A DNA stretch of 51,342 nucleotides from the NCBI GenBank assembly GCA_030655755.1, contig JAUSOQ010000060.1, positions 1 through 51,342 of the forward strand, written 5' to 3'. The position numbers and the translations under genes are program-made. Source of the stretch: Coriobacteriia bacterium (GTDB lineage Bacteria; Actinomycetota; Coriobacteriia; Anaerosomatales; Anaerosomataceae). Under the pieces are notes generated by a model. The model had not been told where the DNA came from. It saw only the letters and a list, made by a program, of their open reading frames with translations, and did not search any database. Positions 1 through 51,342 of this stretch are shown here, in pieces (the stretch's first letter is position 1; every line of letters starts with the position of its first letter).

Positions 1-132
1 AGCGCCGCACATCGAGTCTGCCTCGGCGCCCATGAGCGCTTCGAGGAACACCTTCATGAGTTCACGAAGGACATCGGGTTCGTCGTCGGCGAGCACCTTG
101 CGCAGAACGTCGTGCAGTTGCATCTTGTTCAT
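1..132 (-). CDS. IS256-family (Mutator) transposase, N-terminal fragment cut by window edge
   Basis: Forty-four codons of the start of a transposase run off the left edge of the window. The translation begins MNKMQLHDVLRKVLADD and continues with an ELMKVFLEALMGAEADSMCGA-like stretch. This is the usual opening of IS256-family DDE transposases, which have a helical N-terminal region ending in 'EAL(M)xAExDxxCGA'. The ATG at 132 has a strong ribosome site (AAGGAGG) seven to eight bases upstream. The catalytic DDE residues would lie outside the window, so activity cannot be judged. The family assignment rests on the short N-terminus only but is characteristic. Confidence 0.8.
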   Translation of the reverse strand, partial: MNKMQLHDVLRKVLADDEPDVLRELMKVFLEALMGAEADSMCGA

Positions 133-183
133 GGTCACTGTTTCCTCCTTGTTTGGCTTTGTCACCTTCAAGGATGGAGCAGT

Positions 184-205
184 GGCCGCCCTATGTCAGG
201 CGGCC
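184..205. repeat. Perfect 7-bp inverted repeat at IS256 end
   Basis: GGCCGCC (184-190) and GGCGGCC (199-205) are perfect complements around an eight-base loop. The repeat sits between the presumed element end and the transposase start. Hairpins in this place can block the transposase ribosome site in transcripts that read in from outside. That role is inferred here. Confidence 0.55.
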
Positions 206-288
206 CTCAGATCTTCATACACCACGTCCGCGCGCGCGGCCAAGCGGTTCCCGCACATTGTGCATGTCAAATCATAGGTTGGCACAGA

Positions 289-612
289 CTACACCAATCC
301 GAATTCCCTACCCAACGCATCCGCGCCTCGTGCTCCAATAACATGTGCGACTAGAGTACCACTCTCGAACTTCGCGATCGTCGGTATACTCATGACACCG
401 TACTGCATAGCGATGTCACGGTTCTCATCCACGTTGATCTTGACGAACTTCGCGGCGTCACCGATCTTGCCCGATAGTTTCTCGAGTTCCGGACCCACCA
501 TCCGGCACGGCCCGCACCATGGCGCCCAGAAGTCCACGATCACCGGCACGTCCGACTCAAGCACTTCATGTTGAAACTCTGCCTGACTCACATCACGAAT
601 ACTCTCGCTCAT
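289..612 (-). CDS. trxA: Thioredoxin
   Basis: A 107-residue thioredoxin, the normal size for the family. The redox motif WCGPC gives active cysteines at 33 and 36, after VIVDFWAP. The cis-proline segment 'MSIPTI' and the closing Gly-rich part are also present. It acts as a cytosolic dithiol reductant. The ATG at 612 is chosen because a GAGGAGG ribosome site sits just upstream. The in-frame ATG at 666 lies inside the promoter and operator and cannot be used. The gene stands alone, with an insertion sequence just downstream. The palindromic promoter described separately suggests control by a CsoR/CstR-type repressor, which would fit a role in handling persulfide, metal or thiol stress. Confidence 0.95.
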   Translation of the reverse strand: MSESIRDVSQAEFQHEVLESDVPVIVDFWAPWCGPCRMVGPELEKLSGKIGDAAKFVKINVDENRDIAMQYGVMSIPTIAKFESGTLVAHVIGARGADALGREFGLV

Positions 613-654
613 AGTTGCCTCCTCAGAGAATGACCGTTTGGGTTCAGTGGCTAC

Positions 655-682
655 ATTATACCCCATGGGGTATCTATGTCAA
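655..682 (-). promoter_or_regulatory. Consensus promoter of trxA with embedded CsoR/CstR-like operator
   Basis: On the minus strand a perfect -35 TTGACA (682-677) and a perfect -10 TATAAT (660-655) are separated by 16 bases. The spacer and the first bases of the -10 box form the perfect palindrome ATACCCCATGGGGTAT (658-673). CsoR-family repressors (copper, nickel or persulfide sensors) bind sites of the form ATACCC-N-GGGTAT. A repressor bound here would cover the spacer and the -10 element. The promoter is seen directly; the regulator identity is inferred. Confidence 0.85.
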
Positions 683-747
683 AGGTCTGTTTGGCCGTTT
701 CTTCGCTTCGCGCTACCCTTTAGAGAACCGCGTCGGAGGAGCCGGGT

Positions 748-1986
748 GTGCTGACGGAGTGGATCCGCCTGCTCATGGGGGCATTGGTGTTTGGAACGAC
801 CATCGTCATCACGATGGTCGTGCGTAGTCGCATGCACATCGTGGGTGCAGTGATCGCCGCGTTAGGGCTCGTCGTGTCTGTCGCTGCCTTCGGCGCCCTC
901 ATCCAGCGATACGGCACGACCGAGTCGATGGCACTCGCCTTGTTCTTCCTGTTCACGGGAGTGATCGGTGGCTACTGGATCACAGCGGCTGCGCTGCCGT
1001 TACTCGCTCGGCCAGAGACTCTGACCCCGTTGCCAGCACGCTCACCGGACTATATCTGCAATGAGCGCACTGCCGTGATCCTGCTCTCGACCGCCGGACC
1101 TGAGCGCTACGATGCCCGTGCCACCGCCTGCAACCAACGGTTACTCGTCGATAGTGGCGCACTCGATGTACCAGCCACGGCGGCTCCGTTCATCTTCCTG
1201 TCTGAGAAGGCGCGCTACCGTGCTATCGGCGGCGTATTGTCGGCAGACGCTGCTGCAAATGCCATCGCCGAGAAGCTCGACGATGCTCTGTCAGGGAACG
1301 AGTGTGTCTACCAGGCCAGCACCGCATGGCGTCCATCTCGGCCATCCCTTGCACATACGGTGTGGGACGCTTACAGGGCGGGTATCGACCGGATCGTCGT
1401 CGTACCGCTTGGCAGCGACGAATCCTATCCCATCAGCCGCGCTAAACAGGCACTTGAGGAGCTCCGGCCAAGTGCAGCGGGGGTGAGCATCCGCTTTGCT
1501 CCCCCACTCTGGCAGTCAACGCACCTCGCACGCCGGCTGGCCGAACGCATCATCTTTGTGACGCGCAATGTCTCGGCCGATGTCGTGGGTGTCGTTCTCG
1601 TTGGCGAAGGACAGCCTCCGTCATGGGTGGCCTCGCATCCGGGTTGGAGCGAGCAGGAGAACTACTTCGCACAACGCGTGCGACTGCACCTGACCGAACG
1701 TGGACTTGATGAACATCACATACGCATCGGCTGGCTCGAGTGGCAGTTGCCCGACGTGACCGAGGTGGTGCGGCACCTCGCCGCTCTCGGTTGCATGCGC
1801 GTCATCGTGGCGCCAGGCATGGTTCCTCTGCCCACGCTCGCAACAGCGATCGACATGGAGCATGCGATCAGGATGGCGCGCCTGGACGAAGCGGTATCTG
1901 TCGTGACGCTCGCTCCTTGGGCAGACGACGATACCGTGGTCGACGTTCTTGCCGAAGGCGTACGCTCCGTGCTGCACAGTCCCTAG
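748..1986 (+). CDS. Membrane-anchored chelatase-superfamily (ferrochelatase/CbiX-like) protein
   Basis: A 412-residue protein. Three hydrophobic segments lie at about residues 5-27, 29-51 and 60-88. The remaining 320 residues resemble two tandem chelatase folds: one opens 'AVILLSTAGPERYDA', the second 'GVVLVGEGQPPSWVAS' followed by 'SEQENYFAQRVRLHL'. Class II chelatases (ferrochelatase, SirB/CbiX) insert metal into tetrapyrroles and have an N-terminal beta strand ending in a GHG-like motif. Here the second copy reads GEG, so the expected His is Glu. The start is a GTG with GGAGGA eight bases upstream. It may handle a metal-tetrapyrrole at the membrane, or be a catalytically altered relative. 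Substrate unknown. It reads divergently from trxA. Confidence 0.6.
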   Translation: MLTEWIRLLMGALVFGTTIVITMVVRSRMHIVGAVIAALGLVVSVAAFGALIQRYGTTESMALALFFLFTGVIGGYWITAAALPLLARPETLTPLPARSPDYICNERTAVILLSTAGPERYDARATACNQRLLVDSGALDVPATAAPFIFLSEKARYRAIGGVLSADAAANAIAEKLDDALSGNECVYQASTAWRPSRPSLAHTVWDAYRAGIDRIVVVPLGSDESYPISRAKQALEELRPSAAGVSIRFAPPLWQSTHLARRLAERIIFVTRNVSADVVGVVLVGEGQPPSWVASHPGWSEQENYFAQRVRLHLTERGLDEHHIRIGWLEWQLPDVTEVVRHLAALGCMRVIVAPGMVPLPTLATAIDMEHAIRMARLDEAVSVVTLAPWADDDTVVDVLAEGVRSVLHSP

Positions 1987-1989
1987 GCG

Positions 1990-2703
1990 CTACTTGACCC
2001 TGCAGCGCTCCCAGTTCCATGACTGCAGACGACGGATCTGCGGATAGCGGAACGCGTAGCGCAGAGCGACGGAAAGTCCACCCCGGCCCGCCTCTGCGCG
2101 AGTCTCCAGCCTATCGATGCTCACGCGAAGCTCCTCGGCCGTGCGCCCATGAAAGAGCGTATAGCCATTACCTACAGCCTTGAGCACGTGCGCATCAGAG
2201 CCACCGGTCGCAGCGACGCCCTGACCGCCTGCGAAAGCCTTGGCAGCCAACCGATTCGCATATATGAGGTACGGCGATGAGTTATAGACCTCCAACGCAT
2301 GGAATGCGACATCATAGATGGCCTTGCCGACACTCTCCAGGCCGAACGGCCCGAATGCACGGTTCGCGAACGGGTGCGCGATGATCGCGATCCCGTTCTG
2401 CTCATTGATACGAGAGACCGTCTCGGCAGCCGACAGACCGGCTGGAATCGCTTCCTCGAGGAAGAGGCCGATGATGTGACCGGACTTGGACGAGATCTCC
2501 TCACCCACAACGACCTCGAAGTCATACATGTCCGCAAGGGACTGGGCAAAGAGCGCCCCGTCGATGGTGTTGTGATCGGTGATCGCGATGATGTCGAGAT
2601 CGGTCTCGTTCGCCACGTACTCCATGATCTCAGGAATCCGAGCCAACCCGTCACTGTGGTTCGAGTGGATGTGTAGGTCCGCTTTGCCCCAGACCTCGTT
2701 CAC
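1990..2703 (-). CDS. PHP-domain metal-dependent phosphoesterase
   Basis: About 237 residues. The PHP signature is clear: 'KADLHIHSNHSDG' (metal-binding HxH), 'ITDHNTIDG', 'VGEEISSKSGHIIGL', 'IIAHPF' and a late 'GGSDAH'. The family includes the YciV/TrpH-type 3',5'-nucleotide phosphatases and related hydrolases acting on nucleotides or sugar phosphates. The substrate cannot be told here. The GTG at 2703 is preferred because AGGGGG lies five to six bases upstream; an ATG at 2736 would add 11 residues but has no ribosome site. Tail to tail with the chelatase-like gene, and in the same direction as the aminotransferase 140 bases upstream. Confidence 0.85.
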   Translation of the reverse strand: MNEVWGKADLHIHSNHSDGLARIPEIMEYVANETDLDIIAITDHNTIDGALFAQSLADMYDFEVVVGEEISSKSGHIIGLFLEEAIPAGLSAAETVSRINEQNGIAIIAHPFANRAFGPFGLESVGKAIYDVAFHALEVYNSSPYLIYANRLAAKAFAGGQGVAATGGSDAHVLKAVGNGYTLFHGRTAEELRVSIDRLETRAEAGRGGLSVALRYAFRYPQIRRLQSWNWERCRVK

Positions 2704-2843
2704 GTGAGCCCCCTGGTGTGTTCGCGTTGTCATCATCTTGCATAGGTAGCAAGTTGCGTACCGCTACTGGATTCTATCATCCTGTGACCTAACACTCTGT
2801 GTATCGGCTCACGAGCCTTCCGCCTGAAGTATACATCTCAACG

Positions 2844-4001
2844 TCACAACCGCGACGACCATTCCTTCAGACGTCTCACACCTTCGTGCAGACGCTCAAG
2901 CGATGCAGCATAGCTGAATCGCAAGAAACCCTCACCGCCAGGTCCAAAATCAACACCTGGAGCAACCGCTACCGCAGCCTCGTCCAGGATGCGTTCCGCA
3001 AGCGCCAGGGAATCGCTCCCCCACTTCATCGCGTCAGCGAAGACGTAGAAAGCACCAGTCGGCTCGGTAGCGATGGTGAGGCCGATGTCCCTCAGCGCCG
3101 GCACGAGATAGCGCCGCCGCTCATCGTAGACCGAACGCATGCGTGCCACGTCGCTTTGCGCATGCAGCAAAGCTGTCGTTCCGGCGACCTGGACGAAGTG
3201 GTTCGCGCACAGGAAAAAATTCTGCTGGATCTTTTCGACGGGACGCACGAACACGCGTGGCGCAATCAGATAGCCAAGACGCCAGCCTGTCATAGCGTAT
3301 GCCTTAGAGAACCCGTTCAATACGAAAGCGCGGTCAGTGTACTCCAGTATGCTGTGCGAACGCCCCTCGAATTGCAGGCCATGATAGATCTCGTCGCTGG
3401 CGATATAGACACCGGTCTCCTCGGCCAGATCAGCAAGAGCCTGGAGTTCCTGAGGCCCGAACACCGTTCCCATCGGATTGGCGGGAGAGTTGATCATGAT
3501 GGCGCGAGTACGCCCCGTCACAGCGGCGCGAACTTCTTCTATGCGGAAGCGGAAGCCCTCCTCGGCACGGACGCGCACCGGGACCGGAACGCCGCCAAGG
3601 AAGCTGATGTAGTTGGGGTACGCGGGATAACACGGGTCGGAGATGATGACTTCGTCACCCGGATCCAGCAAGCTCCCGAAAAGCAACAGCATCGCTGGCG
3701 ATGTTCCCTGCGTGACGACGATATCCTCTGGATCCACAGCCACGCTGTAGTCGTCGCGATAATGCGAGGCGATGGCGTCCCGCAGGTCAGGCAGACCCGC
3801 CGACTGTGTGTAACCGGTATCGCCAGCCTCCATCGCCTGCTCAGCGGCTCGCGTGATGACTTCAGGCGTCGCGAAATCGGGGTCTCCGATCTCCAGGCGA
3901 ACCACGTCGATGCCTTCGCTTGCGAGTTGTTTGGCACGCGCAACGACGTCCATGACCACGAACGGTCGAATCGCCTGTGCCCTACGGGAGACCTCGTCCA
4001 T
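2844..4001 (-). CDS. Class I/II pyridoxal-phosphate aminotransferase
   Basis: A 385-residue fold-type I aminotransferase of the aspartate-aminotransferase/AAT-Ib kind. Visible landmarks are 'EIGDPDF' near the N-terminus, 'TQGTSPAMLLL', 'SPANPMGTVF' (cofactor Asn), 'SDEIYHGL' (cofactor Asp/Tyr), the Schiff-base lysine in 'NGFSKAYAMTGWRLGY', and 'FLRFSYA' with the carboxylate-binding Arg. It transfers an amino group between an amino acid and a 2-oxo acid; substrate specificity is not readable. It begins 16 bases after the stop of the B12 radical SAM gene, so it is the third gene of that operon and may act on the same pathway product. Confidence 0.92.
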   Translation of the reverse strand: MDEVSRRAQAIRPFVVMDVVARAKQLASEGIDVVRLEIGDPDFATPEVITRAAEQAMEAGDTGYTQSAGLPDLRDAIASHYRDDYSVAVDPEDIVVTQGTSPAMLLLFGSLLDPGDEVIISDPCYPAYPNYISFLGGVPVPVRVRAEEGFRFRIEEVRAAVTGRTRAIMINSPANPMGTVFGPQELQALADLAEETGVYIASDEIYHGLQFEGRSHSILEYTDRAFVLNGFSKAYAMTGWRLGYLIAPRVFVRPVEKIQQNFFLCANHFVQVAGTTALLHAQSDVARMRSVYDERRRYLVPALRDIGLTIATEPTGAFYVFADAMKWGSDSLALAERILDEAAVAVAPGVDFGPGGEGFLRFSYAASLERLHEGVRRLKEWSSRL

Positions 4002-4016
4002 GCGCTGCAGCCCTTC

Positions 4017-5297
4017 CTATATACGAGCCCGGTACTGCCGCTGCAGGAAGACCGCACGCACCTCGGCACGACGCAGGTCATTGTAGCTGATGGTCGGTGT
4101 GGACACGATCTCGTGCGGTGGCTCGGGGTCGTAACGAAGGCCGAGTTCCTCCGCCCGCTCGTAGAGATCGGTCCCCGGCAGGACATGGAGTGTCGATGTC
4201 TGCACGATACCGGGGTCAAGGTCCAGACAGAACTCGATGCCGGCGAAAAAGTCCTTAACGGTGTCCCCCGGCAACCCGATGATGAGGTCACACTCCACAG
4301 AGATGCCCGCGCGCTTGAGCGCCTCGACACCCGCGACGAAACGTTCCGGGTTAAACGCTCTTCGACACGTAGCGAGCGCGTCAGCCCCGATCGATTGCGG
4401 CCCGGTCTCGACCGATACCACGCCGGCAGATGCGAGGAGTGCCGCCTGAGCGTCATCTACCCGCTCGATATCCACCTCGACCGTATGAAGGCGCGTACCG
4501 CGCACGGCATGCGGAGCCAGTCGCCCTGCCAACCATTCAAGACGGTCGGGAGTCAGGTTGAAAACAGGGTCGATGAAGGAGAAGGAATGCACTCCACTCG
4601 TCGTCGCGAGCAGATCGATCTCCTCGGCCACCCGCTCGTTTGAGAAACGTCGGATCCTGCCATAACCCTTGCCCTCGAAACAATAGCTGCAGTGGTGGGG
4701 GCAGCCACGGTATGACTCGATGTAGGCGCCCCCGTCGACCGGCGACATCACGCCTGTCAAGTACGGCGACGGGATGCTGTCCAGGCTCGCGATGAGGGGA
4801 CGCTCCTGTGCCGAGACGACAGAGCCGTCCGCCGCTCGCGCAGAGACTCCGTCTACATACTCTACCCGACGCCCGCGTGTGATCGCATACAGCAGCTCGG
4901 AGAACGTCTCCTCACCTTCACCACGCACGACGACATCGGCCTCAGTATGACGCTCAAGCACACGCTCAGCGATGGGACCGACCTCAGGTCCACCCATCAC
5001 GACAAGCGTCTGTGGACGCGCCTGCTTGACGATGCGGCAGATCTCGAACGCGGAACGGGCATTCCAGCAGGTGACCGACACTCCGATGACGTCCGGCTCG
5101 AGGTCGAGCGCCCGATAAGCGACCCACCACGGGTCGACGTCCACCGTCAGGTCGAGCGTCTGGAACGCAACGCGTCCCGCAAGTCGCGCGTCCGCCTGCG
5201 CATACGCGCGCAGATAGCCGAGAGCCAGAGACTGGTAGCCGGGTGAGTTGAGACCAACGAGCACCGTGCGCAGTGGATTGTCTGAATCATGCGTCAC
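4017..5297 (-). CDS. B12-binding-domain radical SAM protein
   Basis: A 426-residue enzyme. The N-terminal ~150 residues look like a cobalamin-binding Rossmann domain: 'LNSPGYQSLALGYLRAYA', 'DVIGVSVTCWNA', 'VVMGGPEVG'. A radical SAM domain follows with the intact cluster motif 'YRGCPHHCSYC' (CxxxCxxC) near residue 200, then 'FIDPVFNLTPDRLEWL' and 'GLPGDT'. Such enzymes methylate unreactive carbons or rearrange skeletons. It overlaps the upstream gene by four bases (ATGA) and is followed 16 bases later by an aminotransferase, so all three are probably co-expressed. The substrate is unknown. The C-terminal part is typical of the BchE/MiaB-like class E layout. Confidence 0.88.
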   Translation of the reverse strand: MTHDSDNPLRTVLVGLNSPGYQSLALGYLRAYAQADARLAGRVAFQTLDLTVDVDPWWVAYRALDLEPDVIGVSVTCWNARSAFEICRIVKQARPQTLVVMGGPEVGPIAERVLERHTEADVVVRGEGEETFSELLYAITRGRRVEYVDGVSARAADGSVVSAQERPLIASLDSIPSPYLTGVMSPVDGGAYIESYRGCPHHCSYCFEGKGYGRIRRFSNERVAEEIDLLATTSGVHSFSFIDPVFNLTPDRLEWLAGRLAPHAVRGTRLHTVEVDIERVDDAQAALLASAGVVSVETGPQSIGADALATCRRAFNPERFVAGVEALKRAGISVECDLIIGLPGDTVKDFFAGIEFCLDLDPGIVQTSTLHVLPGTDLYERAEELGLRYDPEPPHEIVSTPTISYNDLRRAEVRAVFLQRQYRARI

Positions 5298-5959
5298 CGC
5301 GAATCACCGGTCTCTCCGCGGTGCAGTGAATGGGACTCCGGAAGCATATCCGACGGCCCCAGCACCTCCACCCAAACGCTGTTCACCGTTCCCGTATCAC
5401 ACGCTGCGACGACGTAGGCGGTGACCTCGGCAGAGACCGATACCGAACGCGCGTCCACCGTGATGCCGGCAACGCCCGCCTCGGCCATCGCTGCGACAGC
5501 TTTGGCGAGTTCCGCGACATTGTGGACACACACAGGCACGGTGGCGGTCGCCACAGCGTCGACGCCAGCCGCACGAACCGCCTGCGTCCAGGCTGCAATG
5601 CCGGCGAGCGCCCCGGCGGCATCAACGTGACTGACGTGTATGTGGCGCACGCCCGCGTGCAGCGCTCCCGCAGCATTGTCGCCAGCGGCCAGAGCACTAC
5701 CGTCTGTCTCTAGACCGATGCGCACCACGCCCTCTTGGACGGCCGCACTCACGAGCACAGGTAGCTCAGGATGACCGAACGCATCGGCACCGCCGAATCG
5801 GATATTCGGGCCGGGTGGTCGATACTCGAGCACAGCCCGCCGGATACAGTCGATGACCTCCTCTGTGGGTAGGTAGGTGGCCGCCTCTGGGGAAGCACCG
5901 CAACGTGCGCACGACGCGCGACCTCCGGAACCGACCTCTATGAGTTGGAACTCCAGCAC
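5294..5959 (-). CDS. Radical-SAM-like protein with degenerate cluster motif
   Basis: About 221 residues with the layout of a radical SAM domain: a strand leading to 'GGRASCARCG', then 'IRFGGADAFGHPEL', 'RIGLETDGSAL' and 'GVRHIHVSHV'. The cluster motif should be CxxxCxxC, but the first Cys is Gly, leaving only CxxC. The usual 'GGEP' reads 'GGAD'. It therefore probably cannot cleave SAM in the usual way. It may be a structural or substrate-handling partner of the intact B12 radical SAM enzyme, whose start overlaps its stop by four bases. The GTG at 5959 has GGAGG eight bases upstream. An alternative GTG at 5983 lies seven bases after a TATACT -10 box and could serve a leaderless message. Confidence 0.65.
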   Translation of the reverse strand: MLEFQLIEVGSGGRASCARCGASPEAATYLPTEEVIDCIRRAVLEYRPPGPNIRFGGADAFGHPELPVLVSAAVQEGVVRIGLETDGSALAAGDNAAGALHAGVRHIHVSHVDAAGALAGIAAWTQAVRAAGVDAVATATVPVCVHNVAELAKAVAAMAEAGVAGITVDARSVSVSAEVTAYVVAACDTGTVNSVWVEVLGPSDMLPESHSLHRGETGDSR

Positions 5960-6042
5960 AGCTCTCCCCTCCGCTGCAGACACGATGATTAGTATAACCG
6001 CTCGATAAGCGCCCTCGCCTGAAACCAGGAGTCACTCGCTCC

Positions 6043-6051
6043 TGATAGAAT
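6043..6051 (+). promoter_or_regulatory. Possible extended -10 promoter for a leaderless message
   Basis: TGATAGAAT fits an extended -10 element (TGn-TAGAAT) and ends six bases before the ATG at 6058. No ribosome site precedes that ATG. In actinobacteria a TANNNT box at this distance marks leaderless transcripts. On the other strand TATACT at 5996-5991 stands seven bases before a GTG at 5983, so the two divergent genes may both have leaderless starts. No convincing -35 box is visible for either. Confidence 0.4.
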
Positions 6052-6057
6052 CTGCCT

Positions 6058-8091
6058 ATGAACACTATCGTTCCTCCGCGTATAAGGCCAAGGACGATCG
6101 TCGTCGTGGCAGGCATCCTGGCGCTGCTCTGTAGTGCACGCCTCTACAACTATGCGCTCTTCCACACTATCGCCGAGATGTTCGCCGTGACTGTTGCGAT
6201 AAGCGCGTTCATGGTGATGTGGAACAGCCGACGCTACATCGAGGACAACTACCTCCTGCTCATCGGCATCTCGTTCGTCTTCATCGCCTGTCTTGATGTG
6301 CTTCACCTGCTCACCTACCGAGGCATGGGGCTGTTCCCCGGTGTAGGTGACGACCCTTCCACCCAGTTCTGGATCGCCGGACGCGTGCTGCAAGCAGGAG
6401 TGTTCCTGCTTGCCCCGAGTTTCGTTCACCGTAGGCCGCGTGTGCGTACATGGTTCATCTGGTTGGCGGCCGTCACCGTTGCGCTGATAGCCGCGATCGT
6501 CATCGGAGTGTTCCCCAGCTGCCTGGGCCCCCAGGGCCTGACCCCTTTCAAGATCGTCGCCGAGATCGTCATCATCCTCGCCCTGATGGGCGGCCTTGCA
6601 AGATTGCGCCTGCACCGAAGTCAGTTCGACCCCTACACACTGAGACTCGTGTCAGCTGCCATCCTCGTCTCAGTGGTCTCTGAAGTTGCGTTCATCTTCT
6701 ACCGAGATCCATTCGCGCTGATGAACCTTTTCGGACACTTCCTCCGCATCATCGCCTTCTTCCTGCTGTACCGAGCGACCGTAGTCAATGCCCTCACTGA
6801 GCCGTACGCCGTCCTCTTCCGACAACTAGCACAGAGCGCGGATATGCTCGTGCAGTCCGAACGGCAGCTTCGCCGAACCAAACGGTTCTCAGACGCAATG
6901 AACGTCATATATGCTCAGATCAACTCGACACTGGATCTCGACGAGGTCATGCGTCGTGTGATCATCGACGGAGCCCAGGCCATCGGAGCAGACTCGGCAT
7001 CGATCACCATGCGAGAAGGCAGCTCCTGGGTCATCCGGCACACATACAGACTCCCGAGTGATCTTGCGGGTGCACGTTTCGGCGACGATTTCGGCAGACA
7101 CCTCGTAGCGGCAGCGAGTGCCGACGCACCGCTCCTCATCGAAGATGCCCAAAACAGTGACCTCGTAGATCCGGCGTTCGCCAGCGCCTACGGCATCCAT
7201 GGTCTTCTGAGTGTCCCACTGCGCCAGTCCAGGGACACGATCGGCGTCTTGACGCTTCACCGGCACCACAGCGACGATCATTTCTCGCCTGAAGCTGTCG
7301 ATTTCGCTGCGCGCCTCGCCGGCGCACTTGCTCTGGCGATTGAGAACGTACGGCTCTACGAGGCCCAACGTGGTGTCGCAGAAACACTCCAGTGCGCGAT
7401 GCTCAATCTACCGACAGCCCTCCCGGGAGTCCAGATCGCGCACGCCTATCGCTCGGCAGATGAGATCGCACTGATCGGCGGCGACTTCTATGATGCGCTT
7501 GAGCTTGATGCAGGACGGATAGCGTTCTTCGTCGGCGATGTCTCAGGAAAGGGCATCGAGGCAGCGACGGCGAGCTCCATGGTTCGCACGACACTGCGCG
7601 CGTTCGCGTACCACGAGGGCGGCCCATCTGCGGTTCTGGCAAACGCAAACGACGTCTTGTGTAATATGTTCGCCGATGGAAGGTTCGCTACCGTGACGCT
7701 GGGGATACTCGATACCGCCACCGGTGTGCTTGCGCTCGCAAGCGCCGGGCATCCGGATCCGTACCTGTGCAGTACCGTAGGCTTCACACGACATATCGCC
7801 GAGCGCGACGTACCGCTTGGCCTGTTTTCCGACATAGCGTTCACTGAGTCACGTATCACTCTCGAGCCAGGCCAGACGATCCTACTCTACAGTGATGGCC
7901 TTCTTGATACCCGGCGAGACAGAGAGTTCTTCGGCGAGTCGCGCTTCCATGGGATCTTGGACGCTGTGGCCGGCCAGACACCGGAAGACATAGTGGCTAC
8001 CCTCATCACGGCGACCGAGACATTCTCGGGATCGCAGTTCACCGACGACATAGCGCTCATGGCGATTCGCTACACGCCGGAGATCCTCTAA
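6058..8091 (+). CDS. MASE3-GAF-SpoIIE/PP2C sensor phosphatase
   Basis: A 677-residue membrane signalling protein. The first ~250 residues hold about seven or eight hydrophobic helices with the MASE3-type signature 'YIEDNYLLLIGISFVFIACLDVLHLLTYRGMG'. A short coiled linker follows, then a GAF domain (about 290-440, 'LDEVMRRVIIDGAQAIGADSASI' to 'LALAIENVRLYEA'). The C-terminus is a PP2C-type Ser/Thr phosphatase of the RsbU/SpoIIE class with its metal aspartates in 'GGDFYD', 'GDVSGKG', 'SDGLLD' and 'TDDIAL'. Such proteins sense a membrane or redox cue and dephosphorylate an anti-sigma antagonist to release a sigma factor. No partner switch genes are adjacent, so the target is elsewhere. The gene is monocistronic. 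Confidence 0.92.
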   Translation: MNTIVPPRIRPRTIVVVAGILALLCSARLYNYALFHTIAEMFAVTVAISAFMVMWNSRRYIEDNYLLLIGISFVFIACLDVLHLLTYRGMGLFPGVGDDPSTQFWIAGRVLQAGVFLLAPSFVHRRPRVRTWFIWLAAVTVALIAAIVIGVFPSCLGPQGLTPFKIVAEIVIILALMGGLARLRLHRSQFDPYTLRLVSAAILVSVVSEVAFIFYRDPFALMNLFGHFLRIIAFFLLYRATVVNALTEPYAVLFRQLAQSADMLVQSERQLRRTKRFSDAMNVIYAQINSTLDLDEVMRRVIIDGAQAIGADSASITMREGSSWVIRHTYRLPSDLAGARFGDDFGRHLVAAASADAPLLIEDAQNSDLVDPAFASAYGIHGLLSVPLRQSRDTIGVLTLHRHHSDDHFSPEAVDFAARLAGALALAIENVRLYEAQRGVAETLQCAMLNLPTALPGVQIAHAYRSADEIALIGGDFYDALELDAGRIAFFVGDVSGKGIEAATASSMVRTTLRAFAYHEGGPSAVLANANDVLCNMFADGRFATVTLGILDTATGVLALASAGHPDPYLCSTVGFTRHIAERDVPLGLFSDIAFTESRITLEPGQTILLYSDGLLDTRRDREFFGESRFHGILDAVAGQTPEDIVATLITATETFSGSQFTDDIALMAIRYTPEIL

Positions 8092-8105
8092 GAGAAAAGC
8101 AAGAA

Positions 8106-8125
8106 CGGCCCGCCTTCGCGGACCG
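8106..8125 (-). terminator. Rho-independent terminator after tRNA-Leu
   Basis: Read on the minus strand, CGGTCCGC-GAAG-GCGGGCCG forms an eight-pair stem (one G-U) with a GNRA-like loop. It is followed by the T-rich run TTCTTGCTTTTCTC. It lies 14 bases past the tRNA 3' end. It may also end the convergent phosphatase transcript. Confidence 0.8.
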
Positions 8126-8139
8126 CTCCATCAGGTCTG

Positions 8140-8226
8140 TGGTGTCGGAGATGGGATTTGAACCCACACGTCCTATAAGGACACTAGGCCCTCAACCTAG
8201 CGCGTCTGCCGTTCCGCCACTCCGAC
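8140..8226 (-). tRNA. tRNA-Leu (anticodon GAG)
   Basis: An 87-base class II tRNA. Acceptor GTCGGAG pairs with CTCCGAC, then discriminator A and an encoded CCA. The anticodon stem CTAGG/CCTAG encloses the loop TTGAGGG, giving anticodon GAG. A long variable arm (TGTCCTTATAGGACG) and a T-loop GGTTCAAATCC follow. The long variable arm and GAG fit leucine. Confidence 0.96.
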
Positions 8227-8257
8227 GATCAGCACTGCCCGAGGGACAGCGAACGTG

Positions 8258-8266
8258 AGTATAGCA
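8258..8266 (-). promoter_or_regulatory. Possible extended -10 promoter of tRNA-Leu
   Basis: Read on the minus strand, TGCTATACT matches an extended -10 box about 32 bases before the tRNA 5' end. No clear -35 is visible. The tRNA could alternatively be read through from the opp operon, which ends 58 bases upstream. Confidence 0.35.
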
Positions 8267-8283
8267 ATACGTCTGCCGGATGC

Positions 8284-9324
<1,041 letters not shown>

Positions 9325-9325
9325 C

Positions 9326-10345
9326 TCAGGCCACCTCCCCGGACGGCGAGACTTCGTCGCGACGGAAAGACGGGTCCTGCGAGAACAGGCACGCTGAGCT
9401 GTGTCCGTCCTCGATGGACTCGAGCGACGGCACCGTAGTGTGACAGATCTCCTTCGCATACGGACAGCGAGGATGGAATGCACACCCGTCGGGGACGTTG
9501 ATCAGGCTGGGGGGCTGGCCGGTGATCGGCACGAGAACGCCCTTATCGGACACGTCATGCCTTGGCAGACTCTCCAAAAGACCCCACGTGTACGGATGCA
9601 ACGGCCGATAGAATACGTCCTCCGCCGTGCCGTACTCGACCTGCTTGCCTGCGTACATGACCATAACGTCGTTGGCCATATCAGCCACCACGCCAAGGTC
9701 ATGGGTGATCATGATGATCGCCGTGCCAGTCCGCTCCTGCAGCGCGATCATGAGCTCAAGGATCTGTGCCTGGATCGTCACGTCCAAAGCAGTGGTGGGT
9801 TCATCAGCGATGAGGATGTCGGGATCGCACGCGAGTGCCATGGCGATCATCGCCCGCTGGCGCATGCCGCCGGAGAACTGGTGCGGGTAGTCCCTGGCGC
9901 GCTCGCGCGCATGGGGGATACCGACCATGTCCAACAACTCAACGGCCCGCTCGTCGGCCTCCTTCTTCTTGAGTCCCTTGTGTAGTACAAGCGACTCGCC
10001 GACCTGACGACCCACGCGGTACACCGGGTTCAGTGAGGTCATCGGGTCTTGGAAGATCATCGCGATACGGTCGCCGCGGATCGAACGCATACTGACATCA
10101 TCCATGCTCAGGATGCTCTCCCCTTTGAACAGGATGTCGCTATCAGCACCGATGACGCCGGTGGACTCCGGAATGAGCCGCATGATCGAAAGAGCCGTCA
10201 CCGACTTGCCGGACCCGGACTCCCCGACGACTGCGAGCGTCTGTCCTGCCTCAAGACTGAAGTTGACTCCGTCAACAGCCTTCACGACGCCATCGCGTGT
10301 GTGAAAATGCGTCTTGAGATTGCGCACTTCGAGAAGTGTCGACAT
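9326..10345 (-). CDS. oppD: Oligopeptide/dipeptide ABC transporter ATP-binding protein (OppD-type)
   Basis: A 339-residue ATPase. Walker A is 'GESGSGKSV', the signature '[17 protein letters not shown]', Walker B '[12 protein letters not shown]' and the switch His 'MITHDLGV'. The C-terminal family motif '[17 protein letters not shown]' has the same Cys arrangement as OppF. It pairs with OppF under the OppB/OppC pore. The start ATG lies four bases past the oppC stop. Confidence 0.94.
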
Positions 10346-10349
10346 ACCG

Positions 10350-11369
10350 TTAGTCCTTCATCTTCACGTCGAGCGCATCCCGCAGGCCATCACCCATCAG
10401 GACGAACGCGAGCACGGTCGTGAGAATCGCAAAGCCTGGCCACAACATCAGCCATGGAGCACGTACCATCAGCGGCCGAGCGTCGGACAACATAAGACCC
10501 CACGAGGGGGTCGGCGGCTGGACGCCCATACCCAGGAAGCTCAGCGCCGCCTCGGTGATGATCGCGCCGCCGATGCTCATCGTGCCGTAGACGATGATCG
10601 GCGCGACCGCGTTGGGCATGATGTGGCGGAATATCATGCGCATGTGTCCCGCTCCCATCGCGCGAGCGGCATCAATGTACTCGTTCTCTTTCACCGAGAG
10701 GATCGAGCTACGGAAGACGCGTGCGATCGATGGCCAGCCGAGGATACCGATAGCGATGAACACATTGCGATAGCTCGGCCCGAGCACCGCGATCAATGCG
10801 ATAGCGAACAACACGTAGGGGAACGCTAAGAAGACATCAGCCCCTCGCATTATCAACGTGTCCAGAATGCCGCCGAAGTAGCCGGACAGTGCACCCATTA
10901 TCAGACCGATCGCGACCGAGATCGCGACCGCGATAACACCAACGGTGAGTGAGATCCGGGCACCATAGACAACACGGGCAAAGACGTCCCGGCCGAGCTT
11001 GTCGGTGCCCATCAGATGATCGGCCGACGGCGGCTGCAGATTTGCGCCGACAGTCGTGTCCATCGACAGTGGATCACCGAAGATCGGCTTGACCCACAGG
11101 TCTGCGGAGAGGGTCACCGCAATGATGAAGATGACCCAGATAAGACCGGCAATGGCAAGCTTGTTCTTGCGAAGCCGATACCACGCATCGCCCCACAGGG
11201 TCCGTCCGCCACCTGTGGCGAATTCATCCGTGGGAGGAACGGGCAGTAGTTGGGCCTGATCCTTCACCGGATGGCCGGCGACGTCTTCGATGTCACCGTG
11301 TTCCAGGCGACTCTTATCATGTGAGTGCGGGTCGTGTGCGTCGTGATGCAGGTCATCGCGGTCGCTCAT
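10350..11369 (-). CDS. oppC: Peptide ABC transporter permease (OppC-type)
   Basis: A 339-residue permease with a long hydrophilic His/Asp-rich N-terminus (about residues 1-55, 'DDLHHDAHDPHSHD'). A first membrane helix ('LAIAGLIWVIFIIAVTLSA') follows, and then the BPD_transp_1 domain. The EAA loop reads 'EYIDAARAMGAGHMRMIFRHIMPN'. The ATG at 11369 overlaps the oppB stop by four bases (ATGA). The His-rich tail is longer than in most OppC proteins and might bind metal, but this is only a composition remark. Confidence 0.93.
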   Translation of the reverse strand: MSDRDDLHHDAHDPHSHDKSRLEHGDIEDVAGHPVKDQAQLLPVPPTDEFATGGGRTLWGDAWYRLRKNKLAIAGLIWVIFIIAVTLSADLWVKPIFGDPLSMDTTVGANLQPPSADHLMGTDKLGRDVFARVVYGARISLTVGVIAVAISVAIGLIMGALSGYFGGILDTLIMRGADVFLAFPYVLFAIALIAVLGPSYRNVFIAIGILGWPSIARVFRSSILSVKENEYIDAARAMGAGHMRMIFRHIMPNAVAPIIVYGTMSIGGAIITEAALSFLGMGVQPPTPSWGLMLSDARPLMVRAPWLMLWPGFAILTTVLAFVLMGDGLRDALDVKMKD

Positions 11370-12343
11370 TCCGCTGCACCTCCATATCTGATGCGCGGGT
11401 CGAGCACCGCATAGCTGAGATCGACGAGGAGATTGACGATCATGACCGCGAACACGATGAAGATCACGCCACCCATGAGGACCGGCCAATCACGCTGACC
11501 GATAGCATGGAATATCTCAAGGCCGACACCCGGCCAGTTGAAGATCGTCTCGGTAAGGATCGCGCCAGCCATCATCACACCGAGGTCGATGCCGATGAAC
11601 GTCACGACCGGGATCATCGCGTTCTTCATCGCGTGCCGCCAGATCACAGCACGACGGCTGAGACCCTTGGCCTCGGCAGTCCTGATGTAGTCCTGGCCCA
11701 GCGCCTCGAGCATCTGACTGCGCATGATGCGTGCGACGTACGCGGTCGACACCGACGCCAGTGTGATGGCGGGAAGTATCATGTGTGCCCATGCCGGGAA
11801 TTGGTACGATTCCATCCCCGAGATGGGAAGATAGAACGCGCCGCCTGTCCAGCGCTTCAGCAAGATGCCGAAAAGCAGCTGCAACATCATGCCGAGCCAG
11901 AAGACAGGGATGGCGACGAGGATCGACGTAGAAAGGGTCGTGAGCACATCCGCAAGGGAGTATTGCTTCACCGCCGAGATGATGCCCGCAGTGATACCCA
12001 TGATGATCTCGATGACGATCGCAGCAAGAGCGAGCCTCACGGTATTGGGGAACTTGTCAGCAAGGATGTCCACCACCGGACGACTCTTCTGAAACGACTG
12101 CCCCAGATCGCCCTTCATGAGATTGCCGAGATAGATGGCGTACTGCTCGGGCAGCGAACGATCGAGACCATACTCCTCCACGATCTGTGCCCTGAGCGTG
12201 TCGGAGATCGCGCGCTCACCGGTGATCATCCGCACAGGATCACCGGGCAGAACGCCCGGCGCACGAAGCACGAACAATAACATAGTGACCCCGAGAAACA
12301 CCGGGATCATCTGTAATACACGTCGGATCAGGTACTTGAGCAT
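11366..12343 (-). CDS. oppB: Peptide ABC transporter permease (OppB-type)
   Basis: A 325-residue permease. It starts 'MLKYLIRRVLQMIPVFLGVTMLLF', the standard OppB/DppB opening helix, followed by 'PGDPVRMITGERA'. The EAA loop is 'DYIRTAEAKGLSRRAVIWRHAMKNAMIPVVT', and it ends 'DLSYAVLDPRIRYG'. With OppC it forms the inner-membrane pore. It is separated from oppA by a strong hairpin, so it may be made in smaller amounts than the binding protein. Confidence 0.94.
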   Translation of the reverse strand: MLKYLIRRVLQMIPVFLGVTMLLFVLRAPGVLPGDPVRMITGERAISDTLRAQIVEEYGLDRSLPEQYAIYLGNLMKGDLGQSFQKSRPVVDILADKFPNTVRLALAAIVIEIIMGITAGIISAVKQYSLADVLTTLSTSILVAIPVFWLGMMLQLLFGILLKRWTGGAFYLPISGMESYQFPAWAHMILPAITLASVSTAYVARIMRSQMLEALGQDYIRTAEAKGLSRRAVIWRHAMKNAMIPVVTFIGIDLGVMMAGAILTETIFNWPGVGLEIFHAIGQRDWPVLMGGVIFIVFAVMIVNLLVDLSYAVLDPRIRYGGAAE

Positions 12344-12390
12344 AGGGACCTTGCTTCTCTACGGGTGAGGTACCACTTGTACGACTTCAG

Positions 12391-12434
12391 GAGAAAAGCC
12401 GGTGCCGGAACGTCCGGGAGGACGCCCCGGCACC
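12391..12434 (-). terminator. Intercistronic attenuator/terminator between oppA and oppB
   Basis: On the minus strand GGTGCCGG (12434-12427) and CCGGCACC (12408-12401) form an eight-pair stem. The inner GCGTCC/GGACG stretch extends it, and GGCTTTTCTCC follows. The hairpin would stop part of the transcription after oppA and favour excess binding protein. Confidence 0.7.
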
Positions 12435-12461
12435 TCTGGGCTCAAACACTTCGGACATCTA

Positions 12462-14111
12462 CTACTGGGTCAGCGTGACCCCATCGAAGTAGAACAGTCC
12501 GTTCGGGCTGAAGATACCGTTGTTGACCCGGTCAGAAGCGACGCGGGTATGACGGTAGTAGAACATCGGGATGACCGAGGCCTGATCGCCAACGCTCTTC
12601 GAGATGTCCTGGTACATCGCCAAGCGATCAGCCTCGTCAACAGCCTGACGGGCTTCAGACAGCTTGGTGTCGACGGTCGCGTCGTTGAAGTTCGAGTAGT
12701 TGTCAGCGCTCGTGGACAGGAAGAGCGGATACAGGAAGTTGTCCATGATCGGGTAGTCGGCGATCCAGCCGAGACGACCCACCTGATACGTCTTCTCCGT
12801 CAGCTTGTCGAGATACTGCGCCCACTCGGTGCCGACCAGCTCGGACTCGATGCCAACAGCCTTGAGGTCGTTTTGCACGAGCTGGAGGATATCCTCGTGG
12901 CCGGAGCCGGTGTTGTACTCGAGCTTGATCACGGGCAGACCAACGCCGTCAGCATAGCCAGCATCGGCAAGGACCTTCTTGGCTTCCTCGACGTCATACT
13001 TGGCATACTGCCAGTCACCATCGGTCTGACCGACGATGCCCGGAGGAACGATGCTCGACGCAGGTACGCGCGTGCCCTCGAAGACGGTGTCACAGATCGC
13101 CTGGCGGTTGATGGCCAGAGATAGCGCCTGACGGACCTTCACGTCTTTGAGGACAGGGTCGATGTTGTTCATGAGCAGGTAGTAGATGGCCTGTTCACCG
13201 CCGAGCGAAACTTGCTCGCCGGGATTGACGGTGTAGCCGTCAGGGCTCTCGCCGTACTCATCGATCGTAGACTGGATCTGACCAGTGGGGATCTGCACGA
13301 AGTCAACGTTGCCGGCCTGGAACTCCAGGTACGCAGTGTCCTGGTCGGTGAAGATCTTGAAATCGACGCCGTCGATCTTCGGCAGATCACCGTAGTAGTC
13401 GGCGTACTTGACCACCTTGATGTATTGGTCGTGGTTCCACGGCTCCGCCATCATGAACGGGCCGTTGCCGATCGGCTTCTCGGAGAATGCAGCCGCATCA
13501 GACTCGACGAGCGCCATGGGCACGGGCGCAAGCGCCGGGTGACCAACGACGTATGCGAAGTCCGCGAACGGGTACTGCAGTGTGACCTCGAGCGTCTCGT
13601 CGTCAATAGCCTTGACGCCACTCAGCTCGGTCGCAGTGCCGTCCTGCATCTCGTCAAAACCCTTGACCACGGCAAGGTGGTAGGAGACCTCTGACTCATT
13701 TACAGGATTACAGATGCGTTCCCACGCGTACTTGAAGTCAGCAGCAGTGACGGGGCTTCCGTCGTGGAACGTGGCGCCCGGGACGAGATGGAACGTCCAC
13801 ACACTTCCGTCCTCGTTGGGCTCCCATGTCTCAGCCGCAGCAGGGACGACCTCGCTGGTCAGCGGATCGAACGCAACCAGGCTGTCGAATACGGCCTGAC
13901 CGACCTGCGTGCCCTCGGACTCCTGCAGGTTGTAGGGGTCGATGAACGCAGGCTCACTGATGTAGAAGTTGAACGTACCGCCCTCAACGCTGGTGCTGTC
14001 AGTCTCGTCAGTACTCTCGTCAGTACTCTTGCAGCCGCCCAGTCCCATGACGGACACGAGAAGCGCCAGTGCAAGAGTCAATGCCATGATCGAACGAATT
14101 CGTCTAGACAA
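12462..14111 (-). CDS. oppA: Peptide ABC transporter substrate-binding lipoprotein
   Basis: A 549-residue SBP_bac_5 (cluster C) protein. It begins with a lipoprotein signal: Arg-rich start, hydrophobic 'MALTLALALLVSVMG' and lipobox LGGC, so Cys 27 would be lipidated and the protein anchored outside the membrane. An acidic Ser/Thr/Asp linker with the near repeat STDESTDETDS follows. The binding domain shows 'VPAAAETWEPNEDGSVWTFHL', 'FHDGSPVTAADFKYAWERI' and 'VRQALSLAINRQAI'. The TTG start at 14111 is chosen because GGAGG stands seven bases upstream. First gene of oppABCDF; it probably takes up oligopeptides. Confidence 0.94.
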   Translation of the reverse strand: MSRRIRSIMALTLALALLVSVMGLGGCKSTDESTDETDSTSVEGGTFNFYISEPAFIDPYNLQESEGTQVGQAVFDSLVAFDPLTSEVVPAAAETWEPNEDGSVWTFHLVPGATFHDGSPVTAADFKYAWERICNPVNESEVSYHLAVVKGFDEMQDGTATELSGVKAIDDETLEVTLQYPFADFAYVVGHPALAPVPMALVESDAAAFSEKPIGNGPFMMAEPWNHDQYIKVVKYADYYGDLPKIDGVDFKIFTDQDTAYLEFQAGNVDFVQIPTGQIQSTIDEYGESPDGYTVNPGEQVSLGGEQAIYYLLMNNIDPVLKDVKVRQALSLAINRQAICDTVFEGTRVPASSIVPPGIVGQTDGDWQYAKYDVEEAKKVLADAGYADGVGLPVIKLEYNTGSGHEDILQLVQNDLKAVGIESELVGTEWAQYLDKLTEKTYQVGRLGWIADYPIMDNFLYPLFLSTSADNYSNFNDATVDTKLSEARQAVDEADRLAMYQDISKSVGDQASVIPMFYYRHTRVASDRVNNGIFSPNGLFYFDGVTLTQ

Positions 14112-14331
14112 TGTTCAGCCTCCCTCCGGAATCGGTGCCTTGCTTGTGCAGGTATCACTTGGTTGAGCAATCCAACATTCCCGAGCGTTCATCCCTCCCC
14201 GCGGTCTCGTCATGGACCCGCGCCCGCGGGGCCCCATTTACCGAGCACACGTACCTGACATTAAAGTTTGTCCCTTTGTGTATGGAATGGCAAGTTTCTG
14301 AAGATGCGAAGTACTGTCCGACAAAACAGAA

Positions 14332-14353
14332 AACGTCTGCCGAGGCAGACGTT
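14332..14353 (-). terminator. Rho-independent terminator after secG
   Basis: AACGTCTGCC and GGCAGACGTT form a ten-pair stem with a two-base centre. On the minus strand it is followed by TTCTGTTTTG. It lies 30 bases past the secG stop and ends the glycolytic operon. The following 220 bases up to oppA hold its promoter region, but I could not pick convincing boxes. Confidence 0.85.
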
Positions 14354-14382
14354 CCAGTCTCTGGAATGCGATTCTTACGACG

Positions 14383-14628
14383 CTATGCACCAGGGCGATA
14401 TGTCACCACAAGAATGAGTGCTGACAGGGCATAACCTGCGGCAAAGGAGATCGTGATGCGATCCAGGTTCTTCTCGATGATGCCGGTCCCACTGCCGCTG
14501 GTCGGCATAGCGCCGCCCAGCATGGAGGACAACCCTGTGCCCTTACCTGAATGCAACAAAACGAATATAATAAGCCCAATTGAGCATATTATGTGGATTC
14601 CTAGTGCAACGTATGCAAGTGCGTTCAC
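14383..14628 (-). CDS. secG: Preprotein translocase subunit SecG
   Basis: An 81-residue protein with two hydrophobic segments (about 4-24 and 58-77). Between them lies the conserved SecG loop 'VLLHSGKGTGLSSMLGG'. It is part of SecYEG and helps SecA-driven export. The GTG at 14628 has GGAGAGG six bases upstream. Its place at the end of a gap-pgk-tpiA-gpmI operon is common in Gram-positive genomes. Confidence 0.93.
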   Translation of the reverse strand: MNALAYVALGIHIICSIGLIIFVLLHSGKGTGLSSMLGGAMPTSGSGTGIIEKNLDRITISFAAGYALSALILVVTYRPGA

Positions 14629-14742
14629 GAAGTACCTCTCCTATCCAGGGTGTTCCCTGTGTGTGGCTTCCCCGCAATGGGATCTAAGCCGTCCGAGTAT
14701 AGCGCGGCATCACTTCCCACTCAAGCTCGACGCCGTCCACTT

Positions 14743-16278
14743 TCAGTCCCGTCGCAAGAGCGAACGTCCTGTCCACTCGGCTGGCTGCTCGATGCCGAGC
14801 AAGTCCAAGACACTCGGTGCAATGTCGGCAAGGATCCCACCGCCTACGACACAAGATATTCCCGGCGCCACCGCGATCAACGGCACGTCATCGGTGGTGT
14901 GAGCGGTGAAGACCCCGACTCCATCCGGCTCGAGCATACGCTCGGCATTGCCGTGGTCTGCCGTGATGAGTGCCGCTCCACCCTTCGCCAAAACCGCCTC
15001 GACCACGCGGCCAACACCGTCATCCACCGCTTCCACAGCGACGATCGTCGCTTCCAGGACACCCGTGTGCCCCACCATGTCGCAGTTGGCATAGTTGACG
15101 ACATAGAAGTCCGCGCTTCCCCGCTCGATGGCTTCGACGAGACGTTCCGTGACCTCAGGCTCGCTCATCTCAGGCTGTAAGTCATAGGTCGGCACTTTCG
15201 GGCTTGGGACGAGGATCCTCTGCTCGCCTGGCTTGGGAGGCTCGGCGCCACCATTCAGAAAGAAGGTCACGTGCGCGTACTTCTCGGTCTCGGCAATATG
15301 AAGTTGTCGCAGTCCCGCTTCGGCAAGCACGTCCGCGAGCACGCAGCGCGGAAGGTCCTTGGGGAAGGCCACAGACACTGGAATGGTCGGGTCGTATTCG
15401 GTCAGACACACGAAGCGCACCTGTGGCGAAACAGGCCGCTCGAACCCAATGAACGCGGGGTCGACGAAGGCTCTCGTGATCTCACGGGCCCTATCGGGAC
15501 GGAAGTTGAAGAAGATGACCACGTCGTCCTCGGAAACGGACGCGAGCGGGGAGCTGTCAACAACGGTTACGAGAGGTTCGATGAACTCGTCAGTGACACC
15601 CGCTTCATAAGACGCCCGAACACCGTCCGTAGGACTCTCGACACGAGTACCCTCACCGAGGACCATCGCGCGCCACGCGCGCTGAACACGCTCCCAGCGG
15701 TTGTCCCTGTCCATCGCGTAGTAGCGACCCATGACCGATGCGACACGTCCGACACCGATCTCGGCCAGTACCGCCTCGAGTTGTTGGAGGAAACCGAGAC
15801 CGCTGGTAGGCGGCACATCACGGCCGTCGAGAAACGCGTGCACGTAGACCTGCCGGGCGCCCCTCTCGGCAGCCATCCGTATCAGTGCGTAGAGATGATC
15901 CTGGTGACTGTGCACACCGCCATTGGAGAGCAGACCCATGAAGTGGATGGCCTTACCATCACTGATCGCCGAGTCCATCGCAGCGCGAAGCACCTCGTTC
16001 TCCACAAGCGAGCCGTCCTCGATCGCTTTGGAAATGCGCGTCAGCTCCTGGTAGACGATGCGCCCGGCACCGATATTGAGATGGCCGACCTCCGAGTTGC
16101 CCATCTGCCCCTCAGGCAGACCGACAGCCAGACCCGACGCTTTGACCGGCGCCCAGGGGTACTCGGCGAAGAGGCGATCGAGGTTGGGCGTCCTCGCAAG
16201 ACGTATCGCATTACCGGGTTCGTCGGGACCGAGCCCGAAGCCATCTAAGATGACAAGTGCGACCGGAGCGTCAGCCAT
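14743..16278 (-). CDS. gpmI: 2,3-bisphosphoglycerate-independent phosphoglycerate mutase
   Basis: A 511-residue, full-length iPGM. The N-terminal metal Asp is in 'VILDGFGLG', the catalytic Ser 62 is in 'GQMGNSEVGHLNIG', and late metal ligands are in 'NYANCDMVGHTG' and 'ITADHGNAE'. It interconverts 3- and 2-phosphoglycerate with two Mn ions. The ATG follows the tpiA stop directly. Confidence 0.97.
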   Translation of the reverse strand: MADAPVALVILDGFGLGPDEPGNAIRLARTPNLDRLFAEYPWAPVKASGLAVGLPEGQMGNSEVGHLNIGAGRIVYQELTRISKAIEDGSLVENEVLRAAMDSAISDGKAIHFMGLLSNGGVHSHQDHLYALIRMAAERGARQVYVHAFLDGRDVPPTSGLGFLQQLEAVLAEIGVGRVASVMGRYYAMDRDNRWERVQRAWRAMVLGEGTRVESPTDGVRASYEAGVTDEFIEPLVTVVDSSPLASVSEDDVVIFFNFRPDRAREITRAFVDPAFIGFERPVSPQVRFVCLTEYDPTIPVSVAFPKDLPRCVLADVLAEAGLRQLHIAETEKYAHVTFFLNGGAEPPKPGEQRILVPSPKVPTYDLQPEMSEPEVTERLVEAIERGSADFYVVNYANCDMVGHTGVLEATIVAVEAVDDGVGRVVEAVLAKGGAALITADHGNAERMLEPDGVGVFTAHTTDDVPLIAVAPGISCVVGGGILADIAPSVLDLLGIEQPAEWTGRSLLRRD

Positions 16279-17046
16279 CTAGTGAGCCGCCCTCACGATA
16301 CCGGCGAACGAGTCCGCTTTGAGAGCCGCACCGCCGACAAGACCGCCGTCGACGTCCGGCTCCGAGAAGAACATCTTCGCGTTCTCCGGCTTGACCGAGC
16401 CACCGTACAAGATCCGCATCTTGACCGCGACGGGCGGACCATACATCGCTCCGATCGTCGCGCGGATCATACGCGCCACATCATTGGCCGACTCCGGCGT
16501 AGGCATACGACCCGTGCCGATCGCCCAGATGGGCTCGTAGGCGATGACAAGACGCTCCGCCTGCTCGGGCGTGAGGCCGGCAGCACCCGCGGTGACCTGG
16601 CCGCGCACATAAGGATCGGTCTCGAGCGCCTCACGCGTGACAAGCGTCTCGCCGACACACATGATCGGCACCATGCCCGCCTCGAACACGGCCTTGACCT
16701 TCCTGTTGACGGTCTCGTCGGTCTCGCCGAAGTACTCGCGGCGCTCGGAGTGCCCGACTATGACGTAGTCCACGTGCAAGTCGAGGAGCATACGGGGGGC
16801 GATAGCCCCGGTGAACGCACCTTCGGCCTCCCAGTGGCAGTCCTGGGCAGCGAGACCTATCTCCAGGTGATCCAGTTCGATCACGGTCGAGACGGCTTTC
16901 AGACCGGTGAAGGGTGGACCGACGACGACTTCCACCTCTCCATCGAGGTCGGACAACTCGTCCGCAAGATCTTGTACGAGGATCGCGCCCTCACCCGAGG
17001 TCGTGTACATCTTCCAATTGCCCGCCACGAGCATCCGTCGGCCCAT
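16279..17046 (-). CDS. tpiA: Triosephosphate isomerase
   Basis: A 255-residue TIM barrel. Substrate Lys is in 'AGNWKMY', catalytic His in 'VIVGHSERRE', catalytic Glu in 'IAYEPIWAIGTG', and the phosphate loop in 'ILYGGSVKPEN'. It interconverts dihydroxyacetone phosphate and glyceraldehyde 3-phosphate. The ATG at 17046 has AAGGGG upstream. Between pgk and gpmI in the operon. Confidence 0.97.
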   Translation of the reverse strand: MGRRMLVAGNWKMYTTSGEGAILVQDLADELSDLDGEVEVVVGPPFTGLKAVSTVIELDHLEIGLAAQDCHWEAEGAFTGAIAPRMLLDLHVDYVIVGHSERREYFGETDETVNRKVKAVFEAGMVPIMCVGETLVTREALETDPYVRGQVTAGAAGLTPEQAERLVIAYEPIWAIGTGRMPTPESANDVARMIRATIGAMYGPPVAVKMRILYGGSVKPENAKMFFSEPDVDGGLVGGAALKADSFAGIVRAAH

Positions 17047-17081
17047 ACGATCAACCCCTTCACTCCCCCGCCAATGGCGGA

Positions 17082-18275
17082 TCAGCTATCCTTGTCCATC
17101 AGAGCCTCAACACCTGGAAGCGGCGCACCCTCAAGCAGCTTCATCGAAGCACCGCCGCCGGTCGAGACGAACGTGACACGCTCCTCTAGACCGAACTTCT
17201 TGAGTGCGGCCACGGAGTCACCGCCTCCGACGATCGTGACCGCGCGGTTGTTGCGAGCTACCGCGGTAGCGATTTCGCGCGTCCCCGCCTCGAAAGGCGT
17301 CATCTCGAACACACCCATCGGACCGTTCCAGAAGACCGTCTTCGCGTTGGCGATCTCGCCCTTGAAAAGCTCACTCGTCGTCGGTCCGATATCCAGACCC
17401 ATCATGTCCGGTTCGATCTCTTCGCGTCCTACGATGCTCGTCTCAGCATCCTCGACGATCGCATCGGCCACCACGAAATCGACAGGCAAGAGTAGTTCGA
17501 CATCACGCTCCAGTGCCTTCTGCAGCATCGCCTTAGCCGGTTCAACCCACTCGGGCTCCACTAGTGACTTCCCGATGTCCACGCCTTCGGCTACAAGTAG
17601 TGTGAAACACATGCCGCCGCCGACGATCAGAGTATCCACACACTCCAGCAGCCGATCGATGACACCGATCTTCTCGGATACCTTCGATCCGCCGAGTATG
17701 GCGACGAAAGGATGATCGGGTGCCGTCAACATCCCGGTCAGGGTCTGGATCTCGCGCGAGAGCAGCAGTCCTGCAACGGCGGGCAGGTAGCCCGCCACAC
17801 CTACCGTCGATGCATGGGTCCTGTGAGCCGCGCCGAACGCATCGTTCACATAGATGTCCGCGAGTGACGCGAGTGCCTTGGCGAAATCTGGATCGTTCGT
17901 CTTCTCGCCCGGATGGAATCGCACGTTCTCAAGCATGAGTATCTCGCCGTCGACCATGCGGTCAACGGCCTCGTGAGCCTCGGGACCAACGATGTCATCG
18001 ACGAAGACGACGTTGCGACCGACCAGGCGCTGCAAGACGCGCCGCACCGGCCGCAGGCTGTACTGCGGGTCACGCTCACCCTTCGGCCTGCCCAGATGAC
18101 TGACCACAATGACACGTGCACCGTGGTCCACCAGGTAGCGCAATGTCGGCAGTGCTGCGCGGACGCGCGTGTCATCGGTGACCGAGCCCTCGCTAAGCGG
18201 GACGTTGAAGTCGACGCGGACCAAGACACGCTTGTCGCGGACATCGATGTCTTTGACCGTCTGTTTGGAGAACAT
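17082..18275 (-). CDS. pgk: Phosphoglycerate kinase
   Basis: A 397-residue two-domain kinase. N-domain landmarks are 'VLVRVDFNVPL' and 'VSHLGRPKGERD'. The nucleotide part has 'FVAILGGSKVSEKIGVI', 'WNGPMGVFE' and 'GGGDSVAAL'. It makes ATP from 1,3-bisphosphoglycerate. The ATG at 18275 is close to the family start ('MFSKQTVKDIDVRDKRVLVRVD'-like; shown here only in part). An intercistronic hairpin separates it from gap. Confidence 0.97.
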   Translation of the reverse strand: MFSKQTVKDIDVRDKRVLVRVDFNVPLSEGSVTDDTRVRAALPTLRYLVDHGARVIVVSHLGRPKGERDPQYSLRPVRRVLQRLVGRNVVFVDDIVGPEAHEAVDRMVDGEILMLENVRFHPGEKTNDPDFAKALASLADIYVNDAFGAAHRTHASTVGVAGYLPAVAGLLLSREIQTLTGMLTAPDHPFVAILGGSKVSEKIGVIDRLLECVDTLIVGGGMCFTLLVAEGVDIGKSLVEPEWVEPAKAMLQKALERDVELLLPVDFVVADAIVEDAETSIVGREEIEPDMMGLDIGPTTSELFKGEIANAKTVFWNGPMGVFEMTPFEAGTREIATAVARNNRAVTIVGGGDSVAALKKFGLEERVTFVSTGGGASMKLLEGAPLPGVEALMDKDS

Positions 18276-18301
18276 GGGCGACGCCTTTCCTCAATCACGA
18301 A

Positions 18302-18331
18302 GACGGCCGAGCGATCCATCGCCCGGCCGTC
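18302..18331. repeat. Nested hairpin between gap and pgk
   Basis: GACGGCCG/CGGCCGTC encloses a second stem GCGAT/ATCGC with a two-base loop, giving thirteen pairs in all. There is only a weak T-run after it. Hairpins at this junction can set mRNA processing or stability and so the relative amounts of Gap and Pgk. Termination here is less likely because the downstream genes belong to the same operon. Confidence 0.6.
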
Positions 18332-18346
18332 GTCCTTCGAACTCCG

Positions 18347-19348
18347 CTACCCGATCAAGTCGATCAGGTCCTTCACACGGTTGCTGTAGCCCCACTCGTT
18401 GTCATACCAGGAGATGCACTTCACGAACGTGCCCTCACCACCCATGACCATCGTCTGCAGCGAGTCGAAGACGGAGCTTGCAGGATTGCCGACGACGTCG
18501 ATGGAAACGATCGGGTCCTCGCAATATTCAAGGAAGCCCTTCATCGGACCTTCCGCGGCAGTCTTCATCGCGGCGTTGATGTCCTCGCGCGTGACGGAAG
18601 TCTCGAGTTCAGCCACAAGATCGACAACTGAGCCGTCGGGCGTGGGGACACGCATGGACATGCCATCCAGCTTGCCCTTCATATCCGGCATCACTACGCC
18701 GATCGCCTTGGCGGCACCGGTCGACGTCGGGATGATCGATACCGCTGCAGAGCGGGCCCTGCGCAGGTCTTTGTGCGGAAAATCGAGGATCCTCTGGTCG
18801 TTCGTGTAGCTGTGGATCGTGTTCATGAAACCGTGCTTGATCCCGAAGTTGTCGCGCAGGACCTTCGCGAAGGGCGCGAGGCAGTTCGTCGTGCAGGATG
18901 CATTACTGATGATGTGGTGCACTGCGGGGTCGTAGTCACCGTCATTGACGCCCATCACGATGGTGATGTCTTCGTTCTTGGCTGGCGCGGAGATGATGAC
19001 TTTCTTGGCCCCGGCGTCCATGTGGGCCTTCGCCTTCGTGGCGTCGGTGAAAAAGCCAGTCGACTCCACAACGATATCCACACCGAGCTCACCCCACGGC
19101 AACTGGGCGGGGTCACGCTGTGACAGGACCTTCACGAAACGACCGTCGACACTGAAGCCGTCAGCCTCGGCCACCACTCGCTCACCAAACCTGCCGTGCA
19201 CCGAATCGTACTTCAACAGATGCGCAAGCGTTGCTGCATCCGTGAGATCGTTGACCGCGACGACATCGATACCAGGATCGTTCTCGCACGCGCGGAAGAC
19301 AAGACGGCCGATCCTGCCGAACCCGTTGATCGCGACTCTCTTTGTCAC
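18347..19348 (-). CDS. gap: Glyceraldehyde-3-phosphate dehydrogenase, type I
   Basis: A 333-residue enzyme. The N-terminal Rossmann motif is 'INGFGRIGR', the NAD-selective Asp lies in 'AVNDLTD', and the catalytic Cys 152 is in '[12 protein letters not shown]'. It ends '...[15 protein letters not shown]'. It oxidises glyceraldehyde 3-phosphate with NAD and phosphate. The GTG at 19348 has GGAGGGG seven bases upstream; longer reading frames upstream are non-coding. First gene of the glycolytic operon. Confidence 0.97.
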
Positions 19349-19387
19349 AAGCAGTCCCCTCCTCGGATGATCCTCAGACATGTCAGA

Positions 19388-19403
19388 AGGTCCCGAGGGA
19401 CCT
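19388..19403. repeat. Hairpin in the whiA-gap intergenic region
   Basis: AGGTCC-CGAG-GGACCT forms a six-pair stem with a tetraloop in the 121 bases between whiA and gap. No T-run follows, so it is either a weak terminator for whiA or part of the gap leader. Confidence 0.4.
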
Positions 19404-19469
19404 GTCTGCATAGTACCGAAACACGGCCGCAATAGCACCTCAGCAACGGGCCTCACCACTACGGTCTAG

Positions 19470-20396
19470 TCAGCCCTTCCCCGCGAGCTCCTCCAGGCGC
19501 CGTATGCGGTGGTAGACCGCAGACTTGCTGAGCGGCGGCTCAGCAAGCTCACCGAGTTCCCGAAGACTGGCGTCAGGGTTCTCCAAACGCAGCCCGGCAA
19601 GTTCTTGCAGGGCCGGGGGCAAGCTCTTGAGCCCGCGCGTGTCAGCAAGCAGCCGGATCGCCTCGATCTGCTCGATCGCCGCCTTGGTACTCTTCTCAAG
19701 GTTCGCCGTCTCGGCATTGACAAGCCGGTTGACGTCGTTGCGCATGCTCTTGATGATGCGTACGTCCTCTGTACGAAGAAGCGCCTGATGCGCGCCCACG
19801 CGTGCAAGGAACGTGACAATCGCCTCGGCGCCCTTGAGATAGACGGCAAAAGTGCCGCGGCGCTGCGTCATGCGAGCCGGCATCTCGAAGCGTTCCATGA
19901 GCGCCACGAGGTCGTCGGCCATCTCCTCGGTCTCGGCGGTCAGTTCGAAATGAAAGTCACCGTGCGGATCGGCGACGAACCCGCCGCCGAGGAACGTCCC
20001 GCGAAGGTAGGCGACGGCGCAGCAGTCCCGCTTCACGAGCCACGACGGGATGCTGTACACGGGGATGAGACGCTCATCCACGATCCCGAGGTCGAGTAGC
20101 GCAGGTGCGAGTCTGGGTTGTGACGTGACCGTGATGAGGTAGTTGTTCGAACGATGCAGCACGGAGCGCCGGACCGTGAGTTCCGTATTGAGGTCGAACA
20201 GGCCGTGCAGAAGCTTGATGGCCTTACGAGCCACAGGGGCCGTCTCTGTGGCGATCTCAAGGCGAAAGCGTTCGTTGCCGGTGAAGTGCAACGTGCCCTC
20301 GACCCGAACGAGCGCCGACAGCTCCGCACGCGGGCAGCACTGGCGCCGCGTCTCGACGCGCGAGAGCTCGTCTTTGACCTCGGCGGTGAACGACAC
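19470..20396 (-). CDS. whiA: WhiA-family DNA-binding regulator
   Basis: A 308-residue WhiA. The N-terminal LAGLIDADG-like half shows 'FTAEVKDELSRV', 'YLRGTFLGGGFVADP' and 'HFELTAETEEMADDL'. The C-terminal half is a helix-turn-helix ('NPDASLRELGELAEPPLSKSAVYHRIRRL'). It is a conserved Gram-positive transcription factor, linked to sporulation in streptomycetes and to cell division elsewhere. The GTG at 20396 overlaps the yvcK stop by one base (TAGTG) and has GGGAGG upstream. The rapZ-yvcK-whiA order is standard. Confidence 0.95.
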   Translation of the reverse strand: MSFTAEVKDELSRVETRRQCCPRAELSALVRVEGTLHFTGNERFRLEIATETAPVARKAIKLLHGLFDLNTELTVRRSVLHRSNNYLITVTSQPRLAPALLDLGIVDERLIPVYSIPSWLVKRDCCAVAYLRGTFLGGGFVADPHGDFHFELTAETEEMADDLVALMERFEMPARMTQRRGTFAVYLKGAEAIVTFLARVGAHQALLRTEDVRIIKSMRNDVNRLVNAETANLEKSTKAAIEQIEAIRLLADTRGLKSLPPALQELAGLRLENPDASLRELGELAEPPLSKSAVYHRIRRLEELAGKG

Positions 20397-21334
20397 TACA
20401 GCACCTCCCGAAGAGTGCGGCACAGACGAGCGGCGTCGTGGTGCATGGGATTCTCCCCATCAGCCAGATCGCGCGCGACGACGCGGATATCGCGCGCCTC
20501 GATACGCTGACAAGTCGCCACCGAACCATCGACGGACGGCACATCCTCGGGCAGGGGCGATGCATCGGAGTCATGGAGCAACACCACATCGATGGCATCG
20601 GTCAAACCGTGGGCGATCAGGGCATCCACATGCTGGGCAGCGGTCATCCCCGTGGTCTCTCCACGCTGATTGGCGACGTTGCAGACACAGACGACGGTAG
20701 CGGAGGTCTCCTGAAGCGCCTCCGTGATCCCGCTGACGAGCAGGTTCGGGATGATGCTCGTGAACAGGCTGCCCGGACCGATGATGACAACGTCTGCCGA
20801 GGCGATAGCCTCGAGCGCAGGCCTGTAGGCCGCAGGCGATTCCGGTGACATGCAGACACGACGAATGGGTCCCGGACTCTGGGCAACGCGAGCCTGACCG
20901 GTCACGCGCGATCCGAAAGCATCTACGGCTTCCAAGACGACGTCCTCAAGCGTCGAGGGCAACACCGTGCCACGGGCGCCGATAAGCTCACCTGCCGCAT
21001 GGATCGCCTCGGCAAAACCGCCCTCTATGTCAACGAGCGCCGCGATGATCAGATTGCCGAGCGAGTGGCCCGCAAGCCCCTCTCCCACCTCGAAGCGGTA
21101 TTGGAAGACCTGCGCTAGTTCGCTGTCGGGGGGCGCAAGCGCCACGAGACAGTTGCGGATGTCACCAGGCGGCAAGATCCCGAGGTGACGCCGTAGCGCT
21201 CCCGAAGATCCGCCGTCGTCAGCGACGGTCACCACGGCTGTGACGTCATAGCCGGAGTCCAAAAGGCAGCGCAACACAAGCGGCAGACCGGTGCCGCCGC
21301 CGATGGCCACCGCTCGTTTGGCTGGAGCGCTCAC
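20396..21334 (-). CDS. yvcK: YvcK/CofD-like gluconeogenesis factor
   Basis: A 312-residue protein. It opens 'VAIGGGTGLPLVLRCLLDSG' with the nucleotide-sugar-binding glycine loop, then 'VTVADDGGSSGALR', 'GDIRNCLVAL', 'GHSLGNLIIAAL' and 'VIIGPGSLFTSIIPNLLV'. YvcK binds UDP-sugars and supports cell-wall synthesis on gluconeogenic carbon. That fits a cell that must make sugars from acetyl-CoA. The GTG at 21334 overlaps the rapZ stop by four bases. Confidence 0.94.
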   Translation of the reverse strand: MSAPAKRAVAIGGGTGLPLVLRCLLDSGYDVTAVVTVADDGGSSGALRRHLGILPPGDIRNCLVALAPPDSELAQVFQYRFEVGEGLAGHSLGNLIIAALVDIEGGFAEAIHAAGELIGARGTVLPSTLEDVVLEAVDAFGSRVTGQARVAQSPGPIRRVCMSPESPAAYRPALEAIASADVVIIGPGSLFTSIIPNLLVSGITEALQETSATVVCVCNVANQRGETTGMTAAQHVDALIAHGLTDAIDVVLLHDSDASPLPEDVPSVDGSVATCQRIEARDIRVVARDLADGENPMHHDAARLCRTLREVL

Positions 21335-22251
21335 CGCGCTCCCTTGTCTCTGCCGATGTCGCGATGCCCGACGTTCACGGCATAGCCGCAAGAACGCAGG
21401 TGGTCGGCAGTGTACTCGGCCAACACGACGCTGCGATGCATGCCCCCGGTACACCCTAGAGCGATATGCAAGTGGGTCTTCCCCTCGGTCACGTAGTCCG
21501 GCAGCAAGAGATCGAGCAGGTCGAGCCACTTCTCAAGAAAGGCCTTGGTCTCGGGACGATCGAGCACGAACGTCTTGACCGGCCGATCCAGACCCGTCTT
21601 CGAGCGCAGACGCGCCACGTAAAAGGGATTCGTCAAGAATCGCACATCCATGACCAGGTCCGAGTCGGTGGGCACACCGTACTTGAAGCCGAAGGAGGAC
21701 ACAGTGACCATGAGCGCGTCGTGCGACCCCTGAGGAGCGAACGACTGGCGGATGACCGCACGCAACTCCTGAGGCATCAGATCGCTTGTGTCGATGATGT
21801 GGTCTGCGCGCTCCCTGATCGAGCACAGCGTCTCGCGTTCCGCCTTGATGCCTTCCGCGATCGAGCCCGCCTCGGCCAGCGGGTGGCGACGGCGCGTCTC
21901 CTTGAAACGTTTGACGAGCGTCTTGTCATCGGCCTCCAGATACAGCACCCGGTGCGGCGTACCGCTCTGGTCGAGCCCATCAAGCGCCGCAGCCAGTTCC
22001 ATGAAGAATGACCGGCCCCGCACGTCGCACACCACAGCGGCTCGACGGATCCGGCTATCGGGCAGGTCGGAAAGCTCTACGAGCCGCGTGATGAACGCCG
22101 GGGGCAGATTGTCGATGCAGAAGTAGCCGAGATCCTCGAATGTATGGATCGCCTCCGAGCGTCCGGCGCCCGACATCCCAGTGATGACGACGAGATCTCG
22201 TTCGGCGACATCCACGTCTTCGTCGCGGACCACTCTCTCCATCGGTACCAC
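21331..22251 (-). CDS. rapZ: RapZ/YvcJ-family nucleotide-binding protein
   Basis: A 306-residue protein. The P-loop 'GMSGAGRSEA' has Arg where most relatives have Lys, a variant common in actinobacterial RapZ. Next come 'LEDLGY'-like 'FEDLGYFCIDNLPP', and the C-terminal domain 'SFGFKYGVPTDSDLVMDVRFLTNPF' and 'IALGCTGGMHRSVVLAE'. In E. coli RapZ controls GlmS through small RNAs; in Gram-positives the role is less clear. It lies three bases past the holin-like gene and overlaps yvcK. Confidence 0.94.
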   Translation of the reverse strand: MVPMERVVRDEDVDVAERDLVVITGMSGAGRSEAIHTFEDLGYFCIDNLPPAFITRLVELSDLPDSRIRRAAVVCDVRGRSFFMELAAALDGLDQSGTPHRVLYLEADDKTLVKRFKETRRRHPLAEAGSIAEGIKAERETLCSIRERADHIIDTSDLMPQELRAVIRQSFAPQGSHDALMVTVSSFGFKYGVPTDSDLVMDVRFLTNPFYVARLRSKTGLDRPVKTFVLDRPETKAFLEKWLDLLDLLLPDYVTEGKTHLHIALGCTGGMHRSVVLAEYTADHLRSCGYAVNVGHRDIGRDKGAR

Positions 22252-22254
22252 CGC

Positions 22255-22608
22255 CTAGCGGTCGTGGTCGATGAGTTTGGCGCCGATACCGCTGACGACC
22301 GCGATAAGCAGCGCTGCGACGATCGTCTGCCAAAGACCGGTCGTGTGCACGCCCTCGACCAACGCGGCGACAAGGTAGAGGATGACAGCGTTGATGACCA
22401 GGCCGAAGAGACCGAGCGTGAGTATCGTGATCGGCAGCGTGAGTATCTTCGCGACTGGTTTGATGATGGCGTTGGCGAACGCCAACACGACTGCGGCGAT
22501 GACGGCGGCGGGCCAGAAACTGTCGACCCGGAGCAAAGCCTGGTCCGACAGGTATGCGACGCCGAACAACGCACCGGCCGAGACGAGCATGCGCAGGATG
22601 AACTTCAC
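22255..22608 (-). CDS. Phage-holin-4 superfamily membrane protein
   Basis: A 117-residue membrane protein of the YvlD/Phage_holin_4_2 type. It has four hydrophobic segments ('FILRMLVSAGALFGVAYL', 'PAAVIAAVVLAFANAII', 'ILTLGLFGLVINAVILYLVA', 'IVAALLIAVVSGIGA') and the family motif 'KPVAKILTLPITILTLG'. Despite the name, these are housekeeping membrane proteins of unknown function. The GTG at 22608 follows GGAGG. It is located between uvrC and rapZ. Confidence 0.85.
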   Translation of the reverse strand: MKFILRMLVSAGALFGVAYLSDQALLRVDSFWPAAVIAAVVLAFANAIIKPVAKILTLPITILTLGLFGLVINAVILYLVAALVEGVHTTGLWQTIVAALLIAVVSGIGAKLIDHDR

Positions 22609-22690
22609 CGTGAGCCCTCCTCCAGTGTCCGTACCAAGCGGCCCTCGCCGCAGGATACCCAAGTATAGCAAGCGCGACCGACGCGAGCCC

Positions 22691-24550
22691 CTATGACTCC
22701 TCAGACTTCTGATGCAGCACCGCAAAGACATCCGCAGCCACTACTCCACTCACGCCGGGCGCCTCTGCGATCTGCTCGACGGTGGCCTCGCGCAGCCGGC
22801 GCACTGAGCCGAAGTGGCCGAGAAGCGCCTTTCGACGTTTGGGTCCGACGCCGGGGATATCATCGAGCACAGACGCTGTCATGGCCTTGCCGCGTAACTC
22901 CCGGTGGTACTCGATCGCGAAGCGGTGTGCCTCATCTCTGATGCGCTTGACGAGATAGAGCGATGGCGATCCGCTCGGCAACACGACCGGCTCTTCCCAA
23001 TCGGGCAGGTACAGCTCCTCCTCGCGTTTGGCCAAGGCTGCGACCGGAACGCTTACCCCGAACTCAGCCATCGCGGCGATCGCAGCGGTCAGCTGTGGCC
23101 TTCCGCCGTCGACGATCACAAGATCGGGCATGGTGGCGAACCGTGTGTCCCCCGCGATCTCCCGTGCGAAACGACGGCGCAGGACTTCGCGCATCATCGC
23201 GATGTCATTGGCCTCCTCGGCCACCATCCGCACCTTGAAGCGGCGATATCCCTTCTGGTCGGCACGCCCGCCGGAGAACACCACCATCGACCCGACAGAG
23301 TGGCTCCCGTGCAGTGTCGAGATGTCGTAACTCTCGATACGCAGCGGCGGCCTGGGCAGCGCCAGTGCACTCTCGAGCTCAAGAAGCGCCCGATTGATAC
23401 GCCCCTCGTCGTAGCGAGTGCGGTGGCGATAGCGCATGAGCGAGTGCCGCGCATTGACCGCCGCGAGTTCGGACAGCGCACGCTTCTCGCCTCGCCGGGC
23501 GACGTGCACCCGCACCTTCGATCCGCGCAGCCCGCCGAGCCACTCCTCGACAAGTCCGGGCGACTCTGGCAGCCACGGGACGAGGACCTCTTTGGGGACA
23601 TGCGTCGCCTGGCCGTAGTAGCGCAACAGAAAACCCTCGATGAGCTCCGCTTCGGGTATGTCCAGCCCCTTGTCGAGGACGAACTCATTGCCCACCAGCA
23701 CGCGACCCTCGCGCACGAGGAAGACGTGCACGCCGGCGATCGTCTCCTCTCGCTCGATGCCGATGACATCCATCTCCAGCGGTCTGTCCGAGACGACCTT
23801 CTGCTTCTCGAGCACCGTGCGCACGGCTTCAAGAGAGTTGCGGAAGCGCGCGGCGCGCTCGTAGTCCAGGTCGGCGGCAGCCTCGCGCATAGCGTGTTCG
23901 AGGTCGCGCGCCACCTCCGTCTGACGTCCCTCGAGGAAGGCCACCACCTTCTCGGCTTGCACGGCATACTCCTCGCGCGTCACCGCACCGACACAGGGAC
24001 CGGGCCCCTTGCCGACATGGAAGTCGAAGCAGGCCTTCCCGGTGGGCTTGCCGCCGTCCCTGGTGAGACGCTTCCACTCGGCACACGTTGCCCGGCAGAT
24101 CGGATGCACTCGCCGCGCCACCTCTATGGTCTCGCGCGCCGCACGGGAGTCAGTGTACGGGCCGAAATAGCGCGTGTCGCGCCGTTTGCGCTCGCGCGTG
24201 TACTTGATGGCAGGGAATGGGTCACCCGTAGTGATCGCGATGTAGGGGTAGCTCTTGTCGTCGCGGTAGTCGATGTTGTAGGGCGGATGCAGTTGCTTGA
24301 TGAGGTTCGCTTCGAGGATGAGTGACTCGACCTCGGTGTCGGTGACGATGTAGTCGAACGACGTCACCTGCTCCATCATCAGCGGGATCTTCTCGCGCTC
24401 GTCGTGACCTGAGACATACTGACGCATCCGCTTGCGAAGCGACTTTGCCTTGCCGACGTAGAGCACTTCGTCGCCGTCCGCCTTCCACAGGTAGACACCG
24501 GGCCCGTCGGGCACCCGTGCCAGTTGCTTCTTCAGCTCTTCGGTGGCCAC
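22691..24550 (-). CDS. uvrC: Excinuclease ABC subunit C
   Basis: A 619-residue UvrC. The GIY-YIG nuclease is at the N-terminus ('PDGPGVYLWKADGDEVLYVGKAKSLRKR'), a UvrB-binding UVR region lies near residue 200-240, and the RNase H-like nuclease carries 'ESYDISTLHGSHSVGSMVVF' and 'PDLVIVDGGRPQL'. C-terminal helix-hairpin-helix motifs are 'LDDIPGVGPKRRKALL' and 'IAEAPGVSGVVA'. It makes both incisions in nucleotide excision repair. The GTG at 24550 has AGGGAGG upstream and starts nine bases past the uvrA stop, so the pair is co-transcribed. Confidence 0.97.
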   Translation of the reverse strand: MATEELKKQLARVPDGPGVYLWKADGDEVLYVGKAKSLRKRMRQYVSGHDEREKIPLMMEQVTSFDYIVTDTEVESLILEANLIKQLHPPYNIDYRDDKSYPYIAITTGDPFPAIKYTRERKRRDTRYFGPYTDSRAARETIEVARRVHPICRATCAEWKRLTRDGGKPTGKACFDFHVGKGPGPCVGAVTREEYAVQAEKVVAFLEGRQTEVARDLEHAMREAAADLDYERAARFRNSLEAVRTVLEKQKVVSDRPLEMDVIGIEREETIAGVHVFLVREGRVLVGNEFVLDKGLDIPEAELIEGFLLRYYGQATHVPKEVLVPWLPESPGLVEEWLGGLRGSKVRVHVARRGEKRALSELAAVNARHSLMRYRHRTRYDEGRINRALLELESALALPRPPLRIESYDISTLHGSHSVGSMVVFSGGRADQKGYRRFKVRMVAEEANDIAMMREVLRRRFAREIAGDTRFATMPDLVIVDGGRPQLTAAIAAMAEFGVSVPVAALAKREEELYLPDWEEPVVLPSGSPSLYLVKRIRDEAHRFAIEYHRELRGKAMTASVLDDIPGVGPKRRKALLGHFGSVRRLREATVEQIAEAPGVSGVVAADVFAVLHQKSEES

Positions 24551-24559
24551 AAGACCTCC

Positions 24560-27418
24560 CTACGGGACCTGATTCCGCTCCGGTTCGACGCTCGCGCCGC
24601 GACCTTCAAGTACGGGCTTCAGGAATCGACCTGTGTGCGACGCTTTACTGGCCGCGATCTGCTCGGGAGTGCCAGCTGCGACGATCTCGCCCCCGCGGTC
24701 GCCGCCCTCGGGTCCAAGGTCGATGATGTGGTCGGCGCTCTTGATGACGTCGAGGTTGTGTTCGATGACCAGTACGGTGTTGCCGGCGTCCACGAGACGC
24801 TGCAGCACATCGAGCAGCTGCCGCACGTCGTCGAAGTGCAGGCCGGTGGTCGGTTCGTCGAGGATGTAGAACGTGCGTCCCGTCGACCGCTTCTGCAGTT
24901 CGCTCGCCAGCTTCACGCGCTGGGCCTCGCCGCCCGAAAGCGTGGTCGCCGACTGCCCGAGCTTGATGTAGCCGAGCCCCACATCGAACAGCGTCTGCAG
25001 TTTGCGCTTGATGGGCGGGATGTTGGTGAAGAAGTGCAGCGCCTCTTCTCCAGACATGCCGAGCACGTCGGAGACGGCCTTGCCTTTGTACGTGACCTGA
25101 AGTGTCTCCCGGTTGTACCGCTTTCCCTTGCAGACCTCGCAGGGTACGTAGACGTCGGGCAGGAAGTGCATCTCGATCTTGATCTGCCCGTCACCCTTGC
25201 ATGCCTCGCAGCGGCCACCACGCACGTTGAAGCTGAAGCGGCCGGGCGCGTAGCCGCGCGCCTTGGCCTCGGGCGTGGACGCGAACAGCGAGCGAACGTC
25301 GTCCCACAGCCCGGTGTAGGTCGCGGGGTTGGACCGCGGCGTACGGCCGATAGGACTCTGGTCGATGGTGATGACCTTGTCGATGTAGCCGAGGCCGTCG
25401 AGCCGGTCGTATTTGCCCGTGCGCTGACGCGCCCGGTAGATCGCGTTGGACAGCGCTGGAGCAAGGGTGTCGGCCACGAGCGAGGACTTGCCCGAGCCGC
25501 TCACACCCGTCACCAGGACGAGGCTGCCGAGCGGGATATCGACATCGATCGACTTCAGGTTGTGCTCACGGGCTCCGATCACACGCAGGTAGCCTTTCTC
25601 GGCTGAACGGCGCGTCGCCGGGACGGGGATCGAACGTGCGCCGGACATGTAAGCGCCGGTGAGCGACTCAGGACACTGCATTATCTCGGCGGGTACTCCC
25701 TGACAGACGATCTCGCCGCCGTGCTCACCGGCGCCGGGTCCCATGTCGATGACATGATCGGCCGCACGGATCGTCTCCTCGTCGTGCTCCACGACGATGA
25801 CCGTGTTGCCGAGGTCACGCAGGCGCTCCATCGTTGCGATCAACCGTGCGTTGTCTCGCTGATGCAGGCCGATCGACGGCTCATCGAGGATGTAGAGCAC
25901 GCCCATCAGGCCGCTCCCTATCTGGGTCGCGAGACGGATACGCTGCGCCTCACCTCCCGAAAGCGTTGCGGTCCCACGCTCCAGCGTCAGATAGTCGAGC
26001 CCGACGTCGACGAGGAACCGCAGACGCTCGACGATCTCCTTGATGACCCGCCGGGCGATCTGCTCCTCGCGATCGGTGAGCTCGACGCTCTCGAAGAACG
26101 CGAGCGAGTCCTTCGCGGAAAGACCGGTGACCTGCGAGACGTTCTTGCCGCCGAACATGACCGCGAGGATCTCGGGCTTGAGGCGCGCGCCACCGCAGCT
26201 CTTGCACGGGATGACGGCCATGTACTCCTCGAGCTTGTCGCGCACGTTCTCGGACTCCGACTCCTCGTAACGGCGCATGATCGACGCAAGCGCGCCTTCA
26301 TACTTGGTGTACCAGTAAGTCTCACGCCCATCGCGTGTGATGTAGTCCAGCCGGATCCGCTCGGCGCCAAGCCCGTTGAGCAGCCCATCCCGCACCTTCT
26401 TCGGCATCTCATCCCACGGGGTGTCTATGTCGGCGCCGAGGTGTTTGGCGGCGGCCTCGACGAGCTGCGGGTAGTAGTTCATGTTGCCGGAGAACGGTTT
26501 GATCGCGCCCTCAGCCAGCGTGAGCGTCCCATCCGGCACGATGAGATCGGGGTCCGCCTCCAGCCGACTGCCCAGTCCAAGACAGTCGGGACACGCGCCG
26601 TACGGACTGTTGAACGAGAAGTCACGTGGAGCAAGCTCGTCCATCGAGAAGCCGTGTTCGGGACAGGCCAACGCCTGAGAGAAGATGTGCTCGTCACCGT
26701 CCACGACCGCGATCACGACCGTACCCGCGGCGAGCTTGAGGGCCATCTCGACACTCTCGGCCAAACGGCTCTGCAGGCCCTCTTTGATCGCCAGACGGTC
26801 CACGACCACGTCGATGTCGTGCTTGAACTTCTTATCGAGCACGATCTCCTCGTCGAGCGTGCGCACCTCACCATCAACGCGAACACGTGTGAAACCCTCG
26901 GTCTTGAGCTCCGCCAGCAGCTTACCGTACTCGCCTTTGCGGCCCTTCACGACCGGTGCGAGCACCTGGAACTTCGTGCCCTGGGGCAGATGCAGGATCG
27001 CATCGACGATCTGGTCAGGTGTCTGCTTCTCGATGCGGCGCCCGCAGATCGGGCAGTGCGGGATCCCGACGCGCGCGAACAGTAGGCGCAGGTAGTCGTA
27101 GATCTCGGTCACCGTGCCCACCGTGGAACGCGGGTTTTTCGAGGTCGTCTTCTGGTCGATGGAGACAGCCGGAGACAACCCCTCTATGTGGTCGACATCG
27201 GGCTTGTCCATCTGGCCGAGGAACTGACGTGCGTACGCAGAAAGCGACTCCACGTATCTGCGCTGCCCCTCAGCGTAGATCGTGTCGAATGCCAGCGACG
27301 ACTTCCCTGATCCCGAGAGCCCGGTGATCACGACAAGTTTGTCGCGCGGTATGTCGAGGTCGAAGCCTTTGAGGTTGTGCTCGCGGGCGCCACGGATGGA
27401 GATGCGGTCGAGCGACAC
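24560..27418 (-). CDS. uvrA: Excinuclease ABC subunit A
   Basis: A 952-residue, full-length UvrA with two ABC ATPase modules. Walker A motifs are 'GLSGSGKSS' and 'GVSGSGKSS'; signatures are '[13 protein letters not shown]' and '[13 protein letters not shown]'. Zinc modules are 'CPEHGF...CPDCLGLG' and 'CEACKGDG...CEVCKGKR'. It scans DNA for damage and loads UvrB. The start is a GTG. A 16-base near-palindrome stands 18 bases upstream of it, a suitable place for a damage-response repressor. Confidence 0.97.
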
Positions 27419-27435
27419 GGATTCGAACCTGCCTT

Positions 27436-27474
27436 CGTATCTCGAGATTCGCTTGCGGCCAAATTTATATTGTA
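27436..27474 (-). promoter_or_regulatory. Possible uvrA promoter with near-palindromic operator
   Basis: On the minus strand TACAAT (27474-27469) or the overlapping TATAAA (27469-27464) could serve as a -10 box. Between it and the GTG lies CGTATCTCGAGATTCG (27436-27451), palindromic except for one pair, with a perfect ATCTCGAGAT core. It does not match the Gram-positive LexA box GAAC-N4-GTTC, so the regulator is unknown. No -35 box is clear. Confidence 0.4.
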
Positions 27475-27479
27475 CTACC

Positions 27480-27703
27480 GGTGTCCGACCACAAAGAAGG
27501 ATCCCACCGGAACATGGAGCGGCCCGTCGTTTGCTCGTAGCCCCGCCCCGGTGGTTCGCCGCCTGCGGCGCGGTGTGTACCGCTTGCCGGAATTTCTCCG
27601 CCAGTGACGGGAGGTTTCTGGCGTGCGCTCGTGCCGTTGAATAGCCTTAGACCACCGAACCGGTTTACGCTTATTCCGAAGGCGTAGCTCGGAGGCTGAT
27701 GAG
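27480..27703 (+). other. Non-coding leader of the Wood-Ljungdahl cluster
   Basis: About 220 bases between the uvrA promoter and the first gene of the plus-strand cluster. It holds inverted repeats CGCCGC-CT-GCGGCG (27557-27570) and CGCCAG/CTGGCG (27599-27623), and ends in GGAGG (27691-27695) before the ATG at 27704. I saw no tetrahydrofolate, cobalamin or SAM riboswitch consensus. A structured leader is possible, but the promoter is not identified. Confidence 0.35.
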
Positions 27704-27967
27704 ATGGCGACAGGCTCCTCCATATGTCCCGGAAACGATGGCAGGTCTCTGACCGCCGGTATCTACAAGTGTATTCCATGCGGCAGAGAGGTCGAGATGT
27801 TCTCCGACGAACAGCGCCGACGTTGTCCTTCGTGCGGCTTGATGGTGGTCAAGGAGCAGGCTCCGACCTGCATGCTGTGGTGTCAGCACGCCAGAGAGTG
27901 CATCGACGAGGAGCGCTTCAAGGCGCTCACGGCTCTTTCGGACGGCTCCCCCAGACCCAGCGAGTAG
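27704..27967 (+). CDS. Small Cys-rich zinc-ribbon-like protein
   Basis: An 87-residue protein with eight cysteines after the first one at residue 8. 'YKCIPCGREVEMF' and 'RRRCPSCGLMVVKE' form a CxxC...CxxC zinc-ribbon or iron-sulfur pair. They are followed by 'APTCMLWCQHARECIDEERF', a CxxxC-x5-C cluster. GGAGG lies eight bases before the ATG. I do not recognise a function. Its place as first gene of the cluster suggests a regulator, metallochaperone or small electron carrier for the CO2-fixation enzymes. It lies 119 bases upstream of fhs. Confidence 0.7.
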   Translation: MATGSSICPGNDGRSLTAGIYKCIPCGREVEMFSDEQRRRCPSCGLMVVKEQAPTCMLWCQHARECIDEERFKALTALSDGSPRPSE

Positions 27968-27976
27968 CATATTCAT

Positions 27977-28005
27977 CCCCACCTGCTCGGGCACCCCGAG
28001 TGGGG
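27977..28005 (+). repeat. Nested hairpin between the small Cys-rich gene and fhs
   Basis: CTCGGG-CAC-CCCGAG (27986-28000) is flanked by CCCCA (27977-27981) and TGGGG (28001-28005), giving eleven pairs with a four-base bulge. No T-run follows. It could stabilise the 5' end of the fhs message or attenuate transcription. Confidence 0.5.
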
Positions 28006-28086
28006 CATCTGGCACTCTTGTGGACGGTGGATAACGTATCTTCCGGATTGACCGAATGAACGAGGGAACACGAGGAGCGTGAGTCG

Positions 28087-29781
28087 ATGAAGTCGGACTT
28101 GGAGATCGCCCAGGAAGCAACCTTGCGGCCAATCATCGAAGTGGCCGCCGAGATCGGCATCTGCGAGGACTATCTCGAGTTGTATGGGAAGTACAAGGCG
28201 AAGGTCTCGCTCGACGTCCTCGACGCGCTCGCGGACCGCCCCCAGGGCCGCTACGTCGATGTGACCGCCATCAACCCCACGCCGCTCGGCGAGGGCAAGA
28301 CGGTCACCACGGTGGGTCTGGGCCAGGCACTCAAGCACATCGGCAAGAAGGTCATCACGTGCATTCGCCAGCCCTCGCTCGGACCTGTCTTTGGCATCAA
28401 GGGCGGAGCTGCTGGTGGCGGATACTCGCAGGTCATCCCCATGGAGGACTTCAACCTGCATCTCACCGGTGACGTGCATGCGGTCTCGATAGCGAACAAC
28501 CTGCTCGCCGCCTACATCGACAACCACCTCCACCATGGCAACCAGCTCGACATCGACCCGTACTCGATCACGTGGCGGCGAGTGGTGGATCTTAACGACC
28601 GCGCGCTCCGCAACGTGGTCGTCGGCCTGGGCGGCAAGTTGGACGGCCCGCCGCGTGAGACCGGTTTCGATATCGCCGTGGCCAGCGAGGTCATGGCGGT
28701 GCTCGCCATGGCGAGTAGTCTGCAGGACATGCGCGCTCGCCTTGGCCGAATCGTGATCGGCATGAACCGTTCTGGCAATCCCGTGACCGCCCAAGACCTC
28801 AAGTGCGCTGGCGCGATGACGGTGCTCATGAGGGACGCCATCAAGCCCAACCTCATGCAGAACCTTGAGGGCGGCGCGGTCTTCGTGCATGCTGGCCCGT
28901 TCGCCAACATCGCCCAGGGCAACAACTCCATCATCGCCGACCGTATCGCGCTGGCACTCGCCGACTACGTTGTGACCGAGTCCGGCTTTGGCGCGGACAT
29001 GGGCGCCGAGAAATTCCTCAACATCAAGTGCCGTGCCTCGGGTCTGCGCCCGGACTGCGCGGTCATCGTTGCAACAGTGCGCGCGCTGAAGGCCCACTCG
29101 GGAAGGTTCGAGGTCACACCTGGAAAACCCCTCGACGAGCGGCTCACGTGCGAGGACCTCGAGAGCCTGGCTGAAGGCATCGGCAACCTCGAGAAGCACG
29201 TGGAGAACATGAAGAGTTTCGGTATCCCGGTCGTGGCGGTCGTCAACCACTTTCCCACCGACACCGACGCCGAACACGACTTCATCAAGGAGCATGCTCT
29301 GGCGGCAGGCGCCGACTTCGCCGTCTCGCACCGGCTGCACGCCGGGGGAGGCGTTGGCGGTGAGGACCTCGCTCGTGCCGTGGTGGAGGCATGCGAGATG
29401 CCCAAGGACTTTCGTTTTCTGTATCCGGACGACGCCTCGATCAAGGAGAAGATTGCGGCGATCGCCACACGGATCTACGGCGCGGACGGCGTGGACTACC
29501 TGCCGGCAGCCGAGGCAAAGATCGAGTTGTATGGGCGACTGGGTTATGCGAACCTGCCAATCTGTATGGCCAAGACTCACCTGTCGCTGACGCACGATCC
29601 GACCGTGAAGGGACGTCCTACCGGCTGGCGTCTGCCCATCCGCGACATTCGGGCGAGCGTGGGCGCCGGCTTCCTGTATCCGCTCTGCGGAGACATGCGC
29701 ACCATGCCTGGATTGCCCAAGGTACCCGCTGGCGATGCGATCGACATCGACGCCGACGGCAACGTAGTCGGCTTGTTCTAG
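28087..29781 (+). CDS. fhs: Formate-tetrahydrofolate ligase
   Basis: A 564-residue enzyme, the family length. The ATP loop is 'INPTPLGEGKTVTTVGL'; 'RQPSLGPVFGIKGGAAGGGYSQVIPMED' and 'DLNDRALRNVVVGLGGK' are family hallmarks. It condenses formate with tetrahydrofolate at the cost of ATP, the second step of the methyl branch. An AGGAG ribosome site precedes the ATG. No signs of decay. Confidence 0.98.
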   Translation: MKSDLEIAQEATLRPIIEVAAEIGICEDYLELYGKYKAKVSLDVLDALADRPQGRYVDVTAINPTPLGEGKTVTTVGLGQALKHIGKKVITCIRQPSLGPVFGIKGGAAGGGYSQVIPMEDFNLHLTGDVHAVSIANNLLAAYIDNHLHHGNQLDIDPYSITWRRVVDLNDRALRNVVVGLGGKLDGPPRETGFDIAVASEVMAVLAMASSLQDMRARLGRIVIGMNRSGNPVTAQDLKCAGAMTVLMRDAIKPNLMQNLEGGAVFVHAGPFANIAQGNNSIIADRIALALADYVVTESGFGADMGAEKFLNIKCRASGLRPDCAVIVATVRALKAHSGRFEVTPGKPLDERLTCEDLESLAEGIGNLEKHVENMKSFGIPVVAVVNHFPTDTDAEHDFIKEHALAAGADFAVSHRLHAGGGVGGEDLARAVVEACEMPKDFRFLYPDDASIKEKIAAIATRIYGADGVDYLPAAEAKIELYGRLGYANLPICMAKTHLSLTHDPTVKGRPTGWRLPIRDIRASVGAGFLYPLCGDMRTMPGLPKVPAGDAIDIDADGNVVGLF

Positions 29782-29817
29782 TAGACGTAGCCAGCCTCAA
29801 CCGTCGGAGAGACCTCG

Positions 29818-31758
29818 ATGCCAAGGGTGACCTTTATACCCGACGATGTATCCGTATCGGTGGAGACCGGCGAGAGTCTCCTGCGAGCGGCGATGCTGGC
29901 CGACGTCCTGGTGACCGCTTCGTGCGGAGGCGACGGTACGTGCGGCAAGTGCCGAATGGTCGTGGAGCGGGGTACCGTTCGCGCCGGACAGTCCGCCAAG
30001 CTCTCGGATGCGCAGACCGCAGCCGGCTACGTTCTGGGTTGCCTTGCAGAAGTCGTGGAAGACGTATTTGTGCGCATCCCTGTGGAGTCTCGTGCCGGAG
30101 CAGTACCACTTCGCGGTGGCGGTCGCCATCCTAACCCGATCCTTGCGCCCGAAGAGTGTGCGGCCCGCGTTGCTGACAGCGGAAGCCCCCCACCCGTCGG
30201 CAAGCGGCTGGTACGCATGTTCGCGCCCAGCTTGTCCGACAATGCGAGCGATCTGACCCGGTTGTGTCAGACGATACGGCGCGATCATGGGCTCGAGGGC
30301 GTAACCGTTTCGCTGCCGGTTCTCGGCCAACTACCGGCAGCGGCCCGTAAGGGCGACTGGACCGTGACTGCCGTGGTGGCCGAGCTCGCCGACACGGGAT
30401 TGTGGATCGCTGGATTGGAACCGGGCGACACAACCGCGAGACAGTTCGCTGTTGCGGTGGACGTGGGCACAACGACCGTCGAAGTCGCCCTCGTCGATCT
30501 CACCTCCGGGGCTGTGGTCGCCAGGGAAGCCGAGTACAACGCGCAGACGTCGCGCGGCGAAGACGTCATCACGCGGGTCATCTACGGAACCAGACCCGAG
30601 GGACTGCGGGAGCTGCACGAACTCGTCACGCACACGATAAGCGTGCTCGTGACCTCGGCATGTGGGAAGGCGGGCGTCGCTTTCGAGGAGCTCGTGTGCT
30701 ACGTGGCCGCAGGCAACACGGTCATGACGCACCTGCTCTTTGGCGTGACGCCGGCCAACATCAGGACCTCGCCGTACATCCCTGCGGCGACCGAGTTCCC
30801 GTGCGTGTGTGCAACCGATCTCATGCTGCCCGGCGGTCCTTCCACTCAGGTGATCGCCCTGCCGTGTCCGGCGAGTTGGCTCGGAGGCGACATCGTCGCC
30901 GGCGTGCTCGCGTCCGGAATTCCGTGGCGTGATGAGCTCACGCTATTCGTGGACGTGGGTACCAACGGCGAGATGGTGCTCGGCAACAAAGAGTGGCTGG
31001 TCGCGTGCTCGTGTTCGGCGGGACCGGCGTTCGAAGGTGGCGGCATCTTGCACGGCATGCGCGCCGCCCAAGGCGCCGTGGAGCAGGTCCGGCTCGATCC
31101 GGGTACCCTCGAGCCAATGATACTGACGATCGGCGGTGCCAAGCCGCTTGGCATCTGCGGCAGCGGGCTCATCGATCTGGTCTCTGAACTCTTTCTCGCG
31201 GGCGCGATCGAGCGCAATGGTGTCTTCGCGACCGCGACCGACTCCCCGCGGTTGCGCAAGGGAGCGCGCGGTCCCGAGTACGTGCTCGTCTTTGCCGAGG
31301 AAAGCGGCACGGGCGATGACATCGTGCTCACCGAGGTCGACATCGACAACCTCATGCGTGCGAAGGCGGCTATCTTCGCCGGCATCTCGATACTGACCGA
31401 ATGCGTGGACGTGGACTTCGACGCCATCCACGAGGTGATCATCGCTGGAGGTTTCGGGCACTACCTGGATCTGGAGCGTGTGACCACTCTCGGCATGATG
31501 CCCGAGATCGCACCCGAGAAGTACGTGTTCATCGGCAACAGTTCTCTTCTCGGCGCCAGATGCGTCGCATCGTCGAAGGGTATGCTCCAGATGGCCAGGA
31601 GAGTATCGGAGATGATCACGTACATCGACCTGTCCGTGAACGCGGGGTTCATGGAGACCTACGTTTCGGCGACGTTTCTGCCGCACACCGATCAATCGCT
31701 GTTCCCTCGCACCGAGAAACTGCTTGCCGAGCGCCGTGCCCTCAAGGCGGTGATGTGA
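29818..31758 (+). CDS. acsV: Corrinoid activation protein (RACo-like, AcsV)
   Basis: A 646-residue reductive activator of corrinoid enzymes. The N-terminal [2Fe-2S] ferredoxin domain has Cys 36, 42, 45 and 75 ('ASCGGDGTCGKC', 'LGCLAE'). A linker and then the ASKHA-type ATPase follow, with 'VAVDVGTTTVEVALVDL', 'LFVDVGTNGEMVLGN', 'GICGSGLIDLV' and 'IIAGGFGHYLDL'. It uses ATP to return inactive Co(II) in the AcsCD corrinoid protein to Co(I). Two bases separate it from the cooC start. Confidence 0.96.
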   Translation: MPRVTFIPDDVSVSVETGESLLRAAMLADVLVTASCGGDGTCGKCRMVVERGTVRAGQSAKLSDAQTAAGYVLGCLAEVVEDVFVRIPVESRAGAVPLRGGGRHPNPILAPEECAARVADSGSPPPVGKRLVRMFAPSLSDNASDLTRLCQTIRRDHGLEGVTVSLPVLGQLPAAARKGDWTVTAVVAELADTGLWIAGLEPGDTTARQFAVAVDVGTTTVEVALVDLTSGAVVAREAEYNAQTSRGEDVITRVIYGTRPEGLRELHELVTHTISVLVTSACGKAGVAFEELVCYVAAGNTVMTHLLFGVTPANIRTSPYIPAATEFPCVCATDLMLPGGPSTQVIALPCPASWLGGDIVAGVLASGIPWRDELTLFVDVGTNGEMVLGNKEWLVACSCSAGPAFEGGGILHGMRAAQGAVEQVRLDPGTLEPMILTIGGAKPLGICGSGLIDLVSELFLAGAIERNGVFATATDSPRLRKGARGPEYVLVFAEESGTGDDIVLTEVDIDNLMRAKAAIFAGISILTECVDVDFDAIHEVIIAGGFGHYLDLERVTTLGMMPEIAPEKYVFIGNSSLLGARCVASSKGMLQMARRVSEMITYIDLSVNAGFMETYVSATFLPHTDQSLFPRTEKLLAERRALKAVM

Positions 31759-31759
31759 G

Positions 31760-32581
31760 ATGTCCTTCACATTTGCGCTTGCGGGCAAGGGCGGAACCGG
31801 CAAGACAACAACAGCCGCACTTGCCGTGCGTGTTCTTGGAGAACTCGGCGCCCGGGCGGTGCTCGCGGTCGACGCCGATCCCAACGCCACACTGCACGAG
31901 GCGCTCGGTGTCCAGGTCGAACGCTCCGTGGGCGAGATCACGGAACAGATGCTCGCCTCGGCCGAGGCTGGACCGGGTGGCATGCCGGCCGGCATCGCCA
32001 AGGACGCCTGGCTCGAGTACAACATCCAGCGCTACGTGGTCGAGGCGAATGGATTCGACCTGCTGTCAATGGGCCGGCCGGAAGGCGCGGGCTGCTACTG
32101 CTACGCGAACAACCTGGTCCGGGGCTGCATCGACTCGCTCTCGCGCGGATACGATTTCGTCGTGATGGACAACGAGGCGGGTCTTGAACACCTCTCACGT
32201 CGCACGACACGCGACGTGAGCGCCCTGCTTATCGTGTCCGACCCGAGCGTGCGCGGCATCCGGACGGCACAGCGTCTCGACGCGCTCGCCAGCGAGCTCA
32301 AGATCGGCATCGGCGCGCGCTATCTTGTGATCGACCGGAGCGAGACGCCGCTCGATCCTGTGTTGCGCGAAGCGGCCAAGGCGACCGGGCTGGAGCTCCT
32401 CGGCGTGATACCTACGGATGAGGCGATTGCGCGTGCGGACCTCGAGGGAGGCAGCGTGTTCGGCCTTCCGGAACGCTCGCCGGCTCTCGTCGCCGTGCGC
32501 GACATGATCACGCGTGCCGTCCCAACGCTTCAAAGCGCGCCAGCGCGCTTTGCCCAGACACCGACCAGGAGGCAGACGTGA
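31760..32581 (+). CDS. cooC: CooC-type nickel-insertion ATPase
   Basis: A 273-residue MinD-like P-loop ATPase. The deviant Walker A is '[10 protein letters not shown]', '[14 protein letters not shown]' follows, and the CxC nickel/zinc motif is Cys 112/Cys 114 ('[10 protein letters not shown]'), at the same numbers as in studied CooC proteins. It delivers Ni to the C-cluster of CO dehydrogenase or the A-cluster of AcsB. It overlaps folD by four bases. A second, different CooC is encoded at 43476. Confidence 0.94.
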
Positions 32582-33432
32582 CAGCAACCATCATCGACGG
32601 AAAAGCGATAGCCGCACGTAAGCGCGCGGAAGTCGCAATACGCGTCCAGGCGCTCGAGGCGCGCGGCATCACGCCCGGGCTCGCGGTTGTCATCGTGGGC
32701 GACGATCCGGCGTCCGAGGTATACGTGCGCGGAAAGGAAAAGGCGTGCGACGAGGTCGGCATCTATTCCACGAAGCACACCCTGCCCGAGACGACGACTC
32801 AGGCGGAACTACTGGCGCTCGTGGGCGAACTCAACTGCCGCAGCGACATCCACGGCGTCCTCGTGCAGCTCCCGCTGCCCGGGCACATCGACGAGGATGC
32901 CGTGATCGAGGCCATCGATCCGGCCAAGGACGTCGACGGTTTCCACCCGCTGAGCGTGGGAAAGATGCTTGTCGGCCAGCAAACGTTCTTGCCCTGCACG
33001 CCGCATGGAGTCATGGTGTTGCTCGAGGAGACCGGCGTCGATCTGACGGGCAAAGAGGTCGTTGTCGTTGGCCGCAGCAATATCGTGGGTAAACCGGTGT
33101 CCATGCTGTTGCTCTCCAAGAACGCCACCGTGACGATCTGCCACAGCCGAACTGCGGACCTCGACTTCCACACCGGCCGCGCCGATGTGCTCGTGGTGGG
33201 CGTGGGCCAGCCGGAGATGATCAAAGGCTCGGCGATCAAGCCCGGGGCGATCGTCATCGACGTGGGGATCAATCGCGTGGACGGCAGGCTCGTGGGTGAC
33301 GTGGAATTCGATACTGCCGTCGAGCGCGCGGGCGCCATCACGCCGGTCCCCGGCGGCGTAGGGCCGATGACGATCGCGATGCTGATGGATAACGCGGTCA
33401 CGGCCGCCGAACGTGCGACCGCACACGAGTAG
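32578..33432 (+). CDS. folD: Methylenetetrahydrofolate dehydrogenase/methenyl-THF cyclohydrolase
   Basis: A 284-residue bifunctional FolD. The catalytic Lys is in '[14 protein letters not shown]', and family signatures are '[11 protein letters not shown]', '[14 protein letters not shown]' and '[15 protein letters not shown]'. It ends '[18 protein letters not shown]'. It converts 10-formyl-THF to methylene-THF with NAD(P)H, so no separate fchA is needed. The GTG start overlaps the cooC stop (GTGA). Confidence 0.97.
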
Positions 33433-33446
33433 GAAGAGGACGATCC

Positions 33447-34394
33447 ATGCCTTACGCAGATCCTGTTGAACAGCTCAAAGGGCGCATCCGCGAGGTCGTC
33501 CTAGGTGACGGCGAGGGGGCGGTCACAGTCGGAGGAGCCGCCGCCCTGCCCTTCTGCGCCTTCGACGGCGAGTTGCCGCACCGTCCCGTCATTGCGATGG
33601 AGGTCTTCGACGCGGCACCAGCCGGCTGGCCCGCCGCTCTCACCGAGGCACTCGGTGATGTCATGGGCGACCCTGCGGCGTGGGCGAAAGCCTGCGTCGA
33701 GCAGTACGGTGCAGATATGGTCTGCGTGCAGCTCGCCTCGACCGACCCCAACGGTGCCAACGCCTCGCCCGATGACGCGGCCGCGACAGTGCGCAGCGTC
33801 GTGGATGCCGTTAGCGTACCGGTCGTCGTGTACGGCTGTGGCAACGCTGACAAAGACGGCGAGGTTCTGAAGAAGGTTGCGGAGGCGCTCTCGGGCGTAC
33901 GACTCGCTCTCGGTCCCGCAACCGAAGACAACTACAAGGCCATCACGGCCGCCGCGCTCGGCTACGGGCACGTGGTGATCGCCGAGACGCCCATCGACGT
34001 GAACATGGCCAAACAACTCAACATCCTCATCACACAGATGGGTCTCGACGCCGACCGCATCATCATCGACCCGTCGACCGGTTCGGTCGGGTACGGCATC
34101 GAGTACGGCTACACAGTCATGGAGCGCCTGCGTCTCGCCGCGCTCGTGCAAAATGACGATATGACCCAGATGCCCATGATCTGCAACCTGGGCAAGGAAG
34201 CATGGCGCACCAAGGAAGCACGCGCGCCCCAGGACGAGGAGCCCGCGTGGGGTGATGCCCACAAGCGCGGCATCTTGTGGGAGGCGACCACGGCTATCAC
34301 GCTCGCGTTGGGTGGTGCCGATGTGCTCATCATGCGCCACCCGGCTGCGATCGCGACCGTCCGCAAAGCCATCGACGGCCTGCTCTCGCAGTAG
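33447..34394 (+). CDS. acsD: Corrinoid/iron-sulfur protein small subunit (AcsD)
   Basis: A 315-residue TIM-barrel subunit. Recognised by 'PHRPVIAMEVFD', 'VQLASTDPNGANASP', 'VPVVVYGCGNADKDGEVL', 'ATEDNYKAI' and 'IDPSTGSVGYGIEYGYTVMERLR'. With AcsC it forms the methyl carrier between AcsE and AcsB. It lies apart from acsC, with acsA and acsB between them. The ATG has a GAGG-like site upstream. Confidence 0.95.
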   Translation: MPYADPVEQLKGRIREVVLGDGEGAVTVGGAAALPFCAFDGELPHRPVIAMEVFDAAPAGWPAALTEALGDVMGDPAAWAKACVEQYGADMVCVQLASTDPNGANASPDDAAATVRSVVDAVSVPVVVYGCGNADKDGEVLKKVAEALSGVRLALGPATEDNYKAITAAALGYGHVVIAETPIDVNMAKQLNILITQMGLDADRIIIDPSTGSVGYGIEYGYTVMERLRLAALVQNDDMTQMPMICNLGKEAWRTKEARAPQDEEPAWGDAHKRGILWEATTAITLALGGADVLIMRHPAAIATVRKAIDGLLSQ

Positions 34395-34421
34395 GCGCCA
34401 GGCGGAAACGAGGACCACGAC

Positions 34422-36362
34422 ATGAGCGACGACAAGACTGTGACCGACTTCTCCGAGGTGAGCATCGACCCGACAGCGGCCGAGATGCTCCAGATCGCCG
34501 AGGAGCGCGGGATCGAGACCGTGTTCTCCCGTGTCCGGGAGATCAAACCGTGCTCCACGGGAGCCACGAGCGGTTGCTGCAAGGTGTGCGCGATGGGCCC
34601 GTGCCGCGTGATCGGCAAGTATGAACGCGGCGTGTGCGGCGCCACCCGCGAGACGATCGCGGCCCGCAACTTCCTGCGCCAGGTGGCCGCCGGGGCCGCC
34701 GCTCACTCCGACCACGGCCGGGACGCAGCGCTTGCGCTCAAGGCGATCGCCGTCGGCGAGATCGAGGAAGGCACTATCGCCGATGAGATCAAGCTCGTTC
34801 GTGTGGCGGGCTACTTGGGCATCGATCCCACCGGCAAGGACGTCATGACGCTGGTCGGCGAAGTCGCCGATGCAGCGCTGGCGCAGTTCGGACAGCAGGC
34901 CGGAGAACTCGCCTACGTCGCTCGCGCGCCAAAGAAGCGTCAGGAGCTCTGGCGCAGCTGCGGCGTCATGCCGCGCGGCGTCGACCGCGAGATCGTCGAG
35001 TCCATGCACCGTACGCACGTAGGTACCGACCAGAACTACCATTCGTTACTCGACGGCGCTATCAAGTGCGCTCTCTCGGACGGATGGGGCGGCTCGATGC
35101 TCGCCACGGACCTGCAGGACATCCTCTACGGGACGCCGAAGGCGATCCGTTCCTCGGCGAATCTAGGGGTGCTCAGCGAGTCCAAGGTCAATGTGGTGGT
35201 ACACGGACACGAACCGCTTCTCGCATCGATGATCATCGATGCGACGCGCGAACCCGTGATGACGGAACTCGCCAAGTCGCTCGGCGCTGACGGCATCAAC
35301 GTCGTGGGCCTCTGCTGCACCGCGAACGAATCACTCATGCGCCAAGGCATAGCCCCGGCGGGCAACATGCTCCACCAGGAGCTCGCGGTGCTCACCGGCG
35401 CCGTGGAAGCGATGGTCGTCGACGTGCAGTGCATCTTCCAGGGGCTCGACGACGTGTCCTCGCACTTCCACACCATGTTCGTGACCACCTCGCCCAAAGC
35501 GGTGATCGGGAACAGCCTGCATATCGTGGTCGATGAACATCGACCACGAGAGGCTGCGCGCGAGATCGTGCGCCGCGCTATCGAGAACTTTCCAAACCGC
35601 AAGGACGTCCACATCCCGAACGTCTCCGAGCCACTCATCGCGGGCTTTAGTCACGAGTACATCCGCTACATGCTCGGCGGGAAGATGCGAGCGTCGCTGA
35701 ACCCCCTGAACGAGAACATCGTCAACGGCCGGATCCGCGGCGTCGCGGCCGTGGTGGGCTGCAGCAATGCGCGCTCGGTGCAGGACTTCGCCGTTGTCAA
35801 CATCGTGCGCGAACTCATCGCCAACAACGTGCTCGTTGTGGCGACAGGTTGCGCTGCCATCACTAGCGGCAAGCACGGCCTGCTCACTCCCGAGACCATG
35901 GAGTACGCGGGCGAAACGCTGCGCGAGGTCTGCGAGACGGTCGGCATCCCGCCGGTACTGCACGTGGGCTCATGCGTGGACAATTCGCGTATCCTCACCA
36001 TCCTCGCCGATGTCGTCGCCACCGGAGGCCTCGGCGACGACATCGCGGGACTACCGGCGGTGGCGCTCAGCCCCGAGTGGTTCTCGGAGAAGGCGCTCGA
36101 TATCGCGACGTACGTGGTGGGGAGCGGAGCGCACGTCATCTTCAGCGGCGTGGGCTCACCGGTCGCGAACTCTCCCATCGTCGAGGAGTACATGATCTCG
36201 GGCTGGACCGAGCGGTATGGGGGCAGCCTGCGCTTCATCAAGGAACCCCAGGACGCGGTCGTCGCGGCACTGGATCTGATCGACAACGCTCGCAAGGCGC
36301 TGAAGATCGACGTCCCGCAAGAGCGCGTGCTCTTCGACATGGATATGAGGAGGGAGCTGTAG
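34422..36362 (+). CDS. acsA: Carbon monoxide dehydrogenase, catalytic subunit (AcsA/CooS)
   Basis: A 646-residue anaerobic Ni-CODH. N-terminal B/D-cluster cysteines are 'PCSTGATSGCCKVCAMGPCRV...GVCGA'. C-cluster regions include 'HGHEPLLASMI', 'GLCCTANESLMRQG', 'VDVQCIFQGL', 'VVGCSNARSVQD', 'ATGCAAITSGKHGL' and 'HVGSCVDNSRI'. It reduces CO2 to CO, which passes to AcsB. The acsB GTG overlaps its stop by one base, as expected for a tight complex. Confidence 0.97.
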   Translation: MSDDKTVTDFSEVSIDPTAAEMLQIAEERGIETVFSRVREIKPCSTGATSGCCKVCAMGPCRVIGKYERGVCGATRETIAARNFLRQVAAGAAAHSDHGRDAALALKAIAVGEIEEGTIADEIKLVRVAGYLGIDPTGKDVMTLVGEVADAALAQFGQQAGELAYVARAPKKRQELWRSCGVMPRGVDREIVESMHRTHVGTDQNYHSLLDGAIKCALSDGWGGSMLATDLQDILYGTPKAIRSSANLGVLSESKVNVVVHGHEPLLASMIIDATREPVMTELAKSLGADGINVVGLCCTANESLMRQGIAPAGNMLHQELAVLTGAVEAMVVDVQCIFQGLDDVSSHFHTMFVTTSPKAVIGNSLHIVVDEHRPREAAREIVRRAIENFPNRKDVHIPNVSEPLIAGFSHEYIRYMLGGKMRASLNPLNENIVNGRIRGVAAVVGCSNARSVQDFAVVNIVRELIANNVLVVATGCAAITSGKHGLLTPETMEYAGETLREVCETVGIPPVLHVGSCVDNSRILTILADVVATGGLGDDIAGLPAVALSPEWFSEKALDIATYVVGSGAHVIFSGVGSPVANSPIVEEYMISGWTERYGGSLRFIKEPQDAVVAALDLIDNARKALKIDVPQERVLFDMDMRREL

Positions 36363-38545
36363 TGTCTAAAATCATCGCTTCCGCGGCGATTCGCGGTGCA
36401 CACAGTGTGTTCGCCAAGACCGAGGCCAAGCTTGCCCGCGCCAAGGAGAGCTTTGGCGCCGATGCCGCAATCGAACTGCCTAACACCGGCTACTACCTTC
36501 CGGTCATCTACGGCTTGACCGGCGAGAAGGTCGAGAAGCTCTCAGACATGGACGCGGTCCTCGCCTATGCGAGCGACCTTCTGCCCGAGGTCCCGAGCGA
36601 GAAGCTGTGGCTCCCCTACCTCGGCACGACGCTCGACGCGGGCATCGCCACGCTGCTCGCCGAGGAGTGCCACGAGGCGCTGAACTACCTCGACAACGAC
36701 CCGCCGCCCGTCACCGACCTGTGGCTCGGCGCGGCCGACGACGTCATCATGCGCGCGAGGGGCGTCGAATTCGTGGACGGCTCCGCGCCGGGATTCGCTG
36801 CGGTTGTGGGAGCCGCGCCCGACAACGAGACCGCCGTGCGCCTCGCCCGCGAGATGCAGGAGAAGATGCTCTACGTCTTCATGGCGGGTCACGATAACGG
36901 CGTCGCCTTCGGCGAGCAGCTCGATGCGGAGGGCATCCAGTTGGGCTGGGACACGCGCCTCGTCCCCTTTGGCCGCGAGGTCTACAGCCAGATCTACTCG
37001 ATCGGGTTCGCCACGCGCGCCGCGATGGCGTTCGGCGGCGTCCGGCCCGGCGACTACGAGCGCATCCTCGCCTACAACAAGAGCCGCATCTTCGCGTTCG
37101 TGCTCGCGCTGGGCGAGGTCACCGACGAGTGGTACGCCACCGCCGCCGGCGCCATCTCCTACGGTTTCCCGACCATCGCCACGAGCGGCATCCCGCAGAT
37201 CCTGCCCACCGGCGTGTGCACCTACGAGCACGTGGTCAGCAACATCAGCTGTGACGAGCTCGTGCAGCGGGCCATCGAGGTGCGCGGTCTAAAGATCAAG
37301 GTCCTCGACATACCGATCCCGGTCTCCTACGGGCCGGCGTTCGAGGGCGAACGCGTACGCAAAGAGGACATGTATGCCGAGGCCGGCGGACAGAAGACTG
37401 CTGCGTTCGAGTTCGTCCGCACGCTGGACGCCTCGGAGGTCACTGAAGGCAAGATCGAAGTGGTCGGTCCCGAGCTCGAGGAACTCGAACCCGGTGCGCT
37501 CGTGCCCCTCGGTATCGTGGTGGACGTATCCGGACGCAAGATGCAGTCCGACTTCGAGCCGGTCATCGAGAGGCAGCTCCACCATCTTGTCTGCTTCGCC
37601 GAAGGAGTCCTCCACATGGGTCAGCGTGACCTCTTGTGGCTTCGCGTCAGCAAGGCAGCCAGGAGCAAGGGCTTCAAGCTGGAGCACATCGGCGAGATTC
37701 TGCACGCCAAGCTCCTCGATGAGTTCGAGGCGATCATCGACAAGGTCCAGGTCACCATCTACACCGACGAGGCCAAGGTGCTCGAGATGCGTGAGACTGC
37801 GCGCAAGACCTACGCCAAGCGCGACGAGCGAATGGCCGGGCTGACCGACGAGACAGTGGACGTCTTCTACTCGTGCACGCTGTGTCAGAGCTTCGCGCCC
37901 ACGCACGTGTGCGTGGTCACCCCCGAGAGGATCGGCCTGTGTGGCGCCTATAACTGGCTCGATGCCAAGGCATCCAACGAACTCAACCCGACCGGCCACA
38001 ACCAGCCGATCGCCAAGGGCCTGGTCGTCGACGAACTGGCCGGCCAATGGTCCGGTGTCAACGAGTTCATCTCTGAGAAGTCCGGCGGGGCTGTGGAGAG
38101 AATGAGCTGCTACTCGCTGCTCACCGATCCCATGACGAGCTGCGGTTGCTTCATGGCCGTCATCGCGCTGCTGCCGATGTGTAACGGTGTGATGATCGTC
38201 AACCGCGAGTTCCAGGGCATGACGCCGTCGGGCATGAAGTTCTCGACGCTGGCCGGTGCGGTGGGCGGCGGTGTGCAGGTACCGGGGTTCATGGGCATCG
38301 GGAGAGGGTACATCGCGAGCAAGAAGTTCCTCTCCGCCGAGGGCGGTTTCGCCCGCGTCGTGTGGATGCCCAAGGACCTCAAGGAAGCGATGCGTTCCTT
38401 CCTCGCGCCCAGACTCGAAGAGATGGGCAAGCCCGATTTTCTCGAGATGGTGGCCGACGAGACGGTCGCCGAGACCGAAGAAGGCGTGCTCGAGTTCATC
38501 ACCAGCACCGGGCATCCAGCGCTTGCCATGGATCCACTGCTCTAG
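36362..38545 (+). CDS. acsB: Acetyl-CoA synthase (AcsB)
   Basis: A 727-residue CO dehydrogenase/acetyl-CoA synthase alpha subunit, close to the ~729 of Moorella. The A-cluster ligands are visible: Cys 505, 508, 517 and 527 in 'SCTLCQSFAPTHVC...GLC' and the Cys594-Gly-Cys596 motif in 'TSCGCFMA', one residue off the Moorella numbering. It joins CO, methyl and CoA. The GTG at 36362 has GGAGGG upstream. Longer reading frames that start upstream are inside acsA and are not used. The N-terminal CODH-contacting domain is present, so this is the bacterial type. Confidence 0.97.
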   Translation: MSKIIASAAIRGAHSVFAKTEAKLARAKESFGADAAIELPNTGYYLPVIYGLTGEKVEKLSDMDAVLAYASDLLPEVPSEKLWLPYLGTTLDAGIATLLAEECHEALNYLDNDPPPVTDLWLGAADDVIMRARGVEFVDGSAPGFAAVVGAAPDNETAVRLAREMQEKMLYVFMAGHDNGVAFGEQLDAEGIQLGWDTRLVPFGREVYSQIYSIGFATRAAMAFGGVRPGDYERILAYNKSRIFAFVLALGEVTDEWYATAAGAISYGFPTIATSGIPQILPTGVCTYEHVVSNISCDELVQRAIEVRGLKIKVLDIPIPVSYGPAFEGERVRKEDMYAEAGGQKTAAFEFVRTLDASEVTEGKIEVVGPELEELEPGALVPLGIVVDVSGRKMQSDFEPVIERQLHHLVCFAEGVLHMGQRDLLWLRVSKAARSKGFKLEHIGEILHAKLLDEFEAIIDKVQVTIYTDEAKVLEMRETARKTYAKRDERMAGLTDETVDVFYSCTLCQSFAPTHVCVVTPERIGLCGAYNWLDAKASNELNPTGHNQPIAKGLVVDELAGQWSGVNEFISEKSGGAVERMSCYSLLTDPMTSCGCFMAVIALLPMCNGVMIVNREFQGMTPSGMKFSTLAGAVGGGVQVPGFMGIGRGYIASKKFLSAEGGFARVVWMPKDLKEAMRSFLAPRLEEMGKPDFLEMVADETVAETEEGVLEFITSTGHPALAMDPLL

Positions 38546-38578
38546 ACCCAAAACCTGCTACCGAGGAGTGAGTACGAG

Positions 38579-39925
38579 ATGGCTCTGACCGGACTGGATA
38601 TCTTCAAACAGATGCCCAAGACCAACTGTGGAGACTGTGGCGTTCCTACATGTCTCGCCTTCGCGATGAAGCTCGCCCAGGGCGGTGCCGAACTCGAGCA
38701 GTGCCCGCACGTCTCAGAAGAGGCCAGGGCCGTCTTGGGCGAGGCCGCTACCCCGCCGATGCGGGGAGTCACTGTCGGCATGGGCGAGAACGCGTTCACG
38801 GTCGGCGAGGAGACCGTCCTGTTCCGTCACGACAAGACCTTCGTCAACCCCTGCGCGATCGGGGCGAGTGTCGACAGCGGCGCAGGCGATGCCGAACTCG
38901 ACGCGATGGCCGCCGCCGCCAAGGCCGCCGCCTTCGAGCGCGTTCAGCAACATCTCGCGTGCGGTTTCGTTGCCGTGCGCTCGACTGCCGACGCCGCGCG
39001 CTTCGCGCTTGCGGCCGCGCGAGTGGGCGAGGCGTCCGGCCTGCCGCTCGTGCTCGTGAGCGAAGATCCCGAGCACATGACGGCCGCACTCGACGCGGTC
39101 GGCACCGCGCATCCCCTCATCTGCGCCGCCACTGCGGACAACGCAGACGCGATGATCGCGCTCGCGCAGAAGCACTCGTGCCCGCTGGTCATACGCGCGG
39201 CCGGGCTTGCGGCGGTTTCGGAGCTTACCGAGAAGGCCGCAGCAGCCGGGCTCAAGGACCTCATCATCGACAGCTCTCCTGCCACGTCCGGCGTGGCCCT
39301 GCGCGACCAGGTCTTTGCCCGCCGCGCGGCGCTCAAGGGCAAGTTCGCCGCGCTCGGCTACCCCGTCATCGCTTTCCCCGGTGAGCTCGCGAAAGGCGAT
39401 GAGATGCTCGAAGCCGTTTTTGCGGCGGTCGGCGTGGCGAAGTACGCCAGCATCATCGTGCTCTCCGGGCCGGAAGCATGGCGCATGCTGCCATTGCTCG
39501 TGCTCAGGCAGAACATCTACACCGATCCGCAGCGCCCGATGCAGGCCGAGTCCAAGGTCTACGAAATCGGCGCGCCCGGGTCCGACTCCCCGTTCTTCAT
39601 CACAACGAACTTCTCACTCACGTACTTCATCGTCTCCTCCGAGATCGAGGCGTCCAAGATCTCGGCGCGTCTGGGTGTGGTCGATTCCGAGGGCCTGTCG
39701 GTGCTCACCGCATGGGCAGCCGGCAAGTTCGTTCCCGAGCGCATCGCCAAGTTCGTGCGCGATTCCGGCGTCGCCGAGGTCCTATCGCACCGCAACGTGA
39801 TCATCCCCGGTGCTGTCGCACAGATCTCGGGGGAGCTTGACGAGGAATTGGATGGTTGGAATGTCGTGGTCGGTCCCTATGAGGCCGCCGATATTCCCGC
39901 GTTCATGAAGGCACGCGCGGGATGA
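38579..39925 (+). CDS. acsC: Corrinoid/iron-sulfur protein large subunit (AcsC)
   Basis: A 448-residue subunit. The N-terminal [4Fe-4S] motif uses Cys 17, 20, 25 and 42 ('TNCGDCGVPTC...EQC'). A TIM barrel follows, with 'LIIDSSPATSGVALRDQ' and 'GYPVIAFPG'. The C-terminal corrinoid-binding domain has 'SDSPFFITTNFSLTYFIVSSEIE' and 'PGAVAQISGELDEEL'. It carries the methyl group on cobalt. A GAGGAG-like site precedes the ATG. Confidence 0.96.
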   Translation: MALTGLDIFKQMPKTNCGDCGVPTCLAFAMKLAQGGAELEQCPHVSEEARAVLGEAATPPMRGVTVGMGENAFTVGEETVLFRHDKTFVNPCAIGASVDSGAGDAELDAMAAAAKAAAFERVQQHLACGFVAVRSTADAARFALAAARVGEASGLPLVLVSEDPEHMTAALDAVGTAHPLICAATADNADAMIALAQKHSCPLVIRAAGLAAVSELTEKAAAAGLKDLIIDSSPATSGVALRDQVFARRAALKGKFAALGYPVIAFPGELAKGDEMLEAVFAAVGVAKYASIIVLSGPEAWRMLPLLVLRQNIYTDPQRPMQAESKVYEIGAPGSDSPFFITTNFSLTYFIVSSEIEASKISARLGVVDSEGLSVLTAWAAGKFVPERIAKFVRDSGVAEVLSHRNVIIPGAVAQISGELDEELDGWNVVVGPYEAADIPAFMKARAG

Positions 39926-39959
39926 CAGGAAAATCGTGATGGACAGCCTGGTGGTCTGA

Positions 39960-41951
39960 ATGCGACAGACGCAGGTAGCGCATAGAAGCGGCCTCCGGGA
40001 CGAACAGCAGCGGCTGTACGCGCCCTGCCGCGCGAGGTGTCCGGTTCACATCGACGTGCCGGGCTATCTCGCGGCCATCGGTGAGGGGCGCTTCACTGAC
40101 GCGCTTGAGATCGTTTTGGAGCGCTGCCCGCTGCCTTCGGTGTGCGGGCGCGTGTGCCTGCACCCATGCGAGGATGGTTGCCGACGCTGCCTGTTGGACG
40201 ATCCGATTGCGATTGCGCAGCTCAAGCGCGCTGCAGCCGACTTCGGCGTGTACCCGCGCCCCGAGCATCCCCGGCTACGCCCCGAGAAGATCGCGATCGT
40301 GGGCAGCGGGCCAACCGGCCTGACCGCCGCTCACGACCTCGCGAACCGGGGTTTCCAGGTCACACTCTACGAGGAGAAGCCTCTTCTCGGCGGAACGATG
40401 CGCTACGGCATCCCGAACTACCGGCTGCCAGACTACGCGCTCGACCGCGACATCGACTACATCCTGTCGGCAGGGATCGCGGTCAACACGGGTATCCGCG
40501 TAGGTCGTGATGTCATGCTTGACGAGCTCGCGGCGTCGCACAGGGCGGTGGTCATCACCGCTGGCCTGCAGGGCAGCCGCGCGCTGCCGATTCCCGGCGT
40601 CGATTCGCCGCGGGTGCTGACGGCCCTGCCGTTCCTCGAAGCCAGCTCGCGCGGCGAGGATGTCGATCTCGGCAACCGGGTTGTTGTCGTGGGCGGCGGT
40701 AACGTCGCGATGGACGTAGCGCGTACCGCACGCCGTCAGGGCGCATCCGACGTGCACGTGGTCTGCCTCGAGAGCAGCGACGAGATACCCGCCTCGCCTC
40801 AGGAGATCCACGATGCCGATATTGAGGGCATCACCCTCCACTACTCCTGGGGTCCACGGTCGATATCGCACGAGGCCGGGACCTGCGCGCTCAATACGGT
40901 GCGTTGCACGTCTGTCTTCAACGCCGAGAAGAGGTTCGCGCCTTCTTTCGACGAGTCGGTGGCGGAGTGTTTCGAGGCCGACACGATCATCTTCGCCATC
41001 GGGCAATCCGCCGATGTGGGTGATCTCGGCATCGCGCTCACGTCCCGCGGCGCACCCCAGATCGACCCTCTCACGCTCAAGACCTCGATCGGGAACGTCT
41101 ATGCCGCCGGCGATGTCGTGTCCGGGCCCACCAAGATCATCGACGCGATCGCCGCCGGCCACCAGGTGGCCGCAACCGCGTACCGTGACATTACGTGCGA
41201 CACCGAGCCGCTGCGGCTGCTCAATGAGGAGATCGATACTCTCGGTGAGGTACCCGACACGATGGCGAACAAGCTCGAGACCCGCCGGAGGATCCAGATG
41301 GAGCACCTCGAGTTCTTCGACGCGGTCAAGACGTTCGATGAGATCGAGGGGGGATACACCGAGTACGAGGCGGCGCGCGAGGCGCAGCGCTGCCTGTCCT
41401 GCACCACCGGCGCACGCCTGACGCGAGAGAAGTGCTCGTTGTGTTTGACATGCATTCGCGTGTGCCCACATGGAGCACCAATACTCAGTACCGACGGCTA
41501 CGTGTATTTCGATGCCGCGGCATGCAATGCGTGCGGCGCGTGTCAATCACAGTGCCCCTCGCAGGCGATCGTGCTCGAGGGCCATTCGGAGCAGGAGATG
41601 TCGCGGCGCGTGGAAAGACAGCTCTGGGCGGCGGAGATGGACACCGCTCTGATGTTCGCGTGCAGTTCGACGCCAATCGTGCCCAACCTGGGCGGTACTC
41701 CTCCTCGAATAATCACAGTCACCTGTCTGTTGCGCGTGAGCGAGCGAACGGTACTCGAAGCCCTACAGAACGGTGCGACTCGCGTCGTCTTCGCGGGATG
41801 TGTGGAGAGCACCTGCCGATTCCTACACGCACGCGAACTCGTGAGGCAGAGGTCCGGGCACATCGAGGTGCTCCTGTCGCGCATCGGCATGACCAACGCG
41901 TTCGACTTCGTCGAGCATAAAGCCGACGACCTCGATTGGCACCTGCGATGA
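39960..41951 (+). CDS. GltD/NfnB-like flavoprotein fused to 2[4Fe-4S] ferredoxin and MvhD-like domains
   Basis: A 663-residue fusion. Residues 20-80 form a GltD-type Fe-S domain (Cys 23, 27, 62, 66, 70, 74, 77). Residues 108-430 form the two-dinucleotide-binding flavoprotein (FAD loop 'GSGPTG' 115-120; NAD(P) loop 'GGGNVAMD' from 245; 'NVYAAGDVVSGP'). Residues 490-535 hold two [4Fe-4S] clusters (Cys 492, 495, 498, 502 and 522, 525, 528, 532). From 563 there is an MvhD-like domain with Cys 568, 589, 614 and 619, missing the second Cys of the usual CxxC. Its stop overlaps metV by four bases (ATGA). By position it probably feeds electrons to MetVF, replacing the HdrABC-MvhD set seen in Moorella. 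The substrate (NADH or NADPH) and any bifurcation are inference. Confidence 0.85.
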   Translation: MRQTQVAHRSGLRDEQQRLYAPCRARCPVHIDVPGYLAAIGEGRFTDALEIVLERCPLPSVCGRVCLHPCEDGCRRCLLDDPIAIAQLKRAAADFGVYPRPEHPRLRPEKIAIVGSGPTGLTAAHDLANRGFQVTLYEEKPLLGGTMRYGIPNYRLPDYALDRDIDYILSAGIAVNTGIRVGRDVMLDELAASHRAVVITAGLQGSRALPIPGVDSPRVLTALPFLEASSRGEDVDLGNRVVVVGGGNVAMDVARTARRQGASDVHVVCLESSDEIPASPQEIHDADIEGITLHYSWGPRSISHEAGTCALNTVRCTSVFNAEKRFAPSFDESVAECFEADTIIFAIGQSADVGDLGIALTSRGAPQIDPLTLKTSIGNVYAAGDVVSGPTKIIDAIAAGHQVAATAYRDITCDTEPLRLLNEEIDTLGEVPDTMANKLETRRRIQMEHLEFFDAVKTFDEIEGGYTEYEAAREAQRCLSCTTGARLTREKCSLCLTCIRVCPHGAPILSTDGYVYFDAAACNACGACQSQCPSQAIVLEGHSEQEMSRRVERQLWAAEMDTALMFACSSTPIVPNLGGTPPRIITVTCLLRVSERTVLEALQNGATRVVFAGCVESTCRFLHARELVRQRSGHIEVLLSRIGMTNAFDFVEHKADDLDWHLR

Positions 41952-42601
41952 TCGTCGTGCGACAGAAGCCGGTCGACGAGATCTGCGCCTTTGTCACGCG
42001 CCATCGTCGTGTGCTGCTGGTGGGGTGCAACACCTGTGCCGCCGTCGCCCTTGCGGGCGGCGAGAAGGAGGTCGACTTGATGGCCGAGCTCCTGCGGCTC
42101 GCCACATCCCGCAAGGCATCCTTTGTCGAGTTCTCCGGCACCGTGCTCACGCGCCAGTGCGAGCCGGAGTTCCTCGAACAGCTCGACAGCGAAGGCTACG
42201 ACGCAATCCTCTCCATGGCATGCGGCGCCGGTGTGGCGCTGCTCGCCTCCTCGGTCGACGTGCCGGTCTATCCGGCGCTCGACACGTTGTTCATCGGCGC
42301 GGCGCAGGGGCTGGCGAGTTGGGAGGCGGAGTGCTCGGCGTGCGGACAGTGCGTCCTCGGTCGAACCGCCGGCATCTGCCCGATCACCCGCTGTGCGAAA
42401 GGCATCCTGAACGGCCCGTGCGGTGGCATGTCCGACGGTCGATGCGAGCTCGGCGACCGTGACTGCGCGTGGGTGCTCATTTTCCAGCGGCTCGAGAAGT
42501 TCGGCCGGAGCGAGGAGTTCTTGGAGATAGCCGAGCCCAAGGACCATTCCCTGCGCACCAGACTGGTGACCTGGGACGCGCACGAGGACGGCATACGATG
42601 A
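41948..42601 (+). CDS. metV: Methylenetetrahydrofolate reductase, Fe-S subunit MetV
   Basis: A 217-residue MTHFR_C-type protein. N-terminal 'VLLVGCNTCAAVALAGGEKEVDLM' and 'CGAGVALLA' precede a C-terminal Cys-rich block, 'CSACGQCVLGRTAGICPITRCAKGILNGPCGG', followed by 'CELGDRDCAW'. MetV binds Fe-S/zinc and passes electrons to MetF. The ATG at 41948 overlaps the fusion gene's stop, and its own stop overlaps metF (ATGA), so the three proteins are probably made in equal amounts. Confidence 0.92.
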   Translation: MIVVRQKPVDEICAFVTRHRRVLLVGCNTCAAVALAGGEKEVDLMAELLRLATSRKASFVEFSGTVLTRQCEPEFLEQLDSEGYDAILSMACGAGVALLASSVDVPVYPALDTLFIGAAQGLASWEAECSACGQCVLGRTAGICPITRCAKGILNGPCGGMSDGRCELGDRDCAWVLIFQRLEKFGRSEEFLEIAEPKDHSLRTRLVTWDAHEDGIR

Positions 42602-43479
42602 GCCTGCGAGAAGCGCTCGAGAGCGGCCGCTTCGCGGTCACATCGGAAGTCGGACCTCCCAAGGGGACGGATGTCTCACAGATGCTCGACACTGCCGAGA
42701 AGCTTCGCGGTCACGTCGACGCGCTCAACGTCACCGACAACCAGGCGGCGGTGATGCGCCTGTGCACGCTGGCCGCGTGCGTTCATCTCGCCCAGAAGGG
42801 TCATGAGCCGGTGTTGCAGGTCACATGCAGGGACCGCAACCGTCTGAGTATCCAGTCGGATCTCCTCGGCGCTGCGTCTTTTGGCATCACGAACGTGCTC
42901 GCGCTCACGGGCGACCATGTCATCATGGGCGATCACCCGCAGGCGAAAGCCGTGTTCGACTTGGAGTCGGTGCAGTTGCTCGAAGTGGTGGGCGCGCTGA
43001 ACAACGGCACGGACATGGCCGGCAATGACCTTTCCGGCACGCCGGAGTTCTTTGTCGGCGCCGTAGTCACACCCGACGCGCATCCGATCGAACCGCAGTT
43101 GGCGAAGTTCGAGAAGAAGGTGCGCGCAGGCGCGAACTACTTCCAGACCCAGGCGGTCTACGACTCCGAGTCGTTCCTGGGTTTCATGGAGACCGCTCGC
43201 TCATTCGACGCCAAGGTGCTTGCGGGAATCGTGGTACTACGCTCGGCCGGTATGGCCCGCTTCATGAACAAGAACATTCCGGGTATCACCGTTCCCGACG
43301 CGATCATTGCTGAACTCGCGTCCGCCCAAGACCCGGTGGCCGTCGGCATCGAGATCGCCGTGCGCTTCATCAACGACGTCCGGGACAGTTGCGACGGCGT
43401 GCACATCATGGCCGTCGGTGCTGAGCATCTGGTCCCGCGTGTGCTCGACGCTGCGGGGCTTTGGGAGGTGCCATCGTGA
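42598..43479 (+). CDS. metF: Methylenetetrahydrofolate reductase MetF
   Basis: A 293-residue flavin-binding TIM barrel. Signatures are 'FAVTSEVGPPKGTD', 'NVTDNQAAVMRL', 'QVTCRDRNRLSIQSDLLGA', 'NVLALTGDH' and 'ANYFQTQAVYD'. It reduces methylene-THF to methyl-THF. Short MetF proteins that come with MetV do not take electrons from NADH alone. The ATG overlaps the metV stop, and its stop overlaps the second cooC by four bases. Confidence 0.95.
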   Translation: MSLREALESGRFAVTSEVGPPKGTDVSQMLDTAEKLRGHVDALNVTDNQAAVMRLCTLAACVHLAQKGHEPVLQVTCRDRNRLSIQSDLLGAASFGITNVLALTGDHVIMGDHPQAKAVFDLESVQLLEVVGALNNGTDMAGNDLSGTPEFFVGAVVTPDAHPIEPQLAKFEKKVRAGANYFQTQAVYDSESFLGFMETARSFDAKVLAGIVVLRSAGMARFMNKNIPGITVPDAIIAELASAQDPVAVGIEIAVRFINDVRDSCDGVHIMAVGAEHLVPRVLDAAGLWEVPS

Positions 43480-44255
43480 AGATCGCGATTTCGGGCAAGG
43501 GAGGTGTTGGCAAGACGACGCTTGCCGCCGGGCTGGCGAGACTCTATGCTGAGAAAGGCCAACGCGTTATCGCCATCGATGCCGATCCTGATGCCAACCT
43601 CGCCGTCGCGCTAGGCGCGACGGTGGAGCAGGCGGTCGGCTGCACACCACTATCGCAGATGGATGATCTTATCGAGGAGCGCACGGGCGCACGCCCGGGG
43701 CGCGGCGGGATGTTCCGCCTCAACCCGGACGTCTCCGACGTCGTGGATCGCTGCGCGATGAAGGTCGGCGGCGTCACACTCTTACGCATGGGTACCGTCG
43801 AGCGCGGCGGGTCGGGCTGCATGTGCTCCGAAGGCACGTTCCTCAAGGCGTTCATGAGCCACCTGCTCATCGAGCGCGACGAGGTGGCTATTCTGGATAT
43901 GGAAGCGGGCATCGAACACCTCGGGAGGGGTACTGCCGAGAACGTCGACATCTTCGTCGTTGTCGTGGAGCCGACCGCCCGCAGCGTACAGACCGCACGC
44001 GCGGTACGCGAACTCGCCACCGACATCGGGGTGGTGCGTGTCGTGGCGGTGGGCAACAAGGTGCGCGACGTGTCCGACGAAGCGTTCCTGCGCGATTCCC
44101 TGGGCGAGGTACCGCTTGTCGGCACGATACCCGAGAGCGAGGCTGTCAGGAGCGCGGACCGCGGCGGCCGTTCGCCCTACGGAACCGACCAGGTCTTCAC
44201 CAATGCGCTGGAGCGGATCGCCAAAGCGCTGGAGCAAGAAGCCGACGCTTCATAG
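43476..44255 (+). CDS. Second CooC/AcsF-type nickel-insertion ATPase
   Basis: A 259-residue MinD-like ATPase. It has 'GKGGVGKTTLAAGLARLYAEKG', 'IDADPDANLAVALG', and a CxC motif at Cys 115/117 in 'GGSGCMCSEGTFLKAFMSHLL'. The 'NPDVSDVVDRCAM' middle differs from the cooC at 31760. It is of the AcsF/CooC2 kind that matures CODH or the A-cluster of AcsB. The GTG at 43476 has GGGAGG upstream. Confidence 0.92.
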   Translation: MKIAISGKGGVGKTTLAAGLARLYAEKGQRVIAIDADPDANLAVALGATVEQAVGCTPLSQMDDLIEERTGARPGRGGMFRLNPDVSDVVDRCAMKVGGVTLLRMGTVERGGSGCMCSEGTFLKAFMSHLLIERDEVAILDMEAGIEHLGRGTAENVDIFVVVVEPTARSVQTARAVRELATDIGVVRVVAVGNKVRDVSDEAFLRDSLGEVPLVGTIPESEAVRSADRGGRSPYGTDQVFTNALERIAKALEQEADAS

Positions 44256-44270
44256 ACGAGGAGGATCACG

Positions 44271-45095
44271 ATGCTGGTCATCGGCGAGAAGATCAATGTG
44301 ATGAGCAAGACCATCGGCCCGGCGATGAAGGAACACGACCCCGGCCCCCTTCGCGACATGGCGCTCCGACAGATCGAAGGCGGAGCGGACGTGCTCGAGG
44401 TCAACCTCGGTCCCGCGACCAAGGGCGGGCCCGAGATGATGGAGTGGGTCGTGCGCACCATACAAGAGGTGGCGCCGGGAACGCGCCTTTGCCTGGACAC
44501 GATGAACCCGGACGCGATGCGCGCGGGATTGGCGTTGTGCGAACTGCAGCCGATCATCAATTCGACATCTGCCGAGCGCGCCCGCCTGGAGACGTTTCTA
44601 CCGCTAGCTAAGGAGTTCGATGCCGAGTTCATCGGGCTTGCGATGACCGAGGCCGGGGTGAGCCGCGACGCGAACGAGCGCCTCATGGCTGCCACCGAGC
44701 TCATGAGCGCGATGATCGAGTTCGACGTGCCGCTCGACCGCGTCTATCTCGACCCGCTTCTGTTGCCTATCAGCGTGGCGCAACACCAGGCAGGCGAAGC
44801 GCTCGAAGCAGTCGCGATGTTCAAGCAGCTCAATGACCCGCCGCTCAAGACGGTCGTCGGTCTGTCCAACATCTACAACGGCTGCCCCGAGCACGTGAAG
44901 GCACCGCTGGCCGCCGCATTCCTGACCTTGCTTATCCACGCCGGTCTCGACGCGGCGATCATGGATCCGAACGACGAACTGCAGATGGCGGTCGTGCGCG
45001 CCGACGGCGCGACGCTTCTCGGCACCGACGCCATTGAAAAGTCGATCGCAATCCTGAAGAATGAGACCCTTTACTGCAATTCGTATCTGGACTGA
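44271..45095 (+). CDS. acsE: Methyltetrahydrofolate:corrinoid/iron-sulfur protein methyltransferase
   Basis: A 274-residue pterin-binding TIM barrel. It shows 'VIGEKINVMSKTIGPAM', 'GADVLEVNLGPATKGGPEMMEWVV', 'CLDTMNPDAMRAGL', 'IINSTSAE' and 'GLSNIYNGCPEH'. It moves the methyl group from methyl-THF to AcsC cobalt. GGAGG precedes the ATG. It is the last enzyme gene before the formate dehydrogenase module. Confidence 0.97.
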   Translation: MLVIGEKINVMSKTIGPAMKEHDPGPLRDMALRQIEGGADVLEVNLGPATKGGPEMMEWVVRTIQEVAPGTRLCLDTMNPDAMRAGLALCELQPIINSTSAERARLETFLPLAKEFDAEFIGLAMTEAGVSRDANERLMAATELMSAMIEFDVPLDRVYLDPLLLPISVAQHQAGEALEAVAMFKQLNDPPLKTVVGLSNIYNGCPEHVKAPLAAAFLTLLIHAGLDAAIMDPNDELQMAVVRADGATLLGTDAIEKSIAILKNETLYCNSYLD

Positions 45096-45110
45096 CACAC
45101 CCTCGATCGG

Positions 45111-45683
45111 ATGGACCTGGCAGAAGTGACGGATCAGTGCACATGCGGCGACGCGCACACCACCTCGAAGGTCGACCTGACCCCTATCGAGCCGGTGCTT
45201 GAGCGATATGCCGACGACCCTGGCGGGCTCATACCGGTTCTTCAGGAGACGCAGAAGCTCTACGGTTACCTGCCCAAGGAAGCACTCCGCGCGATTGCCG
45301 GGGTGCGCTGCATACCGTTCTCGAGCGTGTACGGCGTGGCTACATTCTATTCGCAGTTCCACCTTCGGCAGCGCGGCGACAAGGTCGTCCGAGTCTGCCA
45401 CGGCACCGCTTGTCACGTCCTAGGCGCGCCCGAGGTCACCCGCGCCGTCGTCGAGGAGCTCGGCATAAAGATCGGCGAGACCACCGAGGACCTCGCCTTC
45501 ACGCTCGAGTCGGTGGCGTGCGTAGGCTGTTGCGGCCTCGCGCCGGTGATGCTCGTGGATGGCCAGACGTATGGGCAGCTCGACATCGTCGAGGCCCGCC
45601 GCATCGCTGCCACGCTCCGTGAGGAAGTGGCCGCCGAGCGCGGCGCGGCATCGTCGCTCGCCAACGAAGGCGACCCGGCATGA
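45111..45683 (+). CDS. NuoE-like [2Fe-2S] diaphorase subunit of formate dehydrogenase (HylA-type)
   Basis: A 190-residue thioredoxin-fold ferredoxin. The [2Fe-2S] ligands are Cys 96, 101, 137 and 141 ('VCHGTACHVLG', 'ACVGCCG'), after 'LIPVLQETQKLYGYLPKEAL' and 'VYGVATFYSQFHL'. It matches the 24-kDa subunit of complex I and its hydrogenase and formate dehydrogenase relatives. The N-terminal ~20 residues with 'CTCGDAH' are an extra tail. It overlaps the NuoF-like gene by four bases. The ribosome site at the ATG is weak. Confidence 0.92.
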   Translation: MDLAEVTDQCTCGDAHTTSKVDLTPIEPVLERYADDPGGLIPVLQETQKLYGYLPKEALRAIAGVRCIPFSSVYGVATFYSQFHLRQRGDKVVRVCHGTACHVLGAPEVTRAVVEELGIKIGETTEDLAFTLESVACVGCCGLAPVMLVDGQTYGQLDIVEARRIAATLREEVAAERGAASSLANEGDPA

Positions 45684-47488
45684 CACCGCACGCTCCCACC
45701 CAGGGCTCGACGATCATCCGCGTGTGCACTGGTTCCGGCTGTGCCATGAACGGCTCGCTGGAGGTCGCGGATGCTTTCGAGGCCGCGATCGCCCAGGCGG
45801 GCGCCAACGACTCGGTGCGCGTGGTGCGCACGGGCTGTCACGGCATGTGCGGAAGTGGCCCGATCGTCACCGTGGCGCCGGACGGCGTCTTCTACCCCAA
45901 GGTCACGCTCGACCGCGTCACACGCATCGTCGAGCGCCTCGTGGCCGACGGTGGATACGTGAGCGAGTTCCTCTTCCGTCCAGCCGAGGACGCGGAGCCC
46001 ATCGTCCACTACGCGGATGTGCCCTTCAACGCGGCGCAGCGGCGCATCGTGTTGCGGCGGTGTGGCGTCGTGGATCCGGAAGACATCGATGACGCCCTCG
46101 CGCTGGGCGCGTACGACGGCCTGCGCAAGGCGCTCGAGACGCTGGATCCCGACAGCCTCATCGAACAGGTCAAAGCGTCGGGACTGCGAGGGCGTGGCGG
46201 CGCGGGTTTCCTGACCGGGCAGAAGTGGCGCTTCACGCGCGATGCGTCGGGTGAGGTCAAGTACGTCATCTGCAACGCCGACGAGGGCGATCCGGGAGCG
46301 TTCATGGACCGCAGCGTCATCGAGAGCGATCCGCATAGCGTGCTCGAGGGCATGGCGATCGCGGCTTATGCGATCGGTGCGCACGAGGGCTACGTCTACG
46401 TTCGCGCCGAATACCCCCTTGCGGTGAAACGCCTCCGCATAGCCATCGCTCAAGCCGAGGAAAAGGGGTTCCTGGGCGAGGATATCCTGGGCAGCGGTTT
46501 CTGCTTTGAGGTGAAGGTCAGGGAAGGCGCGGGCGCGTTCGTATGCGGCGAAGAGACCGCACTCATAGCCTCGATCGAAGGTAAGCGTGGCATGCCCAAG
46601 GTGCGTCCTCCGTTTCCGGCCACATCCGGGTTGTGGGGCAAGCCCACATGCATCAACAACGTCGAGACGCTCGCGAACATCGCCTGGATCGTCGTTGAAG
46701 GTGCCGAAGCGTACGCGAGCATCGGGACCGGCGACAGCAAGGGCACGAAGGTCTTCGCGCTCACCGGCAAGGTGCGCTACAGCGGCCTGGTCGAGGTGCC
46801 CATGGGTATGACCGTGCGCGATCTCGTGTACGGTATCGGTGGAGGCTGCGCCGAGGGGCGCGACTGCAAGGCCGTGCAGATCGGCGGGCCGTCGGGAGGC
46901 TGCCTGCCTTTCGAACTCCTGGACACACTCATCGAGTACGAAGCACTTACGGAAGTCGGTGCGATCGTCGGCTCCGGCGGTATGGTCGTCGTCGACCATG
47001 AGACCTGCATGGTGGACTTCGCCCGCTACTTCCTCACCTTCACGCAGGAGGAGTCGTGCGGGAAGTGCATACCGTGCCGCATCGGGACCAAGCGCATGCT
47101 CGAGATCGTCACGCGCATTACCGAGGGTGAAGGCCAAGAGGGCGATATCGAGAAGCTCGAGAAGCTTGCACGTGACGTCAAGAACGCATCGCTGTGCGGC
47201 CTGGGTCAGACGGCACCGAATCCCATGCTCACGACCATCCATTACTTCCGGGAGGAGTATGAGGAGCATATCCGCAGTAGGTACTGCCGCGCAGGTGCGT
47301 GCACGGCGCTTTCGCACTACGTGATAGATGCCGGACTTTGCAAGGGTTGCGCCGTGTGCAAGAAGCACTGCCCCGTGGGAGCGATCTGGGGCGAACTCAA
47401 ACAGCCGCACACGATCAGCGCCGAACGGTGCATCAAGTGCGGCGCGTGCGTGGAGCATTGCCCGTTCAACGCAATCAAGCGCGTTTAG
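45680..47488 (+). CDS. NuoF-like NADH-binding flavoprotein subunit (HylB-type)
   Basis: A 602-residue subunit. Residues 10-100 form a [2Fe-2S] thioredoxin-like domain (Cys 16, 21, 53, 57). The FMN/NADH domain follows, with 'GRGGAGFLTGQKWRF' and 'CNADEGDPGAFMDRSVIESDPH', then SLBB and the N3-type cluster 'ESCGKCIPCRIGT...CGLGQ'. The C-terminus has two [4Fe-4S] motifs, 'CKGCAVCKKHCPVGAI' and 'CIKCGACVEHCPFNAI'. This layout is that of HydB/HylB in NAD- and ferredoxin-linked (bifurcating) enzymes. With the NuoE-like protein and FdhA it would link formate to NAD and ferredoxin. Confidence 0.94.
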   Translation: MTPHAPTQGSTIIRVCTGSGCAMNGSLEVADAFEAAIAQAGANDSVRVVRTGCHGMCGSGPIVTVAPDGVFYPKVTLDRVTRIVERLVADGGYVSEFLFRPAEDAEPIVHYADVPFNAAQRRIVLRRCGVVDPEDIDDALALGAYDGLRKALETLDPDSLIEQVKASGLRGRGGAGFLTGQKWRFTRDASGEVKYVICNADEGDPGAFMDRSVIESDPHSVLEGMAIAAYAIGAHEGYVYVRAEYPLAVKRLRIAIAQAEEKGFLGEDILGSGFCFEVKVREGAGAFVCGEETALIASIEGKRGMPKVRPPFPATSGLWGKPTCINNVETLANIAWIVVEGAEAYASIGTGDSKGTKVFALTGKVRYSGLVEVPMGMTVRDLVYGIGGGCAEGRDCKAVQIGGPSGGCLPFELLDTLIEYEALTEVGAIVGSGGMVVVDHETCMVDFARYFLTFTQEESCGKCIPCRIGTKRMLEIVTRITEGEGQEGDIEKLEKLARDVKNASLCGLGQTAPNPMLTTIHYFREEYEEHIRSRYCRAGACTALSHYVIDAGLCKGCAVCKKHCPVGAIWGELKQPHTISAERCIKCGACVEHCPFNAIKRV

Positions 47489-47546
47489 AGACGACGAACG
47501 CCACGTTCGGGCACACTACCAGGCTGTGGGAGAAAGGGACATTGCC

Positions 47547-47972
47547 ATGAAGGTCAAGGACATCATGACCGTCCGGGTGGTATCGGTGCCGCGCAACGCC
47601 ACTGTGACCGAAGCGGCCCGCAAGATGCGTGACGAACAAGTCGGCTCGGTGCTCGTGGTCGAGAACGACCAGCTCGTGGGCATCCTTACCGACCGTCAGA
47701 TCACGCACTCCGTGATCGCCGACGGCCAGGATCCGAGAGTCGTTGTGGTTGGCGACGTCATGCATGAGGAGTTCGTGCCGCTCGAGCCCGATATGGACAT
47801 TATGCAAGCGATGCGCCTCCAGCGCGAGCTCGCAATGCGCCGCCTGCCGGTCGTCGAGAACGGCAAACCGGTAGGGATCGTGTCGGTCTCGGACATCTCG
47901 GCGTTCGTGCGGGAGGCCGTCGACACGATTCTCATGGAAGGCACCGTCCGCGTCCGTCGCAGGGATACCTGA
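47547..47972 (+). CDS. Two-CBS-domain protein
   Basis: A 141-residue protein made of a CBS pair: 'KVKDIMTVRVVSVPRNATVTEAARKM...VGILTDRQIT' and 'VGDVMHEEFVPLEPDMDIMQAMRL...GIVSVSDISAFV'. Such pairs bind AMP, ATP or other adenosyl ligands, including NADH or SAM, and act as energy sensors. It sits between the diaphorase-like and catalytic subunits of formate dehydrogenase, with 18 bases before fdhA, so it may tune that enzyme. A function is not shown. Confidence 0.9.
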   Translation: MKVKDIMTVRVVSVPRNATVTEAARKMRDEQVGSVLVVENDQLVGILTDRQITHSVIADGQDPRVVVVGDVMHEEFVPLEPDMDIMQAMRLQRELAMRRLPVVENGKPVGIVSVSDISAFVREAVDTILMEGTVRVRRRDT

Positions 47973-47989
47973 CGCCGAGGAGATCCGCA

Positions 47990-50707
47990 GTGACCCAGGC
48001 ACCGGCACAGATCATCACACTCACGATCGACGGTCTCCCGCTCGAGGCGCGGGCCGGTCAGACCGTGCTCGAGGTCTGCCGCGAGAACGGCATCCAGATC
48101 CCGACTCTGTGCCACGACCCGCGGCTGGAGCCCTACGGCGCATGCCGCCTGTGCATCGTGCAGATCGAAGGCGTGCGCGGCTTTCCCACTTCGTGTACGA
48201 CCAGGGTCGCCGAAGGCATGTCGGTGACGACCAACAGCCCCGAGATCGCCGATCTGCGCCGTTCCATCGTCGAGCTGCTGCTCTCCGATCACGAGCTCCG
48301 CTGTCTGTCGTGCGACTCGGCAGGCGCGTGCGCGCTGCAGGACATCGCGTACGAGTTCGGCATCGAAGAGTCGCCCTACACAGGCGAGCGGCACCGCGTA
48401 CGGGAAGGTCAGGACGACAACGATCTCATCGAACGTGACTACAGCAAGTGCATCTTGTGCGGCCGGTGCGTGCGCATCTGCCACGAGGTGCAGGGATGTG
48501 ATGTCGTCGGCTATACCGATCGCGGATTCGAGGCCATTCCGAACACGCCGTACGCGTTGTCTCTCGAGGCTGCTGGATGCGAGTTCTGCGGCCAGTGCGT
48601 TTCGACGTGCCCGGTGGGCGCGCTCACTGACAAGCCCAGCCGGTATCAAGGCCGCGTATGGGAGACCACTCGCGTGGAGTCCATCTGCGGCTACTGCGGT
48701 GTCGGTTGTACGGTCGAGTACCACGTCAAGGACGGTCGGATCATCAGCACCGGAGCCCCAATCGGTCGAGGCGTCAACGGCGGGAACCTCTGCGCGAAGG
48801 GCCGTTACGGCTGGAGCTTCACGCACAGCCCGGATCGGCTCACCGCTCCTCTCGTGCGCCGTGACGGCAAGCTCGTGGAGGTCACCTGGGACGAGGCCGT
48901 CCGCGTGGTGGCGGACAACCTCGCGCGCATCCGCGACGAACACGGACCGGGCGCGGTCGGTGGACTGGCTAGCGCCAAGTGCACCAACGAGGAGAACTAC
49001 TTGTTCCAGAAGCTGCTGCGGACAGCCATCGGCACACACAACATCGACCATTGCGCCCGTCTTTGACACAGCTCCACGGTGGCCGGTCTGGCCGCCTCCT
49101 TCGGAAGCGGAGCGATGACGAACTCGGTAGCCGACCTCGGTCAGGCCGACGTGATCCTGGTAATCGGCTCGAACACGACCGAGGCGCACCCGATCGTGGG
49201 CATCGAGCTGAAGCGCGCGGCGCTCCGCGGCACGCGAATCGTCGTGGTCGACCCTCGACGCATCAAGCTCGTCGATCACGCTAAGGACTGGCTGCGCATC
49301 CAGCCCGGCACGAACGTCGCGCTGTTCAACGCCATGGCACGCGTTATCGTCGAAGAGGGACTCATCGACGAAGCGTTCGTGTCCGAGCGTACCGAGGGCT
49401 TCGAGGCACTGCGCGACCACGTGCTTCGCGTCGATCTCGACGAGGCGGCTCGCATCACCGGCATCCCTGTGGTGAAGATCCGCGAGGTCGCGCGCGCGTA
49501 CGCCTCGGCGGAACGTGCCTCGATCGTCTACTGCATGGGCGTCACGCAGTTCGCGACCGGCACGGCGCAGGTGCGCACACTCGCCAACCTTGCAATGCTC
49601 ACCGGACAGATCGGACGTCCGGGCACGGGAGTCAACCCGCTGCGCGGCCAGAGCAACGTGCAAGGTGCCTGCGACCTCGGCTGCCTTCCCGACTGCCTCC
49701 CCGGCTACCAGAGCGTGTCGGACCGAGACACGCTCGACCGCTTCTGCGACTTCTGGGGGAGCGAGCGCGAGCTGCCCGCCGAGGCGGGGCTCACGCTCGT
49801 CGAGATGATCCATGCGGCCGCACGCGGCGAGCTGAAGGCGCTCTACGTCATGGGCGAGAACCCGGTGCTCTCCGACCCCGACCAGGCGCACGTCATCGAA
49901 GCGCTCGAGAACCTCGACTTCTTCGTGGTCCAGGACATCTTCCTCACCGAGACCGCCAAGCTTGCCGACGTCGTGCTCCCAGCCGCGACATTCCTCGAGA
50001 AGGACGGCACCTACACCAGCACAGACCGCCGGGTGCAGCTCGGCCGAAAGGTCGTCGACGCGCCGGGCGAGGCGAAGACTGACCTCGAGATCGTCACACT
50101 CGTCGCGAATGCGATGGGGCTCGGTTGGGACGAGGACAGCCCCCGCGACGTCATGGTCGAGATGGGCGCCGTCACACCGCAGTACGGCGGCATCACCTAC
50201 AGCCGCCTCGAGGCGGAGGGCGGACTACAGTGGCCGTGTCCCGACGCCTCGCACCCCGGCACTCCGATCCTCCACGTCGACGGCTTCCCGCGCGGTCGCG
50301 CTGCGTTCGCCGTGGCGGACCACACGCCGCCAGCGGAGCTGCCCGATGTGGAGTTCCCAATGGTCCTCTTGACCGGACGCCACCTGTGGAACTTCCACAC
50401 CAACACGATGACGGGCCGCAGTGTCGGGCTCGCTGAACTCAACGCCGCCGGCTACGTTGAGATCTCGCCCAAGGACGCCGAGTCGCTGTGTCTGTGCGAG
50501 GGGGACCGGGTCGAGGTGGCCAGCAGGCGTGGCGCGTGCGTCGCGAACGTGCGCATCACTCCAGGGCTCGAACCCGGCGTGGTGTTCATGCCGTTCCACT
50601 TCGCCGACGCCCCGGCCAACCGCCTCACCAGCGGTGCCGCACTCGACCCGGACTCGAAGATGCCCGGCCTCAAGACCACGCCGGTGCGAATCTCGCGCAT
50701 CGTCTGA
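47990..50707 (+). CDS. fdhA: Selenocysteine-containing formate dehydrogenase catalytic subunit
   Basis: A 905-residue protein read through an in-frame TGA at 49064-49066 as selenocysteine (residue 359). The context is 'NIDHCARL-U-HSSTVAGLAAS', the FDH active site, and the frame continues without change to the TGA at 50707. The N-terminus has a NuoG-like [2Fe-2S] (Cys 41, 52, 55, 69), a His-Cys3 cluster ('HELRCLSCDSAGAC') and two [4Fe-4S] ('CILCGRCVRIC', 'CEFCGQCVSTCP'). Next come the Mo/W-bis-MGD domain ('CGYCGVGC'), and the C-terminal MGD-binding domain near 'TGRHLWNFHTNTMTGRS'. It reduces CO2 to formate. The GTG start has AGGAG upstream. Gene callers will split it at the TGA. Confidence 0.95.
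49064..49096 (+). promoter_or_regulatory. Bacterial SECIS element with the UGA (Sec) codon
   Basis: The UGA at 49064-49066 is followed by a seven-pair stem, GGTGGCC (49078-49084) with GGCCGCC (49090-49096; one G-U pair). It closes the five-base loop GGTCT (49085-49089). The loop begins 18 bases after the UGA. The E. coli fdhF element has the same GGUCU loop at the same distance. The loop binds SelB, which delivers Sec-tRNA. Confidence 0.9.
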
Positions 50708-50709
50708 GC

Positions 50710-50810
50710 CGGGCGCACGCCCGACGATGCCGAAGTGAAGGCCAGGAGAGCTGGCGGCGGCAGGGGGGCCGAAACACAGAACCGGACAAACCCCGCAGGG
50801 CTGTCCGGTT
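50710..50810 (+). other. Two hairpins after fdhA, no uridine tract
   Basis: CGGGCG-CA-CGCCCG (50710-50723) starts two bases after the fdhA stop. AACCGGACA/TGTCCGGTT (50780-50810) forms a nine-pair stem with an inner CCC/GGG. Neither is followed by a T-run on either strand. They may stop transcription or protect the mRNA end. The second could be the end of a mobile element, since a transposase remnant begins 15 bases later. Confidence 0.45.
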
Positions 50811-50824
50811 CATGAGCGTTCGTA

Positions 50825-51079
50825 CGACTCCACGTCGTCGTGGACAACTACGCCACCCACAAGCACGCCGACGTCAGGAAGTGGCTGGCCAGGAACTCGC
50901 GGGTGCACCTGCACTTCACCCCGACCTCGGGCAGCTGGATGAACCTCGCCAAGGTGTTCTTCGGGATCATCACGCGACAAGCCATCCGTCGCGACACCTT
51001 CCCGAGCGTCGCCGACCTCATCGCCGCGATCCGGCGCTTCATCGACGCCTGGAACGAACGCTATGAACCTTTCGCCCGC
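50825..51079 (+). pseudogene. IS630-family transposase remnant
   Basis: About 85 codons match the C-terminal half of IS630-family DDE transposases: 'LHVVVDNYATHKHADVRKWLA', 'VHLHFTPTSGSWMNLAKVFF', 'ITRQAIRRDTF' and 'AAIRRFIDAWNERYEPF'. Upstream is a stop in the same frame (50813-50815) and no N-terminal half. Downstream the family ending is lost after 'EPFAR'. The second catalytic Asp is kept (VVDNY), but the catalytic Glu expected in 'NxxE' is Lys ('NLAK'). It is therefore a truncated, inactive fragment. Confidence 0.8.
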
Positions 51080-51118
51080 TGCTCCTGCCACGCCGTCGTG
51101 AGTGTCTTGTATGCGGAC

Positions 51119-51181
51119 GTTTCAATCCCCGGGCGACACAGTGGAAGCGGTCAATCATCACTGTTTCAATCCCCGGGCGAC
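51119..51181. repeat. Two 19-base direct repeats, CRISPR-like remnant
   Basis: GTTTCAATCCCCGGGCGAC occurs at 51119-51137 and again at 51163-51181, identical, 25 bases apart. Read on the minus strand it ends ATTGAAAC, the usual 3' end of many CRISPR repeats. The unit is shorter than a normal repeat, and the flanks of the two copies do not match. It is thus a remnant or a chance likeness rather than a working array. No cas gene is in the window. Nothing is recognised in 51182-51342. Confidence 0.45.
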
Positions 51182-51342
51182 TCGCGGCAACGCTTCGACG
51201 TAATCTAGCGCGAGTTTCCTGGCTCGCATCCCCAAGGGCCACTGATGGGAAGATGATCTCCCCGCTTCTGGTTCGCTGACCTGCACTCCCTCGTTTCCTG
51301 TGCTTGCGTTCTTGCACGAGATGTGGTATTACCTAAAAGCAT

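Follow-up and report, generated by a model that had tools for sequence, protein, structure and literature searches.

The question raised by this locus is which protein delivers the electrons for the reduction of methylene-THF. How much ATP acetogenesis yields depends on this donor. Methylene-THF reductases have been sorted into four types, namely MetF, MetVF, RnfC2-MetVF and HdrCBA-MvhD-MetVF (PMC8760232). MetVF alone accepts electrons from ferredoxin in vitro, and the ATP yield modelled for Clostridium ljungdahlii on H2/CO2 is negative when MetVF is fed by ferredoxin (PMC8760232). In the DNA analyzed here, a stretch of 51,342 nucleotides from a Coriobacteriia bacterium (contig JAUSOQ010000060.1; in the following "the window"), metV and metF are preceded by a gene that joins a GltD-like module, a ferredoxin and an MvhD-like domain in one polypeptide. 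It was therefore asked whether this fusion protein could be the electron input of MetVF.

The Wood-Ljungdahl gene cluster

The window carries a complete Wood-Ljungdahl cluster on the + strand, with the following genes:

28087-29781, + strand, fhs
34422..36362, + strand, acsA (CO dehydrogenase)
36362..38545, + strand, acsB (acetyl-CoA synthase)
38579..39925, + strand, acsC (corrinoid protein large subunit), the conserved upstream neighbour by sequence and gene order
39960..41951, + strand, GltD-like/2xFer4/MvhD(FlpD)-like fusion protein, 663 aa (ORF and Pfam; orthologues in alignment A1)
41948..42601, + strand, metV (PF12225, 1.6e-33), ATGA overlap with the fusion gene
42598..43479, + strand, metF (PF02219, 3.4e-39), ATGA overlap with metV
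43476..44255, + strand, cooC-like ATPase (second in the cluster), start overlapping the metF stop
44271..45095, + strand, acsE methyltransferase
45111..47488, + strand, nuoE- and nuoF-like genes (HydBC-type NADH module)

Genes for a RACo-type corrinoid-protein activator, a CooC-like ATPase and folD are situated between fhs and acsA, also on the + strand. The nuoF-like gene is followed by a CBS-domain gene and then, from 47990, by a formate dehydrogenase that bears its own NuoG-like N-terminus.

Starts and stops overlap serially from the fusion gene through metV and metF to the cooC-like gene. The TGA that ends the fusion gene (41949-41951) shares bases with the metV start codon at 41948, and in the same way the metV stop (42599-42601) runs into the ATG of metF at 42598, so that the coupling of the three genes by two ATGA motifs, described in an earlier note on this DNA, was verified by the coordinates. 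The MetF protein scored far below the cut-off of TIGR00676, the model of NAD(P)H-type MetF (83 versus 294 bits), and the adjoining PF12225 and PF02219 genes mark a methylene-THF reductase of the MetVF kind (types II-IV). Because this MetF is not of the NAD(P)H type, MetVF should need a partner, a need that has been argued before (PMC8760232).

Domains and cysteines of the fusion protein

The earlier note had also described a 663-residue GltD-like/ferredoxin/MvhD fusion, and this architecture was recovered by the open reading frame and a Pfam domain search, in which all domains were above the curated cut-offs:

40020..40244, + strand, Fer4_20, GltD N-terminal Fe-S region (residues 21-95, 2e-19)
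40287..41159, + strand, FAD/NAD(P)H-binding module, Pyr_redox_2 (residues 110-400, 2e-28)
41421..41570, + strand, 2x[4Fe-4S] ferredoxin domain, Fer4 pairs (residues about 488-537), with C492/495/498/502 and C522/525/528/532
41622..41897, + strand, MvhD/FlpD-like domain (FlpD at residues 583-646, 4.6e-12)

The top NCBIfam model was PRK12771, though the score was under the cut-off of that model. In a search of the genome with the MvhD/FlpD family profile the fusion protein reached 48 bits (cut-off 22.3), and its FlpD domain is the only one of the genome.

The number of clusters had been given as two [4Fe-4S] clusters. These correspond to the ferredoxin pair, but one or two more are likely in the GltD part, because the cysteines 23, 27, 66, 70 and 74, Lys 89 and the pair C478-L-S-C481 are retained there and the GltD-part cysteines and the lysine are all invariant in A1. 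K89 aligns with StnC K170, which is a ligand of the first cluster (PMC10482914). The C478/C481 pair belongs to an RCLxC motif at residues 477-481. It resembles the motif preceding the cysteine pair in NfnB and GltD and therefore probably completes a second cluster.

It had further been noticed that the MvhD-like part lacks a usual cysteine, and this was confirmed. The sequence FACSST stands in place of the N-terminal Cys-x2-Cys, and thus the second cysteine of this CxxC is missing from the five that are conserved in the MvhD/FlpD family; CRYC (L052) and CQYC (L166) were found at the same site elsewhere. The cysteines 568, 589, 614 and 619 are retained and are invariant across the order, and these four should suffice for one [2Fe-2S] cluster. 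The full-length structure model was poor at residues 423-541 (pLDDT under 50), and cluster geometry was not taken from it. When the MvhD domain was modelled by itself, a pLDDT of 89 was reached, and Foldseek yielded just four PDB matches under E 0.001, all of them MvhD-type chains (including 5odc_D, 8rvu_F and 7bkb_F); this end of the protein is predicted to have the fold of MvhD.

Likely electron donor and structural relatives

The NAD motif at residues 245-278 reads GGGNVAMD...VVCLESSDEIPA, and CLES replaces the YRR of NADPH enzymes. An acidic residue after the second Rossmann strand is a usual mark of NADH preference in Rossmann folds. The acidic CLE at this position is found in 23 of 25 fusions, the NADPH-type YRR in the two others (L039, L150), and RR in all five PDB relatives for which an alignment was inspected. 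The donor of the fusion protein is most likely NADH rather than NADPH, as judged from this motif.

The top structure matches of the fusion protein were the GltD parts of NfnABC and StnABC (Z 44-41). Arg155, which corresponds to R201 of NfnB and R239 of StnC, is invariant. It was considered as a sign of electron bifurcation and was dropped, as the same arginine is kept in StnC, the FAD of which is non-bifurcating (PMC10482914).

Conservation of the link to metV

The conservation of the arrangement was analyzed at several taxonomic levels. A search of 149 relatives yielded full-length orthologues in 14 other genomes of the order (46-70% identity). Domains and gene order were kept in 14/14, which argues that the arrangement is not due to chance: metV was always directly downstream, its start overlapping the fusion gene by 4 bp in 11 of them. 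On the other side acsC always preceded the fusion, within 35 bp or overlapping. In a sample of 396 genomes of the phylum, 32 more genomes outside the order with fusions or fusion pieces were examined. The side facing metV was on the contig in 28 of them, the other four ending at a contig edge, and in 28/28 metV was next to the fusion, at -22 to +440 bp. In one of the 28 (L166) the FlpD part is a separate gene between a GltD-ferredoxin gene and metV. As a control, 15 FlpD-less GltD-like paralogues from the order were inspected, and metV was downstream of none of them (0/15) within the DNA seen, which was at most about 1.4 kb. A chance adjacency of fusion and metV was dismissed (42/42 linked versus 0/15 control paralogues). 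A profile scan of the relatives' contigs with A1 retrieved, among the matches listed, mostly FlpD-less GltD-like proteins and was unused for the counts.

Outside the phylum the picture was more diverse. A Chloroflexota-side sample of 350 genomes contained three intact fusions and a broken one (L053); with L052 and L209, the total is six, and four of these adjoin metV (L053, L180, L181, L209). In L053 the GltD-like match beside metVF first seemed to be FlpD-less, and the FlpD end was found downstream in a shifted frame; this gene is broken or mis-sequenced, to judge from its reading frames. A Bacillota-side sample of 398 genomes contained 16 fusions, five of which lie in the order acsE-fusion-metV-metF. 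Because 11/16 Bacillota copies and 2/6 Chloroflexota copies have no metVF beside them in the DNA seen, the module can also have other partners and is not tied to MetVF alone. In a tree of the GltD modules the fusions lacked a single origin, with at least four label changes forced by well-supported branches, the exact number being unsure owing to the rooting and the small outgroup; the arrangement thus recurs or was exchanged.

In the sampled genomes of the window's phylum, the link between fusion and MetVF is without exception. The electron input to MetVF that the earlier note had proposed is well supported by an adjacency conserved across many families, but an exclusive role in MetVF does not follow. 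Likewise, the suggested survey of whether homologues lie mostly away from metVF gave a "no" for the phylum (42/42 linked) and a "yes" for the Bacillota (11/16).

Redox partners elsewhere in the genome

The only RnfC_N match of the genome is on contig C41, inside an Rnf operon that lies directly 3' of a bidirectional-type [NiFe] hydrogenase. Further genes encode another [NiFe] hydrogenase, accompanied by a cytochrome-b-like gene, and a complex I in which NuoI is fused to another GltD module. A second metV-metF pair, on contig C68, adjoins a methionine-synthase-like gene, and beside this pair a redox partner of the fusion's kind is absent. No HdrA-like or CCG (HdrB) gene was seen in the cluster of the window; CCG (HdrB) matches occur only on contigs C36 and C45, the latter with an HdrBC-like fusion gene. 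The idea that one protein replaces the HdrABC-MvhD set agrees with this genome, the sole FlpD domain of which is in the fusion; the HdrBC-like gene lies elsewhere, and for HdrA it was the window cluster that was inspected.

Proposed function and alternatives

We favour, with moderate confidence, the view that the fusion protein oxidizes NADH and serves as the electron-input subunit in a fusion-MetV-MetF methylene-THF reductase that works without bifurcation. The domain anatomy of the fusion suggests the path. NADH would reduce the FAD of the GltD-like module, from which single electrons would pass via the [4Fe-4S] clusters of the GltD part and the 2x[4Fe-4S] ferredoxin to the MvhD-like [2Fe-2S] cluster. 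They would continue through the [4Fe-4S] clusters of MetV to the MetF flavin, where methylene-THF would be reduced to methyl-THF. The fusion would thereby stand in for RnfC2 (type III, Acetobacterium) or for HdrA-HdrBC-MvhD (type IV, Moorella), and energy would be conserved elsewhere, most simply by Rnf. The sequences themselves show the domains, the coupling of the genes, their conservation and the NADH-type motif, from which we infer the formation of the complex, the electron path, its direction and the absence of bifurcation.

It would change the energetics if NADH reduced methylene-THF and simultaneously ferredoxin or another low-potential carrier. The reduction of methylene-THF (-200 mV) by NADH (-320 mV) leaves energy to spare, and the ATP yield would rise (PMC8760232). 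Bifurcation has been proposed for type IV reductases, and the same fold bifurcates in NfnB, with Arg155 invariant; however, this arginine is indecisive given its presence in StnC. The fusion is devoid of an NfnA, HdrA or HydBC-type bifurcating module, and the NADH-dependent type III enzyme is non-bifurcating (PMC8760232). Bifurcation by fusion-MetVF is thus unlikely, and a minimal enzyme of fusion, MetV and MetF that would divide the NADH electrons over methylene-THF and ferredoxin with no Hdr subunit is slightly more doubtful. Compared with a non-bifurcating input, bifurcation is the less likely mode. The earlier hint at bifurcation found no support, as an HdrA module is missing and the closest functionally dissected module, StnC, has a non-bifurcating FAD.

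Alternatively, the fusion could be a subunit of a larger complex, formed with the downstream NuoEF-like proteins and formate dehydrogenase or with the HdrBC-like fusion encoded elsewhere, which would connect MetVF to formate or to a donor in the membrane. This is likewise unlikely. The genes nuoE, nuoF, CBS and fdh do come after acsE in the cluster, and in a deltaproteobacterial contig (L062) NuoE and a NuoF-GltD fusion precede metV-metF, but NuoEF together with a formate dehydrogenase that has a NuoG-like N-terminus would by analogy with HydBC-type enzymes already make a complete NAD-dependent formate dehydrogenase. The HdrBC-like gene on C45 is present but lies outside the cluster. In one Chloroflexota genome (L180) an HdrA-like gene, mvhD, the fusion, metV and an HdrC-like gene are grouped, and because of this gene set the fusion may belong to a larger complex of type IV in some lineages, whereas many other genomes of the phylum show just acsC, metV and metF around it. 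A reversed operation in vivo, with methyl-THF oxidized by NAD+ while the cell oxidizes acetate or another methyl donor, is the least probable, since methyl-THF would have to reduce NAD+ against the potential difference (-200 versus -320 mV), even though Wood-Ljungdahl clusters serve acetate oxidizers too and Thermacetogenium runs related metVF genes both ways (PMC6895022); the mechanism of the complex would stay unchanged.

If the fusion is the NADH-oxidising input of MetVF, a compact, widespread and genetically coupled module is a candidate donor for the Wood-Ljungdahl lineages of the phylum that bear it. With three genes, the system is small enough for expression and assay.

Comparison with known systems

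The type III enzyme of Acetobacterium woodii, RnfC2-MetV-MetF, is similar in having a single NADH-oxidising Fe-S partner beside metVF, NADH as donor and an organism with Rnf (PMC8760232), and the layout of A. woodii combines Rnf with a methylene-THF reductase that depends on NADH and does not bifurcate (PMC8760232). In contrast, the partner there is RnfC-like with a MetV-like domain, while here it is GltD-ferredoxin-MvhD, and no RnfC2 lies beside metVF, the sole RnfC_N match being that on C41.

The type IV enzymes of Moorella thermoacetica and Sporomusa ovata, HdrABC-MvhD-MetVF, share MvhD (PMC8760232, PMC9430772), which in the window cluster occurs as a fused domain only. In Moorella, NADH is oxidized by HdrA (PMC8760232), which includes a GltD domain (PMC9430772), and long GltD-containing genes of HdrA length were found near metVF in three genomes (L085, L064, L092). 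However, the window's metVF cluster has neither an HdrA flavin module nor HdrB or HdrC, and GltD and MvhD are on one chain of 663 aa. The electron input had been called new; a GltD domain had already been published as part of the HdrA that oxidizes NADH in Moorella (PMC9430772), but no such fusion with MetVF is described in the papers searched.

The GltD module of StnC/NfnABC (PDB 8oh5, 9bov, 9n5u) is the top match in fold and sequence (35-39% identity, Z 41-44), and K89 and R155 of the fusion are the conserved counterparts of StnC K170 and R239. It differs in its NADPH-type YRR, and StnC is fused to NuoG-like parts and has a separate bifurcating NuoEF-like module as its partner. An NfnA gene was found beside the fusion neither in the window nor in the clusters of the order. 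The fusion carries ferredoxin and FlpD rather than a NuoG part, and nuoEF lies five genes downstream together with an fdh that has a NuoG-like N-terminus of its own.

The MvhD of HdrABC-MvhAGD and related complexes (PDB 5odc, 8rvu, 7bkb) has the same fold, and three C-terminal cysteines align, whereas here the domain is fused to an NADH module and is devoid of the second cysteine of the N-terminal CxxC. In archaeal type III HdrA with an inserted GltD, for which the use of NADH has been proposed (PMC12054007), GltD is likewise presumed to bring electrons from NADH into a redox complex, but there it forms an insert of HdrA, and MetVF is not the partner (PMC12054007).

A figure legend on Actinobacteria lists gltD among the genes of the CODH/ACS neighbourhood, with no further comment in that legend (PMC7325909). 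In the literature searched, with incomplete coverage of Wood-Ljungdahl work on Actinobacteria and thus unsure priority, no description of a GltD-ferredoxin-MvhD fusion with MetVF was found. Taken together, this is a real and conserved arrangement of known parts that is apparently undescribed, and fusion-MetVF is probably a fifth type of MetVF reductase, in which one protein would provide the NADH input.

A second metV-metF pair and the distribution of the Wood-Ljungdahl cluster

The genome of the Coriobacteriia bacterium encodes a further metV-metF pair on another contig:

L036:1720-6094 (contig C68), second metV-metF pair

Upstream of this pair lie a gene for a small ferredoxin-like protein and one that is MetH-like; the pair probably serves methionine synthesis. 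The Wood-Ljungdahl cluster of the window (34422-51000) was found in this genome as the sole bearer of its family, AcsB being found in none of the 26 other members, and it is present in other families of the Anaerosomatales. This patchy presence points to loss or transfer.

Selenoprotein candidates and a GltD module in complex I

Two genes of the genome contain an in-frame TGA, and a second GltD module was noted:

49064-49066 (window), TGA within the gene for formate dehydrogenase (47990 onwards), context HCARL-TGA-HS
C36:16729-18231 (L173:8619-10214), [NiFe] hydrogenase large subunit, one in-frame TGA
L037:6175-8343 (contig C19), GltD module and NuoI-like ferredoxin in one fused gene

The formate dehydrogenase TGA is a probable selenocysteine codon. 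In the hydrogenase the TGA lies near the C-terminal end, and the protein is possibly a [NiFeSe] enzyme. The GltD-NuoI-like fusion stands where nuoI is expected in a nuo operon and apparently feeds complex I from NAD(P)H. Across the order, most genomes have GltD-like homologues that are comparable in length and identity, and in a Chloroflexota locus (L196) a GltD-like gene is flanked by nuo genes on both sides.

Related fusions and other gene sets around MetVF

In Bacillota, eleven of the 16 fusions with the domain order of the window protein do not adjoin metVF within the DNA covered (L211-L215, L218, L220, L221, L224-L226), and several are followed by a DNA-primase-like gene. Two further arrangements were found:

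L180:1-5037 (Chloroflexota), HdrA-like gene, mvhD, GltD-ferredoxin-FlpD fusion, metV and HdrC-like gene in one cluster
L062:3-5575 (deltaproteobacterial contig), consecutive nuoE, 1065-aa NuoF-GltD fusion, metV and metF

In L062, nuoE and the NuoF-GltD fusion would be another candidate electron input to MetVF, and this set in front of metV-metF resembles the StnABC transhydrogenase.
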